From Prosapia bicincta (Eukaryota > Arthropoda > Insecta > Hemiptera > Cercopidae), in the NCBI GenBank assembly GCA_036971475.1, contig JBAIZL010000002.1, positions 348,751,082-348,815,081 of the forward strand: a stretch of DNA of 64,000 bases, written 5' to 3'. This document shows positions 1 through 64,000 of this stretch, in pieces. Made by a program: the position numbers and the translations under genes. The notes below the pieces were generated by a model that did no database searches, was not told the origin of the DNA, and saw nothing but the letters and a program-made list of their open reading frames with translations. Within the stretch, counting starts at the first letter, position 1; every line of letters begins with the position of its first letter.

Positions 1-470
1 GAAGCCCTGGCAGGACAAGTATTGTACAATTTGCACTTAAGGTAGATTTTTACTACTGTCTCACTGTCTCTATAGTAATGGTATCCATAATCGATGAGCG
101 GCAGGTCGTTAGCGTTAAAGCTGGCTGCTGCTGGAACCACGAACATTGTCGGGTGACAAACAAGCCTCTGTTTACTCAGTTCTGAATATTAAAAAATGGT
201 ATTTTTTTGTACACATGTGATTTAAATATATTTAGGATTACTTAAAAACTTATTACAACAATTCAAACATTTTATTTACTTAGTTATGCCCGTATATTCA
301 CTGACGGAAACACAGGCTCGCTAAACGTACCTATCGTTAAGAGGTTGTAGGGATAGAAAATTAAAATTCTGACCACATTTTTCTCTGCAAGCGTGTTAGG
401 AACAAATTTAGCTTCAGAACTAACTAAACTACAATATTTAAATTAAGCCAATAGACACGCTTCAGACCGG
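1..470. repeat. Partial, diverged satellite copy leading into the macrosatellite
   Basis: Most of this stretch (about 100-470) is a diverged copy of the satellite part seen again at about 870-1,243: the same words around the tail of a ~345-bp repeat, including the conserved 'cctatcgttaag' and 'ttagcttcagaacta'. It joins the first full 3,729-bp unit near 471, at 'cggttgtaggggttagagg'. The first ~90 bases have no counterpart that I can see in the later units. No gene is visible. Confidence 0.7.
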
Positions 471-1243
471 TTGTAGGGGTTAGAGGATATTATTGTAATG
501 GAATAATTTTTTTAGGATTGTTATGCATACAAGTAAAGTTATAACCAACATTGCTAAAATATTTGGATGTCAATAACAAACTATCCTGGCAAACACCGTT
601 TCTACCAAAAGTACCAATCGTTAAACGGCCCTAAAAGGTAAATGAAGAATCTAAAATGAAGAAATATATAAACACTTCTAAATATTAACAAACTTGCATA
701 TAGTAGCACTTACTTATATTTGTTGAAGACGGCCGTTTCAGGAGATAAGTCCCATTGTCAACTCAGACCGTAACTGATCTCAAGGTTTAAGTAGGTTAGG
801 GTATTAGGGTAGGGGTGGAATATTATGGTGGTGTGGGTGTATTTTACCACTTTATACTTCCTGGCAGCCAAACGTTAGCGTTAAAGCTGGCTGGTGCTGG
901 AACCATGCAAACGTAGAATATTTTCGGGCAACAAACAAGCCTCTGTTTACTCAGTTCTGAATATTAAAAAATCGTATTTTTTGTACACATGTGATTTAAA
1001 TATATTTAGGATTACTTAAAAACTTATTACAACAATTTAAACATTTTATTTACTTAGTTATGCCCGTATATTCACTGACGGAAACACAGGCTCGCTAAAC
1101 GTACCTATCGTTAAGAGGTTGTAGGGATAGAAAATTAAAATTCTGACCACATTTTTCTCTGCAAGCGTGTTAGGAACAAATTTAGCTTCAGAACTAACTA
1201 TACTACAATATTTAAATTAAGCCAATAGACACGCTTCAGACCA

Positions 1244-2210
1244 TTTCTATCGTTATTAACCATTATTGGGTTCGCTATGTAGATGATGGAATGTATATAT
1301 CAAACAATAATATTAAAAATTTAACAAATATTTTGGATAAAATAAATAAAATTAATAATAAAATCAAATTTACTTATGAAATTGAAACAAATAATAAAAT
1401 AAATTTTCTAGATTTAACTATAATAAGAATAAAATGAAAAATTTGAATATATGATATACCGTAAACCAACTTTAACAAACCAAATTATACCAAATAATTC
1501 TAATCATCCATATAATAAAAAATGGCTGTTTTATATAACTTATTATATAGAATGCATAAAGTACCCATGAATGGAGAATATAAAATTAGAGAAAAAAACA
1601 TAATTTACCAAATTGCATTAGAAAACGGTTGTAAAAAGAAAACTGTTGACAAACCTAATTATAATATTTTTAATAAACAAAATAATAATTTAATTTGCAA
1701 TAGTAATAATAATACAATATGGACTTCATTTTTATTTATAGGCCATGAAATAAAAAAATATCACAAAATTATTTAAAAACACAAATATCAAAATTGCATA
1801 CAAAACTAATAACAAAATAATAAACATAATAAATAACAATAATAAAATAATTAATATGCATGAAAAAGGTGGTGTTTATAAATTAGAATGCGAAAACTGT
1901 AATAAAGCTTATACAGGTCAAACCAAGAAAAATTAAAAGAAAGATATAAAGAATATTTGAATGCCTATATTAATCCAGAAATATATAAATCAAATTTTGC
2001 AAATCATTGTATTAATAATAAGCACCAATTTCCAAATATTGAAAATAAGAAACTTATAAAAGAAATTAATAAGGGATTAAGAAGGAATATATATGAAGCA
2101 TTCGAAATATATAAATACAATAATAATAACCAATTATTAAAAGAACAAATACAAATACATTCTAAATTTGATACTATATTGAATGTCTATAATGTTACAG
2201 CAACAAAATA
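1244..2210 (+). pseudogene. Penelope-like element fragment, unit 1 (RT motif C to GIY-YIG endonuclease)
   Basis: In one frame the first ~190 bp read NHYWVRYVDDGMY and then NFLDLTI, matching reverse-transcriptase motif C and the following motif of Penelope-like retroelements. A shifted frame gives YRKPT and NSNHP, also diagnostic of this family. Two further frames (1,522-1,776 and 1,957-2,211) carry the linker and the end of a GIY-YIG nuclease. Indels in A-rich runs near 1,750 and 1,930 break what remains open in the third copy. The 5' truncation at about 1,244 and the 3' junction at about 2,210 both abut satellite. This is a dead passenger inside the satellite unit. Confidence 0.88.
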
Positions 2211-2259
2211 ACTCACTCCTAAATATAAAAAAATAGTATTTCTTATACACATGGGGTTT

Positions 2260-4200
2260 AAAATATATTTAGCATTACTTACAAACTTACTAAAACACTT
2301 CAAACATTTCATTTAATTAGTTATGCCCGTATATTCACTGACGAAACAACAGGCTCCCAAACGTTTCGTTAAGCGGTTGTAGGGAGAGAAAATAAACATT
2401 CTGTCAACATTTTCCTTTGCAAGCATATTACGTACACATTTAGCTTCAGAACTAACTATACTACAATATTTAAATCAAGCCAATAAATTAGCTACAGTCC
2501 AAGAATATCAAGAATGGACGAAAACCGTACTTACCTATCGTGAAACTGTTCTAAAAGTTATAACAAAAGAATCGAATTACATTTTTCTCTTCAGGCGTAT
2601 TAAAAATAAATGTAACACTATAAATAGCACTGTTACAGTATTAGGATGTCAAAATTAAATTAGCTACAAGCCATGATACCTACTAGCTTCGACACTCACC
2701 GTGCCTACCTATCGTTAAGCGGTTGTAGAGATAGAAAATGAAAATTTTGCCATCATTTTTCTTTGCAAGCGTGTTACGTACACATTTAGCTTCAGAACTA
2801 ACTGTCTTACATCAATATTTAAATCAAGCCAATAATTTAGCTACATCCATGATATCAATTACGCGCGAAAACCGTACCTACTATCGTTAAAATGTTCTAA
2901 AAATTATAATAAAAAAATCTAATCACAATTTTCTTTGCAGGCGTGTAACAAATAAATGTAACAATATAAATAACACTGTTACAATATTCTGATGTCAATA
3001 ATAAATCAGCTACAAGCCAAGATACCTACTAGCCCCGACACTGACCGTTCCTACCTAACGTTAAGCGGTTGTAGGGAAAGAAATGAAAATTCTGCCAAAA
3101 CCTTTCTTTGCATGCGTGGTACGTATACATTTAGCTTTAGATCTAACTATACTAAAATATTTAAATCAAGACAATAAAATAGCTACAGACCATGATATCA
3201 AGAACGGACGAAAATCGTATTTACCTATTCTAAAACTGATCTAAAAGTTATAACAAAAGAATCGAATTATATTTTTCTTTGCAGGCGTGTTACAAAATAA
3301 ATGTAACACTATAAATAACAAAGCTACAGTATTAGGATGTCAATATTAAATTAGCTACAAGCCATGATACCTGCTAGCTTCGACACACACCGTGCCTACC
3401 TATCGTTATGCGGTTGTAGGGATAGAAAATTAAAATTCTGCCATCATTTCTTTTAGCAAGCGTGTTACGTACACATTTTGCTTCAGAACTAACTATACTA
3501 CAATATTTAAACCAAGATAATAAAATAGCTACAGACCATGATATCAAAAACGGACGAAAATCGTACTTACCTATTCTAAAACTGATTTAAAAGTTATAAC
3601 AAAAGAATCGAATTACATTTTTCTTTGCAGGCGTGTTACAAATAAATGTAACACCATAAATAACACTGTTACAGTATTAGGATGTCAATATTAAATTAGT
3701 TACAATCCATGATACCTACTAGCTTCGACACTCACCGTGCCTACATATATATAGCGTTTGTTGGGTTAGGAGATGAAAATTCTGCCAATATTTTTCTTTA
3801 CAAGCGTGTTACGAACACATTTAGCTTCAGAACTTCACTACAATATTTAAAGTAAGCCAATAAATTAGTCATGATATCAAGCCAGAACGAAAACCGTACC
3901 TACCTACAGTAAAAATGTTCTAAACGTCACAACAAAAGAATGTATTCACATTTTTCTTTGCCGGCGTGTTACAAATAAATGTAAAATGATAAATAACACT
4001 GTTACAATTTTTGGATATCAGTATTAATATTTGTTGATTCCATCTTCACGTGAGCTACTAGTTTTCACTAAACACTTGTAAATATTTACATGTGTTTAGT
4101 CAGTATTAAATTAGCTAGAAAACTAAATTAATTAGCAGCAATTTTAAATTAAAATACCTACCAGCCCAGACACTCGCTGTACCTACCTATCGCTGAGCGG
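2260..4200. repeat. Internal ~345-bp satellite repeats within unit 1
   Basis: The word 'ccatgatacc' and its close variants recur at 2,671, 3,017, 3,362 and 3,707 (spacing 345-346). Other recurring words include 'ttagcttcagaacta', 'gcggttgtaggg' and 'caagcgtgtta'. The same array recurs 3,729 bp later at about 5,989-7,929. The satellite portions upstream of the PLE fragment belong to the same family. The small reading frames at 2,992-3,177 and 6,721-6,906 lie inside this satellite and are not genes. Confidence 0.88.
4068..4101. repeat. 34-bp near-perfect palindrome (unit 1)
   Basis: The arms ACTAAACAC and GTGTTTAGT flank an AT-rich centre, TGTAAATATTTACA, which is itself self-complementary. 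The palindrome is repeated in unit 2 at 7,797-7,830. It lies near the unit junction, so it could form a cruciform and promote recombination between units; that role is inference. Confidence 0.75.
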
Positions 4201-4972
4201 TTGTAGGGGTTAGAGGCTATTATTATAATGGAATAATTTTTTAGGATTGTTATGCATACAAGTAAAGTTATAACCAACATTGCTAAAATATTTGCATGTC
4301 AATAACAAACTATCCTGGCAAACACCGTTTCTACCAAAAGTACCAATCGTTAAACGGCCCTAAAAGGTAAATGAAGAATCTAAAATGAAGAAATATATAA
4401 ACACTTCTAAATATTAACAAACTTGCATATAGTAGCACTTACTTATATTTGTTGAAGACGGCCGTTTCAGGAGATAAGTCCCATTGTCAACTCAGACCGT
4501 AACTGATCTCAAGGTTTAAGTAGGTTAGGGTATTAGGGTAGGGGTGGAATATTATGGTGGTGTGGGTGTATTTTACCACTTTATACTTCCTGGCAGCCAA
4601 ACGTTAGCGTTAAAGCTGGCTGGTGCTGGAACCATGCAAACGTAGAATATTTTCGGGCAACAAACAAGCCTCTGTTTACTCAGTTCTGAATATTAAAAAA
4701 TCGTATTTTTTGTACACATGTGATTTAAATATATTTAGGATTACTTAAAAACTTATTACAACAATTTAAACATTTTATTTACTTAGTTATGCCCGTATAT
4801 TCACTGACGGAAACACAGGCTCGCTAAACGTACCTATCGTTAAGAGGTTGTAGGGATAGAAAATTAAAATTCTGACCACATTTTTCTCTGCAAGCGTGTT
4901 AGGAACAAATTTAGCTTCAGAACTAACTATACTACAATATTTAAATTAAGCCAATAGACACGCTTCAGACCA

Positions 4973-5939
4973 TTTCTATCGTTATTAACCATTATTGGGT
5001 TCGCTATGTAGATGATGGAATGTATATATCAAACAATAATATTAAAAATTTAACAAATATTTTGGATAAAATAAATAAAATTAATAATAAAATCAAATTT
5101 ACTTATGAAATTGAAACAAATAATAAAATAAATTTTCTAGATTTAACTATAATAAGAATAAAATGAAAAATTTGAATATATGATATACCGTAAACCAACT
5201 TTAACAAACCAAATTATACCAAATAATTCTAATCATCCATATAATAAAAAATGGCTGTTTTATATAACTTATTATATAGAATGCATAAAGTACCCATGAA
5301 TGGAGAATATAAAATTAGAGAAAAAAACATAATTTACCAAATTGCATTAGAAAACGGTTGTAAAAAGAAAACTGTTGACAAACCTAATTATAATATTTTT
5401 AATAAACAAAATAATAATTTAATTTGCAATAGTAATAATAATACAATATGGACTTCATTTTTATTTATAGGCCATGAAATAAAAAAATATCACAAAATTA
5501 TTTAAAAACACAAATATCAAAATTGCATACAAAACTAATAACAAAATAATAAACATAATAAATAACAATAATAAAATAATTAATATGCATGAAAAAGGTG
5601 GTGTTTATAAATTAGAATGCGAAAACTGTAATAAAGCTTATACAGGTCAAACCAAGAAAAATTAAAAGAAAGATATAAAGAATATTTGAATGCCTATATT
5701 AATCCAGAAATATATAAATCAAATTTTGCAAATCATTGTATTAATAATAAGCACCAATTTCCAAATATTGAAAATAAGAAACTTATAAAAGAAATTAATA
5801 AGGGATTAAGAAGGAATATATATGAAGCATTCGAAATATATAAATACAATAATAATAACCAATTATTAAAAGAACAAATACAAATACATTCTAAATTTGA
5901 TACTATATTGAATGTCTATAATGTTACAGCAACAAAATA
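4973..5939 (+). pseudogene. Penelope-like element fragment, unit 2
   Basis: This is a near-exact copy, shifted by 3,729 bp, of the fragment in the first unit. It contains the same YVDD region, the same family-specific motifs and the same frame breaks separating frames 5,251-5,505 and 5,686-5,940. Because both copies share these lesions, the fragment was already broken when the unit was duplicated. It cannot make a working endonuclease. Confidence 0.88.
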
Positions 5940-8900
5940 ACTCACTCCTAAATATAAAAAAATGGTATTTCTTATACACATGGGGTTTAAAATATATTTA
6001 GCATTACTTACAAACTTACTAAAACACTTCAAACATTTCATTTAATTAGTTATGCCCGTATATTCACTGACGAAACAACAGGCTCCCAAACGTTTCGTTA
6101 AGCGGTTGTAGGGAGAGAAAATAAACATTCTGTCAACATTTTCCTTTGAAAGCATATTACGTACACATTTAGCTTCAGAACTAACTATACTACAATATTT
6201 AAATCAAGCCAATAAATTAGCTACAGTCCAAGAATATCAAGAATGGACGAAAACCGTACTTACCTATCGTGAAACTGTTCTAAAAGTTATAACAAAAGAA
6301 TCGAATTACATTTTTCTCTTCAGGCGTATTAAAAATAAATGTAACACTATAAATAGCACTGTTACAGTATTAGGATGTCAAAATTAAATTAGCTACAAGC
6401 CATGATACCTACTAGCTTCGACACTCACCGTGCCTACCTATCGTTAAGCGGTTGTAGAGATAGAAAATGAAAATTTTGCCATCATTTTTCTTTGCAAGCG
6501 TGTTACGTACACATTTAGCTTCAGAACTAACTGTCTTACATCAATATTTAAATCAAGCCAATAATTTAGCTACATCCATGATATCAATTACGCGCGAAAA
6601 CCGTACCTACTATCGTTAAAATGTTCTAAAAATTATAATAAAAAAATCTAATCACAATTTTCTTTGCAGGCGTGTAACAAATAAATGTAACAATATAAAT
6701 AACACTGTTACAATATTCTGATGTCAATAATAAATCAGCTACAAGCCAAGATACCTACTAGCCCCGACACTGACCGTTCCTACCTAACGTTAAGCGGTTG
6801 TAGGGAAAGAAATGAAAATTCTGCCAAAACCTTTCTTTGCATGCGTGGTACGTATACATTTAGCTTTAGATCTAACTATACTAAAATATTTAAATCAAGA
6901 CAATAAAATAGCTACAGACCATGATATCAAGAACGGACGAAAATCGTATTTACCTATTCTAAAACTGATCTAAAAGTTATAACAAAAGAATCGAATTATA
7001 TTTTTCTTTGCAGGCGTGTTACAAAATAAATGTAACACTATAAATAACAAAGCTACAGTATTAGGATGTCAATATTAAATTAGCTACAAGCCATGATACC
7101 TGCTAGCTTCGACACACACCGTGCCTACCTATCGTTATGCGGTTGTAGGGATAGAAAATTAAAATTCTGCCATCATTTCTTTTAGCAAGCGTGTTACGTA
7201 CACATTTTGCTTCAGAACTAACTATACTACAATATTTAAACCAAGATAATAAAATAGCTACAGACCATGATATCAAAAACGGACGAAAATCGTACTTACC
7301 TATTCTAAAACTGATTTAAAAGTTATAACAAAAGAATCGAATTACATTTTTCTTTGCAGGCGTGTTACAAATAAATGTAACACCATAAATAACACTGTTA
7401 CAGTATTAGGATGTCAATATTAAATTAGTTACAATCCATGATACCTACTAGCTTCGACACTCACCGTGCCTACATATATATAGCGTTTGTTGGGTTAGGA
7501 GATGAAAATTCTGCCAATATTTTTCTTTACAAGCGTGTTACGAACACATTTAGCTTCAGAACTTCACTACAATATTTAAAGTAAGCCAATAAATTAGTCA
7601 TGATATCAAGCCAGAACGAAAACCGTACCTACCTACAGTAAAAATGTTCTAAACGTCACAACAAAAGAATGTATTCACATTTTTCTTTGCCGGCGTGTTA
7701 CAAATAAATGTAAAATGATAAATAACACTGTTACAATTTTTGGATATCAGTATTAATATTTGTTGATTCCATCTTCACGTGAGCTACTAGTTTTCACTAA
7801 ACACTTGTAAATATTTACATGTGTTTAGTCAGTATTAAATTAGCTAGAAAACTAAATTAATTAGCAGCAATTTTAAATTAAAATACCTACCAGCCCAGAC
7901 ACTCGCTGTACCTACCTATCGCTGAGCGGTTGTAGGGGTTAGAGGCTATTATTATAATGGAATAATTTTTTAGGATTGTTATGCATACAAGTAAAGTTAT
8001 AACCAACATTGCTAAAATATTTGCATGTCAATAACAAACTATCCTGGCAAACACCGTTTCTACCAAAAGTACCAATCGTTAAACGGCCCTAAAAGGTAAA
8101 TGAAGAATCTAAAATGAAGAAATATATAAACACTTCTAAATATTAACAAACTTGCATATAGTAGCACTTACTTATATTTGTTGAAGACGGCCGTTTCAGG
8201 AGATAAGTCCCATTGTCAACTCAGACCGTAACTGATCTCAAGGTTTAAGTAGGTTAGGGTATTAGGGTAGGGGTGGAATATTATGGTGGTGTGGGTGTAT
8301 TTTACCACTTTATACTTCCTGGCAGCCAAACGTTAGCGTTAAAGCTGGCTGGTGCTGGAACCATGCAAACGTAGAATATTTTCGGGCAACAAACAAGCCT
8401 CTGTTTACTCAGTTCTGAATATTAAAAAATCGTATTTTTAGTACACATGTGATTTAAATATATTTAGGATTACTTAAAAACTTATTACAACAATTTAAAC
8501 ATTTTATTTACTTAGTTATGCCCGTATATTCACTGACGGAAACACAGGCTCGCTAAACGTACCTATCGTTAAGAGGTTGTAGGGATAGAAAATTAAAATT
8601 CTGACCACATTTTTCTCTGCAAGCGTGTTAGGAACAAATTTAGCTTCAGAACTAACTATACTACAATATTTAAATTAAGCCAATAGACACGCTTCAGACC
8701 ATTTCTATCGTTATTAACCATTATTGGGTTCGCTATGTAGATGATGGAATGTATATATCAAACAATAATAATAAAAATTTAATAAATATTTTGGATAAAA
8801 TAAATAAAATTAATAATAAAATCAAATTTACTTATGAAATTGAAACAAATAATAAAATAAATTTTCTAGATTTAACTATAATAAGAATAAAATGAAAAAT

Positions 8901-8979
8901 TTGAATATATGATATACCGTAAACCAACTTTAACAAACCAAATTATACCAAATAATTCTAATCATCCATATAATAAAAA

Positions 8980-9669
8980 ATGGCTGTTTTATATAACTTA
9001 TTATATAGAATGCATAAAGTACCCATGAATGGAGAAAATAAAATAAGAGAAAAAAACATAATTTACCAAATTGCATTAGAAAACTGTTATAAAAAGAAAA
9101 CTGTTGACAAACCTAATTATAATATTTTTAATAAACAAAATAATAATTTAATTTGCAATAGTAATAATAATACAATATGGACTTCATTTTTATTTATAGG
9201 CCATGAAATAAAAAATATCACCAAATTATTTAAAAACACAAATATCAAAATTGCATACAAAACTAATAACAAAATAATAAACATAATAAATAACAATAAT
9301 AAAATAATTAATATGCATGAAAAAGGTGGTGTTTATAAATTAGAATGCGAAAACTGTAATAAAGCTTATACAGGTCAAACCAAGAAAAAATTAAAAGAAA
9401 GATATAAAGATTATTTGAATGCCTATATTAATCCAGAAATATATAAATCAAATTTTGCAAATCATTGTATTAATAATAAGCCCCAATTTCCAAATATTGA
9501 AAATAAGAAACTTATAAAAGAAATTAATAAGGGATTAAGAAGGAATATATATGAAGTATTCGAAATATATAAATACAAAAATAATAACAAATTATTAAAA
9601 GAACAAATACAAATACATTCTAAATTTGATACTATATTGAATGTCTATAATGTTACAGCAACAAAATAA
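8980..9669 (+). CDS. PLE GIY-YIG endonuclease remnant, 229 aa
   Basis: This is the longest coding remnant of the PLE. Residues ~1-110 are an Asn/Lys-rich linker between reverse transcriptase and nuclease. At ~115-135 the sequence GVYKLECENC followed by AYTGQT gives the paired G-x-Y and Y-x-G signature of GIY-YIG nucleases, with the CxxC spacing typical of PLEs. KERYKDYL then N-F-A-N-H-C continue the fold. In PLEs this domain nicks target DNA. The start Met is only the first ATG after a frameshift, since the recognisable PLE sequence (YRKPT, NSNHP) lies just upstream in another frame. The frame is very AT-rich (Asn, Lys, Ile). Expression is doubtful. Confidence 0.72.
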   Translation: MAVLYNLLYRMHKVPMNGENKIREKNIIYQIALENCYKKKTVDKPNYNIFNKQNNNLICNSNNNTIWTSFLFIGHEIKNITKLFKNTNIKIAYKTNNKIINIINNNNKIINMHEKGGVYKLECENCNKAYTGQTKKKLKERYKDYLNAYINPEIYKSNFANHCINNKPQFPNIENKKLIKEINKGLRRNIYEVFEIYKYKNNNKLLKEQIQIHSKFDTILNVYNVTATK

Positions 9670-9755
9670 ATTTGGCAATTTGTATAAATTTAGCAACAAT
9701 TCTATTTCTAATTTAACATATGTTTTAGGCCTATAGCATACATTATTGTAATTTT

Positions 9756-9802
9756 CATTCCTGATGATGTTGGTACTGTTTACCAACGAAAAGCTTTGGA
9801 TA
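9756..9802 (+). ncRNA. Hammerhead ribozyme candidate at PLE 3' end
   Basis: CTGATGA (9,761-9,767) is followed by an extra T, a 6-bp stem GTTGGT/ACCAAC with a 7-nt loop, then GAA (9,788-9,790). A self-complementary AAGCTT can act as stem III, and TGGAT can pair four bases (one G-U) with ATTC just before the core to give stem I. This is the order of a type I hammerhead. Hammerheads with very short stem III and an extra base beside stem II are known from Penelope-like elements. The fold is a paper prediction. Confidence 0.55.
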
Positions 9803-9867
9803 TAAATTAATAAATATTCTTGTATTTGAATAACCTATTTTGTTTTAAATTATTAAACAAGAAAACG

Positions 9868-9870
9868 TAT

Positions 9871-9938
<68 letters not shown>

Positions 9939-9951
9939 CATGTATGTATGT
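9868..9951. repeat. TA microsatellite grading into TATG repeats
   Basis: A (TA)n tract with one internal TG step passes into (TATG)n. It directly follows the PLE 3' end, an association seen again at 11,993. Confidence 0.95.
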
Positions 9952-11769
9952 AGGCCGATGTATTATTTATCATATACGTTTTAAATAGTTGTTTAGAAAT
10001 TGAATTTCATATAAATTAATTGACAATTCACCTAATCTATATCTATAAAAATGAATGATTGTGTGTATGTATGTAATAGACGCCTAAACTGATAAACAGA
10101 AGTTGATGGAATTTGGAGGGTTTGTTTAACATGTTCCCATAATGGTTCCTGTGAAGTTTGGTGTAGATCTCCGCCCCAGAGTCTTTAGACTGTTCAAAAA
10201 CTGATGTATGTATCTTATGCCAGATATCAGATGTGGCAAGATCAAAGGAGAGATGTTCTTAATTCCATGATTACCGATGATTTCATCAGATCTACTTATT
10301 GAATTCAAACGACTAGAATTTCCTTTGCGACTTGCATGCGCAATATCCATAAACAAGGTACAAGGGCAATTATTGGCTATTGCTTGATTAAATTTGGAAA
10401 TTCGAGCTTTTACCACGGATAATTTATATGTTGTGTTCTCACGTGTTTTGACACCTAAAATTTATATGTTTATACGCCTAATGGAATGATGAAAAGCATT
10501 GTCTATCCTCTAGCATTGCAGTAAATGAAATGGAATTATTTACATGTTTGATTTGCTCTTCTTATTGCAAAAGTTATAATTTCGGTTCAGCAACGTGCGT
10601 CGGGTAACACTAATGGTTTAATAATTAACAAAAATCTCTCAAATGATATGTATTTTTCTCATTAGATTCTGTGCAAGTCTAAACACAGGATGCAATAGGC
10701 TCAAATTAAAAAAAAAAATCATAAACGTTTTTTTTAAATCGTCTCAAAGACCTCCTTCCTCCCTGAGTGTGCCCCATAAAATGTGCAAGGCCCTTTATTA
10801 TTACGTCTAGATAACAAATAATTCAAATTTTTTATTTTGTATCTTGATTTATTATTTTTTGTAATTAAGTCAGATCGTGTTAAATGTTGAACAAAATATT
10901 TATTCTTGGCAATGGAACTTCTGGCTTCTTGATAGGTCTGGCAGAACGGTTTTATGGCTTTGCACTTGCCCATAAGCGGTACCCTTTGTATAAGCAAGTG
11001 TTCTGTATACAGTACAAGTTACCCGGCAATGTTATGATAGGACCTCGGGTCGGTAGTTAATGTTCACGTCCCAATCAATAGAGAGAAGTACGATATATGG
11101 TTGTCCTTTTTATAGTTTCAAAACATCAATTTTGTTTCCTGTCCCACGGCTTTAACAATTTTGTTTCCTGTCGAGTTTAACCCACGGCTTTTTTACACTC
11201 GAATAACCTTTTGCCTCCTTTTCGTACCATCTGGTGACCTCCAACTTTTTAATAATTTACGATATCTATTTAACACTCTTTATTACTTGAGCCTTGTAGC
11301 CGGCTTTTAAAACTTTGAAATCAGATAATTTTTTTAAACACACACTCGTACTCGGATATAATATATATTATCATCTCGTAAAATGATCGTAATATTACTA
11401 TTAATGAATTAAGAACCTTGATCTGGAGCATTGTGCAAATGTTTAAATATAGTTTAAGAAAGTCGAAATAAAAATCTAACAATAATCGGATGACTTTAGG
11501 AATTGTAAACTCTTGTACAACGAGAACGAAAAATGTGCGAACGAAAAATCCAGATAATGAAGCATGGCAAGTAGCATACAAAATGTGTTAGTTTTTTTGT
11601 TAATGATAATTAGTGAAGCAAAACTATATAATAGAAATGAATAAATAATGAGGAATAACCGTATTACCAAATAATTGCATATTGGTTGTAAATAAAAAAA
11701 CTAGGGGAAAAGTAATATTATATAATACTATTATAATTTATATTGCTACTTATATCTATAAATATAGAT
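9952..11769. other. Non-coding stretch with one unrecognised reading frame
   Basis: No recognisable gene. On the minus strand a frame from about 10,460 down to 10,126 (~110 aa) reads KTRENTTYKLS, FNQAIAN and then MDIAHASRKGN. It looks less random than its surroundings and could be a fragment of a mobile-element protein, but I cannot name it. The short minus-strand frames at 10,734-10,997 and 11,321-11,670 look fortuitous. Confidence 0.4.
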
Positions 11770-11987
11770 ATACATTATATATTTGATACTATATGCAATG
11801 TCTATAATGTTACAACAACAAAATTAACTTAGAAATGTTTATAAATTTAGCAACAACTCTATTTCTAACTTAACATGTTTTATATCTTACATTATTGTAT
11901 TATTCAATCCTGATGATGTAGGTACTGTTTACCAACGAAAACTTTGAATACAAATTAATAAATAATTCTTGTATTTTAATAACCTTA

Positions 11988-11992
<5 letters not shown>
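11770..11992 (+). pseudogene. Second PLE 3' end remnant
   Basis: This segment aligns by eye with 9,630-9,830: the last endonuclease codons (TTTGATACTATA, then AATGTCTATAATGTTACA) followed by the untranslated region. It carries a decayed hammerhead core: CTGATGA at 11,910 and GAA at 11,937. Its stem II has one mismatch, and the self-complementary stem III sequence has lost its central G. It again ends at a TA tract. This is an independent, older copy of the same PLE family. Confidence 0.75.
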
Positions 11993-12064
<72 letters not shown>

Positions 12065-12068
12065 TATG
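11993..12068. repeat. TA microsatellite
   Basis: A (TA)n run of about 75 bp directly follows the second PLE 3' end. Confidence 0.95.
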
Positions 12069-12548
12069 TGTTCAACATTGAAGCAAAGTTAGTACACTAA
12101 AAGAAGGAACTACAACGTTTAATTCATAATATTGTAATGTTAGTACTAATAAATAGTGATGAAATTGTAGTATCACAAGGTACCGCAATTACATTAGATA
12201 TTTGGTCCCACCACTTGTATATATGTTAAAAATCAAACACTGAGACTTCTGTTTGGCTTAAGACACTTAAATGTGCTGATATATCGCCTTCTTACAAGCC
12301 AAACGATAACACACGCGCATACAAACATACCGTATTAGATATGGTGATATGAAATCTTGTATTATAGTTTTACATACTGTACCTGTTTATAATATAGCTA
12401 CACTGTTTTTTTCTTATCACCACATTTTAATTGAGTTAAACACTTGGTATATAGTCCAAGATCTAAAGGGGGTAGGGCATGTCTGAAACCCTATCGCAAT
12501 TTTATTTCAGATTATTGTTGGGCACATGGGTGATTGTAAAAACGTATG
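12069..12548. other. Unique-looking spacer before the 59-bp satellite
   Basis: AT-rich sequence with no open frame worth reporting and no repeat that I recognise. Confidence 0.5.
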
Positions 12549-15500
12549 TCGTATTACCTCAACACGCCTTATAAATATCAAAGCTCCGCTATGAAGAACG
12601 CCGCATCATGTATTACCTCAACACGCCTTATAAATATCAACGCTCCGCCATGAAGAACGCTGCATCATGTATTACCTCAACACGCCTTATAAATATCAAC
12701 GCTCCGCCATGAAGAACACCGCATAATATATTACCTCAACACGCCTTATAAATATCAAAGCTCCGCTATGAAGAACGCCGCATCATGTATTACCTCAACA
12801 CGCCTTATAAATATCAACGCTCCGCCATGAAGAACGCCGCATCATGTATTACCTCAACACGCCTTATAAATATCAAAGCTCCGCCATGAAGAACACCGCA
12901 TAATATATTACCTCAACATGTCTTGTAAATATCAAAGCTCCGCTATGAAGAAAACCGCATAATATATTAACTCAACACGTCTTGTAAATATCAAAGCTCC
13001 GCTATGAAGAACTAAGCATCATGTAATACCTCAACACGCCTTATAAATATCAACGCTCCGCCATGAAGAACACCGCATAATATATTACCTCAACACGCCT
13101 TATAAATATCAAAGCTCCGCTATGAAGAACGCCGCATCATGTATTTCCTCAACACGCCTTATAAATATCAACGCTCCGCCATGAAGAACGCCGCATCATG
13201 TATTACCTCCACACGCCTTATAAATATCAACGCTCCGCCATGAAGAACACCGCATAATATATTACCTCAACACGCCTTATAAATATCAAAGCTCCGCTAT
13301 GAAGAACGCCGCATCATGTATTACCTCAACACGCCTTATAAATATCAAAGCTCCGCTATGAAGAACGCCGCATCATGTATTACCTCAACACGCCTTATAA
13401 ATATCAACGCTTCGCCATGAAGAACGCCGCATCATGTATTACCTCAACACGCCTTATAAGTATCAAAGCTCCGCCATGAAGAACACCGCATAATATATAA
13501 ACTCAACACGTCTTGTAAATATCAAAGCTCCGCTATGAAGAACTAAGCATCATGTAATACCTCAACACGCACTATAAATATCAAAGCTCCGCCATGAAGA
13601 ACGCCGAATCATGTATTACCTCAACACGCATTATAAATATCAAAGCTCCGCCATGAAAAACACCGCATAATATATTAATTCAACACGCCTTATAAATATC
13701 AAAGCTCCGCTATGAATAACGCCGCATCATGTATTACCTCAACACGCCTATAAATATCAACGCTCCGCCATGAAGAACACAGCATAATATATTACCTCAA
13801 CACGCCTTATAAATATCAAAGCTCCGCTATGAAGAACGCCGCATCATGTATTACCTCAACACGCCTTATAAATATCAACGCTCCGCCATGAAGAACGCCG
13901 CATCATGTATTACCTCAACACGCCTTATAAATATCAAAGCTCCGCTATGAAGAACGCCGCATAATATATTACCTCAACACGCCTTATAAATATCAAAGCT
14001 CCGCCATGAAGAACGCCGCATCATGTATTACCTCAACACGCCTTATAAATATCAACGCTCCGCCATGAAGAACGCCGCATCATGTATTACCTCAAAACGC
14101 CTTATAAATATCAACGCTCCGCCATGAAGAACACCGCATAATATATTACCTCAACACGCCTTATAAATATCAAAGCTCCGCTATGAAGAACGCCGCATCA
14201 TGTATTACCTCAACATGCCTTATAAATATCAACGCTTCGCCATGAAGAACGCCGCATCATGTATTACCTCAACACGCCTTATAAGTATCAAATCTCCGCC
14301 ATGAAGAACACCGCATAATATATAAACTCAACACGTCTTGTAAATATCAAAGCTCCGCTATGAAGAACTAAGCATCATGTAATACCTCAACACGCACTAT
14401 AAATATCAAAGCTCCGCTATGAAGAAAACCGCATAATATATTACCTCAACACGCCTTATAAATATCAACGCTTCGCCATGAAAAACGCCGCATCATGTAT
14501 TACCTCAACACGCCTTATAAGTATCAAAGCTTCGCCATGAAGAACACCGCATAATATATTACCTCAACACGTCTTGTAAATATCAAAGCTCCGCTATGAA
14601 GAACAAAGCATCATGTAATACCTCAACACGCACAATAAATATCAAAGCTCCGCTATGAATAACGCCGCATCGTGTATTACCTCAACACGCCTTATAAATA
14701 TCAACGCTCCGCCATGAAGAACACAGCATAATATATTACCTCAACACGCCTTATAAATATCAAAGCTCCGCTATGAAGAACGCCGCATCATGTATTACCT
14801 CAACACGCCTTATAAATATCAACGCTCCGCCATGAAGAACGCCGCATCATGTATTACCTCAACACGCCTTATAAATATCAAAGCTCCGCTATGAAGAACG
14901 CCGCATAATATATTACCTCAACACGCCTTATAAATATCAAAGCTCCGCCATGAAGAACGCCGCATCATGTATTACCTCAACACGCCTTATAAATATCAAC
15001 GCTCCGCCATGAAGAACGCCGCATCATGTATTACCTCAACACGCCTTATAAATATCAACGCTCCGCCATGAAGAACACCGCATAATATATTACCTCAACA
15101 CGCCTTATAAATATCAAAGCTCCGCTATGAAGAACGCCGCATCATGTATTACCTCAACACGCCTTATAAATATCAACGCTTCGCCATGAAGAACGCCGCA
15201 TCATGTATTACCTCAACACGCCTTATAAGTATCAAAGCTCCGCCATGAAGAACACCGCATAATATATAAACTCAACACGTCTTGTAAATATCAAAGCTCC
15301 GCTATGAAGAACTAAGCATCATGTAATACCTCAACACGCACTATAAATATCAAAGCTCCGCCATGAAGAACACCGCATAATATATTACCTCAACATGTCT
15401 TGTAAATATCAAAGCTCCGCTATGAAGAAAACCGCATAATATATTACCTCAACACGCCTTATAAATATCAACGCTTCGCCATGAAAAACGCCGCATCATG

Positions 15501-18500
15501 TATTACCTCAACACGCCTTATAAGTATCAAAGCTTCGCCATGAAGAACACCGCATAATATATTACCTCAACACGTCTTGTAAATATCAAAGCTCCGCTAT
15601 GAAGAACGAAGCATTATGTAATACCTCAACACGCACTATAAATATCAAAGCTCCGCTATGAAGAACGCCGCATCATGTATTACCTCAACACGCATTATAA
15701 ATATCAAAGCTCCGCTATGAAGAACGCCGAATCATGTATTACCTCAACACGCATTATAAATATCAAAGCTCCGCCATGAAAAACACCGCATAATATATTA
15801 ATTCAACACGCCTTATAAATATCAAAGCTCCGCTATGAATAACGCCGCATCATGTATTACCTCAACACGCCTTATAAATATCAACGCTCCGCCATGACGA
15901 ACACAGCATAATATATTACCTCAACACGCCTTATAAATATCAAAGATCCGCTATGAAGAACGCCGCATCATGTATTACCTCAACACGCCTTATAAATATC
16001 AACGCTCCGCCATGAAGAACGCCGCATCATGTATTACCTCAACACGCCTTATAAATATCAAAGCTCCGCTATGTAGAACGCCGCATAATATATTACCTCA
16101 ACACGCCTTATAAATATCAACGCTCCGCCATGAAGAACGCCGCATCATGTATTACCTCAACACGCCTTATAAATATCAACGCTCCGCCATGAAGAACGCC
16201 GCATCATGTATTACCTCAACACGCCTTATAAATATCAAAGCTCCGCCATGAAGAACACCGCATAATATATTACCTCAACATGTCTTGTAAATATCAAAGC
16301 TCCGCTATGAAGAAAACCGCATAATATATTAACTCAACACGTCTTGTAAATATCAAAGCTCCGCTATGAAGAACTAAGCATCATGTAATACCTCAACACG
16401 CCTTATAAATATCAACGCTCCGCCATGAAGAACACCGCATAATATATTACCTCAACACGCCTTATAAATATCAAAGCTCCGCTATGAAGAACGCCGCATC
16501 ATGTATTACCTCAACACGCCTTATAAATATCAACGTTCCGCCATGAAGAACGCCGCATCATGTATTACCTCAACACGCCTTATAAATATCAACGCTCCGC
16601 CTTGAAGAACACCGCATAATATATTACCTCAACACGCCTTATAAATATCAAAGCTCCGCTATGAAGAACGCCGCATCATGTATTACCTCAACACGCCTTA
16701 TAAATATCAACGCTCCGCCATGAAGAACGCCGCATCATGTATTACCTCAACACGCCTTATAAATATCAACGCTCCGCCATGAAGAACACTGCATAATATA
16801 TTACCTCAACACGCCTTATAAATATCAAAGCTCCGCTATGAAGAACGCCGCATCATGTATTACCTCAACACGCCTTATAAATATCAACGCTTCGCCATGA
16901 AGAACGCCGCATCATGTATTACCTCAACACGCCTTATAAGTATCAAAGCTCCGCCATGAAGAACACCGCATAATATATTAACTCAACACGTCTTGTAAAT
17001 ATCAAAGCTCCGCTATGAAGAACTAAGCATCATGTAATACCTCAACACGCACTATAAATATCAAAGCTTCGCCATGAAGAACACCGCATAATATATTACC
17101 TCAACATGTCTTGTAAATATCAATGCTCCGCTATGAAGAAAACCGCATAATATATTACCTCAACACGCCTTATAAATATCAACGCTTCGCCATGAAAAAC
17201 GCCGCATCATGTATTACCTCAACACGCACTATAAGTATCAAAGCTTCGCCATGAAGAACACCGCATAATATATTACCTCAACACGTCATGTAAATATCAA
17301 CGCTCCGCCATGAAGAACGCCGCATCATGTATTACCTCAACACGCCTTATAAATATCAACGCTCCGCCATGAAGAACACCGCATAATATATTACCTCAAC
17401 ACGCCTTATAAATATCAAAGCTCCGCTATGAAGAACGCCGCATCATGTATTACCTCAACACGCCTTATAAATATCAACGCTCCGCCATGAAGAACGCCGC
17501 ATCATGTATTACCTCATCACGCCTTATAAATATCAAAGCTCCGCCATGAAGAACACCGCATAATATATTACCTCAACATGTCTTGTAAATATCAAAGCTC
17601 CGCTATGAAGAAAACCGCATAATATATTAACTCAACACGTCTTGTAAATATCAAAGCTCCGCTATGAAGAACTAAGCATCATGTAATACCTCTACACGCC
17701 TTATAAATATCAACGCTCCGCCATGAAGAACACCGCATAATATATTACCTCAACACGCCTTATAAATATCAAAGCTCCGCTATGAAGAACGCCGCATCAT
17801 GTATTACCTCAACACGCCTTATAAATATCAACGTTCCGCCATGAAGAACGCCGCATCATGTATTACCTCAACACGCCTTATAAATATCAACGCTCCGCCT
17901 TGAAGAACACCGCATAATATATTACCTCAACACGCCTTATAAATATCAAAGCTCCGCTATGAAGAACGCCGCATCATGTATTACCTCAACACGCCTTATA
18001 AATATCAAAGCTCCGCTATGAAGAACGCCGCATCATGTATTACCTCAACACGCCTTATAAATATCAACGCTCCGCCATGAAGAACGCCGCATCAGGTATT
18101 ACCTCAACACGCCTTATAAATATCAACGCTCCGCCATGAAGAACACTGCATAATATATTACCTCAACACGCCTTATAAATATCAAAGCTCCGCTATGAAG
18201 AACGCCGCATCATGTATTACCTCAACACGCCTTATAAATATCAACGCTTCGCCATGAAGAACGCCGCATCATGTATTACCTCAACACGCCTTATAAGTAT
18301 CAAAGCTCCGCCATGAAGAACACCGCATAATATATTAACTCAACACGTCTTGTAAATATCAAAGCTCCGCTATGAAGAACTAAGCATCATGTAATACCTC
18401 AACACGCACTATAAATATCAAAGCTTCGCCATGAAGAACACCGCATAATATATTACCTCAACATGTCTTGTAAATATCAATGCTCCGCTATGAAGAAAAC

Positions 18501-21500
18501 CGCATAATATATTACCTCAACACGCCTTATAAATATCAACGCTTCGCCATGAAAAACGCCGCATCATGTATTACCTCAACACGCACTATAAGTATCAAAG
18601 CTTCGCCATGAAGAACACCGCATAATATATTACCTCAACACGTCATGTAAATATCAACGCTCCGCCATGAAGAACGCCGCATCATGTATTACCTCAACAC
18701 GCCTTATAAATATCAACGCTCCGCCATGAAGAACACCGCATAATATATTACCTCAACACGCCTTATAAATATCAAAGCTCCGCTATGAAGAACGCCGCAT
18801 CATGTATTACCTCAACACGCCTTATAAATATCAACGCTCCGCCATGAAGAACGCCGCATCATGTATTACCTCATCACGCCTTATAAATATCAAAGCTCCG
18901 CCATGAAGAACACCGCATAATATATTACCTCAACATGTCTTGTAAATATCAAAGCTCCGCTATGAAGAAAACCGCATAATATATTAACTCAACACGTCTT
19001 GTAAATATCAAAGCTCCGCTATGAAGAACTAAGCATCATGTAATACCTCTACACGCCTTATAAATATCAACGCTCCGCCATGAAGAACACCGCATAATAT
19101 ATTACCTCAACACGCCTTATAAATATCAAAGCTCCGCTATGAAGAACGCCGCATCATGTATTACCTCAACACGCCTTATAAATATCAACGTTCCGCCATG
19201 AAGAACGCCGCATCATGTATTACCTCAACACGCCTTATAAATATCAACGCTCCGCCTTGAAGAACACCGCATAATATATTACCTCAACACGCCTTATAAA
19301 TATCAAAGCTCCGCTATGAAGAACGCCGCATCATGTATTACCTCAACACGCATTATAAATATCAAAGCTCCGCTATGATGAACGCCGCATCATGTATTAC
19401 CTCAACACGCCTTATAAATATCAACGCTTCGCCATGAAGAACGCCGCATCATGAATTACCTCAACACGCCTTATAAGTATCAAAGCTCCGCCATGAAGAA
19501 CACCGCATAATATATTAACTCAACACGTCTTGTAAATATCAAAGCTCCGCTCTGAAGAACTAAGCATCATGTAATACCTCAACACGCACTATAAATATCA
19601 AAGCTCCGCCATGAGGAACACCGCATAATATATTACCTCAACATGTCTTGTAAATATCAAAGCTCCGCTATGAAGAAAACCGCATAATATATTACCTCAA
19701 CACGCCTTATAAATATCAACGCTTCGCCATGAAAAACGCCGCATCATGTATTACCTCAACACGCACTATAAGTATCAAAGCTTCGCCATGAAGAACACCG
19801 CATAATATATTACCTCAACACGTCATGTAAATATCAAAGCTCCGCTATGAAGAACGAAGCATCATGTATTACCTCAACACGCATTATAAATATCAAAGCT
19901 CCGCCATGAAAAACACCGCATAATATATTAATTCAACACGCCTTATAAATATCAAAGCTCCGCTATGAATAACGCCGCATCATGTATTACCTCAACACGC
20001 CTTATAAATATCAACGCTCCGCCATGAAGAACACAGCATAATATATTACCTCAACACGCCTTATAAATATCAAAGCTCCGCTATGAAGAACGCCGCATCA
20101 TGTATTACCTTAACACGCCTTATAAATATCAACGCTCCGCCATGAAGAACGCCGCATCATGTATTACCTCAACACGCCTTATAAATATCAAAGCTCCGCC
20201 ATGAAGAACACCGCATAATATATTACCTCAACAGTTCTTGTAAATATTAAAGATCCGCTATGAAGAACACCGCATAATATATTACCTCAACACGCCTTAT
20301 AAATATCAACGCTTCGGCATGAAGAACGCCGCATCATGTATTACCTCAACACGCCTTATAAATATCAAAGCTCCGCCATGAAGAACACCGCATAATATAT
20401 TACCTCAACACGTCTTGTAAATATCAAAGCTCCGCTATGAAGAACGGCGCATCATGTAATACCTCAACACGCATTATAAATATCAAAGCTCCGCTATGAA
20501 GAACGCCGCATCATGTATTATCTCAACACGCATTATAAATATCAAAGATCCGCTATTAAGAACGCCGCATCATGTATTACCTCAACACGCATTATAAATA
20601 TCAAAGCTCCGCTATGAAGAACGCCGCATTATGTATCACCTCAACACGCATTATAATTATCAACGCTCAGCTATGAAGAACGCCGCATCATGTATTACCT
20701 CAACACGCATTATAAATATCAAAGCTCCGCTATGATGAACGCCGCATCATGTATTACCTCAACACGCATTATAAATATCAAAGCTCCGCTATGAAGAATG
20801 CCGCATCATATATTACCTCAACACGCATTGTAAATATCAAAGCTGCGCTATGAAGAACGCCGCATCATGTATTACCTCAACACGCATTATAAATATCAAA
20901 GCTCCGCTATGAAGAACGCCGCATCATGTATTACCTCAACACGCATTATAAATATCAAAGCTCCGCTATCAAGAACGCCGCATCATGTATTACCTCAACA
21001 CGCATTATAAATATCAAAGCTCCGCTATGAAGAACGCCGCACCATGTATTACCTCAACACGCATTATAAATATCAAAGCTCCGCTATGAAGAACGCCGCA
21101 TCATGTATTACCTCAACACGCATTAAAAATATCAAATCTCCGCTATAAAGAACGCCGCATCATGTATTACCTCAACACGCATTATAAATATCAAAGCTCC
21201 GCTATGAAAAATGCCGCATCATATATTACCTCAACACGCATTATAAATATAAAAGCTCCGCTATGAAGAACGCCGCATCATGTATTACCTCAACACGCAT
21301 TATAAATATCAAAGCTCAGCTATGAAGAACGCCGCATAATGTATTACCTCAACACGCATTATAAATATCAACTTTCCGCTATGAAGAACGCCGCATCATG
21401 TATTACCTCAACACGCATTATAAATACAAAAGCTCCGCTATGAAGAACGCCGCATCATGTATTACCTCAACACTCATTATAAATATCAACGCTCCGTTAT

Positions 21501-21641
21501 GAAGAACGCCGCATCATGTATTACCTCAACACGCATTATAAATATCAACGCTCCGCTATGAAGAACGCCACATCGTGTTTTACCTCAAAACGCCTTATAA
21601 ATATTAACGCTACGCTAGGAAGAACACCGCATCATATTTTA
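12549..21641. repeat. 59-bp satellite array, about 154 monomers, with higher-order structure
   Basis: The monomer (attacctcaacacgcc, ttataaatatc, aaagctccgc, tatgaagaac, gccgcatcatgt) repeats every 59 bp for 9.1 kb. Rare variants recur at multiples of 59: 'acacgtcatg' at 17,281, 18,638 (1,357 = 23 monomers) and 19,818 (1,180 = 20 monomers); 'tatgaataac' at 14,654, 15,834 and 19,964; 'acctcatcac' at 17,511 and 18,868. The right edge (about 20,460-21,560) is plainer and dominated by a 'cgcattat' variant. Homogenised higher-order repeats with a monomeric flank resemble centromeric or heterochromatic satellites. No frame is long enough to suggest coding. Confidence 0.97.
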
Positions 21642-21649
21642 GCGCCACC

Positions 21650-21990
21650 CGCCCAATAACCACATCTTCGCTCGTTGGGTAAGAAGATCCAAATGTTACA
21701 CAGGCCATTGCTAACAGGCCAGTAGGTTCTCGTGATCCATCTTCAACCACGTCTTCGCTCGTTGGGTAAGAAGATCCAAGGGTTACACAGTCCATTGCTA
21801 ACAGGCCAGTAGGTTCTCGTGATCCATCTTCAACCACATATTATCGTTGGGTAAGAAGATCCAAAGGTTACACATTCCATTGCTAACAGGCCAGTAGGTT
21901 CTCGTGATCCATCTTCAACCACGTATTCGCTCGTTGGGTAAGTAGATCCAAAGACTACATTGGTTTTGCTACCTATATTATCAAATAATC
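21650..21990. repeat. 87-bp minisatellite, 4 copies
   Basis: The word 'gttgggtaag' (last copy 'gttgggtaagt') starts at 21,674, 21,761, 21,846 and 21,933, giving spacing of 85-87 bp. The two minus-strand frames here (21,610-21,837 and 21,830-22,051) simply follow the repeat and are not convincing genes. Confidence 0.9.
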
Positions 21991-22779
21991 CAGAAGTTAG
22001 TACGTTTATAGTAAGTCCTAGAGACATGAGACTAGTTCTAAAAGCCACCAAACGTTCAAATAAATGAAATAAAGTGTGGTTTTAACATCAAGTTCTTACA
22101 AGTCAGATTTAAGGTTGTGAAAATAGAAAATCAAGAAAACGAAATTTACTAAACAATTGAGAACTAGTTTAAGGAACCATCAAAAATGTAAAAAGTGATA
22201 AAGATATAAGAAAAGGAAAGAAAAAATCAAGCGACGTAACTCGGATCTTGTTCAAGAATTCCGATGATAGTGTTGTCGATTGTATTTTTTGTGGTGATTG
22301 TTCTCTAAGTCAAAATACCGTTGTTCAAGTTGTTTACAGAGGGCAAATTAGGAATGCACTAGTTGTGAAATTCAGGAAAATTAATTTTGTGTGATATTTG
22401 TAACAAATTATGCCTACAAACTCGTAATTAAGCTTTATATTGCGTGCTTATAATTCCGAAATTAATGTCCAACTACTGGTTTTGGTCAAACAATGAATAT
22501 AACAGTTAAAATTAAATATGTTTACTTTATATACATTCTAAACGTATTAACGTTTTTAGGTTGCCACTTTGCCCGTCCTAGCACAGTAAAGTGGCCATTT
22601 TGTAGATGCAAGCAAATTCAGTCAAATACCTCAAACGTAATAAGATATAGCAATTATGTTTTAGTTGTGTGAGGGGGAACATATTAAACTTAATATTACC
22701 ACAAATAAACCTGATATAAAATAATGTTTGTATTGTACAGTATCAGTTTTTCTTTAAGAGTGGCCACTTTGCCCAACTT
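21991..22779. other. Spacer between minisatellites
   Basis: No gene seen. 'gccacttt' and 'aaagtggc' (22,562-22,602) can form a short hairpin, and 'ggccactttgccc' recurs near 22,762. Confidence 0.4.
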
Positions 22780-23790
22780 TCCCGTACTATCCAATCCAAA
22801 CACATTCATCCAAACATATTATTGCAAAGATTGCTAGCTTGCGCCGGAATGGGATACCCTGAATAACTGCTAGAACTACGTCCAACCCAAACATACTAAT
22901 GCAAAAAGTTCTAGTTCATTTAGAATTCTAGACTGTAGACAACTGCTGGAGCTCTCTACTATCCAATCCAAACACATTCATCCAAACATAATAATGCAAA
23001 GGTTGTTAGCTTGTGCAGAATGGCCTAGACTGTGGATAACTGATGGAGATATGCACAATCCAATCTAAACATAATAATACAAATATTGCTAGCTTGTGCA
23101 GAATGGCCTAGACTGTGGATAACTGATGGAGATATGTACAATCCAATCTAAACATAATAATGCAAATATTGCTAGCTTGTGCAGAATAGCCTAGACTGTG
23201 GATAACTGATGGAGATATGTAGAATATAATCTAAACATAATAATGGAAATATTGCTAGCTTGTGCAGAATAGCCTAAACTGTTGATAACTGATGGAGATA
23301 TGTACAATCCAATGTAAACATAATAATGCAAATATTGCTAGCTTGTGCAGAATGGCCTAGACTGTGGATAACTGATGGAGATATGTACAATCCAATCTAA
23401 ACATAATAATGCAAATATTGCTAGCTTGTGCAGAATGGCCTAGACTGTGGATAACTGATGGAGATATGTAGAATATAATCTAAACATATTAATGGAAATA
23501 TTGCTAGCTTGTGCAGAATAGCCTAAACTGTGGATAACTGATGGAGATATGTACAATCCAATGTAAACATAAAAATGCAAATATTGCTAGCTTGTGCAGA
23601 ATGGCTTAGACTGTGGATAACTGATGGAGATATGTACAATCCAATCTAAACATAATAATGCAAATATTGCTAGTTTGCTCAGAATGGGCTAGACTGTGGA
23701 TAACGACTGGAGCCATAGCTACATAGTACTATCCAATTTAAACATATCAATACAAAGATTCTTATCTTGCTCAGAATGGGCTAGTTGGTG
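22780..23790. repeat. 83-bp minisatellite, about 10-12 copies
   Basis: 'gctagcttgtgcagaat' recurs at 23,088, 23,171, 23,254 and 23,337 and onward, always 83 bp apart. Each unit carries 'actgtggataactgatgg'. Outer copies (22,780-23,000 and 23,660-23,790) are more diverged than central ones, the usual sign of ongoing homogenisation. Confidence 0.93.
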
Positions 23791-24179
23791 GTGCTCAACC
23801 ATTTTGGAATGGTGGGCCAGTTAAGTGTTAATCTTTCTCTAGCCAGGCCGCAGTATTAAAATTTCTGGAGGTCAACAATTGAAATACGTCTTATTTAGTT
23901 GTGAATAACTTTCAAATAAAATAGCCTACGTTTAAATTACAATGTAAGCGTACATCCCATACACAGCCACTTTATAATTTATGATAGCCTACATACCTGT
24001 AACAACGTATCCAGATATTAAATTCTCTATCTTGTTAATGTTACAATGTTGATACTTCCAGCAAGTATTTAAAGTTAACTACACGTATCAAAACAATCGT
24101 TCAACAAAAGTAGTACCAGTCAACAATAGATTTTCTGGACATTTTGAGTTCCCTCTGAAGCTCTTGTCAAGGCGGCTTT

Positions 24180-24440
24180 AAATTTAGAAGGATTGACACT
24201 AGCATGAACATATTTTTCAATTCAATTGGTATTTGTCGATAAATGTACCAGCCTTTGCCGATACATTAAATGTACACTGTATTGTTTTAGATTTACGGAC
24301 TTCTAAAATTTTAATGCACTTGAATTAAGTTTGTCTTTATGCAGATAGCAAACATTCCCACATCGACCACACTTTATTTTGTTTCTCAAAACACCATGAT
24401 TATTTAAAGAATCAACTACGACAATTTTGATAAGACTCTT
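24180..24440 (-). pseudogene. Merlin/IS1016-like transposase N-terminal fragment
   Basis: Read on the minus strand, the segment gives KIKCGRCGN and, after a frame change, WKCRKSK and then AKAGTF. This matches the zinc-ribbon and 'R-x-GTFF' region that begins ISXO2/IS1016-type (Merlin) transposases. It is short, contains stops and frame changes, and lacks the catalytic part. A second remnant of the same superfamily lies at 34.5-35.1 kb. Confidence 0.4.
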
Positions 24441-24612
24441 GGTGTTGAAATATCCTACGATACAGCCGTTGCACGGATCCATGGTTTACACTAATATTAG
24501 TACAAAAACACAATACAACTCAAGCCAAACTCCTAAAAAACTCTGTTGCGTAAGCAATCTTATGAGCTCCACTAAGGATGGCCGAAAACAACGGCAAAAC
24601 TGTTTGGCATCA

Positions 24613-24706
24613 GTTGCCTCTACACAACTTAATGCGAGCGCATCTGATGTGGAGAAAGAGTTGCCTCTACACAACTTAATGCGAGCGCATCTGATGTGGA
24701 GAAAGC
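24613..24706. repeat. 47-bp tandem duplication
   Basis: A block beginning 'gttgcctctacacaactt' at 24,613 is repeated exactly at 24,660. The overlapping frames on both strands (24,427-24,711 and 24,486-24,674) are explained by this duplication. Confidence 0.9.
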
Positions 24707-24965
24707 CCTAATACGTAGCAAACTAATGCGAGACATCTGATGTATTCTGCTAACCTAATGTGTAGAAGACTAATGCGTGTAACATCATTAAAATATAATA
24801 AATAATGTAAAAAAAGAACCTACTTCAAAGAAAAGAACGCGTAATATATAATTTATTACTCACTAAAAAGTCAAAGTAATTTTTCAATACTAAAACAAAG
24901 TAATTTCGAAAACAAACAACAGCCAAAAAGCATATTTTAAATAATAATTGATAAAATTAAAAAAA

Positions 24966-24970
24966 ATATG

Positions 24971-25038
<68 letters not shown>

Positions 25039-25087
25039 ATTAAATTTATAAATATTAAAAAAAAAATAATAATAATAATAATAATAA
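24966..25087. repeat. TA microsatellite followed by AAT repeats
   Basis: A (TA)n tract with one TG step (24,966-25,033) is followed after a short AT-rich stretch by (AAT)n at 25,066-25,087. Confidence 0.93.
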
Positions 25088-26261
25088 AAACTAAACATTA
25101 ACAGTAAACAATACTTCCAAAAGTTGACTTAGTAAAAGCCGACAAAGGAATACATTAAACAAAAAATAAAAAAAAAGTTAAAAAAAAAAATATTTAAGGC
25201 AATAAACAATTTGTAAAACCCTTAGAGAACTAGGGTAGAGTTTTTTGTTAGGTTTTAGAAAGTTGAAAGGGACGGGAGAGAACGACAGATGTGTCACGTA
25301 CACTTTCAAAAATAACGGATAGTTTAAAAAAAAGTATAACGTACGAATTTCAAATTTGATTGGTGGAAGCCAAGATAGATGTTTTTTATTGGGTAGAAAA
25401 TGAACGAGAAGGGGAAATACGCGGTAAACAAATTCAAGTGCAGAAAAAGAGAGGCAGTCTTTTTCCGACCAAAAAAGTAGATGGACGTGTGTGGATGTTC
25501 CTGAAGAAAGTGTGTGAAATTGTTTAAAAGAAATATAAGTAATTTAATTATCGATAAATGTGGTGTTAAGAAGTTGGTGTATAGTTAATTTATTAAATTT
25601 ATAATCACTGCATAATAAAGGTATCCTTGAGTCAGAGTACCAGATACCAATTGTGAGTGAAGTGTTGCAAAAAATCGTCGAACTAATGCCAAGGGTCAAC
25701 GAAAAAAAGGAAAGAACGTCACTGCACTTAAGTAAAAACTTTAATTAAAAACTAATTTAAAAAATTATAAATTTCTGGTCAATAAAACAAATTTTCTAAT
25801 ATACAAGTAACTCTAAATTTCAAAAGAAAAAAGTAATTTCATAAGGCAAGAACCTAAACACGCCCAAAAGCCTTTAATTTATTAGCTGGTCAAATTTAAA
25901 TAATAATAAATAAAATGAATGAAATAAATAACAGGTTGTTTACCGTATAAGATTTTGGTTCGACATTATAGTCTGAAATAATTTGTAATTAAATGTAGAT
26001 TTAACATGTATACTTTGTATTTAACTGGCAACAGGAATTAATAATGTTCTAAAATATTAAAGCAATTGTTATAACTAAAAAGTCTTGTATTTCTTTGTAA
26101 GGCCTACTCTAATTAAGTAATTTGGTTGAAATCTTATAAAGAAAAAGGAATCAAAATAATAAAAATAAAGGTAGGTCATAGTAATAAGAAGCATAATTTA
26201 AAATTATACAATATAAGCAAATTGTTTAATTAGAACTTCAGTCGAACAATAGGTAAACTGG

Positions 26262-26273
26262 CGCCCAACATTT
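26262..26273 (+). promoter_or_regulatory. Primer binding site, tRNA-Lys(CTT) type
   Basis: TGGCGCCCAAC is complementary to the 3' end (with CCA) of the insect tRNA-Lys(CTT). The rest of the expected match, AACGTGGGGCT, is absent here but occurs at about 26,367, preceded by 'ggctactg', as though a degenerate second copy of the site lay ~97 bp downstream. The 5' LTR should end just before 26,262. Confidence 0.6.
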
Positions 26274-26476
26274 TAAAACAAATTAATTAATCTATAACAA
26301 TTAAATTAACAAACTTGAAATAACATAGATAAAGCGCAAGGGAATTTATGTTATAAATTGGCTACTGAACGTGGGGCTATTTTGAAATTGCATCAAAATT
26401 TAAATGTATTGACCAGTAGACCTAGTAGTGTATTATTGTATTAATAAGAATTGTCTAGCGTAAGTTGTTATATTAA

Positions 26477-28016
26477 TTGATGAGTAAGGAAAATATTGTA
26501 AGAGGGCAAATAGATAGCTACACGCTTAGACGCAGTATAAGAATACGCGACAAAAATTTCAAAATGGAACATCAAAATATACAAGAAACACAAGTAGGAC
26601 AGATGAGGCATACGGAAGACGGGTTCGGAGACGTAGAAGTGGTGAGAGTAACAGAAAATGTGAATGAAGAGATAAGGGTTTTGGGGACAGAGAGCACAAC
26701 AGGCATGTTGACTAATAATGAGATCACAGTAGGAACACTAGGAGACAATGATATTTTGAGGAAAATATTAAAAAAGTTAAAGAATCTTGATGATAACATG
26801 ACTAAAACAAATGAAAATATTGTCCAAAATAAAAGAGACATGGATAATAAATTAATAGAAATAAATGACAATATAAAAAAGAATAGGGAAGACTTGAATA
26901 AGGAAATCACAAAAATGGGAGAGAATTTTGACAACAAATTAAGGAAACTGGAGGAAGACAGGAGGGGAGATATTGCAACACTTAATAACAAGTTAATGGT
27001 AACCGAAAACAATTTGCTAGAAACACTAGATAAAAAAAATATTAGTATCAGGCCAAAATACTCAAGGATTACACCAAGAGTATGCACAAAAAATTGATAG
27101 CCGATTAGACAACATAAACCGTGAAGTTCAAAATACGCAGGGAAAGATCGTGACGATTGAAGAAACATGCGCAGAGCAATATAACAGACAAACGGGTTAC
27201 CTAGAAACTTTGAAAACGGCAATTGACAAGAGAATAACAGATAATAGCAAAGAATTAGAGCCAAAATTGAGAAAATTAGACGAAAATATTGAACAGATAA
27301 GAAAACAAATAAATTCGACAGAAAACCGAAGAGATAATAATCTTATAACACCAATAAACACGAATATAATGTTTTCGGGAGATGAAAGAATACCTATGGC
27401 ATTTCTTAACGAGCTTATGGGGTTACATGAAAAGTATTACCAGGGAACAGGTTTAGAATGGATAATGCAACATCTACGCGGGCCAGCTGCCAATTGGTTT
27501 AGATTACATTCAGAAAGCTTTAAACAGTTCGGGGATTTTATCTTTGCATTTAAACAAAAATTCTGGAGTGAATTAATACAGGGGCGTGTTCGGGATGAGT
27601 TGGAGTTTGGAAAATATAATTACAGGGGGCAGTTGAACATGGTAGAATATGTAGAACGAAATTTATTATGGTTTAAAGGACTCGAACCGAGACTTCCAGA
27701 TGATCTAATTATACGTAAACTAGCCAAACATTTTGATCCTAACATGGCGATTGCCCTGGTGACGAGGGGAATTAAAACTAATGGTGAATTTGTCGACCTA
27801 GTAACAGAGTTTCATTATCTGCACCTACAAAGACAAGCGAACGGCAGTCGGGACAGGAATTTGTCAAGAGAGCAACGACCTGACCTAAGGAATAACGAAA
27901 ATAGCCGGGAGACAGGGTATTGTCAGAACGACTATCGGAGTAAACAGCTGGACAAGGGTAGACAACATAAGGGTGATGTCATAAATTACCAACCCAAGCC
28001 CTCTACAAGTGCATGA
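26477..28016 (+). pseudogene. gag: Retrotransposon gag, frameshifted
   Basis: The first frame (26,477-27,097, 206 aa) is charged and predicted coiled coil (repeated K-x-x-DN and E-D-x-x-K patterns). The second (27,150-28,016, 288 aa) carries a capsid-like region: FSGDE, LRGPAANWF, FIFAFKQKFW and LPDDLI, the usual Ty3 capsid order. The second frame is open upstream to about 27,040, so a single indel in the A8 run at 27,032-27,039 probably explains the break. No CCHC zinc knuckle is visible near the C-terminus, which instead is Arg/Asn-rich. Gag would form the particle shell. Confidence 0.8.
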
Positions 28017-28049
28017 AACGAGGACGCTGACCCTAGCCAGGTACCTAAC

Positions 28050-28490
28050 TCTAGTAAAATAACCAACTGTAGGACACTAATTGCGGAAATACGGGACATT
28101 TTAAATGAAGACGAAGTTTGTGTTGAACCATCATTAGAATTAGAAAATTGCCCTGAACTTGAAATCCGATTAGGGGATATTAAAACTGTTGCTTTGATAC
28201 ATTCGGGAAGTCAGTTTAATGTAATGTCAGAAGATTTTTATAGTAAGAACAAGGAGCTGTTAGAGAATGGGTTGGGTCAGAAGTCTAAAGCTATAAAAAA
28301 TCAAATAGTAACTACTGTAGGGATAGGGAAATATAAAGTGGAAACACATTTCATAATTGTGCCAGGTCTGATTAAAACTTGCATATTAGGCATAAACTTT
28401 TTAATAAAAAATGAAACTATTATCGATTTTGTAGAGAGAACAGTCGAATTTAATGCCAAATGTAATGATCGATTAAAGAAAAAAAAATAA
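28050..28490 (+). pseudogene. Retroviral-type aspartic protease with altered active site
   Basis: The frame is open from about 28,050 and shows LIHSGSQFN where active proteases have D-[ST]-G, followed by GIGKYKV and the flap/ILGINFL strand that precedes the end of the domain. Asp to His at the catalytic position should abolish activity. The domain ends at an A-rich run (28,479-28,488), after which the sequence shifts frame at least twice (28,490-28,630) before the polymerase. It would normally cut Gag and Pol. Confidence 0.75.
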
Positions 28491-28736
28491 TTAAGTTTTA
28501 TAATAATGAAGAAACAAAATTGGATTGTAATGTCATAATGAACTATAAGGAGGAAAGATTAGGAATAATAGAAACAAAATGTTGGAATTAGAGAATATAA
28601 AACCCGACCAAACGAGTTAATAGAGATTATCTATAAGTATGAACAAATTTGTAGTGAGCAACCAGGGTTAATTACTACCTATGAGCATGAATTCACCGTA
28701 ACTGATACGAGACCATACAAGCAAAATAGTTGGCCT

Positions 28737-30554
28737 GTGGCAATTAAATTTAGGGAGGCAGTCAACACTGAAATAGAAAGGGTGCTGAAATTAAATATTA
28801 TAGAAAGAGCCAATAGTCCATACGTAAACAGAATAGTACCTGTGTTTAAAAAGGATGGCACAGTCAGGATCTGCTTAGATGCTAGAGAAATTAATAAGAG
28901 ATCGTTACCAGACTATGAAGGAAACTTACCGATTCAAGATCTACTGACAAAATGTAGTGGTTATAAAGTTAAGTCTTCTATCGATTTGACCAGTAGCTTT
29001 TGGCAAATCCCATTAAAAACCAACTGCAGGGACTTTACGGGATTCCTACATAATGGACTGTGTTATCGTTTCAAAACGGTACCATTTGTATTAAGCTCTA
29101 GTCTAGCTAGTCTTACAAGGAGTTTAGATTCCATACTAACAAAGGAAGCAAGGAAATTTTTGATTATTTACGTTGATGACATTTTATGTTTGTCTAAATC
29201 ATTCGATGAACACCTAGAACAACTAGAGATAATTTTTAAGATTTTTAAAGATGCAAACGTAACTGTCAATTTCAATAAGTCGCAGTTTTGTAGAAGGGAG
29301 CTTGAATATTTAGGACACACTTTAAAAGTGGAAGGAATTCAGCCAAGTGAAGAAAAGGTCAGAGCCATAAACCAATTTCCAAGGCCTAGAAATTCGAGAC
29401 AAATAAAAGGATTTCTCGGGCTCATAAATTTCTATCACCGTTTTGTAAAGGACAGCGCATCAATTACCGCACCATTACAACAACTGTTGAAGAAGGGATG
29501 TAGGTTCAAATGGTCTAAAGAACAAGAAGATAGCTTTATACAAATAAAGAGGATATTTTTAGACCGGGTTATGTTAGCACATCCAATACTAAATAAACAG
29601 TATTACCTGCAGTGTGACGCGAGTGGATATGCTTTAGGCGGACAATTATTCCAATATGATGAAGAAGAACGTATTGCCGTGATTGGGTACACAAGTAGAA
29701 CATTTAAAGGAGCTGAACTGAACTACAGTACGACAGAGAAGGAACTTCTGAGTATTGTGCATAATCTCAAAAAATTCAGATGTTTTGTGTTGGGGAACCC
29801 TTTGACGGTGATTACAGATAATAAGGCGCTATCATACATTAACAACTGTAAACTGTTAAACGCTCGTATGACCCGCTGGATGTTACTTATACAGGAGTAT
29901 AACTTTGAAATAAAATATTGCAACGGAAAAGATAATATTGTAGCCGACGCATTAAGCAGACACCCTGGTGAAGACAACATAGAAATAAATCAAGACAGTA
30001 ATTTCATTCAAATTGCAACAATACGTAATAAATTTGACCACAAAGTTTTGGATATGTTGAAACATATACAGACATTTCAAGACAAAGACCATAAAACAAA
30101 ACTTATAGTTAATAAATTAAGGAATTCATCGGACAAATTACACCAGCATTACAAATTATGGGAAGGCAAGTTATATCGTCGAGATAAAGGTCATTTCAAG
30201 TTATACATACCAGACAATATCAAAAGGAATCTAATCACGGAAATACATACTCACTTTGGCCATTTAGGTATTAACAAGAGTTATCAAACATTTAAAGATG
30301 ATTTCGCAGCGGATCATCTAAGTAAGGACATCGAACAAATAGTCAAATCATGTGAAATATGCCAGAAATCCAAACATGACATACGACATAGAGTTGGGGA
30401 AATGGATTGTATCATACCAAAAAACAAAGGAGAATTGTTATCTATGGATTACTGTGGTCCTTTACCAAAAGGAAAAAGTGGTGCAAAATATATTTTGGTT
30501 ATCATTGACGTATTCGCTAAATACGTACAGCTTTATAAAGTCAATATGTTATAA
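28737..30554 (+). CDS. pol: Ty3-type pol: reverse transcriptase, RNase H, truncated integrase
   Basis: 605 aa; the frame is open upstream to about 28,630, so the ATG is not the original start. RT: VPVFKKDGTVRICLDAR (~residues 35-52), SSIDLTSSFWQIP, SSLASLTRSLD, and an intact IIYVDDILC catalytic motif. Next come LGLINFYHRFV (connection), RNase H (LQCDASGYALGGQLFQ, STTEKELLSIV, ITDNKALSYI, NIVADALSRHP), then the integrase zinc finger (HTHFGHLG with CEICQKSK) and the first catalytic Asp in LSMDYCGPLP. The frame stops at a TA tract before the second Asp and the Glu, so integrase is dead. RT and RNase H look structurally complete. Confidence 0.92.
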   Translation: MAIKFREAVNTEIERVLKLNIIERANSPYVNRIVPVFKKDGTVRICLDAREINKRSLPDYEGNLPIQDLLTKCSGYKVKSSIDLTSSFWQIPLKTNCRDFTGFLHNGLCYRFKTVPFVLSSSLASLTRSLDSILTKEARKFLIIYVDDILCLSKSFDEHLEQLEIIFKIFKDANVTVNFNKSQFCRRELEYLGHTLKVEGIQPSEEKVRAINQFPRPRNSRQIKGFLGLINFYHRFVKDSASITAPLQQLLKKGCRFKWSKEQEDSFIQIKRIFLDRVMLAHPILNKQYYLQCDASGYALGGQLFQYDEEERIAVIGYTSRTFKGAELNYSTTEKELLSIVHNLKKFRCFVLGNPLTVITDNKALSYINNCKLLNARMTRWMLLIQEYNFEIKYCNGKDNIVADALSRHPGEDNIEINQDSNFIQIATIRNKFDHKVLDMLKHIQTFQDKDHKTKLIVNKLRNSSDKLHQHYKLWEGKLYRRDKGHFKLYIPDNIKRNLITEIHTHFGHLGINKSYQTFKDDFAADHLSKDIEQIVKSCEICQKSKHDIRHRVGEMDCIIPKNKGELLSMDYCGPLPKGKSGAKYILVIIDVFAKYVQLYKVNML

Positions 30555-30565
30555 TATATATATAT

Positions 30566-31550
<985 letters not shown>

Positions 31551-31616
31551 TCGTCTTAGTAAAAGAAATTAATATTCTCCTTTTTGGTAATAAACCTTAT
31601 TAAGTTGGTTATATTT

Positions 31617-32118
31617 GTAGTAGAAATTTAAGATTGGGTGAAGAATTTAAACAAATTGTTCTTTATGTCATAATATTCAAATATTGTAAACAGCGAATTC
31701 TTAGAAATTTATGAAGGGCCCTACGAATGGAATGTCATGGTAATAGCAGTTACCAACTTACTCCCATAATTAATGGTAAACTTAAGGGTAAATTTAATTG
31801 TAGAATGTTAAAAAGGTATCACAAACCCATATTAAGTAATTAAATAATTGTATATAAGAAATTTAGATTTTCATGCATAAATAATTAATGGTTAGGATCG
31901 TAGGATGAACAATGGCATTGTAAACTTTTACCTTTACGTTTTAAGAAAGATTTAAAAAATTGTATGATGTGATTTGTAATTATGTAATATTTATAAGTGT
32001 AATGATAGCTATAAGATGCTTAACTGTAGTAGAAATAAATGTATTGGAAATTTTAGATAGGGTGAAGAATTTAAAACAAATTGTTCTTTTATGTCATAGC
32101 ATTCAAATATTGTAAAAT
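31617..32118. repeat. Pair of direct repeats, ~75-90 bp, about 410 bp apart
   Basis: 'gggtgaagaatttaaa' followed by 'caaattgttctt' and 'attcaaatattgtaaa' occurs at about 31,635-31,690 and again at about 32,057-32,117, with several differences. The repeats lie in the 3' part of the Ty3 element, before a short frame at 32,219, and may be a duplicated untranslated segment. Confidence 0.7.
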
Positions 32119-32218
32119 TTAAATTTAAGGAATAAAAAAAAATTAATTTTAAAATTCTGGGGACTCTATAACATAAAGTACGAGGGATTAGATTAAATTA
32201 AGCTAGTTGCTAAAATAA

Positions 32219-32413
32219 TTGTCTGTAGAATTAAGCAAGAAAAGACAAATAGTTTTTCTAGTGCGGACAAAGCAGGTACCATGTCATTATCCTTTCCAGG
32301 AAAGCTATAAGTTGAGTCCGGCAACCATAGACAATAGAGAAGGGTCCATAGTGGTTAAGACGAGAGATCCAGCGGCCGATATAGCCATGGGAAAAATAAC
32401 CGTGTACCGTTAG
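32219..32413 (+). pseudogene. Short coding-like remnant at retrotransposon 3' end, function unknown
   Basis: 64 codons including VFLVRTKQVPCHYPF and VVKTRDPA. Composition is less AT-rich and more protein-like than its surroundings, and the position fits the C-terminus of pol or of a third gene of the Ty3 element. I do not recognise a specific domain. No ATG begins the frame, so it is probably a fragment. Confidence 0.35.
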
Positions 32414-33726
32414 GTTTAGCTAATTGTAGAACTGTGGGAAACTTACAAAGAACTTATTGGTGGTAGTGGAAGAGCTTAGAATTTTTAATAAAAACTAAAT
32501 GATCGGAAGTTTAAGGAAGTTTTGAAAGAGTCTCAGAGAAAGACAGGCAGATTGGTGGGGACCAGGACCGAAGTGTTGTAGTGGGAGAAATCGATTAAAT
32601 AAGTAAAGAGTTTTTTTATATGTAAATTTTAAAAGTGCGACGTAAAAGTTTTTTTTTGAAATATAAAGTAAGTTTTTTTTGTGTCAATCGTAAGCGCTAA
32701 AGTGAACAAAGCCAGTAATCCAGGGACTCTTCAGAACAATAAGTATATTTGAATATAAGTGTAGCCAACAGACATCTATCTTTTAGTTCCAAAACAAATT
32801 TTAATTTCATCAAAATTTATAAAAATTATTCTAGTTTCGCCATTTCTAATTTCAAAGCAAAGTTCCCGTAATAGCGACCCGGGAGCAAGAATAACATTTT
32901 TAATACGGTTTTTTTATGTTATTCTATTAGAAATCTAAAGCCTCAGAAGTCCACCTTTTATCATTGTACATTTAGTTAAGTTATCAATCCTGTCACTGCA
33001 CAATATAAATTTGGAATAATGTGTAGAGTTAATTGAAGAGAATAAATGCAAGTGATGTTTAAAAATTGATAATATTGTTAATTCTTTTATAAACCTGAAG
33101 GTGTGACATTAATAGGTAAGGTAAATAAATAACATTTAAATAAAAATTAAATTATAACAAAGGTTAATTTATAATATATATATAAAAGAGAAGTTTAAGG
33201 TAATATAAGGTTGACTAATATAAGGTATAGAATAAACCACTATATTGTGGTTTTTACTCAGCAAGAAATGTGTGTAAATAATGTTTTTATAAATACTGAA
33301 AACTTTTGTTTCAGATAATCGTTCAGTCGAAGCGTTCACAGCGGAAATGTAATTCTGTTTGCCTCTATTTGTCTACAGTGAATAGAATCTAGTGATAAGC
33401 TACAAGACTGTCAAATCTACTTTATATATAATCAATATTTCTTCAATAACGTACATGTGTACGTATAGTATTCAATACAGTATATTTCTATTGTGAAAAG
33501 AAATAATTTTACATAATTCCAAGTCCACTATAGGTATATGTATGTGTCATGAAATGTCCATCTGAGAAAGATGAGCTGACCAAGCCCAAGCGATTAGAGA
33601 TTACCCTTCCTCTACCACAGCAACCCGCCATTTACAGCATATTATTTTCATTCCTCTGGTCCTAAACAATTCTTTGTGCCTGTAATCCGTCAGGTTCCTT
33701 AATATTGCTATCAATTAGCACTTTCG
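32414..33726. other. AT-rich spacer, possible 3' LTR not resolved
   Basis: No gene seen. A stretch from about 32,550 (gattggtgg) loosely resembles 25,358 onward, which could be LTR homology, but the alignment is too weak by eye to delimit. Confidence 0.3.
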
Positions 33727-35370
33727 GGTTAAGGAAATCAGACGGGCACACCAACAACAGGTAGAATTTGTGCTATACCCTTAGAGGTCGCCTGTCGCTA
33801 TTAAAGTTCGACCCTTTGGTCGCCTACTGTTATTGAATTTCAACTTTTCCACTTGGATGGAAATATTAGTGAGCCCTTCTCTTTTATTAAAGGCACTTTT
33901 GCAAACCAGCAAGCACAGTGACTCGATAAGCTAAAGCTCAAAGACTATAATTGTGCAAACGCAGCTACACTTTGGGTATACATACTGTACTTCGTATAAA
34001 GAGCGAACCACCAACAAAAATAACTTAATTATTATAACTAACCAACTATGTTTTACAGCATATAGAAATGAAATTATTAATGTAGAACAAAATACATTCT
34101 TACGCAAAATTTGATGAAGTTTTTCACGGCTATTTCATTTCAGAGCAGAATGCTTCTCCTGCCGCTCCAAGTAATATGGAAAAATATTGATTAAAATACT
34201 AAACTATTTATGGAACAATTTCCTCATTTTACCAAAAGCGGCCCAGAGAGCCTTGTCATATTTCTTATAATCTGGGAGTCACCTCATATGTAGCCATTTA
34301 TATTTACATGAAGCTGCTACAAATAGTATTGTCTTATTTATCCTCTTAATCTAGGACTTACCTAAACTACCTACCTATTATTTACATAGTGACCGGATTT
34401 GGCGTTGTCTTGCTTTTTTATTCTATGGCATAAATATCTATATTCATATATTACTAATTAAAATGTTTTACACAATCATTGAGGGAAGAAATAATTGATT
34501 GGCTTTGTCGAAACAATATTTCTCTACGTATTCCACAAGGTATGGCTCGAACGTAGTGACTGCCATTCGATCTATTCTTAGACGCGTATCACGTTTTATC
34601 TTAGCATAATGACTTTCTATTGTCTGCGTATGCACATTACGATTACCAGGACCAACAAAATTGTGAGAGTGATTGACCGTTTTGTGCAGATATCCATTTT
34701 AACTCAGAGAATTGTACCCCCTCTACATATCAGTAATGACTGTCGTCACAGGCTTCACATTTTCCATTATTATTTGCAGTAATGTAGCTGAATCCCTTTT
34801 TTAAAAACCTATTTTAGTTGAATTCTCCAGAAGCCAAACCACGATAATCTCCCTGAAAGCACTTATAAGCTTCCTCACTGTAGGCCATGAAACTCCAGTC
34901 TTACAAACAATAATAAAAAATGGATATTTCAATATCCACGCTACCAGAACTGTGAGCGGTTGAAGTGGAGTAACTTGAGCTAATCCAATGGTATTGTCTC
35001 TTACGTGTTTTTTAGCTCTGCAGTACGAATCCTACATTTATAAACGATATTGTCCTTTGCTCCGCGATTGATATGCATCAATGCACCAAATTTCACACAT
35101 TTTATTGATGATTTCAGCAGTTTATAGTCTATTAGAAAACTTTTCTTTCAATTTTTTTAAATGTTTTGACGGAACGCAGTAATATTATCAAACATACGTA
35201 GTTATCTGCCAAAAAGTGCCTTAAGGAAACTTGAAGGGCCCACTGATGAGTCTAATTGAGCAAAAACCGAGAACAATGGAGTACCCTGTTGAAGAGTAAA
35301 AAAAGGAACCTTTATGGATCAGCCCTTTGGTCCAGTTAGCGTGGGTCCGTCTGGTTTCCTTAACGCGCAC
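33727..35370 (-). mobile_element. Merlin-like DNA transposon remnant, ~1.64 kb
   Basis: Imperfect inverted repeats flank a decayed transposase. The left one reads 'gttaaggaaatcagacgg' near 33,730; the right one reads as the complement 'ccgtctggtttccttaac' near 35,347. The enclosed transposase segment is on the minus strand. Another 'gtgcctg...ccgtcaggttccttaa' block at about 33,677-33,704 lies just outside, so the left boundary could be ~50 bp further out or belong to a nested copy. Merlin elements have short inverted repeats and 8-9 bp duplications, which I could not confirm. Confidence 0.5.
34490..35120 (-). pseudogene. IS1016/ISXO2-type (Merlin) transposase, decayed
   Basis: On the minus strand one frame reads VTTVITD, then GYNSLS, HKTVNHSHNFV, HTQTIESHYAKIKR and RLRIDRMAV. 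This matches the second half of Merlin/IS1016 DDE transposases, where 'TVNHS-x-N-F-V' and 'HTQ-x-IE-x-W' carry the last catalytic Glu. The usual Trp after IES is His here. Upstream, fragments such as VYKCRIRTAEL and TIPL fit the zinc-ribbon and linker. Multiple stops and frame changes make it non-functional. Identification of the superfamily is fairly firm; the species-level family is unknown. Confidence 0.65.
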
Positions 35371-36629
35371 TTTTCCCCTCTACCCACTATCGCTGGAATT
35401 CCCTATACTAATACAAAGTGAGACGTTCAGGCGGTGGATAAAAGAATGAAATTGGAATAATTTTGAATTTCCCCGGAAGACTAAACAGATAGATTTGAAA
35501 TAGCAGATCTGTGAGCTGCCTACAGATAGGAAACGTACAAAGCCAGAGATGTGAGAATTTAAATATTGTTCCAGTTGTTCAAACCAGTTGGAGCAGTTGA
35601 AAATCTGTATTGCAGAACGGCTGGAAAAAATTATTTTGTGTACTAAACACAAATGTTTATTCATTATTAAGTTTGTAAGAGTTTCTAAAATTGTATCAGG
35701 TATTAAAACCGACATAAATTTAAATATATTTTATAATATAACTTATGTTGAAATAATTTCAAGTGCAAATTAGTGCCTAAATTAACTGTATTATTTGGCG
35801 TGACAAAAACATTTTGCTAAACGTTTTTGATTCAAATGCAAAAATGTAATATTTAATGGGAAAAAAGCATAATAAAAATGAACACATAAAGCATCCGTAA
35901 TGACAACTGAGTTGAAACATTGCTTTTTACTTAGAACAGCTTTATTTATTTATCTTTATTTACATTTGTACTTAGCAGATAATTGCAATAATATCGTGTC
36001 ACCGCTCTATATTTTTGCATTATTGCTCAACAAAATAGTCTGAAAGCAACATCACAGCAGGTTTACGTTGTTTTCTTTAGTCACAGGTTCATAATGTCAT
36101 GGCTAACACTGACGCTAAATTGCCTACATAACGCCGTGACTGACGCTTAATTGCCTAGAAACGCCGTGTTATATCTCAGTCTGTACAGTACTGTATATGT
36201 GTCCATGTTAAGCCAAATTGTCTATATTTGTTGTATAAATGTAACTGTATGTTGTAAACCTCAAGTTTAACTAGTAAGCCTTTCACTGAAAAACATGAAG
36301 TGGTAAATGTAAGTATTTTGTACAATAACAGATGCGGTATTGGGATTTTACCACTAGATTTTAAAGATGTAAAATTTTCTAAAATGAAGATGTGGAGGTT
36401 TTAGAAATAACGGTTGGTAAATGTGGGTTTTGGGAATAACAAATGAGTATTGCCTAATCATTTTCCATGTTAGTAAAGAGCGTCTCGATTAAAGTTATGT
36501 TAGGTTGGGTACAGTTGAAATAGTTGATGACTTAAAGAATGTACAACACTATTTCCTTTCAAAAGGTCAAACTTATAATTAAGTAACCTCCAAGTAAACA
36601 AACATTTATTTGTTGAGTAGTTATGCGTT
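35371..36629. other. Non-coding stretch
   Basis: AT-rich with small overlapping frames on both strands at 35,380-35,773, none with a recognisable domain. I see no gene. Confidence 0.45.
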
Positions 36630-36910
36630 GAGTAGTAACACTCCCTGATAATGACGACTTGGTCATTGAAACGTGTATTAGAAATAAATGATTAATTTGT
36701 GAGTTTTGCGTATGTTTTTATTTATTTTTAACATAACCTCACAAGCTAAGCTCAAAGAATATTTGTTTAAATATGGCACTCAAGTCAAAAGAGCTTAATT
36801 TACTACATAAAGTAACACTCACTGATGATGATGACTTGGTCATTGAAACGCGTATGAGAAATAAATAATTAATTTGTGAGTTTTGTGTATGTTTTTATTT
36901 ATTTTTAAAC
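36630..36910 (+). repeat. Two tandem PLE-like 3' tails with hammerhead cores
   Basis: About 105 bp beginning 'gtaacactc' and ending 'tttttatttatttttaa' occurs twice, at about 36,635 and about 36,812, 177 bp apart. Both contain the sequence 'gacttggtcattgaaacg' and 'aattaatttgtgagtttt'. The arrangement looks like the 3' ends of a second Penelope-like family, unrelated in sequence to the one at 1-12 kb. No coding part is attached. Confidence 0.6.
36818..36860 (+). ncRNA. Complete hammerhead ribozyme candidate
   Basis: CTGATGA (36,822-36,828), one extra T, stem II GATGAC/GTCATT with a TTG loop, GAA (36,845-36,847), a self-complementary ACGCGT as stem III, then the expected U-A cleavage position and TGAG, which pairs with CTCA immediately before the core (stem I). 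All three stems and the conserved core bases are present. The upstream sister copy (36,645-36,672) has CTGATAA, a substitution at a core G that should inactivate it. Prediction only. Confidence 0.58.
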
Positions 36911-39189
36911 ATTTATTGTCCTAGATAATTACCAAAATGTCTAGCAAAATTATTTTTAATTTTGTCCTCAATTTTTGTAACTTCCTGTCTTTAACCTTAA
37001 CGATGAAAATCTTTTTGAAAACAGATCAAGTTAATCCTGAATCTATTTCATTCCAAATTTATTAAAAATGATTTTAAAACGTCTCATTTCGACTGCCTGG
37101 TATTTCTGTACTACTTTATATTTTGTTTATTTCTGACTTGTTTATTTGTAACTAATTTAACACTTTCCTTATTTTCTATTAACAACTTATTAATTTAATA
37201 ATTTTATTTATAAAATAATTTTAGTACTCTTTTAAATTATCTTTCTTTAAGGTTTAGATACTTTTCACAATTTTGATATTATTTCTTAGCATTTATTTAC
37301 ATCTGTCATTCCATTCCAGCCATTTAGGTTATATGAAGTATTTCAACATGGCGTTGCATTTGCCTTCATGTTATATTTATCGTACAAGATAAAGATACTA
37401 CATTCGAAACATGAGATTTGCATTAAATTTTGTTTTAAAAGAAATTTTAATGGCGTTCATTTCCCAGCATTGGCTTGAGTTGGTTATCGCCCCTCTACCT
37501 TTATTCTTGGTTTGACAGTTATACGCGTTGCCGCAAATTCAACTTTTAAATTTTATTGGTTGTTATTTATTTCAAATAAATTATTTCACTTTCTCTAAAT
37601 TTCTTCTTAATAATGCCTATTATTTTCTGCCTTTAATCCTAAATTTAAGAATTTAAATTTTTTTAAAACTTTCTCAACCCGACTATTCACAGGATTTAAA
37701 TTTAATTTTGGTAACTTGAAATTTAGTCACTGTTCTAGTTCAACTTTATACGTTACGAGTATTATTTTCTCTTACTTACTGAATTTATTACTTAGAAAAC
37801 GCAAAACAAAACGATGTTAAAATAAAGAAAAAAACACTCCCAAAAAGTACGAAAAAGTACAACAAAAGGTTCTTGAAACTCCCAAAATTACATCGTAGCA
37901 GTTATATCCCACCTCTAATATAATTACCAGTGCATACTCATTGTCTTACCCTTTTTGTAATATTGAAAATCTGAGCAGCTTGACTTCCCAAAGCATGCTA
38001 AATCCACCTTCGTCGTCCAGGTTTTCCTCTGGTTACCTAGAAGAAGTGGGATGACCTAACATACGACGTGTCGTTATTGCTTCGGGTTTGGTGTTGGCTT
38101 CCTCTACAGTGGCAGGTTTTATACAAGGAATAGTGGGTTAAATGTTCAGGGTATATTCCGTTCATAACGTAGACAAATAGTAAGAAAGGATTTTGCAAAA
38201 TTTAAGTTTAAGGGCTAAAATTATAAAAATTGCAATATTATACATGATTGCTTTGATTACGTGTATTTTCGGTAAAAATAATACACTATTATAACTTTGT
38301 ATTCCAGTTTCATAATTATTATCAATTATTATTTGTTTTTAAATTTGGTAAATTAACATATAAAATGACACTTTTAAACTAGTGCCGCCAAAACCGCCGA
38401 GGGGCGCGAGTGTAACAATATTTTTGTAACGAGATCCATCCTAAAGTGATACTTTCACAGATATGTTTTAAGATATTATAACACAGCTGTCTTACTATGT
38501 TTTGTTAAAAAAAAGGATTTTAAAAAGTTGTATCTCTTGTTTGTAAGAGATACTTACAAGATAGTAAAAGAAATACTTATTATGAATTTATTTTTGTCTA
38601 TATTCATTATTTTAAGCTTTGCGTCGTCATAATTTTAAGCATTTACCAAGTCCTATTTTTTCGAGTACTTAAGACTTTTTACATAACCAGGTATAATTGT
38701 TTTGTCAGTGTCGATTATGTACAGAAATAATTACCTAGTTTTAAAAATGGAAATTGGCCTAACTTAGCCATATGTAATTAAATATTTCAAGGCTCTAATA
38801 ATTATAAATGACCTAATCATTCTATTATTCTGATATAATGGATCAATTCAAAGCACTTTTCACGGATGATATTTACAGAACAATTAGGTATTGTTTCAAT
38901 TACCTTGAAATAAAAATATGATATATAAAAAGTACAATGGCTGATAAAGTTCTTTAGAACAATGACCAAATTCTTAATGAAGTGTTAAACTTTACAAATA
39001 CAACAGGCCGTGCACAAGGTTAGCATTTATCCCTAATTTTATTATTTGGACCAATTTTCTGCATTACAACCAGAACACTGCAGATTTAATTTGAAGCAGT
39101 TATGAATAGTTTAGATTTCCTTGTTTACAAATACCATAGTCATAAACTGCAACTATTTTTTGATGCCTAAATGTGGTATATGCTAAAGT
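36911..39189. other. Non-coding stretch
   Basis: AT-rich and without reading frames of note. A short GC-rich patch ('gccgccaaaaccgccgagg', about 38,383) stands out but has no feature I can name. Confidence 0.45.
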
Positions 39190-39770
39190 ATACTGAGAAA
39201 TGGATGTCAGCACACTATAACAGGACACGAGGCACGACATATTGCCCACGAAATGCCAGAAATTACTTTATATCCTTAGTCCTATATAATCCCAACCACA
39301 CTAACTTATATGTCATCTTTACGAAACTGTAAAGGATGGATAACTCTTTAGGTCTACTTCAGGCACGCCATCTTACGCACGTAATGCAAGACATTTCCCT
39401 ACATCCTTGGTCCTATATAATCCCAACCACCCTTACTTACTCCTCTTCTTTAAGAAACTGTAAAGGATGGATAACTGTTTAGGTCTACTTCAGGCACGCC
39501 ATCTTGCCCACGCAATGCAAGAAATTTCCCTATCCTTGGTCCTATATAATCCCAGCCACCTTAACTTACTCCTCTTCTTTGAGAAACTGTAAAGGATGGA
39601 TAACTCTTTAGGTCCACTTCAGGCACGCCGTCGAGCCCATGCAATGCCAGAACCTCCTTTATATCCCTAATCCTAGATATTCCCATCCACCCATCTTTAT
39701 TCTTCGTCTTATCAGAGCTTCTAAAAGATGGCTACTTCTTTAGGTCATTAGGTCAGCAACTATGAACACT
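39190..39770. repeat. ~130-bp tandem repeat, 4 copies
   Basis: 'cctatataat' or its variant starts at 39,281, 39,412, 39,541 and 39,672 (spacing 129-131). Units share 'gtaaaggatggataac', 'ggcacgcc' and 'cccaaccac'. The last copy is the most diverged. Confidence 0.9.
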
Positions 39771-42700
39771 TGATACAACGGTGGCACGAATAATGAGTGC
39801 TGCGAAATATGAGTACAGGAAGAAAAATAGCATTTGACGAAGTTTGGTGGTAACTTCGATAAGTGAACAAAACGTGCAAACCAATCTCCTGATGTCACCC
39901 CAGAGCATATACCTCTAACCTAGAGTTAGACGTGTTTAAAGCGGAACCGCAAGGAACCGAAATTATTATCCGCATTGGACTCTTTGCGCAACATACAAAT
40001 GGCATTATTTAAAGTCATAAATACTGTAATAATTTTAGTTCCTGCAGTACAATGGGATTACATACATTTTAATGAGAGAAGCTGTTGACTTTAGAAGTAA
40101 TATGATGCTGTATTTACTTCTAATAAACTAGATCACTAAACTATGCATTTGGCAAATATAAATAAAGCAGACATTATCCAAGCATAAATAAATTAAAACC
40201 TAATATTTTTACACGAAAGTTACTCTAGTTCATATTATTCTCATTTTCCCCTAAAGTCTAAAAAAGAAACATCTCACTGTTACGTTACCTTATCCCATTG
40301 CATACAGTCCTTTACAGAGTACAATAGTTCAAGAATCAGCAGTGAACTGCGTGACGTCACTTGTGCTTTGTAGGGAGTCTTCATGAGTATGTACGTATCT
40401 TTGTTTGGACCTACAATCCTCTGGGTTCTTCCTCTTCGTCCCCATCGTCTTCGCCCTCTTCGTTTTCGCCAGTTCTGGTGATGACTAAAAATCTGTAGGC
40501 GATTCACAGTTATAATGAGTGGTTGGAGTCCTTGTCATTATATCACCAAAGAAGACATCAAACAACAAAAACTGTAGAAGGCTGGCACCTCAAGATCAAC
40601 TACACACTTTTGAACCCAAAACCAAGAGAAAAAGACGTCGTTTATTATTTGAAAAAAGAGGATGAAACCACGACTCATATGCACATGAGACTGGAGTTAC
40701 ACTTAGTGTGAAAGAAAAGAAAAACAAAATATATAGCTTTAAACTGTCTAGAAAAACAGTAGAAAAAGGCGTAGAAACTGGAGGCATTATGTCTTGTTTA
40801 AGATCTCTTTCCTACATTTCAAACAATGGATTAGGTCAGACCAAAGAAATCAGATGATAAAATCAAATGAAATAGTCAAGTTGCAATGTAGATTAAAATT
40901 AAAAAATTCTGTAAGGGTATGAAATTTTTTTATGAAAAACATAAAAAACAAAAAATGTCAAGGTTAAAATCTTGATATCTTTATTTTGTCACTTCAAAGA
41001 CGGGAAAAAGTGTGATAGAAATCAGGTTTAATAAATATGTTTTTAACGGAACATCAGCCACTTAGAAAACTAAGCGACCTCTTAGTTTAGCTCAGAGGTA
41101 AACTCATTTATGTAGTGCATTGATTTTAAAAGATCCACGTACGCCTAAATGCTATACTGATTTTTCGCCTGTCACAATGCTCTGACGTCATAGCTTACCT
41201 TCTTATCTGTCAAAACGTGATCCGTACCCATCTTTGTCAAGATTCTCTGTGTACGCATATTTAGTTGTATTCATTTTTCGAATATTCCATATAACGACCC
41301 TACCATGGCAGGTAAATGCTACCGTTTCTATCCTACCTAAGGATATGTAAGCTTGTTCTTACCTAAAACCAATGCTTTTCTAGCCTTTGGAGACCACAAT
41401 ATCCATAGGCCTACTGAACATTGACATTAGTGTTGCAAAAAGAAATCAAAACTAATGCACAAAACATTTGTTTAAATTGTTATACATTTTCATATTTGTA
41501 ATGTCTGTAATGTAAGTCATTAATTACTCAGTACCTTTAAAAATAACTTCGTACCGCCTCTTGAAATATAACTTCCAGTTGGTTTTGACGTTTGTTTCCT
41601 GAATTAATATGATAGGAACTAAATAGAGACTACTATATCATATATGGGTCATAACAGCTAAAATTCGATACCTATAAATCTACAAAGAAATTTACATTAT
41701 GAAATCATGTTGGGGGACACAGGGAATCTCTCTTCTGCTTTGGCAAGAAACATTTTCTTACATAAACAGGCACAAGGGTAATTACGCAGTTTTTTAATAA
41801 TTATTAACCTTTTATTTTCTATTTCAAGTTTATTACAATTTGTTTAGTGGTGTTACATCACACATAATAACACATAAACAGTAGTAGTATAAACACACAA
41901 TAAGGAATAATTATCAGTTTCAATCCTAAATAGTTAACAAAATCATTACAAGAAACCTATTTAGGAGAAAACATAGCTGTGTTGTACACAGTACAGATCA
42001 TCGTAATATCAGGAGTTATAATTATATCAACCACTGTATTTAACAGTACAAGAATATATTCTATGAATAACTACAAACGTGTAAAAAGAATGAAGAACGA
42101 ACCTAGTAGGAAATATTTAAAATTTATTACAAGTGTAAAGCGTTGCTTCAAATTTTTAGTAATTAGTACTTATTACTAGGCACTTTCGTTGAAGTAAGTT
42201 TAGGAATATGAGTATATGTACAATAGATCATTTTCCCCTTGATCACTTTAAAGGACTTCATTACAAATTACCAGCTAGAGCAAATATTATATGGGTAAGC
42301 TTCTTTATATAAGTTATAAGAGAACACTATATTTTGTAATGACCTTATTGTCACCAGTCTAGCCTTGTTCTTACTAATTTAATTGTAAGAGATTGTCACA
42401 TGCATAATGCAATCTTGGGTTTTTGGATTTAGTTAAATATTTATATTTTGCCAAGTGTGCTCCAAGGAAGTCATGACTGTGGTCAATTTGAGAGTTCCAC
42501 ACTTGCTTCTTCATTCTTTGATTCCCCTTTCTCTTGTCTATTAACATGTAACCCGGTTTTCCATTTATCTACCAAATGTGTCTGATGATATTTATTTTAT
42601 ATGACCTTGATAGTGCAAAATTTCTTTTGTTGGATTAAGCCCTCAATGATTGTCAAGATATTGTAATTACATATTGGTCTCGTATATAGCAAACTATGTC

Positions 42701-43155
42701 TGGTGTACAGCACAAACCAAATTTTATGCCACGTAATTTTTGCAGCAAACTGTCTAGATAACTACATGTTCTGTACCCAGAATATTCACAATTGAAGTTG
42801 TTTGTTGTATTCACATTAACTTAATTAATTATTTCATAAATACTTGTTTTTGAAAAACTAGTAAGAACTAAAGCAACTTACTGTACTGATGTGTTTCGAG
42901 AGTGTTGTTTCATTGACGAAACCTGATTGCCGTAGTACACAACCTACCTTACACCACCCCACCCTTAAATCTCACACCTGCAACCTTGAGGGAAAGCCAT
43001 CAGTAGCAAGTAAGCTTTTTCAGTGAAATAACATTTTGGAAAAGTGGCAACACCGTAAGAGGCAATAGTTTTCACGTAGTGTTTGGTCTGAAGATACTAA
43101 GCTTTTAATCTTACTTCTTAATTACTCACTAAGTAAGAAACAAAACAAAACCTTT
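39771..43155. other. Non-coding stretch
   Basis: Scattered short frames at 40,280-40,787 and 41,979-42,179 have no recognised domain. The plus-strand frame at 40,523-40,711 contains TVEGWHLKIN, faintly like the C-terminus of MULE-type transposases, but too weak to call. Confidence 0.4.
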
Positions 43156-43159
43156 TCGT

Positions 43160-43220
43160 TTAAATAAATACGGTTGATTTGTGATACCTGATTCCAAAAT
43201 CAACCGTATTTATTTATTTA
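43160..43220. repeat. Short inverted repeat (hairpin)
   Basis: 'aaataaatacggttgattt' and its complement 'aaatcaaccgtatttattt' face each other across about 18 bp. It could be a tiny non-autonomous transposon or simply a hairpin. Confidence 0.75.
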
Positions 43221-44469
43221 ATAGTCTCTGTGATGGTAAACAAGGTTAAAACAAAAAAAAATTCGTTTAAGACAAATTTTAAATACAGAGATTATGTAGA
43301 ATGAAATAATACTGACTAACTTAAAGTCAGTACTTGAGTAACTTGAGTCTTTGTCCTAAAACAAAATATTTTCTCACTAAAGAACCATCTAAATTATTCA
43401 CACTATTTCAATGTATTAGAATTTACTTCAATTCGTATGAATATATCCCAATAAAACAAACATATGAACTTTCTACATATGATAAAAAAATTAATATTTT
43501 CAACTTTTGTGGATTTCGTTGTACATGACAATTTTCAAAATGTTTACGTTTGAACTTGAGAAATTAACAACCTGTAGGAACTAAAATTTAAGTCAGTTTT
43601 TGACAATAGTATTTAGATATAGTGGTTTTTATTGCCATAAGCGATCTTAATCAGTGTCTCAATGATGTCTCAACAGATAAAATCTTTACGAAGACGGATT
43701 GTGCAATTAAATCTGATATGTCTCAGTATGTGTTTTGATAAATTTACTCTTATTATAAGTAGAGAAATTCTTTAAGTTGAAACAAATAATATTACCTTCA
43801 TGCATTTAAACAAAAACAGTTTTTATAGAATATCACTTACCTCCCAACTTGCATTTCCAAGATCTGTTATTTTAACATTGATGTTACAAGTTTGAAATAG
43901 ATGATCAGGATTAAGCTCTGGTTCTATTTGTGATAGTGAACATTGAAAATGTATTGATAACAATTAAAACTTTAGAAGAACCAATAAAATAACAGCTCCA
44001 GGTCATTGAGTGTATATTTTCATTACGGTTGTGACAGCTACAACCCGTAACGTTGAAATTGTAATGACAATAATAAATAATTAATGGAAAAATAAGACAA
44101 AACAAAAACAACACAAAATAGTCAATCATAATAATATTAACTAAGTTGTAGTACGTTGATATAAGCTGCAGAATTGATAAATGAAATATTCACTTCTCAC
44201 TTGTGATTAATGAAATAATTTTCTACTTTTATTTTCGTAGAAATTATTAGTCTCTCGGTCTAATTTTATCTGTAGTCAATAACCCTAGTTTTAGATTTTT
44301 TGAGATAAGTTTGAGTAATAGGAAAATATACATAATATATAGATACATTAATAGACACATTGATTCAGTGTTAATTTGTAAAATATGATGTCTTGCTCTG
44401 GGAACAAGTTTGTTAACACTAATGGTATGAACAAAATAGATTTAATATTACAATTTTACACATTACACT
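43221..44469. other. Non-coding stretch
   Basis: No gene seen. Frames at 43,334-43,528 and 43,911-44,129 are low-complexity and AT-rich. Confidence 0.45.
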
Positions 44470-45237
44470 TACCTATAGCCACACTTACGGATTCAGTTGG
44501 CAATATGACACATCTACTGTAATGCCTGTCCTGTATATAACAAACGGGAATTGCTACTATAGCCACACTTACGGATTCAGTTGGCAATACGACACATCTC
44601 CTGTAATGCCTGTCCTGTATATAACAAACGGCCAGGGCTACTATATACACACTTACGGATTCAGTTGGCAATATGACACATCTCCTGTAATGCCTGTCCT
44701 GTATATAACAAACGGCCAGGGCTACTATAGACACACGGATTCAGTTGGCAATATGACACATCTCCTGTAATGCCTGTCATGTATATAACAAACGGCCAGT
44801 GCTACTATAGACACACTTACGGATTCAGTTGGCAATATGACACATCTCCTGTAATGCCTATCCTGTATATAACAAACGTCCAGGGCTACTATAGACACAC
44901 TTACGGATTCAGTTGGCAATATGACACATCTCCTGTAATGCCTGTCCTGTATATAACAAACGGCCAGGGCTACTATAGACACACTAACGGATTCAGTTGG
45001 CAATATGACACATCTCCTGTGATGCCTGTCCTGTATATAACAAACGGCCAGGGCTACTATAGTCACACTTACGGATTCAGTTGGCAATATGACACATCTC
45101 CTGTAATGCCTGTCCTGTATATAACAAACGGCCAGGGCTACTATAGACACACTTACGGATTCAGTTGGCAATATGACACATCTCCTGTAATGCCTATCCT
45201 GTATATAACAAACAGCCAGGCTACTATAGACAAGAGT
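44470..45237. repeat. 84-bp tandem repeat, about 9 copies, open on both strands
   Basis: The unit (28 codons) repeats with few changes. Because 84 is divisible by three, frames stay open across units on both strands: plus 44,522-44,770 and 44,770-45,246 (units reading MPVLYITNGQGYY...), minus 45,255-44,725 and 44,734-44,456 (units reading VALAVCYIQDRHYRR...). Differences between copies include both silent and amino-acid-changing ones. No signal peptide, start context or flanking exon argues for expression, so I treat it as a minisatellite. Confidence 0.9.
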
Positions 45238-45651
45238 AAATACTAACGTATACACAAGTATTTTCAGTTAAAAAGTTGTAGCTCAAGAAAAGATGGAATC
45301 AAACAGATTTGCAGGTATTTATATACATTTTACTGAAAGAAGGGAAAGTATCTATCTGTAAAATTTTATTGAATAATTTCATATGGATCAAGTTATTGAA
45401 AACGTAGACACCTGAGAAAGAAAATTCTTTATTTTAAAATTAATTCCCTTTTACACTGTAATTAATATCCCGCTCACTGTGTTTAAGCCACACAGAACTG
45501 GCTTGACTATGACCTAAGTACACCCCTCAACTAATTTGAAGGCCGCATAATTTTAAGGTAGGACAATTTTAAGATATACTCTTATTCCTAGAGTGTATTG
45601 AATACTTAATGGCCACATATCTTCTATACAAGCTAAATCTTATATAGTTCT

Positions 45652-45785
45652 TCATTAATCACTTAAACAATAGTTTATGACTATCCGAACTTTAAATTTA
45701 GTAAATATGTTAAAACTTGAAGTTTTAACAAATTTACAAGTTTAAAGTTCGGATAGTCATAAACTATTGTTTAAGTGATTAATAA
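45652..45785. mobile_element. Palindromic foldback / MITE candidate, ~130 bp
   Basis: Two arms of about 60 bp, beginning 'taatcacttaaacaatag' on the left and ending 'ctattgtttaagtgatta' on the right, are nearly perfect complements around a tiny loop (about 45,718). The outer ~43 bp match without error. Ends of T-TA/TA-A form would suit a TA target duplication of Tc1/mariner type. It could also be transcribed as a long hairpin RNA. Confidence 0.65.
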
Positions 45786-47019
45786 GATTCACCGAACGTA
45801 ATGGACTACAAAATTCAAGAATAGTTCTTCAGTTATATAATCCAAAAAATATGTTTTTCCTAAGCAAGTTCAGTTATTAATCCTTTAGAATGTTTTGGGG
45901 CAAGCCTAGGCCGGCCTTGCCGAGTTTGTGTTTTATTACGGTGGAAATAATTACACGATTGGCGATATCCATAAAAACATTTAAAACAATAAGTCAATAA
46001 AGCATGAAAAGTATAATGTGCAATTGTTCAAGATTTTAATGGCAATGCAATACTTATAAAAATAAAATGTTCTATTCACAAAAAAATTAATATCTTATCT
46101 GCTAGAAGGAAAGGCAGTTTATATCATACGAGTATAAAGATTAGAGTAAATAGGCCTCGTTGGTTTTATTGCGGTAACAATAGTTGATTTATATTCTCAT
46201 ACAAAATACAAGGTTAAATTGCTCTTTGTTGGAATTAGTGAAAGAGCCCGTTGGCCTAATCCTGTTTGCCCAGGGGCCCGACATTTCTTGGTTGGGGCTT
46301 GTCTAGAAACTGTTATGTTATATGTTATATACGTTTCATAGCGAGATTGGCACGTTCTTCCGTTCAACCCTTCATCCGATTCATCAATATTGGCGTTTTC
46401 AAGAGTTTCTCACTACAACAGTTGGAAGATTCTAATAGTTTTCCGCTGTAGAACTATAAACATAGCGAAAGAGAATACATTATGCCATTTTCAGTCTAGA
46501 GTACAGTGTAAACGTTGCTAAGAGTTGCTCCCTCTTACAAACGTGTATTCTTGTGTCTCTTGTATACTTCAAAATGAAAACTTATTTTATTTATTCAAAG
46601 AAATATCAATAACACTTAAGCTCCATTGAAAGGGAAGTAACGAATCAACTTTACTATTTAAGAAATGTTCAGGGTTTGATATAATGTACGATTTCATAAA
46701 TACTGTAAGTAGCCAATTCAGCAGTACTGCAAATGAATAAAATCTAGTTGCCTTCTCGATCAGCTGTACCTACTTATGATTGTTGCAGCCTATTCGTGTT
46801 GAACGTATTAATTTCAGATTAGTTTTCGCATAGATGGTACTAACTACTGCAAAGAAAGCATTTATCTTATAGCATTATTATAGCTCATTAGGATTTGGTT
46901 GTGCGGTTGGACCGAGTTTGTCACACACTGTACTACGCTTCCAGGAACAATTCACAAGACTCTACCTAGTGACGCTGTAATTATTATTGCTGATATATTT
47001 CGAAAACAGGCAGTCTTTT
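45786..47019. other. Non-coding stretch
   Basis: No gene or repeat recognised. The frame 46,266-46,451 has no known domain. Confidence 0.45.
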
Positions 47020-47520
47020 GGCAAAGAGGAATTGCTTTTCAGGTCACCCAAAAACTGCAAGTGAAAACCATTTAAGAATGATACAGTCCTCTAAAAGAAG
47101 CCTAACCTGATATGAGACCTCAGGAATGTTGGCATTTGGTTCTCAATATGAGACCTCAGGCATTTTGGGTCACAATGGTTCAAGCAAGATTGCAAAACCA
47201 GCCACACTGCCTTAGACAACATTTATTTCCTTCAAGAAACATTTTGAAAACTCCTCATTTCCTTTAGAACGAATTTTTCCTTACCCAGAGCACTCCCCCG
47301 ATCTTACGCCTACGTCTGGAGAACGATGAAGGAGAAGATTTTCCGTGGTGACCCACCAACTACCCTCGTCCAAATCTAGGAAAGAATCACCATGTGTATA
47401 CCGAGCATAGAACATCCCATCTTCACCAAAATGTTCCAAAACCTTCAAAAACGTTATGAGTATTCCCTCAAATGGAAAGAAGTTCATGTAGAGCTTGTTT
47501 ATACCCGAGTCTAAGCTATT
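47020..47520 (+). pseudogene. mariner/IS630-type transposase remnant
   Basis: Changing frames read SPKTASENHLRMIQSS near 47,045, like the linker after the helix-turn-helix domain. From about 47,285 comes an internally deleted 'EHSPDLTP'-like stretch, then TMKEKIFRGDPPTT, IFTKMFQNLQKRYEYSLK and VHVELV. The second part closely follows the C-terminal end of mariner-family transposases (SPDL...LW..LK.., then ..F..V...Y..C....G.H.E). The usual 'WG' before the last catalytic residue is scrambled. Stops and a large central deletion make it dead. Confidence 0.6.
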
Positions 47521-47694
47521 TGACTGAATTTAACTGTATGTGTTTGTAAAACTATTTAAATAAAATGAAATAAAATCTTGCATCTGTTTCAGTAACGTTA
47601 GTTTTGCTGCTTACGTTGTAATATAATTGGACCCTTTACAATAACAGCTTTGAGCAGTTGTGATGTAATTTTCTATTTTAAATAAATGAAAAAT

Positions 47695-47865
47695 CTTTAC
47701 CATCAAAATGTTTTATCCTTATGTAGATTTCGATTTGAAAGTAATCATCTTCGATACTGGTAATGATTTCTTGTAAAGATGATTGCTTTGCAATTGAAAT
47801 CTACAAAAACATCTACGTAAGGATCTATATGAGGATAATTTGTTTTGATGGTTAATAGGTTTTAT
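47695..47865. repeat. Imperfect inverted repeat, ~165 bp
   Basis: 'accatcaaaatgttttatcc' at 47,700 faces 'ggataatttgttttgatggt' at 47,834-47,853, and inner arms 'tgtagatttc' and 'gaaatctaca' continue the pairing. The two halves differ by a few bases and one ~15-bp insertion. It lies 180 bp after the mariner-like remnant and is probably a separate foldback or MITE. Confidence 0.65.
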
Positions 47866-48792
47866 TTATTTAAAAAATACTGCATACATTTGATTTCTAC
47901 AAAAAATGTTTCTTGTATGGTTCCATGTCTTTTTATTTTTTATTTACTGTAAAAGAAAATTCCATTTTACTGATATTTCTGTTCATAAATAAAATGAAAA
48001 TTCATTTTGAACTACACAATACGCGAAATTCTTATTATACACATTTTCACTTATTTTTAGGATTGTTAATGTATATTCGAGTATATTTTTCTGCCTTTCC
48101 AAACATTACAATATTCGAGTACATTTTTCTGCCTTTATTAACAATACAATCCCACCGTTCACATATTGAGACAATATAAAGACATATTGAGTTCACCCAA
48201 AACTAAAATAAAAACGAACTCAAGATTTGGGCGAACTGTACTATTTAAGTATTAAAAATGTAGTCATTTCAAAAAGCGTCCACAATGGAAAATATTGTAC
48301 TGTTAGGAAAGGCATAAAAATGTACTATAAAATAAACTTAATAGGTGACCAATTACCGTGTCAAGCGGTCGTGGGCGGGCGACTAAAGCCTCAAGATATA
48401 GCGCTCGTTTGAAATTTTGCTCACTTTAGACATATTATTATTTTATATTTTTTTATTTTAATTATTTAGATATTTTAATTATTATTATTATATTAGACAT
48501 GTTTTTATATTATTATTATTTACTGTTATAAAGAAATATACATTGCTAGGAGGAATAATATTATTTATCTTACTAAGTATTAAAAGTATTTTGGATTTTG
48601 ATTGATTCATCTGTATTGCTAAATTTCAATTTGGCACTCAACATTTTGGGATTCCCATTCTCTGAACTGTCCGTCTGTCTGAACTGTCTTTTTGAAAGAG
48701 ATTTTTTATTAGTTTTGTGTTTTGATTTGGCAATGTTTATTTACAATGTTTTAAGGTAAATATTTGTTTTTATTAATATTGAAGTCGTTTCT

Positions 48793-49294
48793 TTAGATTT
48801 CTTCCCGGAATGGCCCATTTGTGGTACTTGTATAGCCATTTTGGCAGTGGCGAAGAGAGTAAGTAGATGTTGCAGCGTATCGTAGGTCTGTGTATGTGAC
48901 ATCTCCTTTTTTATTGTTTTTGTTTTTCTTTGACAATCTCCTCACTGGGTTAAGTTGTAATCTGTCAATTGTAATGACCATCTCTTAGTCCACTAGTTCT
49001 TCTTTCGTCAATCCCTCTGCCTCCTTTGGTTGTGGAATTAGAGAAACTGTCGGCGATTTGGTAAGTCTCGGCAGCTTAGGTAACATTGTCGGATGGAGTC
49101 CCTGAACGACGCCGCGTTAATGTTTTTCCATATAGCTGGCTCTTGTAGTGCTTCAAAATCAGCTTTCTTATCAGTTGTCAGTGAAGAAGATTCTTTTTCG
49201 ATGGTGTCTTTTGTGTTAGGACTGAGACGGGCATCATTCAGAGCAAACAGAGCTCCAGAAGTATTACAGTGGTGAAGACAAACATAAACTCCAT
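48793..49294 (-). pseudogene. Possible exon(s) of an unrecognised gene, frames broken
   Basis: On the minus strand a strong splice-acceptor (pyrimidine run then CAG at about 49,297-49,295) precedes an ATG and a short hydrophobic stretch, MEFMFVFTTVILLELC, resembling a signal peptide. That frame stops at once, but a neighbouring frame (the 3' part of 49,433-49,038) continues with LNDARLSPNTKD and SIRQCYLSCRD. A third (48,981-48,793) gives ITIDRLQLNPVRR. Base composition is more balanced than around it. This could be a decayed secreted-protein gene or an exon with sequencing errors. I recognise no family. Confidence 0.3.
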
Positions 49295-49299
49295 CTGAA

Positions 49300-51282
49300 A
49301 AAAAAAACAAAATGCGTTTCAACGTAAAGCTGACAGAGGAAAGTTGTCTGTTTTGGTTTTCCCAGCTTAAATGAAAAGCACTTGAATTATGTCCAAGATT
49401 ACAAAAAATTGATTTAAATATTGTTAACTGCAACGTTACTTCTATTACAATTATGTCGTTTTAATTTTTAAATACAAATTAAAAGATTTTACGGAAGATA
49501 ACGAATTTAGTTTGGGCAGAAGATTGAATACTCTTTATGAAAAATAAAATAAAATTACACTGACCATAATTAACACTTGCAAAAGATACTATTTCAGAAA
49601 AGTAACTGATGACATACAAAAATACAGTTATTAATTGTATTGTGTGATTTGTCGAAAAATTTTAACAGTTTATACATTTATGAAATCGGGGCAACACAAT
49701 ATATTTGTATAACAAGCAAAACCGAATACGCAAGTTTCTACATTTAATACTTTAAGAAAAACGAACTTGTGAAAACTAATTCTTTACGAAGTGTGAAAAC
49801 AACCACGAAAAGTATAATATTTAATTTTATAAAACATAACTTATATCTCAAGATAATAACAATTATTTGACATACAAATGCGTCAATAAATAAACGAATG
49901 TATCGGAAGCTTGTGTTTGCTTTATTTTTAAACAATTAGCTAAACTCACATGTATTAACAATGCCTTACAGAGAAGCCCTTTAGTAGACATCTGAATAGT
50001 AGTACTGGTCTCTGTAATAGCTTACGCACAACTTTAATTTTAAAATTATAATTATAAGTCACGTTATAAATTTTCTTGGCGTAAATGAACTATTCCCATA
50101 ATGGAAATTACGTTTAATATTTTTGAAAAGTACAATCTGTGACTGTTTTAACGTACAAAGCCCCACCCCCGATGGTGCGCCGCTTTACAAGTATGCAAGT
50201 TCTTTCATGCTTGAGCGGATACAACAGCTACATCGCCTAGTTCCTTCTAGAAATAAAGCGAATAGAAATTACTGGTAGAAGCAAGAAGATATATATAGGA
50301 TGTCTTATGCATTAAGAATATTAGTTTTTACAATGTAACGAAAAGAGCAAACATTTAGTAACAGTGACCGTGGGTATTAAAGGGTAAAGAGACTATTATT
50401 TATTATAACATACTATTTATAAACAATAAACTCTGGTTAAATAATAATAAATAATACTCATAAACCTAGTTCTAGAGGCTTAACATGTGCCTTGAAAGAT
50501 GGTTAGTTGGTCACCGAAACCTATGTTCATCAGGTTAAAATAAAAATATTTGTTGAGTGTGAAAATAATAGCAGCCTCAAAGTGTGTGAATTAATAAATA
50601 GTTATTTAGTCTTAAACGCCTCGAGACTTATAATAACTGGTCCTCTACGTGAAAAAGAATTTTGGTTTTAAATAAGTAAAATAATCGACATACTCCAAAC
50701 AGCCAATAATATTTTTAAGAAAAAGCCACATGCTGGGTATAAGAAATGTATAATAAGATTTGTATCTGCGGGAACAAGAAATTTTGTTTCATTCAAAATT
50801 GTTAAACTTTTGCCCATTTGTACATATTTTTATGAATAAATAAATAATATAAACAAGTAATATATGTTGACTTGGGTTTAATTGCATTCTGGGTCACGAT
50901 AAGGAATTTTATCCTGAAGTACTTGATACATGATATAAATTTATATGATGTTTAAAAATCTTTCTTCAGTTTATTTTTAACTGAAAATAACATATATGTA
51001 GTCAGAATGAATTATCGTTTTTGCATAAATGCATATTCTTATCGTTGAGTACCTGGCATTTTATGTATTGCTGTTTATTTTGTCACATTCTGTGAAGATT
51101 AGGGTTGTATATTAGACAGCAAAATCATTATAGAGGAAGGAGATCCCGTTTAAAGAGCATGTAAACGCAATTAAAAGCCAAACATATAGAAATATAATCT
51201 CGCTTCGTACTGTACTTTAGATAGAACAAAACGAAAAAGAAGTTAAAGGACGTATAAAGAGTATGTAAACGCATTTATAAAC

Positions 51283-51283
<1 letters not shown>
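49300..51283. other. Non-coding stretch
   Basis: AT-rich. A short direct repeat ('aagagcatgtaaacgca' at about 51,156 and 'aagagtatgtaaacgca' at about 51,257) is the only pattern noticed. No gene. Confidence 0.45.

Positions 51284-51328
<45 letters not shown>
51284..51328. repeat. TA microsatellite
   Basis: A (TA)n tract lies about 100 bp beyond the 3' end of the minus-strand LINE remnant and may descend from its tail. Confidence 0.92.
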
Positions 51329-51330
<2 letters not shown>

Positions 51331-51429
51331 TGTATTGTATCTGATTTACTCCCATTCTAATCACTACTGCCCCTCAGTAAATGTGTAGTGTTAAATATAA
51401 ATATAAGCCCCACCAGATTCCCATGTCCT

Positions 51430-52155
51430 TTGACCAGCTATACAGCAACTATGAGTTGAGGTCTACTTAAGGAGAGCAGTTCTTTGCCCCACAAGTCTCC
51501 CGAGTAACCCCACAGTACCTTGAATTTTGTTGCACCGTAAAGTCGCATTCCATTCTTCCCTGCACAACCTGTATATATGTGCCGTGATCCTCTTGCGCCC
51601 CTCCTGAGGCGGCATGTCCACTGCCCTCAGCAACGGCCCTTGAGTTATACACCCTTGTTTTGCTAAGGCGTCAAATCTCTCAATCCCTATACAGGCAGAA
51701 TGTCCTGGAATTCAGGTTAGGTTGAACGAATTATACTTACTCCTCTCTGCTAGAGAATATATAGTCCCAGCCACCAGCCTAGAGCTGGTACTAACCTTAT
51801 GTAAAGCCTTCTGAGCTGCCTGACTGTCCGAGCAAATCCAGATGGTCCTGCCCCTCTTGCCAGACCCTATTATTTCCTCAGCACATAGTTTGATCACAAG
51901 CACCTCCCTCTGGAAAGCAGAGTTGTAGTCTTCCAGGCGATGACAAAATCTGTCTTGGTGTCTCGGTCCACTAAATTCTGCTCGCACTCCTTCCTTCATC
52001 TTGGAGCCATCCTTGAACCAGATTTCACCATGTTGGGGTCTACACTCCGCCCATGCTTCTCTTGCATATGGATTTTGTAATTTCCTTTTTCCTTTTTAAG
52101 TGGCAGTATTTTATTCTGAGCCTTTAGTAGTAGAAGTTGGGTTACTTGAGCGCAC
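51430..52155 (-). pseudogene. LINE (non-LTR retrotransposon) RNase H and 3' end, left part
   Basis: Reading leftwards, frames give EIWFKDGSKM, LEDYNSAFQREVLVIK, CAEEI, RGRTIWICSDSQAAQKAL (catalytic D-E-D pattern of RNase H), SSRLVAG and then, in another frame, IERFDALAKQGC. This is the RNase H domain typical of Jockey/I-type arthropod LINEs. A stop interrupts the 'WVPGHSGI'-type segment. The LINE resumes on the far side of the 11.4-kb element at 63,627-64,000. The longer frame 52,388-51,996 is a chimera of the inverted repeat and this LINE. Confidence 0.8.
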
Positions 52156-53285
52156 CCACCCCTAACTCGGCCGCTACGTAACCTAGGACTATAGGGGTAG
52201 TTTTGGATGATGCAGGAGGTCATCCCGGCCGCGACCCCAGACCCGGGGGTGGTTTCGACCACGTCTAGAGGGGTGGGGGGTAGTTTTTCGAAAAAATTTT
52301 TATTGTAACCTAACTCGGCCGCTACGTAACCTAGGACTATAGGGGTAGTTTTGGATGATGCAGGGGGTTGACGCCAACCCTCACCCAACCCCTAAGGGTC
52401 GTTTTGACCATGCCTAGAGGGGCAGGGGCGGTAAATGGAAAAAACTAATTCCAACCAGCTAACCTAAGCTAGCCAAAATGTATCCAACCCAACCTAAGTG
52501 TTGGGGGACATCTCAGCTACGTTTAGGACCATCCCCGGGGGTTGTCATGGACGAAGGCAGCCCTGAAAGACCTTGATCATAGACAATGGTGCTCTTTTGG
52601 CTACGTCTAGATGTAGTTATTGGAAAACCCCGCTAGCCAAATTGTATCTAACCCAACATACTCCTAATAACAAGGGCGACCTTAGCTACGTTCAGGACCA
52701 CCCCATGGACGAAGGGGCCTATGATTGGCGTTGATCATAGACTATGGGGTGTATAATCGACTAACCTAAGCCAGCCAAAATGTATCTAACCTACCCCTAG
52801 TAGATTGTGCGATGTCAGCAACGAACAGGACCATCCCTGGGGGATGTTATGGACGAAAGGCGGCTCTGAATGACCTTGAGCATGGAACCGGGGCCTAATT
52901 GACTACGTCTAGAGGTGGTTATTGGAAAAAACCTAATCAGGCAAGCCTATGACGTAACAACCTGACCCATGGACAGCCACGTTCAGGACCCTCCCCCGGA
53001 GGTGGCTACCGGCGAGGGGTTAACTTGTGGAAAGATTTTATATATATGACGATGTATCTGCGCTCGAATGACTCTAGGTAGTAAGCCTACAGCTATAATG
53101 ATATGACCGATACGGGGCAAACGGTCATCAATGCCAAACTCAAATTTTGTCTATGCTACAAAATAATAAACATTGCGACAAAGCCTTATATAGGAAGACG
53201 TCTGACCGTGTGCCAGACGTGTACAGACAGCGATAACGCGATATCTAAAAACCGCAATGACAACCGGTGACCGCTATAGCAAGCC
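52156..53285. repeat. Left terminal inverted repeat, ~1.13 kb
   Basis: It begins CCACCCCTAACTCGG and pairs with the right end. The outer ~840 bp match closely ('gcaagcctatgacgtaacaa' at about 52,942 mirrors 62,768-62,789). The inner part is more diverged but still recognisable ('acaaagccttata' at 53,179, 'ggtgaccgctatagc' at 53,266-53,280). Internally it holds sub-repeats: a ~54-bp block at 52,162 recurs at 52,311, and 'tagccaaaatgtat'-type words recur at 52,471, 52,633 and 52,772. Confidence 0.85.
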
Positions 53286-53768
53286 TAAAACCCGCGCGGC
53301 TATGTCGTTTTGATTACTGCATCGATATACTATGTAATATCGTCATACCAAAACATACATATATAATAAAAAGTCAGCTATGTATACACCCTACAGCCAA
53401 AAATGTGTTTAAATATAATAGGATTAGGCTGATATAGTTTAAGTAAACAGGTAGCTTTTATGGATATATTCTATAATTGTAAATAGGCTTAGATATAAAG
53501 GTCCATGGAGAAACACTAATAAAGAGGCCAATCACATAACATGAATAAATATATGCTATAAAACGAACCCAACTATCTATTCAACAGAGTGGCTTAGCAA
53601 TATAAGAGCAGTATAAACATATAATATTGGATAAGGCTAACGATATAAGGAATCGAAAAGGGTAGGTATATGAAATAATATATACAATAAGTATATTCAG
53701 CATGATGATATATTAAATAAACATATAACAATAATTTTACAGTGCATAGATAAAAATTGTTCTCAATA
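53286..53768. other. AT-rich spacer between left TIR and RING gene
   Basis: No gene seen. It would hold the 3' end of the minus-strand transcripts, but no clear AATAAA signal is visible on that strand. Confidence 0.4.
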
Positions 53769-54476
53769 TTACAAATATAATTTAAATGTATCGATGATCC
53801 GAGATCTGCAATGTGGGCAGCGAATACATCTTGAGAGACAGGTTAAGCAAAAGACATGTCCGCATGGTGTGGCAACAGCGTTGCGAGGGTTCTCACAACA
53901 TATAATGCATAAGCCAAACTCCGCCGGTCGTGGCTGAAGGCAAAAAAAAAGACAATTAGTAACAAGTGTATATGCATATACAAATCCTGTAAGAAACAAT
54001 ATGATTAGTAAATAGGTCCAGATATCCTGAAAGAAAAGCCAATTGAAATAATATGAAAATCCACCTACATTATTGGTACGCTGGACAGTGTAGTCTCCAG
54101 CCACCACAATATCCTTTAGGAACCGTCTCGTCATGCCCCAAACGTTATACGCAAAGGCCCGGCTTGTCTTATAGTAAGATTTTGAGGCAGCCGACCGCAG
54201 ATCCCTAATAGCCAGCTGGAGCTGCATTAAGGTGTAATCCAGCGTCTGTATGCATGTGCGGGGTGAAGGCGGGTTCCTCGGTGGATGAGAAACCATTAGG
54301 AAATCGTGCAGGCGAAACGAAAACGAATTATCACAACTATAGCTGGGTCTATGATCTTCCTCATCGCTGTCCGTATCAATGCCGGGCGGTCGGGAGGGTA
54401 AATCTCCTGGAGACGAGCCCAAAGGTAGTAGTAGAGGCGAATAGGATAGTGAAGAATCTGAAAGCGCAGTGTACGC
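53769..54476 (-). CDS. RING-finger membrane protein (main exon)
   Basis: Likely E3 ubiquitin ligase. The C-terminus is a C3HC4 RING: CIICC, then CGHVFCLTC and CPHC, about 38 residues, placed at the very end as in viral and IAP-type RING proteins. Before it lies a hydrophobic region (IWTYLLIILFLTGFVYAYTL) that should span a membrane, with a shorter one (YYFNWLFF) ahead. The N-terminal part is acidic and Pro/Ser-rich (DSDEED). There is no ATG at the 5' end. A good splice acceptor (TTTTTTCTAG at about 54,486-54,477) opens this exon, and the frame joins in phase to a 13-codon exon at 54,849-54,887. Predicted protein about 248 aa. Confidence 0.75.
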   Translation of the reverse strand, partial: AYTALSDSSLSYSPLLLPLGSSPGDLPSRPPGIDTDSDEEDHRPSYSCDNSFSFRLHDFLMVSHPPRNPPSPRTCIQTLDYTLMQLQLAIRDLRSAASKSYYKTSRAFAYNVWGMTRRFLKDIVVAGDYTVQRTNNVGGFSYYFNWLFFQDIWTYLLIILFLTGFVYAYTLVTNCLFFCLQPRPAEFGLCIICCENPRNAVATPCGHVFCLTCLSRCIRCPHCRSRIIDTFKLYL

Positions 54477-54848
54477 CTAGAAAAAAGAATCTAAATAAAC
54501 TACCATTGAATATATTCTATGATCTAGGCCTCAGATAATTTGAACATGACGCTACCGCGTGTCCAAAATATGTATTAAGCGCTGTTGAAAATAGACTACC
54601 ACTCATTCAATATACTGTGTGATCTAAGCTTTACAAAAATTGAAAAAGACTTGACATTAACATATAATATCTCGTGTCCAAAATATATATTAAACGTTAT
54701 TGAAAATAAACTACCACTCATTCAATATAGTGTATGACCTAGGCTTTACAAAAAAAAAAAATTAATTGTGAAAATATTCCCTCCTATAAATAAACACCCA
54801 ATGTGTCATCTAGACTTAACTTAATTTGAAAAAAGAATAGATACTTAC
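54477..54848 (-). other. Predicted 372-bp intron in the RING gene, containing ~115-bp repeats
   Basis: It starts GTAAGT and ends TTCTAG on the minus strand. Inside, a ~115-bp block repeats: 'cgtgtccaaaata' at 54,558 and 54,673, each followed by 'taccactcattcaatata', with a third, partial copy at 54,494-54,545. The repeats do not code. Confidence 0.5.
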
Positions 54849-54887
54849 AATGCGAGTGTTTATAGGTTGTTGTGACGTAGACGCCAT
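54849..54887 (-). CDS. First exon of the RING gene (predicted, 13 codons)
   Basis: An ATG at 54,887 opens 13 codons ending exactly at a consensus donor (GTAAGT, 54,848-54,843). Phase 0 matches the acceptor at 54,477. The exon overlaps the last 28 bp of the 200-aa gene in another frame, so both must be made from overlapping transcripts. An RNA-level check is needed because short exons are easy to mispredict. Confidence 0.5.
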
Positions 54888-55461
54888 CTCTCGTGAATGT
54901 ATGACCTGCAGATTAACGGATCACAATAGTTGATCGAAGAATAGCTCTCTTCAGGGGTTGATTGTAGGAAGTCTTCAAAACTAAATAATTTAAATAAAGG
55001 GCTTAAACAGATATCGCACCAGTTATCAGAGTCCCAGATATGGTATAAAAAATCGCAGCCGTCCACCTCAGCTATAGAGTACGTGTAACCGGCTCTTGTG
55101 ATGTCGAAACTCTCTGCCTGACGGAGCACAAAGTAACTCAAACACTCTCGGCAAATATTATTAGACAGACCTGTGTAGTGAAATTTAATAAAGTTGAAAA
55201 TTGTCCTCTCATCGACAAATACAGGCACCTCGTCCGGGTGGTTCATCAACATTAAAAATTCTGAAAAATTTAAATTATTGAAATCTATAGACGAAAAATC
55301 AAAATCAGAGCTATCACAAGACTTCATCAGTACATAGTCTTTAAAAGATTTTATCAACGCTTGCTTTACAGATACAGGTAAGTCCAAACTGTCTATATCA
55401 TTTCTGTTCTGTACGCATGCGCAGACCTCAATAGCGCATAGATTAAACAAAGATAGAGGCA
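54860..55461 (-). CDS. BC-box (SOCS-box-like) protein, 200 aa
   Basis: Residues 4-13 read SLFNLCAIEV, an exact fit to the BC-box consensus ([APST]-L-x3-[CSA]-x3-[AILV]) that binds Elongin C in cullin-RING ligases. LDLPVSVKQAL, ~15 residues later, resembles the following cullin-box segment. The rest is Asp/Phe/Ser-rich with Cys pairs (CRECL, WCDICL) and no catalytic motif seen. This suggests a substrate adaptor redirecting host ubiquitination; function is inference. There is no ATG at the 5' end. The exon opens at an acceptor (TTTTACAG, ending 55,462) and begins TG; the proposed donor at 55,822 leaves a final A, so the start codon would arise at the splice junction. Confidence 0.68.
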
Positions 55462-55822
55462 CTGTAAAATTTAAGAAAAAATAAACATGCTGAAACGTTT
55501 TAAAGAATAATATTACTCTGTAATGGCCAAATTTACAGTCTGGCCGATATGTTTGATAACAGTTAAAGATTTGCCTAAAATAGAGCTCAAATCTTCCACA
55601 GTCAACGCCGCAGCGTATCGCTTGGGAAGAAAGACAGCGCGTCTGTCTTCATCATCTACCTGTAAGTCTACAAGTACGGTGGTACCATACTTTGCCTCGT
55701 CAAAACGCGCATTTACAATTTTAAATGCCTTGCCTATCTTTAGATCGCGTATAGGCACAGAATCTACAGAATTTAAAGCTGAAAACTTTGCCGACACTGA
55801 TGTAGACATTTTTACTACTTAC
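55462..55822 (-). other. Predicted 361-bp intron enclosing the 98-aa gene
   Basis: Donor GTAAGT at 55,822-55,817, acceptor TTTTACAG ending at 55,462, both near consensus. Retaining it yields the 98-aa protein; removing it yields the BC-box protein with a junction-made start codon. This would be a simple switch between two products from one promoter. Confidence 0.5.
55513..55809 (-). CDS. Small conserved-looking protein, 98 aa (possible OB-fold / ssDNA-binding)
   Basis: Starts at an ATG in good context (AAAAATGTC) about 90 bp downstream of a TATA box. VDSVPIRDLKIGKAF and KYGTTVLVDLQ followed by VFLPKRYA suggest an all-beta protein. Similar small proteins sit next to PolB genes in arthropod elements as far as I recall, and a single-strand DNA-binding role is plausible but unproven. 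No cysteine or catalytic motif is present. The whole gene lies within the predicted intron (55,822-55,462) of the BC-box gene, so unspliced RNA would encode it. Confidence 0.65.
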   Translation of the reverse strand: MSTSVSAKFSALNSVDSVPIRDLKIGKAFKIVNARFDEAKYGTTVLVDLQVDDEDRRAVFLPKRYAAALTVEDLSSILGKSLTVIKHIGQTVNLAITE

Positions 55823-55895
55823 TGGCAAACACACACACACAGATCACTTGAAACACAGACTATGCAAAAACACTATATCTCCACTGTATATAATG

Positions 55896-55949
55896 TTTTA
55901 TACATAGCTGTGGAACAGTCCATTTGAGAGGTGAGTGGACGAGTCCAAG
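55896..55949 (-). promoter_or_regulatory. Promoter of the small-gene block: TATA box and shared upstream motif
   Basis: TATAAAA at 55,902-55,896 lies ~87 bp before the 98-aa start codon. Immediately upstream (55,904-55,947) is a ~44-bp motif with AGCTGTGGAACAGTCCAT and the dyad TGGACGAGTCCA (55,936-55,947). Nearly the same motif, in reverse, lies upstream of the polymerase TATA box. Confidence 0.55.
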
Positions 55950-55959
55950 CAAGTTGGAC

Positions 55960-57399
55960 TGATCCATAATTACGTCACAACCACGACTGTTGATTACAGC
56001 AAGGCGGGCGATGCTGTTTGTAGAGGTAAACACATCGTATCCGATGAGAAGTTTAAATACAAGTTAACACACAATATAAAATGCACGGTTTGACTAGGGC
56101 CTAACAAACAGTATCCGATTGACTATGGTTTATCTCGTAGTATCCGAGAGGTAGAGCCTCATGCTCGACGCCAGACCTCAGGTAAAGCCACCCAGGCCTT
56201 AGGTAAAGCTACCTTGGAGTGGTAAAACAACTACCAATCAATAACCTAACACAATAGTATACATCCTGTATTAAACCCTTATGTATGTTACGCAACAAGC
56301 TAGTAAGCAAGGACACCTACATTCTCTCTCTGTATTAATCCAATATCTATGTTACCCTATATTAGCCTACAGATTGTGTTTAGCCAATATGCACGTGAAC
56401 CTGTATTAAGTATATATGGGTGTTAACCTACATAGGCATACATACTGTGTTAGGTCGAAATACCTGTAAATCTACACACATTCTGTATTAAACCAATATG
56501 TATGATACGGTACATAGGCCTACAAGTCAATAAACAGTGTTATTACGCTTCATTGCAGGTATAGATCATACACACAGCTCGACAAATAAATACTTGTTTA
56601 AAACTTTTACAGTAATATTGTTACGACCGCAATAGCACACTCTGGACATAACCGCAGCAAATGACGTCAAACACAATGTCGGTCAAGACGGCTTCTAACA
56701 ATATGTTGGACAGTCATCTGTATAGGATTAACTTGCCACCTATATTTGTTATCTACAGGGCAGTTACATACCAGTGCCTATGATCATGTTCTGACGCTAG
56801 TCATTTAACAATTTTTCAATGGGTGTGCATTGAACCTTCAAGAGTGTGGACATCCTCTAGCTGAGCCTAATGTAGTGTGTTCCTTCAAGCGACTATGTTT
56901 ACATGTGCTTGCACTTAATGCAAAGGTCAACACAGGATAAGGTAATTAGTAATAGTCATTTGACAATAGAAAGGTATAATTACAATAACATTATGATCTG
57001 AACAATGTACAAAACTAAACATTCAATCTTAAATCTAATTACAATTGCTTTATACACAATTAAAAAGTTTAGACATATCTAGGTAATTAATACATCAACT
57101 CAGCCTCTAGACTAGTTTAACACTACCTCTTACTGACAGTGTTTCTGTAAAGTGTATAATTTAGGCTAAATTTAACTCATGTCATAGGTCTAATGCTAAA
57201 TCTAACAAAAATATAAACTGATTAGGGCAAAACACAGCAAAGTCATTGATAGTATTCCCAGGTCTCTGTAAAGTCTAAAATTCTAAATCTGTATGTTTTA
57301 CAATATTGGCAATATAACAGGTGCTTCAAATACATGATTACAAGTATAAAATATATATATAACACAAAGGTTATTGCAATAATGTTGTCTATACTTTGT
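55960..57399. other. Central non-coding region with degenerate repeats
   Basis: No gene. From about 56,220 to 56,540 a loose repeat recurs ('ctgtattaa' followed by 'ccaatatgtatg' or variants, then 'cctacatagg'-like words), roughly every 85-100 bp. The region could hold 3' untranslated sequence or replication signals; nothing specific is seen. Confidence 0.5.
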
Positions 57400-57636
57400 T
57401 CACACAAATATCCCCCGAAGGGGAAAGGAGAGGCCCCTGCCCCGCCTACTCCATCGTGACATCCTCCAAATCAAAATGATGCCTCCGTTCAACCCTCCTG
57501 CTTGACAAGTACATTCACCCTTACTAACCTTTACGGCCACTCCAGAGGGGATGCATACAACCTTACGGACTACGTAGAGTCGCGCCAGTGGGCTTTCATT
57601 CGTCTCGTGCACATCACCCGTCAAGCAGGGGGTCAA
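57400..57636 (-). pseudogene. GC-rich coding-like island, possible zinc-binding remnant
   Basis: A 78-codon frame in an otherwise AT-rich spacer. It reads LARLYVVRKVV then VKVSKGECTCQAGG. C-x-C-x-A-G resembles the start of a SWIM zinc finger, found next to YqaJ-type exonucleases in arthropod DNA elements, but the later Cys and His are not in frame (a +2 frame has RRHHF). No ATG start. I regard it as a possible decayed gene or an exon; function unknown. Confidence 0.3.
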
Positions 57637-57639
57637 ATT

Positions 57640-58038
57640 ACTTTACAAAAACATATGTGTGTGTGAAAAAATCAACATTCGTCAGCTATTCATATTGTTT
57701 ACTCATTCGTGGAATTTTGTAGCCATAAGTTGGTTAGTCTGAATATTTATAGAAAACATAGCAAATCATTGTGCATAATTAATACTTATATATAATCTAG
57801 TTGAATATTTATACAATATATAGATAATCAATGTGCATATTTAACACTTATAAATATATAGTCTAGCGTCTGTTAAGCAGACTGTTTATACAAGACAGTA
57901 ATCAATGTGTATAAATAATACCTATATATAATCTAGCTTTTGTTAGGCTGAATTACAATATGTTTATCTAACCACTTTACAGATTTAATACATATTAATC
58001 TATTAGCGTTTGCCAAGTTGAATATTTACAATGCATAG
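57640..58038. other. AT-rich degenerate repeats downstream of polB
   Basis: 'gaatatttata', 'atcaatgtgcata' and 'atatataatctag' recur about every 70-90 bp from 57,730 to 58,010. No gene. Confidence 0.55.
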
Positions 58039-59322
58039 CTACTCGCTCATGCGTGGACGCTTGTAACCGTAAGGCAGTGTGTTGTATCCGTCGTCCTCGT
58101 CCAACTTCCTCTTTGCACCAGTTAACCTGAATATTTTACTTTCAGACGTGGTGATGACGTCACGATCTTCTGTGCGACGTATCCTATCACTGGTGGTTAC
58201 TATAGGATCGCTACCCTCCAAAACCATCCGTTTCATCGATTCAAAATTGACCGAGGCTGATGTGCCGAGATTGAGAGTCAATAATTTGACTTTGCACACG
58301 GTCACGTGTTTGTTTTTATTTGTAGACCATACTTTGTAGGCGTAGACTTTAGGACCTCCAGAGACGAATTCGGTGATGTAGGAACCATGGCCGTATTCCG
58401 AGAGCTCGTCAGTCATCTGGCCTAAATAATCTCCAGTCACCACTCTTGGCAATCCCTCCCTATGAAGGTATACCACACTGTCTGTATCCTTGTAGATACG
58501 TTGTAGGCCGAGAGCGTCCATATATTCGTAAAGCTTTAGCCGGGCGTGGTCGGTGGTGTAGACGGCAAGCACAACGTTGACAGTGGGCAGTATCTCGCAA
58601 ACGTCATCCGCAAACTGCCAATTCACTACCAAAACGTCATCGTTTACTTCCTGAATGTGGTTTACGTCAATGGATGGGCTCTGCAGCATTTTAAACAGTT
58701 CCTGAGGCTCCCTGATAATCGACGTTTTAGTCTGATTCTCCCTCTGTCCAAATTTTCCCCAAAACGAGTTCAACATTAGTTTGGCCAGTGAGCGGGATCC
58801 TTCATTTTTGGCGATCTTTGTTTGATCCAAACGGACACCCTCGTTGGTGAAATAATCCTCCACATACTTTGCCCTGTCTTCTTTGGTTTTGCACCAGCCG
58901 GGGTAGCCTGACGCTTCCTGTTTCATCTTTAGAAATTTATTGATAAAATCTTTAAACAGGCCGTCGTTCCCTGAAGCCATCTCGTACTGCCACATCTCGT
59001 GCATTTCCACAACAACATAGCCCTTCTCTACAGCCTTGCGTATCTCGTCCATGGTCCATGTGCCTGTCAGAGCGCGCTCGTCCACCGTATGGTCGCATTC
59101 GCCAGGATTGAGAGTTTCGCCGCATGTCCGACATAGTACAAACATCAACTTGTTATTCATCTTTAGCGGCAATACGGGGTGGTAGAGCGATGTAGGCGGC
59201 AGAATTGCGCACTTGAGCAACCCTTCGGCGCTCATCCCCAGTTTCCTGCATTCGTCGTTGCCAGCTTTGGATGTCCAATCGGGTATTTTCCGTACTTGCA
59301 TACCCACGGGTAGAGGGAACAC
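58039..59322 (-). pseudogene. polB: DNA polymerase B, C-terminal part (after frameshift)
   Basis: This frame carries the rest of the polymerase: LKCAILPPTSLYHPVLP and LCRTCGE (~35-69), motif B KLMLNSFWGKFG (~181-192), and motif C YKDTDSVVYL (~277-286) with both catalytic Asp. The C-terminus is basic (KRKLDEDD, YKRPRMSE), typical of Polinton-like PolB and possibly a nuclear signal. It overlaps the N-terminal frame by 91 bp in the -1 relation. The listed Met is not a natural start. All polymerase motifs are intact, so the only obvious lesion is the frameshift, which might be an assembly error, a real one-base deletion, or less likely a programmed shift. Confidence 0.85.
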
Positions 59323-61778
59323 ACGTCGGCGTACTGGATGGTTTCGTCCTCTTTAGCGGCGCAGTAGGTCTTTATATTTCCAGTCCTGCCGCCGAAGAAT
59401 GCGTGGCGGGGGTTGAGAGGCGCTGCGTTGAGGACGGGGTGGTTGTCGAGATAATCCATGGACTTGTCGTTTTTCTTCTGCTGCCTAAATACACACTCCC
59501 ACATCTCAACGACCTGGTAGCCGGCCTGTGAGATTTTAGCGTTCTTGGCCCTTGTCCTTTCGAAGCGTGCGTTGTGTGTGTCCGCCGGATCGTCCTCCAG
59601 GGCAGCGTCACGTCCGTTGGGGAAGCACTTGGGGCAGCCGTGGAACCAGCATCCTTGGAACTCGTACACAGGGTTTGTCTCTATGCACAGCCCGTCGACC
59701 TTTAGGCCGTCGACCTTCATCTCTCGGCCGTTACCAGCGTGACGTATTCGCAGGTTGCCCTCTGTTTCGAGCCACAACAACCATTGCAGAGCGATAGACG
59801 ATTGTTTATCGGCCAGACGGTAGCCGGCTTTCGGAAGTATGGCTATGGTGTTTGGTTTCAAAAAATTTCTTCTAAATGCCAAGTTACATGCGCTGGCGAT
59901 AGTCACCGCCTCCAGAAACGGATCAACATTGCACTCTTGTAGGAAACAGGCCCTGAATTTCAGGCACGCCTGTGCCAGGATCTCCACGTCCGATAGGCAG
60001 TACTCGAATATCTCCTTTTGAAAGTCAAAGACGTACTCGTTGCGCACCTGCTCGTCGTGCCATCGTGAGAACTCTTCCTGATTCTTGTCAAACATAGAAT
60101 CGGGGCAGTAGTACTCTTTGGCAGGCATGGGGCCTACATAGGATTGGTTTGCCAGGGTGTTGAAGAGGTGCGGAAAATATCCCTTTTTCATTTCCGGAGG
60201 CAGATCGAAAGCTTTGGGCAGTTTTGACAGAGCCATAGGCATGTAGTTGAGAGAGTCAATGAACTTTGTATTGTCAATCTCCATCAGGATGACCTTGGTG
60301 CCCCGCATAATCAGTTCGGGTGTGAATTGTGTCTCTTCTATCACGTACTTTAGGATAAACTGGAAGTCAAAGGCCTGGCCGTTGTGAGCGATTACAATCA
60401 CCTTCTTGTACGCCTTTCGCACTTCCATAAGGTACGCCATGAACCCGTTGACGGGATCCTCTCTGAACACTCGGGTTCTATCCGTGCACTGTAGGCAAGC
60501 GCCTCCGTCGTTCATACACATCCAACAGTATTGCTGGGATACGCACAGGTTGACTCGATGCACACGAGCGTCTTTAATAACTTCGTCTTGTCGAGTTTCA
60601 AGATCAAAGAAGACAAACAGAAAGTTGGTTGATAGCGGGCGACGTGTATCAATTCTCATGTAACACAGATAGCCTGCAGGCATGTAATCCTTACACACTT
60701 TACAATAGTTCTCGCCGCACACGTGAGGAGCTTTTCTACCCTTCTTTAGAATGTATCTATTACAGTCTGGGCACTTTCTTATAGCCCGGCATACGCTCTT
60801 CATGTGCGCCTTAAAACAGGCTCTATTTTGAAACTGTCTATTGCAGTCGCCGCACAGGATGCCGTCGTCTTCAAGCACACAGGGCGGGATCCTCTTGCAA
60901 GAGTTGCATTGGGCTGAGCATCTATGGCGTAGGCGATCATCGTATGGGACATGACACAATTCGCAATAGTAATTACAAGCGAAGGCACTCGTCAGACTTG
61001 TAACAACATTGAAGTGGTTGGCGTGATATAACAAGTTTAGCCTGTGCATGGGGTTCTGAACGTCACCTTCAAAGTAGATATCACGACCTTTGCTGCCGTA
61101 ATTGTAAACGGTAATTTTATAATCGGCGAGTAAATCTTGAAACTGTCGCAACTCTCGAATGCCTGCACCGCCGTCTCCTATCTGCACCCCGGCGTCAGTC
61201 ATTAGCTGGTTTGCTCTGTTGGTTTGACGTTTGCATCTGTCCTTACACACAAGCTTGTACTCTGGGTCTCTTAACGCATGCGCTATAGCTACAACCAGAG
61301 CACGGGGTAAACAGAGGTTGTCTGTGTTTTTAATCGTAACAATCCCATTCCTACAGTGCGATTCTTCTATGAAGTTATTATACATTCCGGGTCTTGTACG
61401 CCCACGCCCTACAGGTACTTTAACCCTGGTACAGGTCACTCTGAAGGTGTCGTCGGCTTTAAAAGTATTTGCATTGCTCTGGATTATTGAGCCAAGGATG
61501 TTAAACAGGGCGTCCACAGTTGTCGCAGAGGCAGCTCTAAATGCGATATATCCAGGGGCGTGGTTTCGGAGATTTAGGCTCTGCATGGTGAAGCCCAATT
61601 GTATGTCTTCGGTAGCGTTGTTCTTCATAGTCTCCAAGATTTCCTCTAGTCCACGTCTGACCCACATCAGCTCGTTTTCAGCCGCGGGTACGGGGTTAAA
61701 GTTGAATGTCACTCTAGTACCGTTCAAACGGAATTTTCGTACATATGTCTGTTCCGTTGATACAACACGTACGGCCAT
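59232..61778 (-). pseudogene. polB: Protein-primed family B DNA polymerase, N-terminal part with OTU-like region
   Basis: Start taken at the ATG in strong context (AAAATGGCC, 61,778); the frame is open 6 codons further to a splice-acceptor-like TATAG. Numbering from the longer frame: ~155-270 has NTDNLCLPRAL and later HANHFNVV, with the Cys and His spacing of OTU cysteine proteases. ~278-375 is Cys-rich (several CxxC). 3'-5' exonuclease: FFDLET (~396), AHNGQAFDFQF (~470), YCLSDVEIL (~599). Then the Polinton-like FQGCWFHGCPKC (~713) and motif A YADVCSLYP (~822). It stops soon after KYPIGHP; the polymerase continues in the next frame from the overlap at 59,232-59,322. The enzyme would copy the linear element from a terminal protein. 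Confidence 0.88.
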
Positions 61779-61795
61779 TTTAGAGATATAATTCA

Positions 61796-62128
61796 CTATA
61801 ATAGATCTTAAATTAACACAGGTATATGCTATATATATTCAAATTGATTCTATGTGAAATAGTTTTGAGAAAATAACTAGAATAAGATTACTAAGATTGA
61901 CAATGGTATATGTTGAACAATTTAAAATTAAATCTAGTTGTTTGATAATACTCGTATTTGCTAGATAATTATTAAAATATTGTGATTAATTTGTTTTCAT
62001 AAATATTCAGATCAACAATGATATTAGATTATACGAGTTATTCGACTCACAAGTCGCAATGAATAGCGATTGCTTTAATATAGGCTACAGATTTCCCACG
62101 AGAACAAGTAAAAAACAATATAGCTTAC
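61796..62128 (-). other. Predicted 333-bp 5' UTR intron of polB
   Basis: Donor GTAAGC at 62,128-62,123 after a short leader, acceptor ATTATAG ending at 61,796, 17 bp before the polB ATG. AT-rich throughout with no frame. Fits the use of host splicing seen in the small-gene block. Confidence 0.45.
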
Positions 62129-62181
62129 CAGAATGTTTCTTCTTCCAAAGCTGTATAGCAAGTATTGTTTTTCGCGATGAG

Positions 62182-62303
62182 ATTTATACTTCATAAACGC
62201 CTGCCCCTCCATACCAAATGGGATCTCCCGCCGAGATTAATAGAGATCGGTCCATCTCGAATGGACTCGTCCACCCCTCTTGAATGGACTCTTCCACAGC
62301 TAT
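62182..62303 (-). promoter_or_regulatory. Promoter of polB: TATA box and shared upstream motif
   Basis: TATAAAT at 62,188-62,182 precedes a short leader. Upstream, 62,262-62,303 carries the same ~42-bp motif as at 55,904-55,947 but inverted: TGGACTCGTCCA at 62,262-62,273 and ATGGACTCTTCCACAGCTAT at 62,284-62,303. An additional GTCCAT/ATGGAC dyad lies at 62,250-62,266. Shared sites suggest one factor controls both blocks. Confidence 0.5.
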
Positions 62304-62387
62304 TTGTTTACTTTACTAGCCTTCATAATAAATCGATACGTTTGTTGACACAATTACAATAGCCTTGTTTCACAACAACACAGCTGT

Positions 62388-63564
62388 GCCTGCTATAGCG
62401 GTCACCATGTGTCTTTGCGGTTCTATGCGTTATCTCTGCATGGTTGCACATGTAGGTTAAGCTTGTTCACTCAGGCTATAAGGCTTTGTTACACTGTATC
62501 ACCTTTAGAGGTGGGCCATACTAGATAACTCTATATGTTTTTAGTTAATCTGTAGCGCGGGGCGCTAGCTAGTCATGGATCATAGCCCACTGTTTTGTTT
62601 AGCAGTCAACCTGTGGCCCTCGTTACCTGGGTTATACCGTTCAGGATGGGCCCTAGGATCATTCGAGCGTTGATATTTCATATATTAATCAATTATATCT
62701 TACGATATCACCCACGTTGGTACCCACCTCAGGGGCGGATCCTGAGGCTGTCCGTGGGGTAGGTTGTTACGTCATAGGCTTGCCTGATTAGGTTTTTTTC
62801 CAATAACCACCTCTAGACGTAGTCAATTAGGCCCCGGTTCCATGCTCAAGGTCATTCAGAGCCGCCTTTCGTCCATAACATCCCCCAGGGATGGTCCTGT
62901 TCGTTGCTGACATCGCCCAATCTACTAGGGGTAGGTTAGATACATTTTGGCTGGCTTAGGTTAGTCGATTATACACCCCATAGTCTATGATCAACGCCAA
63001 TCATAGGCCCCTTCGTCCATGGGGAGGCCCTGAACGTAGCTAAGGTCGCCCTTGTTATTAGGAGTATGTTGGGTTAGATACAATTTGGCTAGCGAGGTTT
63101 TCCAATAACTACATCTAGACGTAGTCAAATGGGCCCCATAGTATATGATCAAGGTCTTTCAGGGCTGCCTTCGTCCATGACAACCCCCGGGGATGGTCCT
63201 AAACGTACCGGAGATGTCCCATGCACCTTGGGGTTGGTTGGGTTGGATACATTTTGGCTAGTTTAGGTTAGCTGGTTGGAATTAATTTTTTCCATTTACC
63301 GCCCCTGCCCCTCTAGGCATGGTCAAAACCACCCTTAGGAGTTGGATGAGGGTCGGGGTCAAGCCCCTGCATCATCCAAAACCACCCCTATAGTCCTAGG
63401 TTACGTAGCGGCCGAGTAAGGTTAAAATAAAATTTTTTTCGAAAACTACCTCTAAACGTGGTCGAAACCACCCCCGGGTGTGGGGTCGGGGGCGCGTCGA
63501 CCTTCATCGTCATCCAGAACAACCCCTATAGTCCTAGGTTACGTAGCGGCCGAGTTAGGGGTGG
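62388..63564. repeat. Right terminal inverted repeat, ~1.18 kb
   Basis: Complement of the left repeat, ending GAGTTAGGGGTGG. It carries the same internal duplication (near 63,365-63,420 and 63,500-63,560) and the same order of 140-160 bp sub-repeats. The frame 63,458-63,712 runs across the repeat into the LINE and is not a gene. Confidence 0.85.
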
Positions 63565-63626
63565 CTGTCCCAGGGTAAGGGTAATCCTACTTTTAGTGAA
63601 TCAACAAATAGCTGTTTATGACGTTT

Positions 63627-64000
63627 GCTACTTGACCGCACATGGTGTACTTCTCCTTGTAGCTGTTATGCCTCTAAAGAAGTGCCCCTGCACGCGGTAC
63701 AGAACTCTTTAACTAGTTTCTTTCTGTGCCTTGTCCCACCAGACGTTTGAGGCAAAGACCAACTTCGGCACCATAGTGACAGAATAAATCCAGATCATCT
63801 GACGTGAACCCAAACCCCATCTCATGCCTATAGCTCCTCTGCATTGCAAAAACACAGCTATGGCTTTATTTTACGTATCATCCAAGTGCTCACGCCAGAG
63901 TAGTTTCCTATCCAGAATAACTAACAGATATTTAGAGCTCTCAACGTAGCTTATTTTGAAGATGAGTGTCCTTGAATGCATAGTTATCTTTCCGTGCACT
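63627..64000 (-). pseudogene. LINE reverse transcriptase C-terminal region, right part
   Basis: Reading leftwards from the window edge: KYLLVILDRKLLWREHLDD, then FLQCRGAIGMRWGL, IWIYSVTMVPKLVFASNVWWD and ITATRRSTP. These match the thumb and 'YLG..LD..L.W..H' region that follows the polymerase core in arthropod LINEs. Stop codons are scattered through it. Together with 51,430-52,155 it forms one LINE split by the TIR element. It continues beyond the window. Confidence 0.78.

What the first reader, a model, noticed from the sequence alone, without database searches (positions are those of the whole stretch)
52156..63564. Minimal 11.4-kb PolB element with long TIRs but no integrase or capsid genes
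Seen: ~1.15-kb inverted repeats, a protein-primed type PolB and three small genes. Not seen: integrase, capsid, protease, ATPase. Known Polintons and adintoviruses carry these. This may be an undescribed minimal lineage, a non-autonomous derivative that relies on a helper, or an integrated virus with a divided genome as in bidnaviruses.
Basis: partly seen in the sequence, partly recalled or inferred. Interest (0 to 1): 0.88.

Follow-up and report, generated by a model that had tools for sequence, protein, structure and literature searches.

The report
Shrunken Polinton relative without capsid genes
This is a compact piece of virus-like DNA in an animal (probably insect) chromosome that kept the copying enzyme and matching ends of the Polinton/adintovirus group but shows no genes for a virus shell or for integration; it may be a capsid-less relative or a shortened copy, and one missing genome search would tell which.

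Summary
An 11,409-bp element (52156-63564) has inverted repeats of about 0.92 kb (remnant out to about 1.15 kb), a protein-primed-type PolB and three small ORFs on one strand. Pfam saw no integrase, capsid, protease or ATPase in it.

PolB is of Polinton/adintovirus type: 114 homologues up to 65% identical, those with an organism name all insects but one; the vOTU Cys/His pair, reported as kept in polintons and replaced in bidnaviruses, is present. One leafhopper gene model in the same 32-row clade joins PolB to a PLA2 domain like that of a Maverick CAP gene. The bidnavirus-segment idea is therefore unlikely, though viral fold matches alone do not separate the two.

PolB is conserved like its relatives at near-invariant positions (2 of 183 changed), so this is no old fossil. 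No symmetric target duplication was found.

Best reading: a recently inserted, Polinton-derived, capsid-less, integrase-less replicon. A one-off internal deletion of a full Polinton is not excluded: the host-genome search did not complete (21 attempts). New variant of a known kind; interest 0.5.

The parts
52156..53078 (+). left terminal inverted repeat (continuous part)
   Evidence: 89.7% to the right arm over 930 columns; alignment
62652..63564 (-). right terminal inverted repeat (continuous part)
53250..53284 (+). inner remnant of the left inverted repeat (partner 62388-62422)
   Evidence: 85.7%, E 6e-5
62388..62422 (-). inner remnant of the right inverted repeat
52161..52197 (+). 37-bp terminal core, copy 1 (outer left)
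52309..52345 (+). 37-bp core, copy 2 (inner left), identical
63385..63421 (-). 37-bp core, copy 3 (inner right), 1 mismatch
63523..63559 (-). 37-bp core, copy 4 (outer right), identical
59232..61778 (-). PolB, N-terminal piece from its first ATG (terminal-protein-like, vOTU-like, exonuclease, start of palm)
58039..59322 (-). PolB, C-terminal piece in another frame (rest of palm)
55513..55809 (-). 98-aa ORF, similar to the small protein joined upstream of PolB in two hoverfly gene models
   Evidence: 0 of 2000 shuffles as good; phmmer only E 0.084 and 0.099; no homologue by database search at E 1
54860..55462 (-). 200-aa ORF: BC-box-like N-terminus, C-terminal part weakly like NS3
   Evidence: NS3 9e-4, SOCS_box 0.0062, both under cut-off; motif; length against shuffles
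53769..54422 (-). RING-finger ORF with a hydrophobic stretch (first ATG at 54296)
   Evidence: (zf-C3HC4_3 5.7e-10)
55462..55822 (-). predicted intron that would remove the 98-aa ORF (inference)
   Evidence: one of 9 donors paired with one of 4 acceptors listed; no transcript data
55904..55964 (+). 61-bp inverted repeat, arm 1, just upstream of the small-gene unit
   Evidence: 82%, E 2e-10
62245..62303 (-). 61-bp inverted repeat, arm 2, upstream of PolB
55824..58038 (.). 2.2-kb stretch without a credible gene

Best explanation
The element is an endogenous, recently active derivative of the insect Polinton (Maverick)/adintovirus lineage that no longer carries the integration and virion genes. 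Inferred working: transcription from two units on one strand gives PolB and the small proteins; PolB primes DNA synthesis from its own N-terminal terminal-protein domain at the inverted-repeat ends, its vOTU domain cutting the primer domain free; the linear DNA multiplies as a plasmid-like replicon, possibly spreading between cells only with a helper Polinton. The RING protein and the BC-box/NS3-like protein probably act on host ubiquitin pathways. This copy entered the chromosome as a complete linear molecule, without the 6-bp target duplication of integrase-made insertions, most simply by end joining. Shown: ends, gene set, PolB kinship, conserved residues, no symmetric target duplication. 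Inferred: protein priming, plasmid-like life, end joining, roles of the small proteins.
Against: No second copy was seen, so nothing shows that this gene set is inherited as such; the one PolB in the window is this one. I could not read the other genes on the contigs of the relatives, P0001 included. Loss in one deletion just before or after insertion fits nearly as well. PolB is interrupted, so this copy cannot make the whole enzyme as read, and its branch is longer than that of P0001 (0.36 against 0.24 and 0.32 against 0.22). In the viral fold search a bird parvovirid polymerase (E 1.2e-16) follows the adintovirus (6e-18) closely and query TM-scores are low (0.25 or less), so that search does not tell them apart. 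Two of the small proteins have no relatives in the protein search even at E 1. Adintovirus capsid proteins may escape Pfam. A 5-of-6 match (11 bp outside the left end, 8 bp outside the right) remains at the flanks. Arm divergence is uneven (0% to 18%), which makes the age uncertain.
Confidence: 0.5

Rival explanations
1. One-off internal deletion: a full Polinton lost its integration and virion module in one event and this copy is a dead end, not a lineage.
For: PolB and the PLA2-linked relative suggest that at least some kin are ordinary Polintons; PolB is interrupted; a 2.2-kb gene-less stretch (55824-58038) could hold a deletion scar.
Against: No truncated piece of integrase, ATPase, protease or capsid in the 44 leftover pieces scanned with Pfam; a related 61-bp repeat stands upstream of both gene units; no symmetric 6-bp target duplication, which an ordinary Polinton insertion should have.
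Confidence: 0.35
2. Integrated segment of a multipartite bidnavirus-like virus (Bombyx bidensovirus, Vesanto virus), whose capsid genes lie on other segments.
For: Weak NS3 match of the 200-aa ORF (E 9e-4, under cut-off); bidnaviruses carry PolB, NS3 and inverted repeats (PMC4061559, parts 1-2 of 5 read); bird parvovirid and densovirus polymerases are 2nd, 4th and 5th in the viral fold search (E 1.2e-16 to 6.8e-14) and a prawn bidensovirus 10th (3.4e-8).
Against: vOTU Cys and His kept, reported as replaced in bidnavirids (PMC11071308 passages); the closest PolBs by sequence are insect genomic ones or unnamed contigs; 11.4 kb against 3.3-6.5 kb segments in the papers; no helicase or parvovirus capsid match in the element.
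Confidence: 0.08
3. Assembly artefact: ends and PolB from a Polinton joined wrongly, or a collapsed repeat that lost the middle.
For: The window is repeat-rich and reads could not be checked; the PolB frame change might be a sequence error.
Against: Both ends stop at the same base with 43 identical bp; a related 61-bp repeat lies upstream of both gene units.
Confidence: 0.05

Closest known systems
Polinton/Maverick elements and adintoviruses (family renamed Eupolintoviridae, PMC12451622 passages)
   Same: PolB with terminal-protein-like, vOTU-like, exonuclease and palm parts; long inverted repeats; named relatives from insects
   Different: no integrase, capsid, protease or ATPase found; no symmetric 6-bp target duplication; 11.4 kb against 12.7-24.6 kb for intact vertebrate Mavericks (PMC8097293, abstract and passages); ends CCACCCC rather than the AGT repeats of that paper
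Cytoplasmic linear plasmids of yeasts (pGKL type)
   Same: works-like comparison: Polinton-type PolB with vOTU and no virion genes (PMC11071308 passages); inverted-repeat ends of the plasmids are recalled
   Different: here in an animal chromosome; no plasmid-type transcription genes identified; no evidence for a cytoplasmic form
Bidnaviridae (Bombyx mori bidensovirus; Vesanto virus)
   Same: PolB, inverted repeats, a weak NS3-like match
   Different: vOTU active site kept; no SF3 helicase or parvovirus-type capsid match; PolB nearest by sequence to insect genomic PolBs and unnamed contigs; size

Membership tests
[quoted passage not shown]
   DNA_pol_B_2 in both pieces; adintovirus PolB first viral fold match and a weak OTU match, 4boz E 0.028; Cys162 and His261 invariant in 68 of 68 rows. 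PolB is read in two frames.
Polinton/adintovirus (Eupolintoviridae) | terminal inverted repeats | tested here: met
Polinton/adintovirus (Eupolintoviridae) | retrovirus-like (rve) integrase | tested here: not met
   no Pfam match in 5 ORFs, 44 leftover pieces and the 187-codon antisense ORF; longest unassigned ORFs 187, 138 and 108 codons against 310 aa in fall-armyworm Mavericks (PMC5803895)
Polinton/adintovirus (Eupolintoviridae) | double jelly-roll major capsid protein (hexon) | tested here: not met
   an intact intronless capsid gene needs an ORF of several hundred codons (size recalled); none is left. Decayed or spliced remains could be missed.
Polinton/adintovirus (Eupolintoviridae) | packaging ATPase and adenovirus-like protease | tested here: inconclusive
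   no Pfam match, but a protease of about 133 aa (PMC5803895) could be missed by Pfam
Polinton/adintovirus (Eupolintoviridae) | 6-bp target-site duplication | tested here: not met
   no symmetric match of 4-9 bp; three asymmetric ones (two of 4 of 4, one of 5 of 6); no empty site available
Bidnaviridae | vOTU active-site residues replaced | tested here: not met
   both residues kept; criterion from PMC11071308 passages
Bidnaviridae | SF3 helicase (NS1) and parvovirus-type capsid protein | tested here: not met
   no match in the element; they could lie on other segments, which could not be searched
Bidnaviridae | NS3-like protein | tested here: inconclusive
   PF17530 E 9e-4, 19.2 bits against cut-off 25; chance-like matches among the leftover pieces reached E 0.0072; AlphaFold model unusable, pLDDT 41.3
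Yeast-type linear plasmids | capsid-less self-replicating linear DNA outside the chromosome | not testable with these tools
   needs reads or DNA from the host

The most novel reading that the evidence does not exclude
An animal counterpart of the yeast linear plasmids: a stable lineage of capsid-less, integrase-less, protein-primed linear replicons derived from insect Polintons, living as episomes, entering chromosomes only by end joining, and carrying its own ubiquitin-pathway genes (a membrane RING protein and a BC-box protein) in place of virion genes.
Probability: 0.27. Interest if true: 0.82.

Novelty: new variant of a known kind. Interest (0 to 1): 0.5.

Why it matters
Polintons are seen as the hub from which adenoviruses, bidnaviruses, virophages and yeast linear plasmids came (PMC11071308, passages). 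A Polinton relative that lost its virion and integration genes in an animal would be a present-day example of the virus-to-plasmid step, and its gene set would show what such a replicon needs. If it is only a deleted copy, it still records a conserved polymerase with intact ends and an unusual insertion without a symmetric target duplication.

Tried and rejected
Other copies and helper segments: the genome search 'own' with the left inverted repeat was asked (21 of 21 unanswered).

Viral contigs: 8 of 8 scans. PolB N piece (16), C piece (17), A1 (29), A2 (30), A3 (51), 200-aa ORF (101), 98-aa ORF (102), RING ORF (103). Prokaryote genome contigs: two distant contigs, L002 and L003 (29-32%); not used further. 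Phages, protein mode: none.

Protein searches: the 200-aa ORF (22 candidates, none at E<=1) and the 98-aa ORF (9 candidates, none at E<=1). No named adintovirus or bidnavirus came up, so the trees hold no named viral reference.

Structure: the 200-aa ORF model is unusable (pLDDT 41.3). In the PDB second look no OTU entry is among the 50 rows shown; the OTU match appeared only at E 0.028.

Dating: neutral expectation of stops in the PolB pieces was 4.96 at the divergence of the whole repeat (P of none 0.01) and 1.99 at that of the inner repeat (P of none 0.124). The pieces were picked as open frames and the arms diverge unevenly, so I do not use this as an age. That the flanks are two halves of one reverse-transcriptase gene: by eye both look so, but Pfam gave no such match in three pieces, so it stays a lead.

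Weak Pfam matches as a control: in the leftover pieces the best chance-like match was E 0.0072 (yeast metallothionein), so the SOCS-box match of the 200-aa ORF (0.0062) is at noise level by itself and the NS3 match (9e-4) only somewhat better.

Bacterial-type promoter scan was not informative. A DNA fold of the left 305 bp was only mildly more stable than shuffles (z -1.92). Rfam: no match in 51000-64000. NCBIfam and PHROGs added nothing useful. Papers: 7 searches; 'Polinton' with 'leafhopper' gave one unrelated paper, and no paper held two or more of the six terms; this says only that these searches of an open-licence library found no description. Two papers asked for were not held.
Full report
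What is there. The element runs from 52156 to 63564 (11,409 bp). Its two ends are inverted copies: one match of 930 columns at 89.7% (52156-53078 / 62652-63564) and a 35-bp remnant further in. Over 52156-53005 the arms have 782 identical and 53 different columns and 5 gap runs. The difference is uneven: none in the outer 43 bp, 13 of 73 columns in the next stretch, 4 of 278 in 52701-52980. A 37-bp core stands twice at each end; three copies are identical and one has a single change. The hexamer CTACGT occurs 6 times in the left repeat and, inverted, 5 times in the right; 500 shuffles of the left repeat held 0.14 on average and 3 at most.

Genes. The assigned genes lie on the minus strand. PolB is in two overlapping frames (59232-61796 and 58039-59322), both matching DNA_pol_B_2 (8.1e-29, 2.8e-16). 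Downstream lie a 98-aa ORF, a 200-aa ORF and a RING-finger ORF. The RING and 200-aa ORFs, read stop to stop, are longer than any ORF in 500 shuffles. The 98-aa ORF is not long enough to stand by length, but it matches the N-terminal extensions of two hoverfly PolB gene models, P0062 and P0068 (0 of 2000 shuffles as good for each). A plain phmmer comparison with all 114 relatives gave only E 0.084 and 0.099 for these two, with another relative, P0102, at 0.091 between them over a shorter stretch. The 200-aa ORF has a weak NS3 match in its C-terminal half and a weak SOCS-box match at its start (9e-4 and 0.0062, both under cut-off), and a motif of the Elongin BC-box form (the consensus is recalled). 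Predicted splice sites suggest that removing 55462-55822 would take out the 98-aa ORF and give the 200-aa ORF its start codon; the pair was picked from 9 donors and 4 acceptors, so this is inference. A 61-bp inverted repeat (82%) lies upstream of both units.

What is missing. Pfam scans of all 44 leftover ORF pieces of 40 codons or more, and of the 187-codon ORF antisense to PolB, found no integrase, capsid, ATPase or protease (recount). The few matches listed (best E 0.0072, yeast metallothionein) are of other families and under their cut-offs. The longest unassigned ORFs are 187, 138 and 108 codons, wholly or partly antisense to assigned genes, too short for an intronless integrase (310 aa) or ATPase (228 aa) like those of fall-armyworm Mavericks, but not for a protease of 133 aa (sizes from PMC5803895 passages). 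Decayed or spliced scraps that Pfam cannot see are not excluded.

PolB kinship. The N piece found 114 proteins at E<=1e-3: named ones come from Macrosteles quadrilineatus (13), beetles, flies, sawflies and one flatworm (weak); the others are on unnamed contigs. In a FastTree tree of the window and 100 of them the window pairs with P0001 (100) and lies in a 32-row clade (100) with all 13 Macrosteles rows (the window row is flagged for odd letter make-up). Quick IQ-TREE trees of 25 rows give the same pair for each piece (99, 95). One Macrosteles gene model of that clade, P0086, joins PolB to a PLA2 domain (6e-13). It is one automatic gene model, so it shows nearness on the chromosome at best. 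A PLA2 domain is in the CAP protein of fall-armyworm Mavericks (PMC5803895, passages). So at least part of the clade is probably of ordinary Polinton make-up.

Alive or dead. Among 63 relatives of 1225 aa or more (five divergent ones left out, and the piece ends trimmed), at columns where at most one other row differs, the N piece has 1 change in 118 and the C piece 1 in 65, rank 28 and 14 of 64. So PolB was under constraint until recently, and the frame change is recent or an error. Against this, the window's branches are longer than those of P0001 (0.36 against 0.24; 0.32 against 0.22). An old fossil that slowly lost its other genes does not fit.

Insertion. Intact vertebrate Mavericks have 6-bp target duplications, inverted repeats of 46-1,447 bp and sizes of 12.7-24.6 kb (PMC8097293, abstract and passages). 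Here no symmetric duplication of 4-9 bp exists at the ends; three asymmetric matches were listed, two of 4 bp and one of 5 of 6 that lies 11 bp outside the left end and 8 bp outside the right. Without an empty site, a lost or shifted duplication cannot be ruled out. I take end joining of a complete linear molecule as most likely.

Verdict. By kinship of its polymerase the element is Polinton-derived; by gene content it fails the integrase, capsid and target-duplication tests, so I do not file it as a Polinton. It works, most likely, like a capsid-less protein-primed replicon. Whether it is a lineage or a single deleted copy depends on other copies in the host, which I could not search. The host itself is not identified; 'insect, perhaps hemipteran' is inference from the PolB tree.

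Literature. PMC4061559: parts 1-2 of 5 read. PMC8363768, PMC11071296, PMC9896142, PMC12451622, PMC5803895, PMC11071308 and PMC8097293: passages only. Others: search listings only.

Noticed in passing
12551-21635: A 9-kb satellite array of a 59-bp unit, about 154 copies at 89% matches, with strong strand skew.
   Followed up: no
1808-9313: The same set of tandem repeats recurs about every 3.73 kb (1808/5537/9265 and 2366/6095), so a unit of about 3.7 kb appears duplicated in tandem.
   Followed up: no
28572-30551: ORF of an LTR-type retroelement: reverse transcriptase, RNase H and integrase zinc-binding matches; further open frames lie upstream from 26477.
   Followed up: partly
51712-52155 and 63565-64000: Both flanks read by eye like parts of one decayed non-LTR reverse transcriptase on the minus strand, but Pfam gave no such match in three pieces.
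   Followed up: partly
54553-54768: A direct repeat of about 100 bp (83%) between the 200-aa ORF and the RING ORF.
   Followed up: no
proteins P0001-P0021: 17 of the 21 best-scoring relatives sit on unnamed contigs of 4.3-7.9 kb, the other 4 in Macrosteles; whether the short contigs are repeat-broken assemblies or short free molecules is unknown.
   Followed up: no
8977-9666: ORF of 230 codons that looks by eye like the end of a Penelope-type element; Pfam gives no support.
   Followed up: partly
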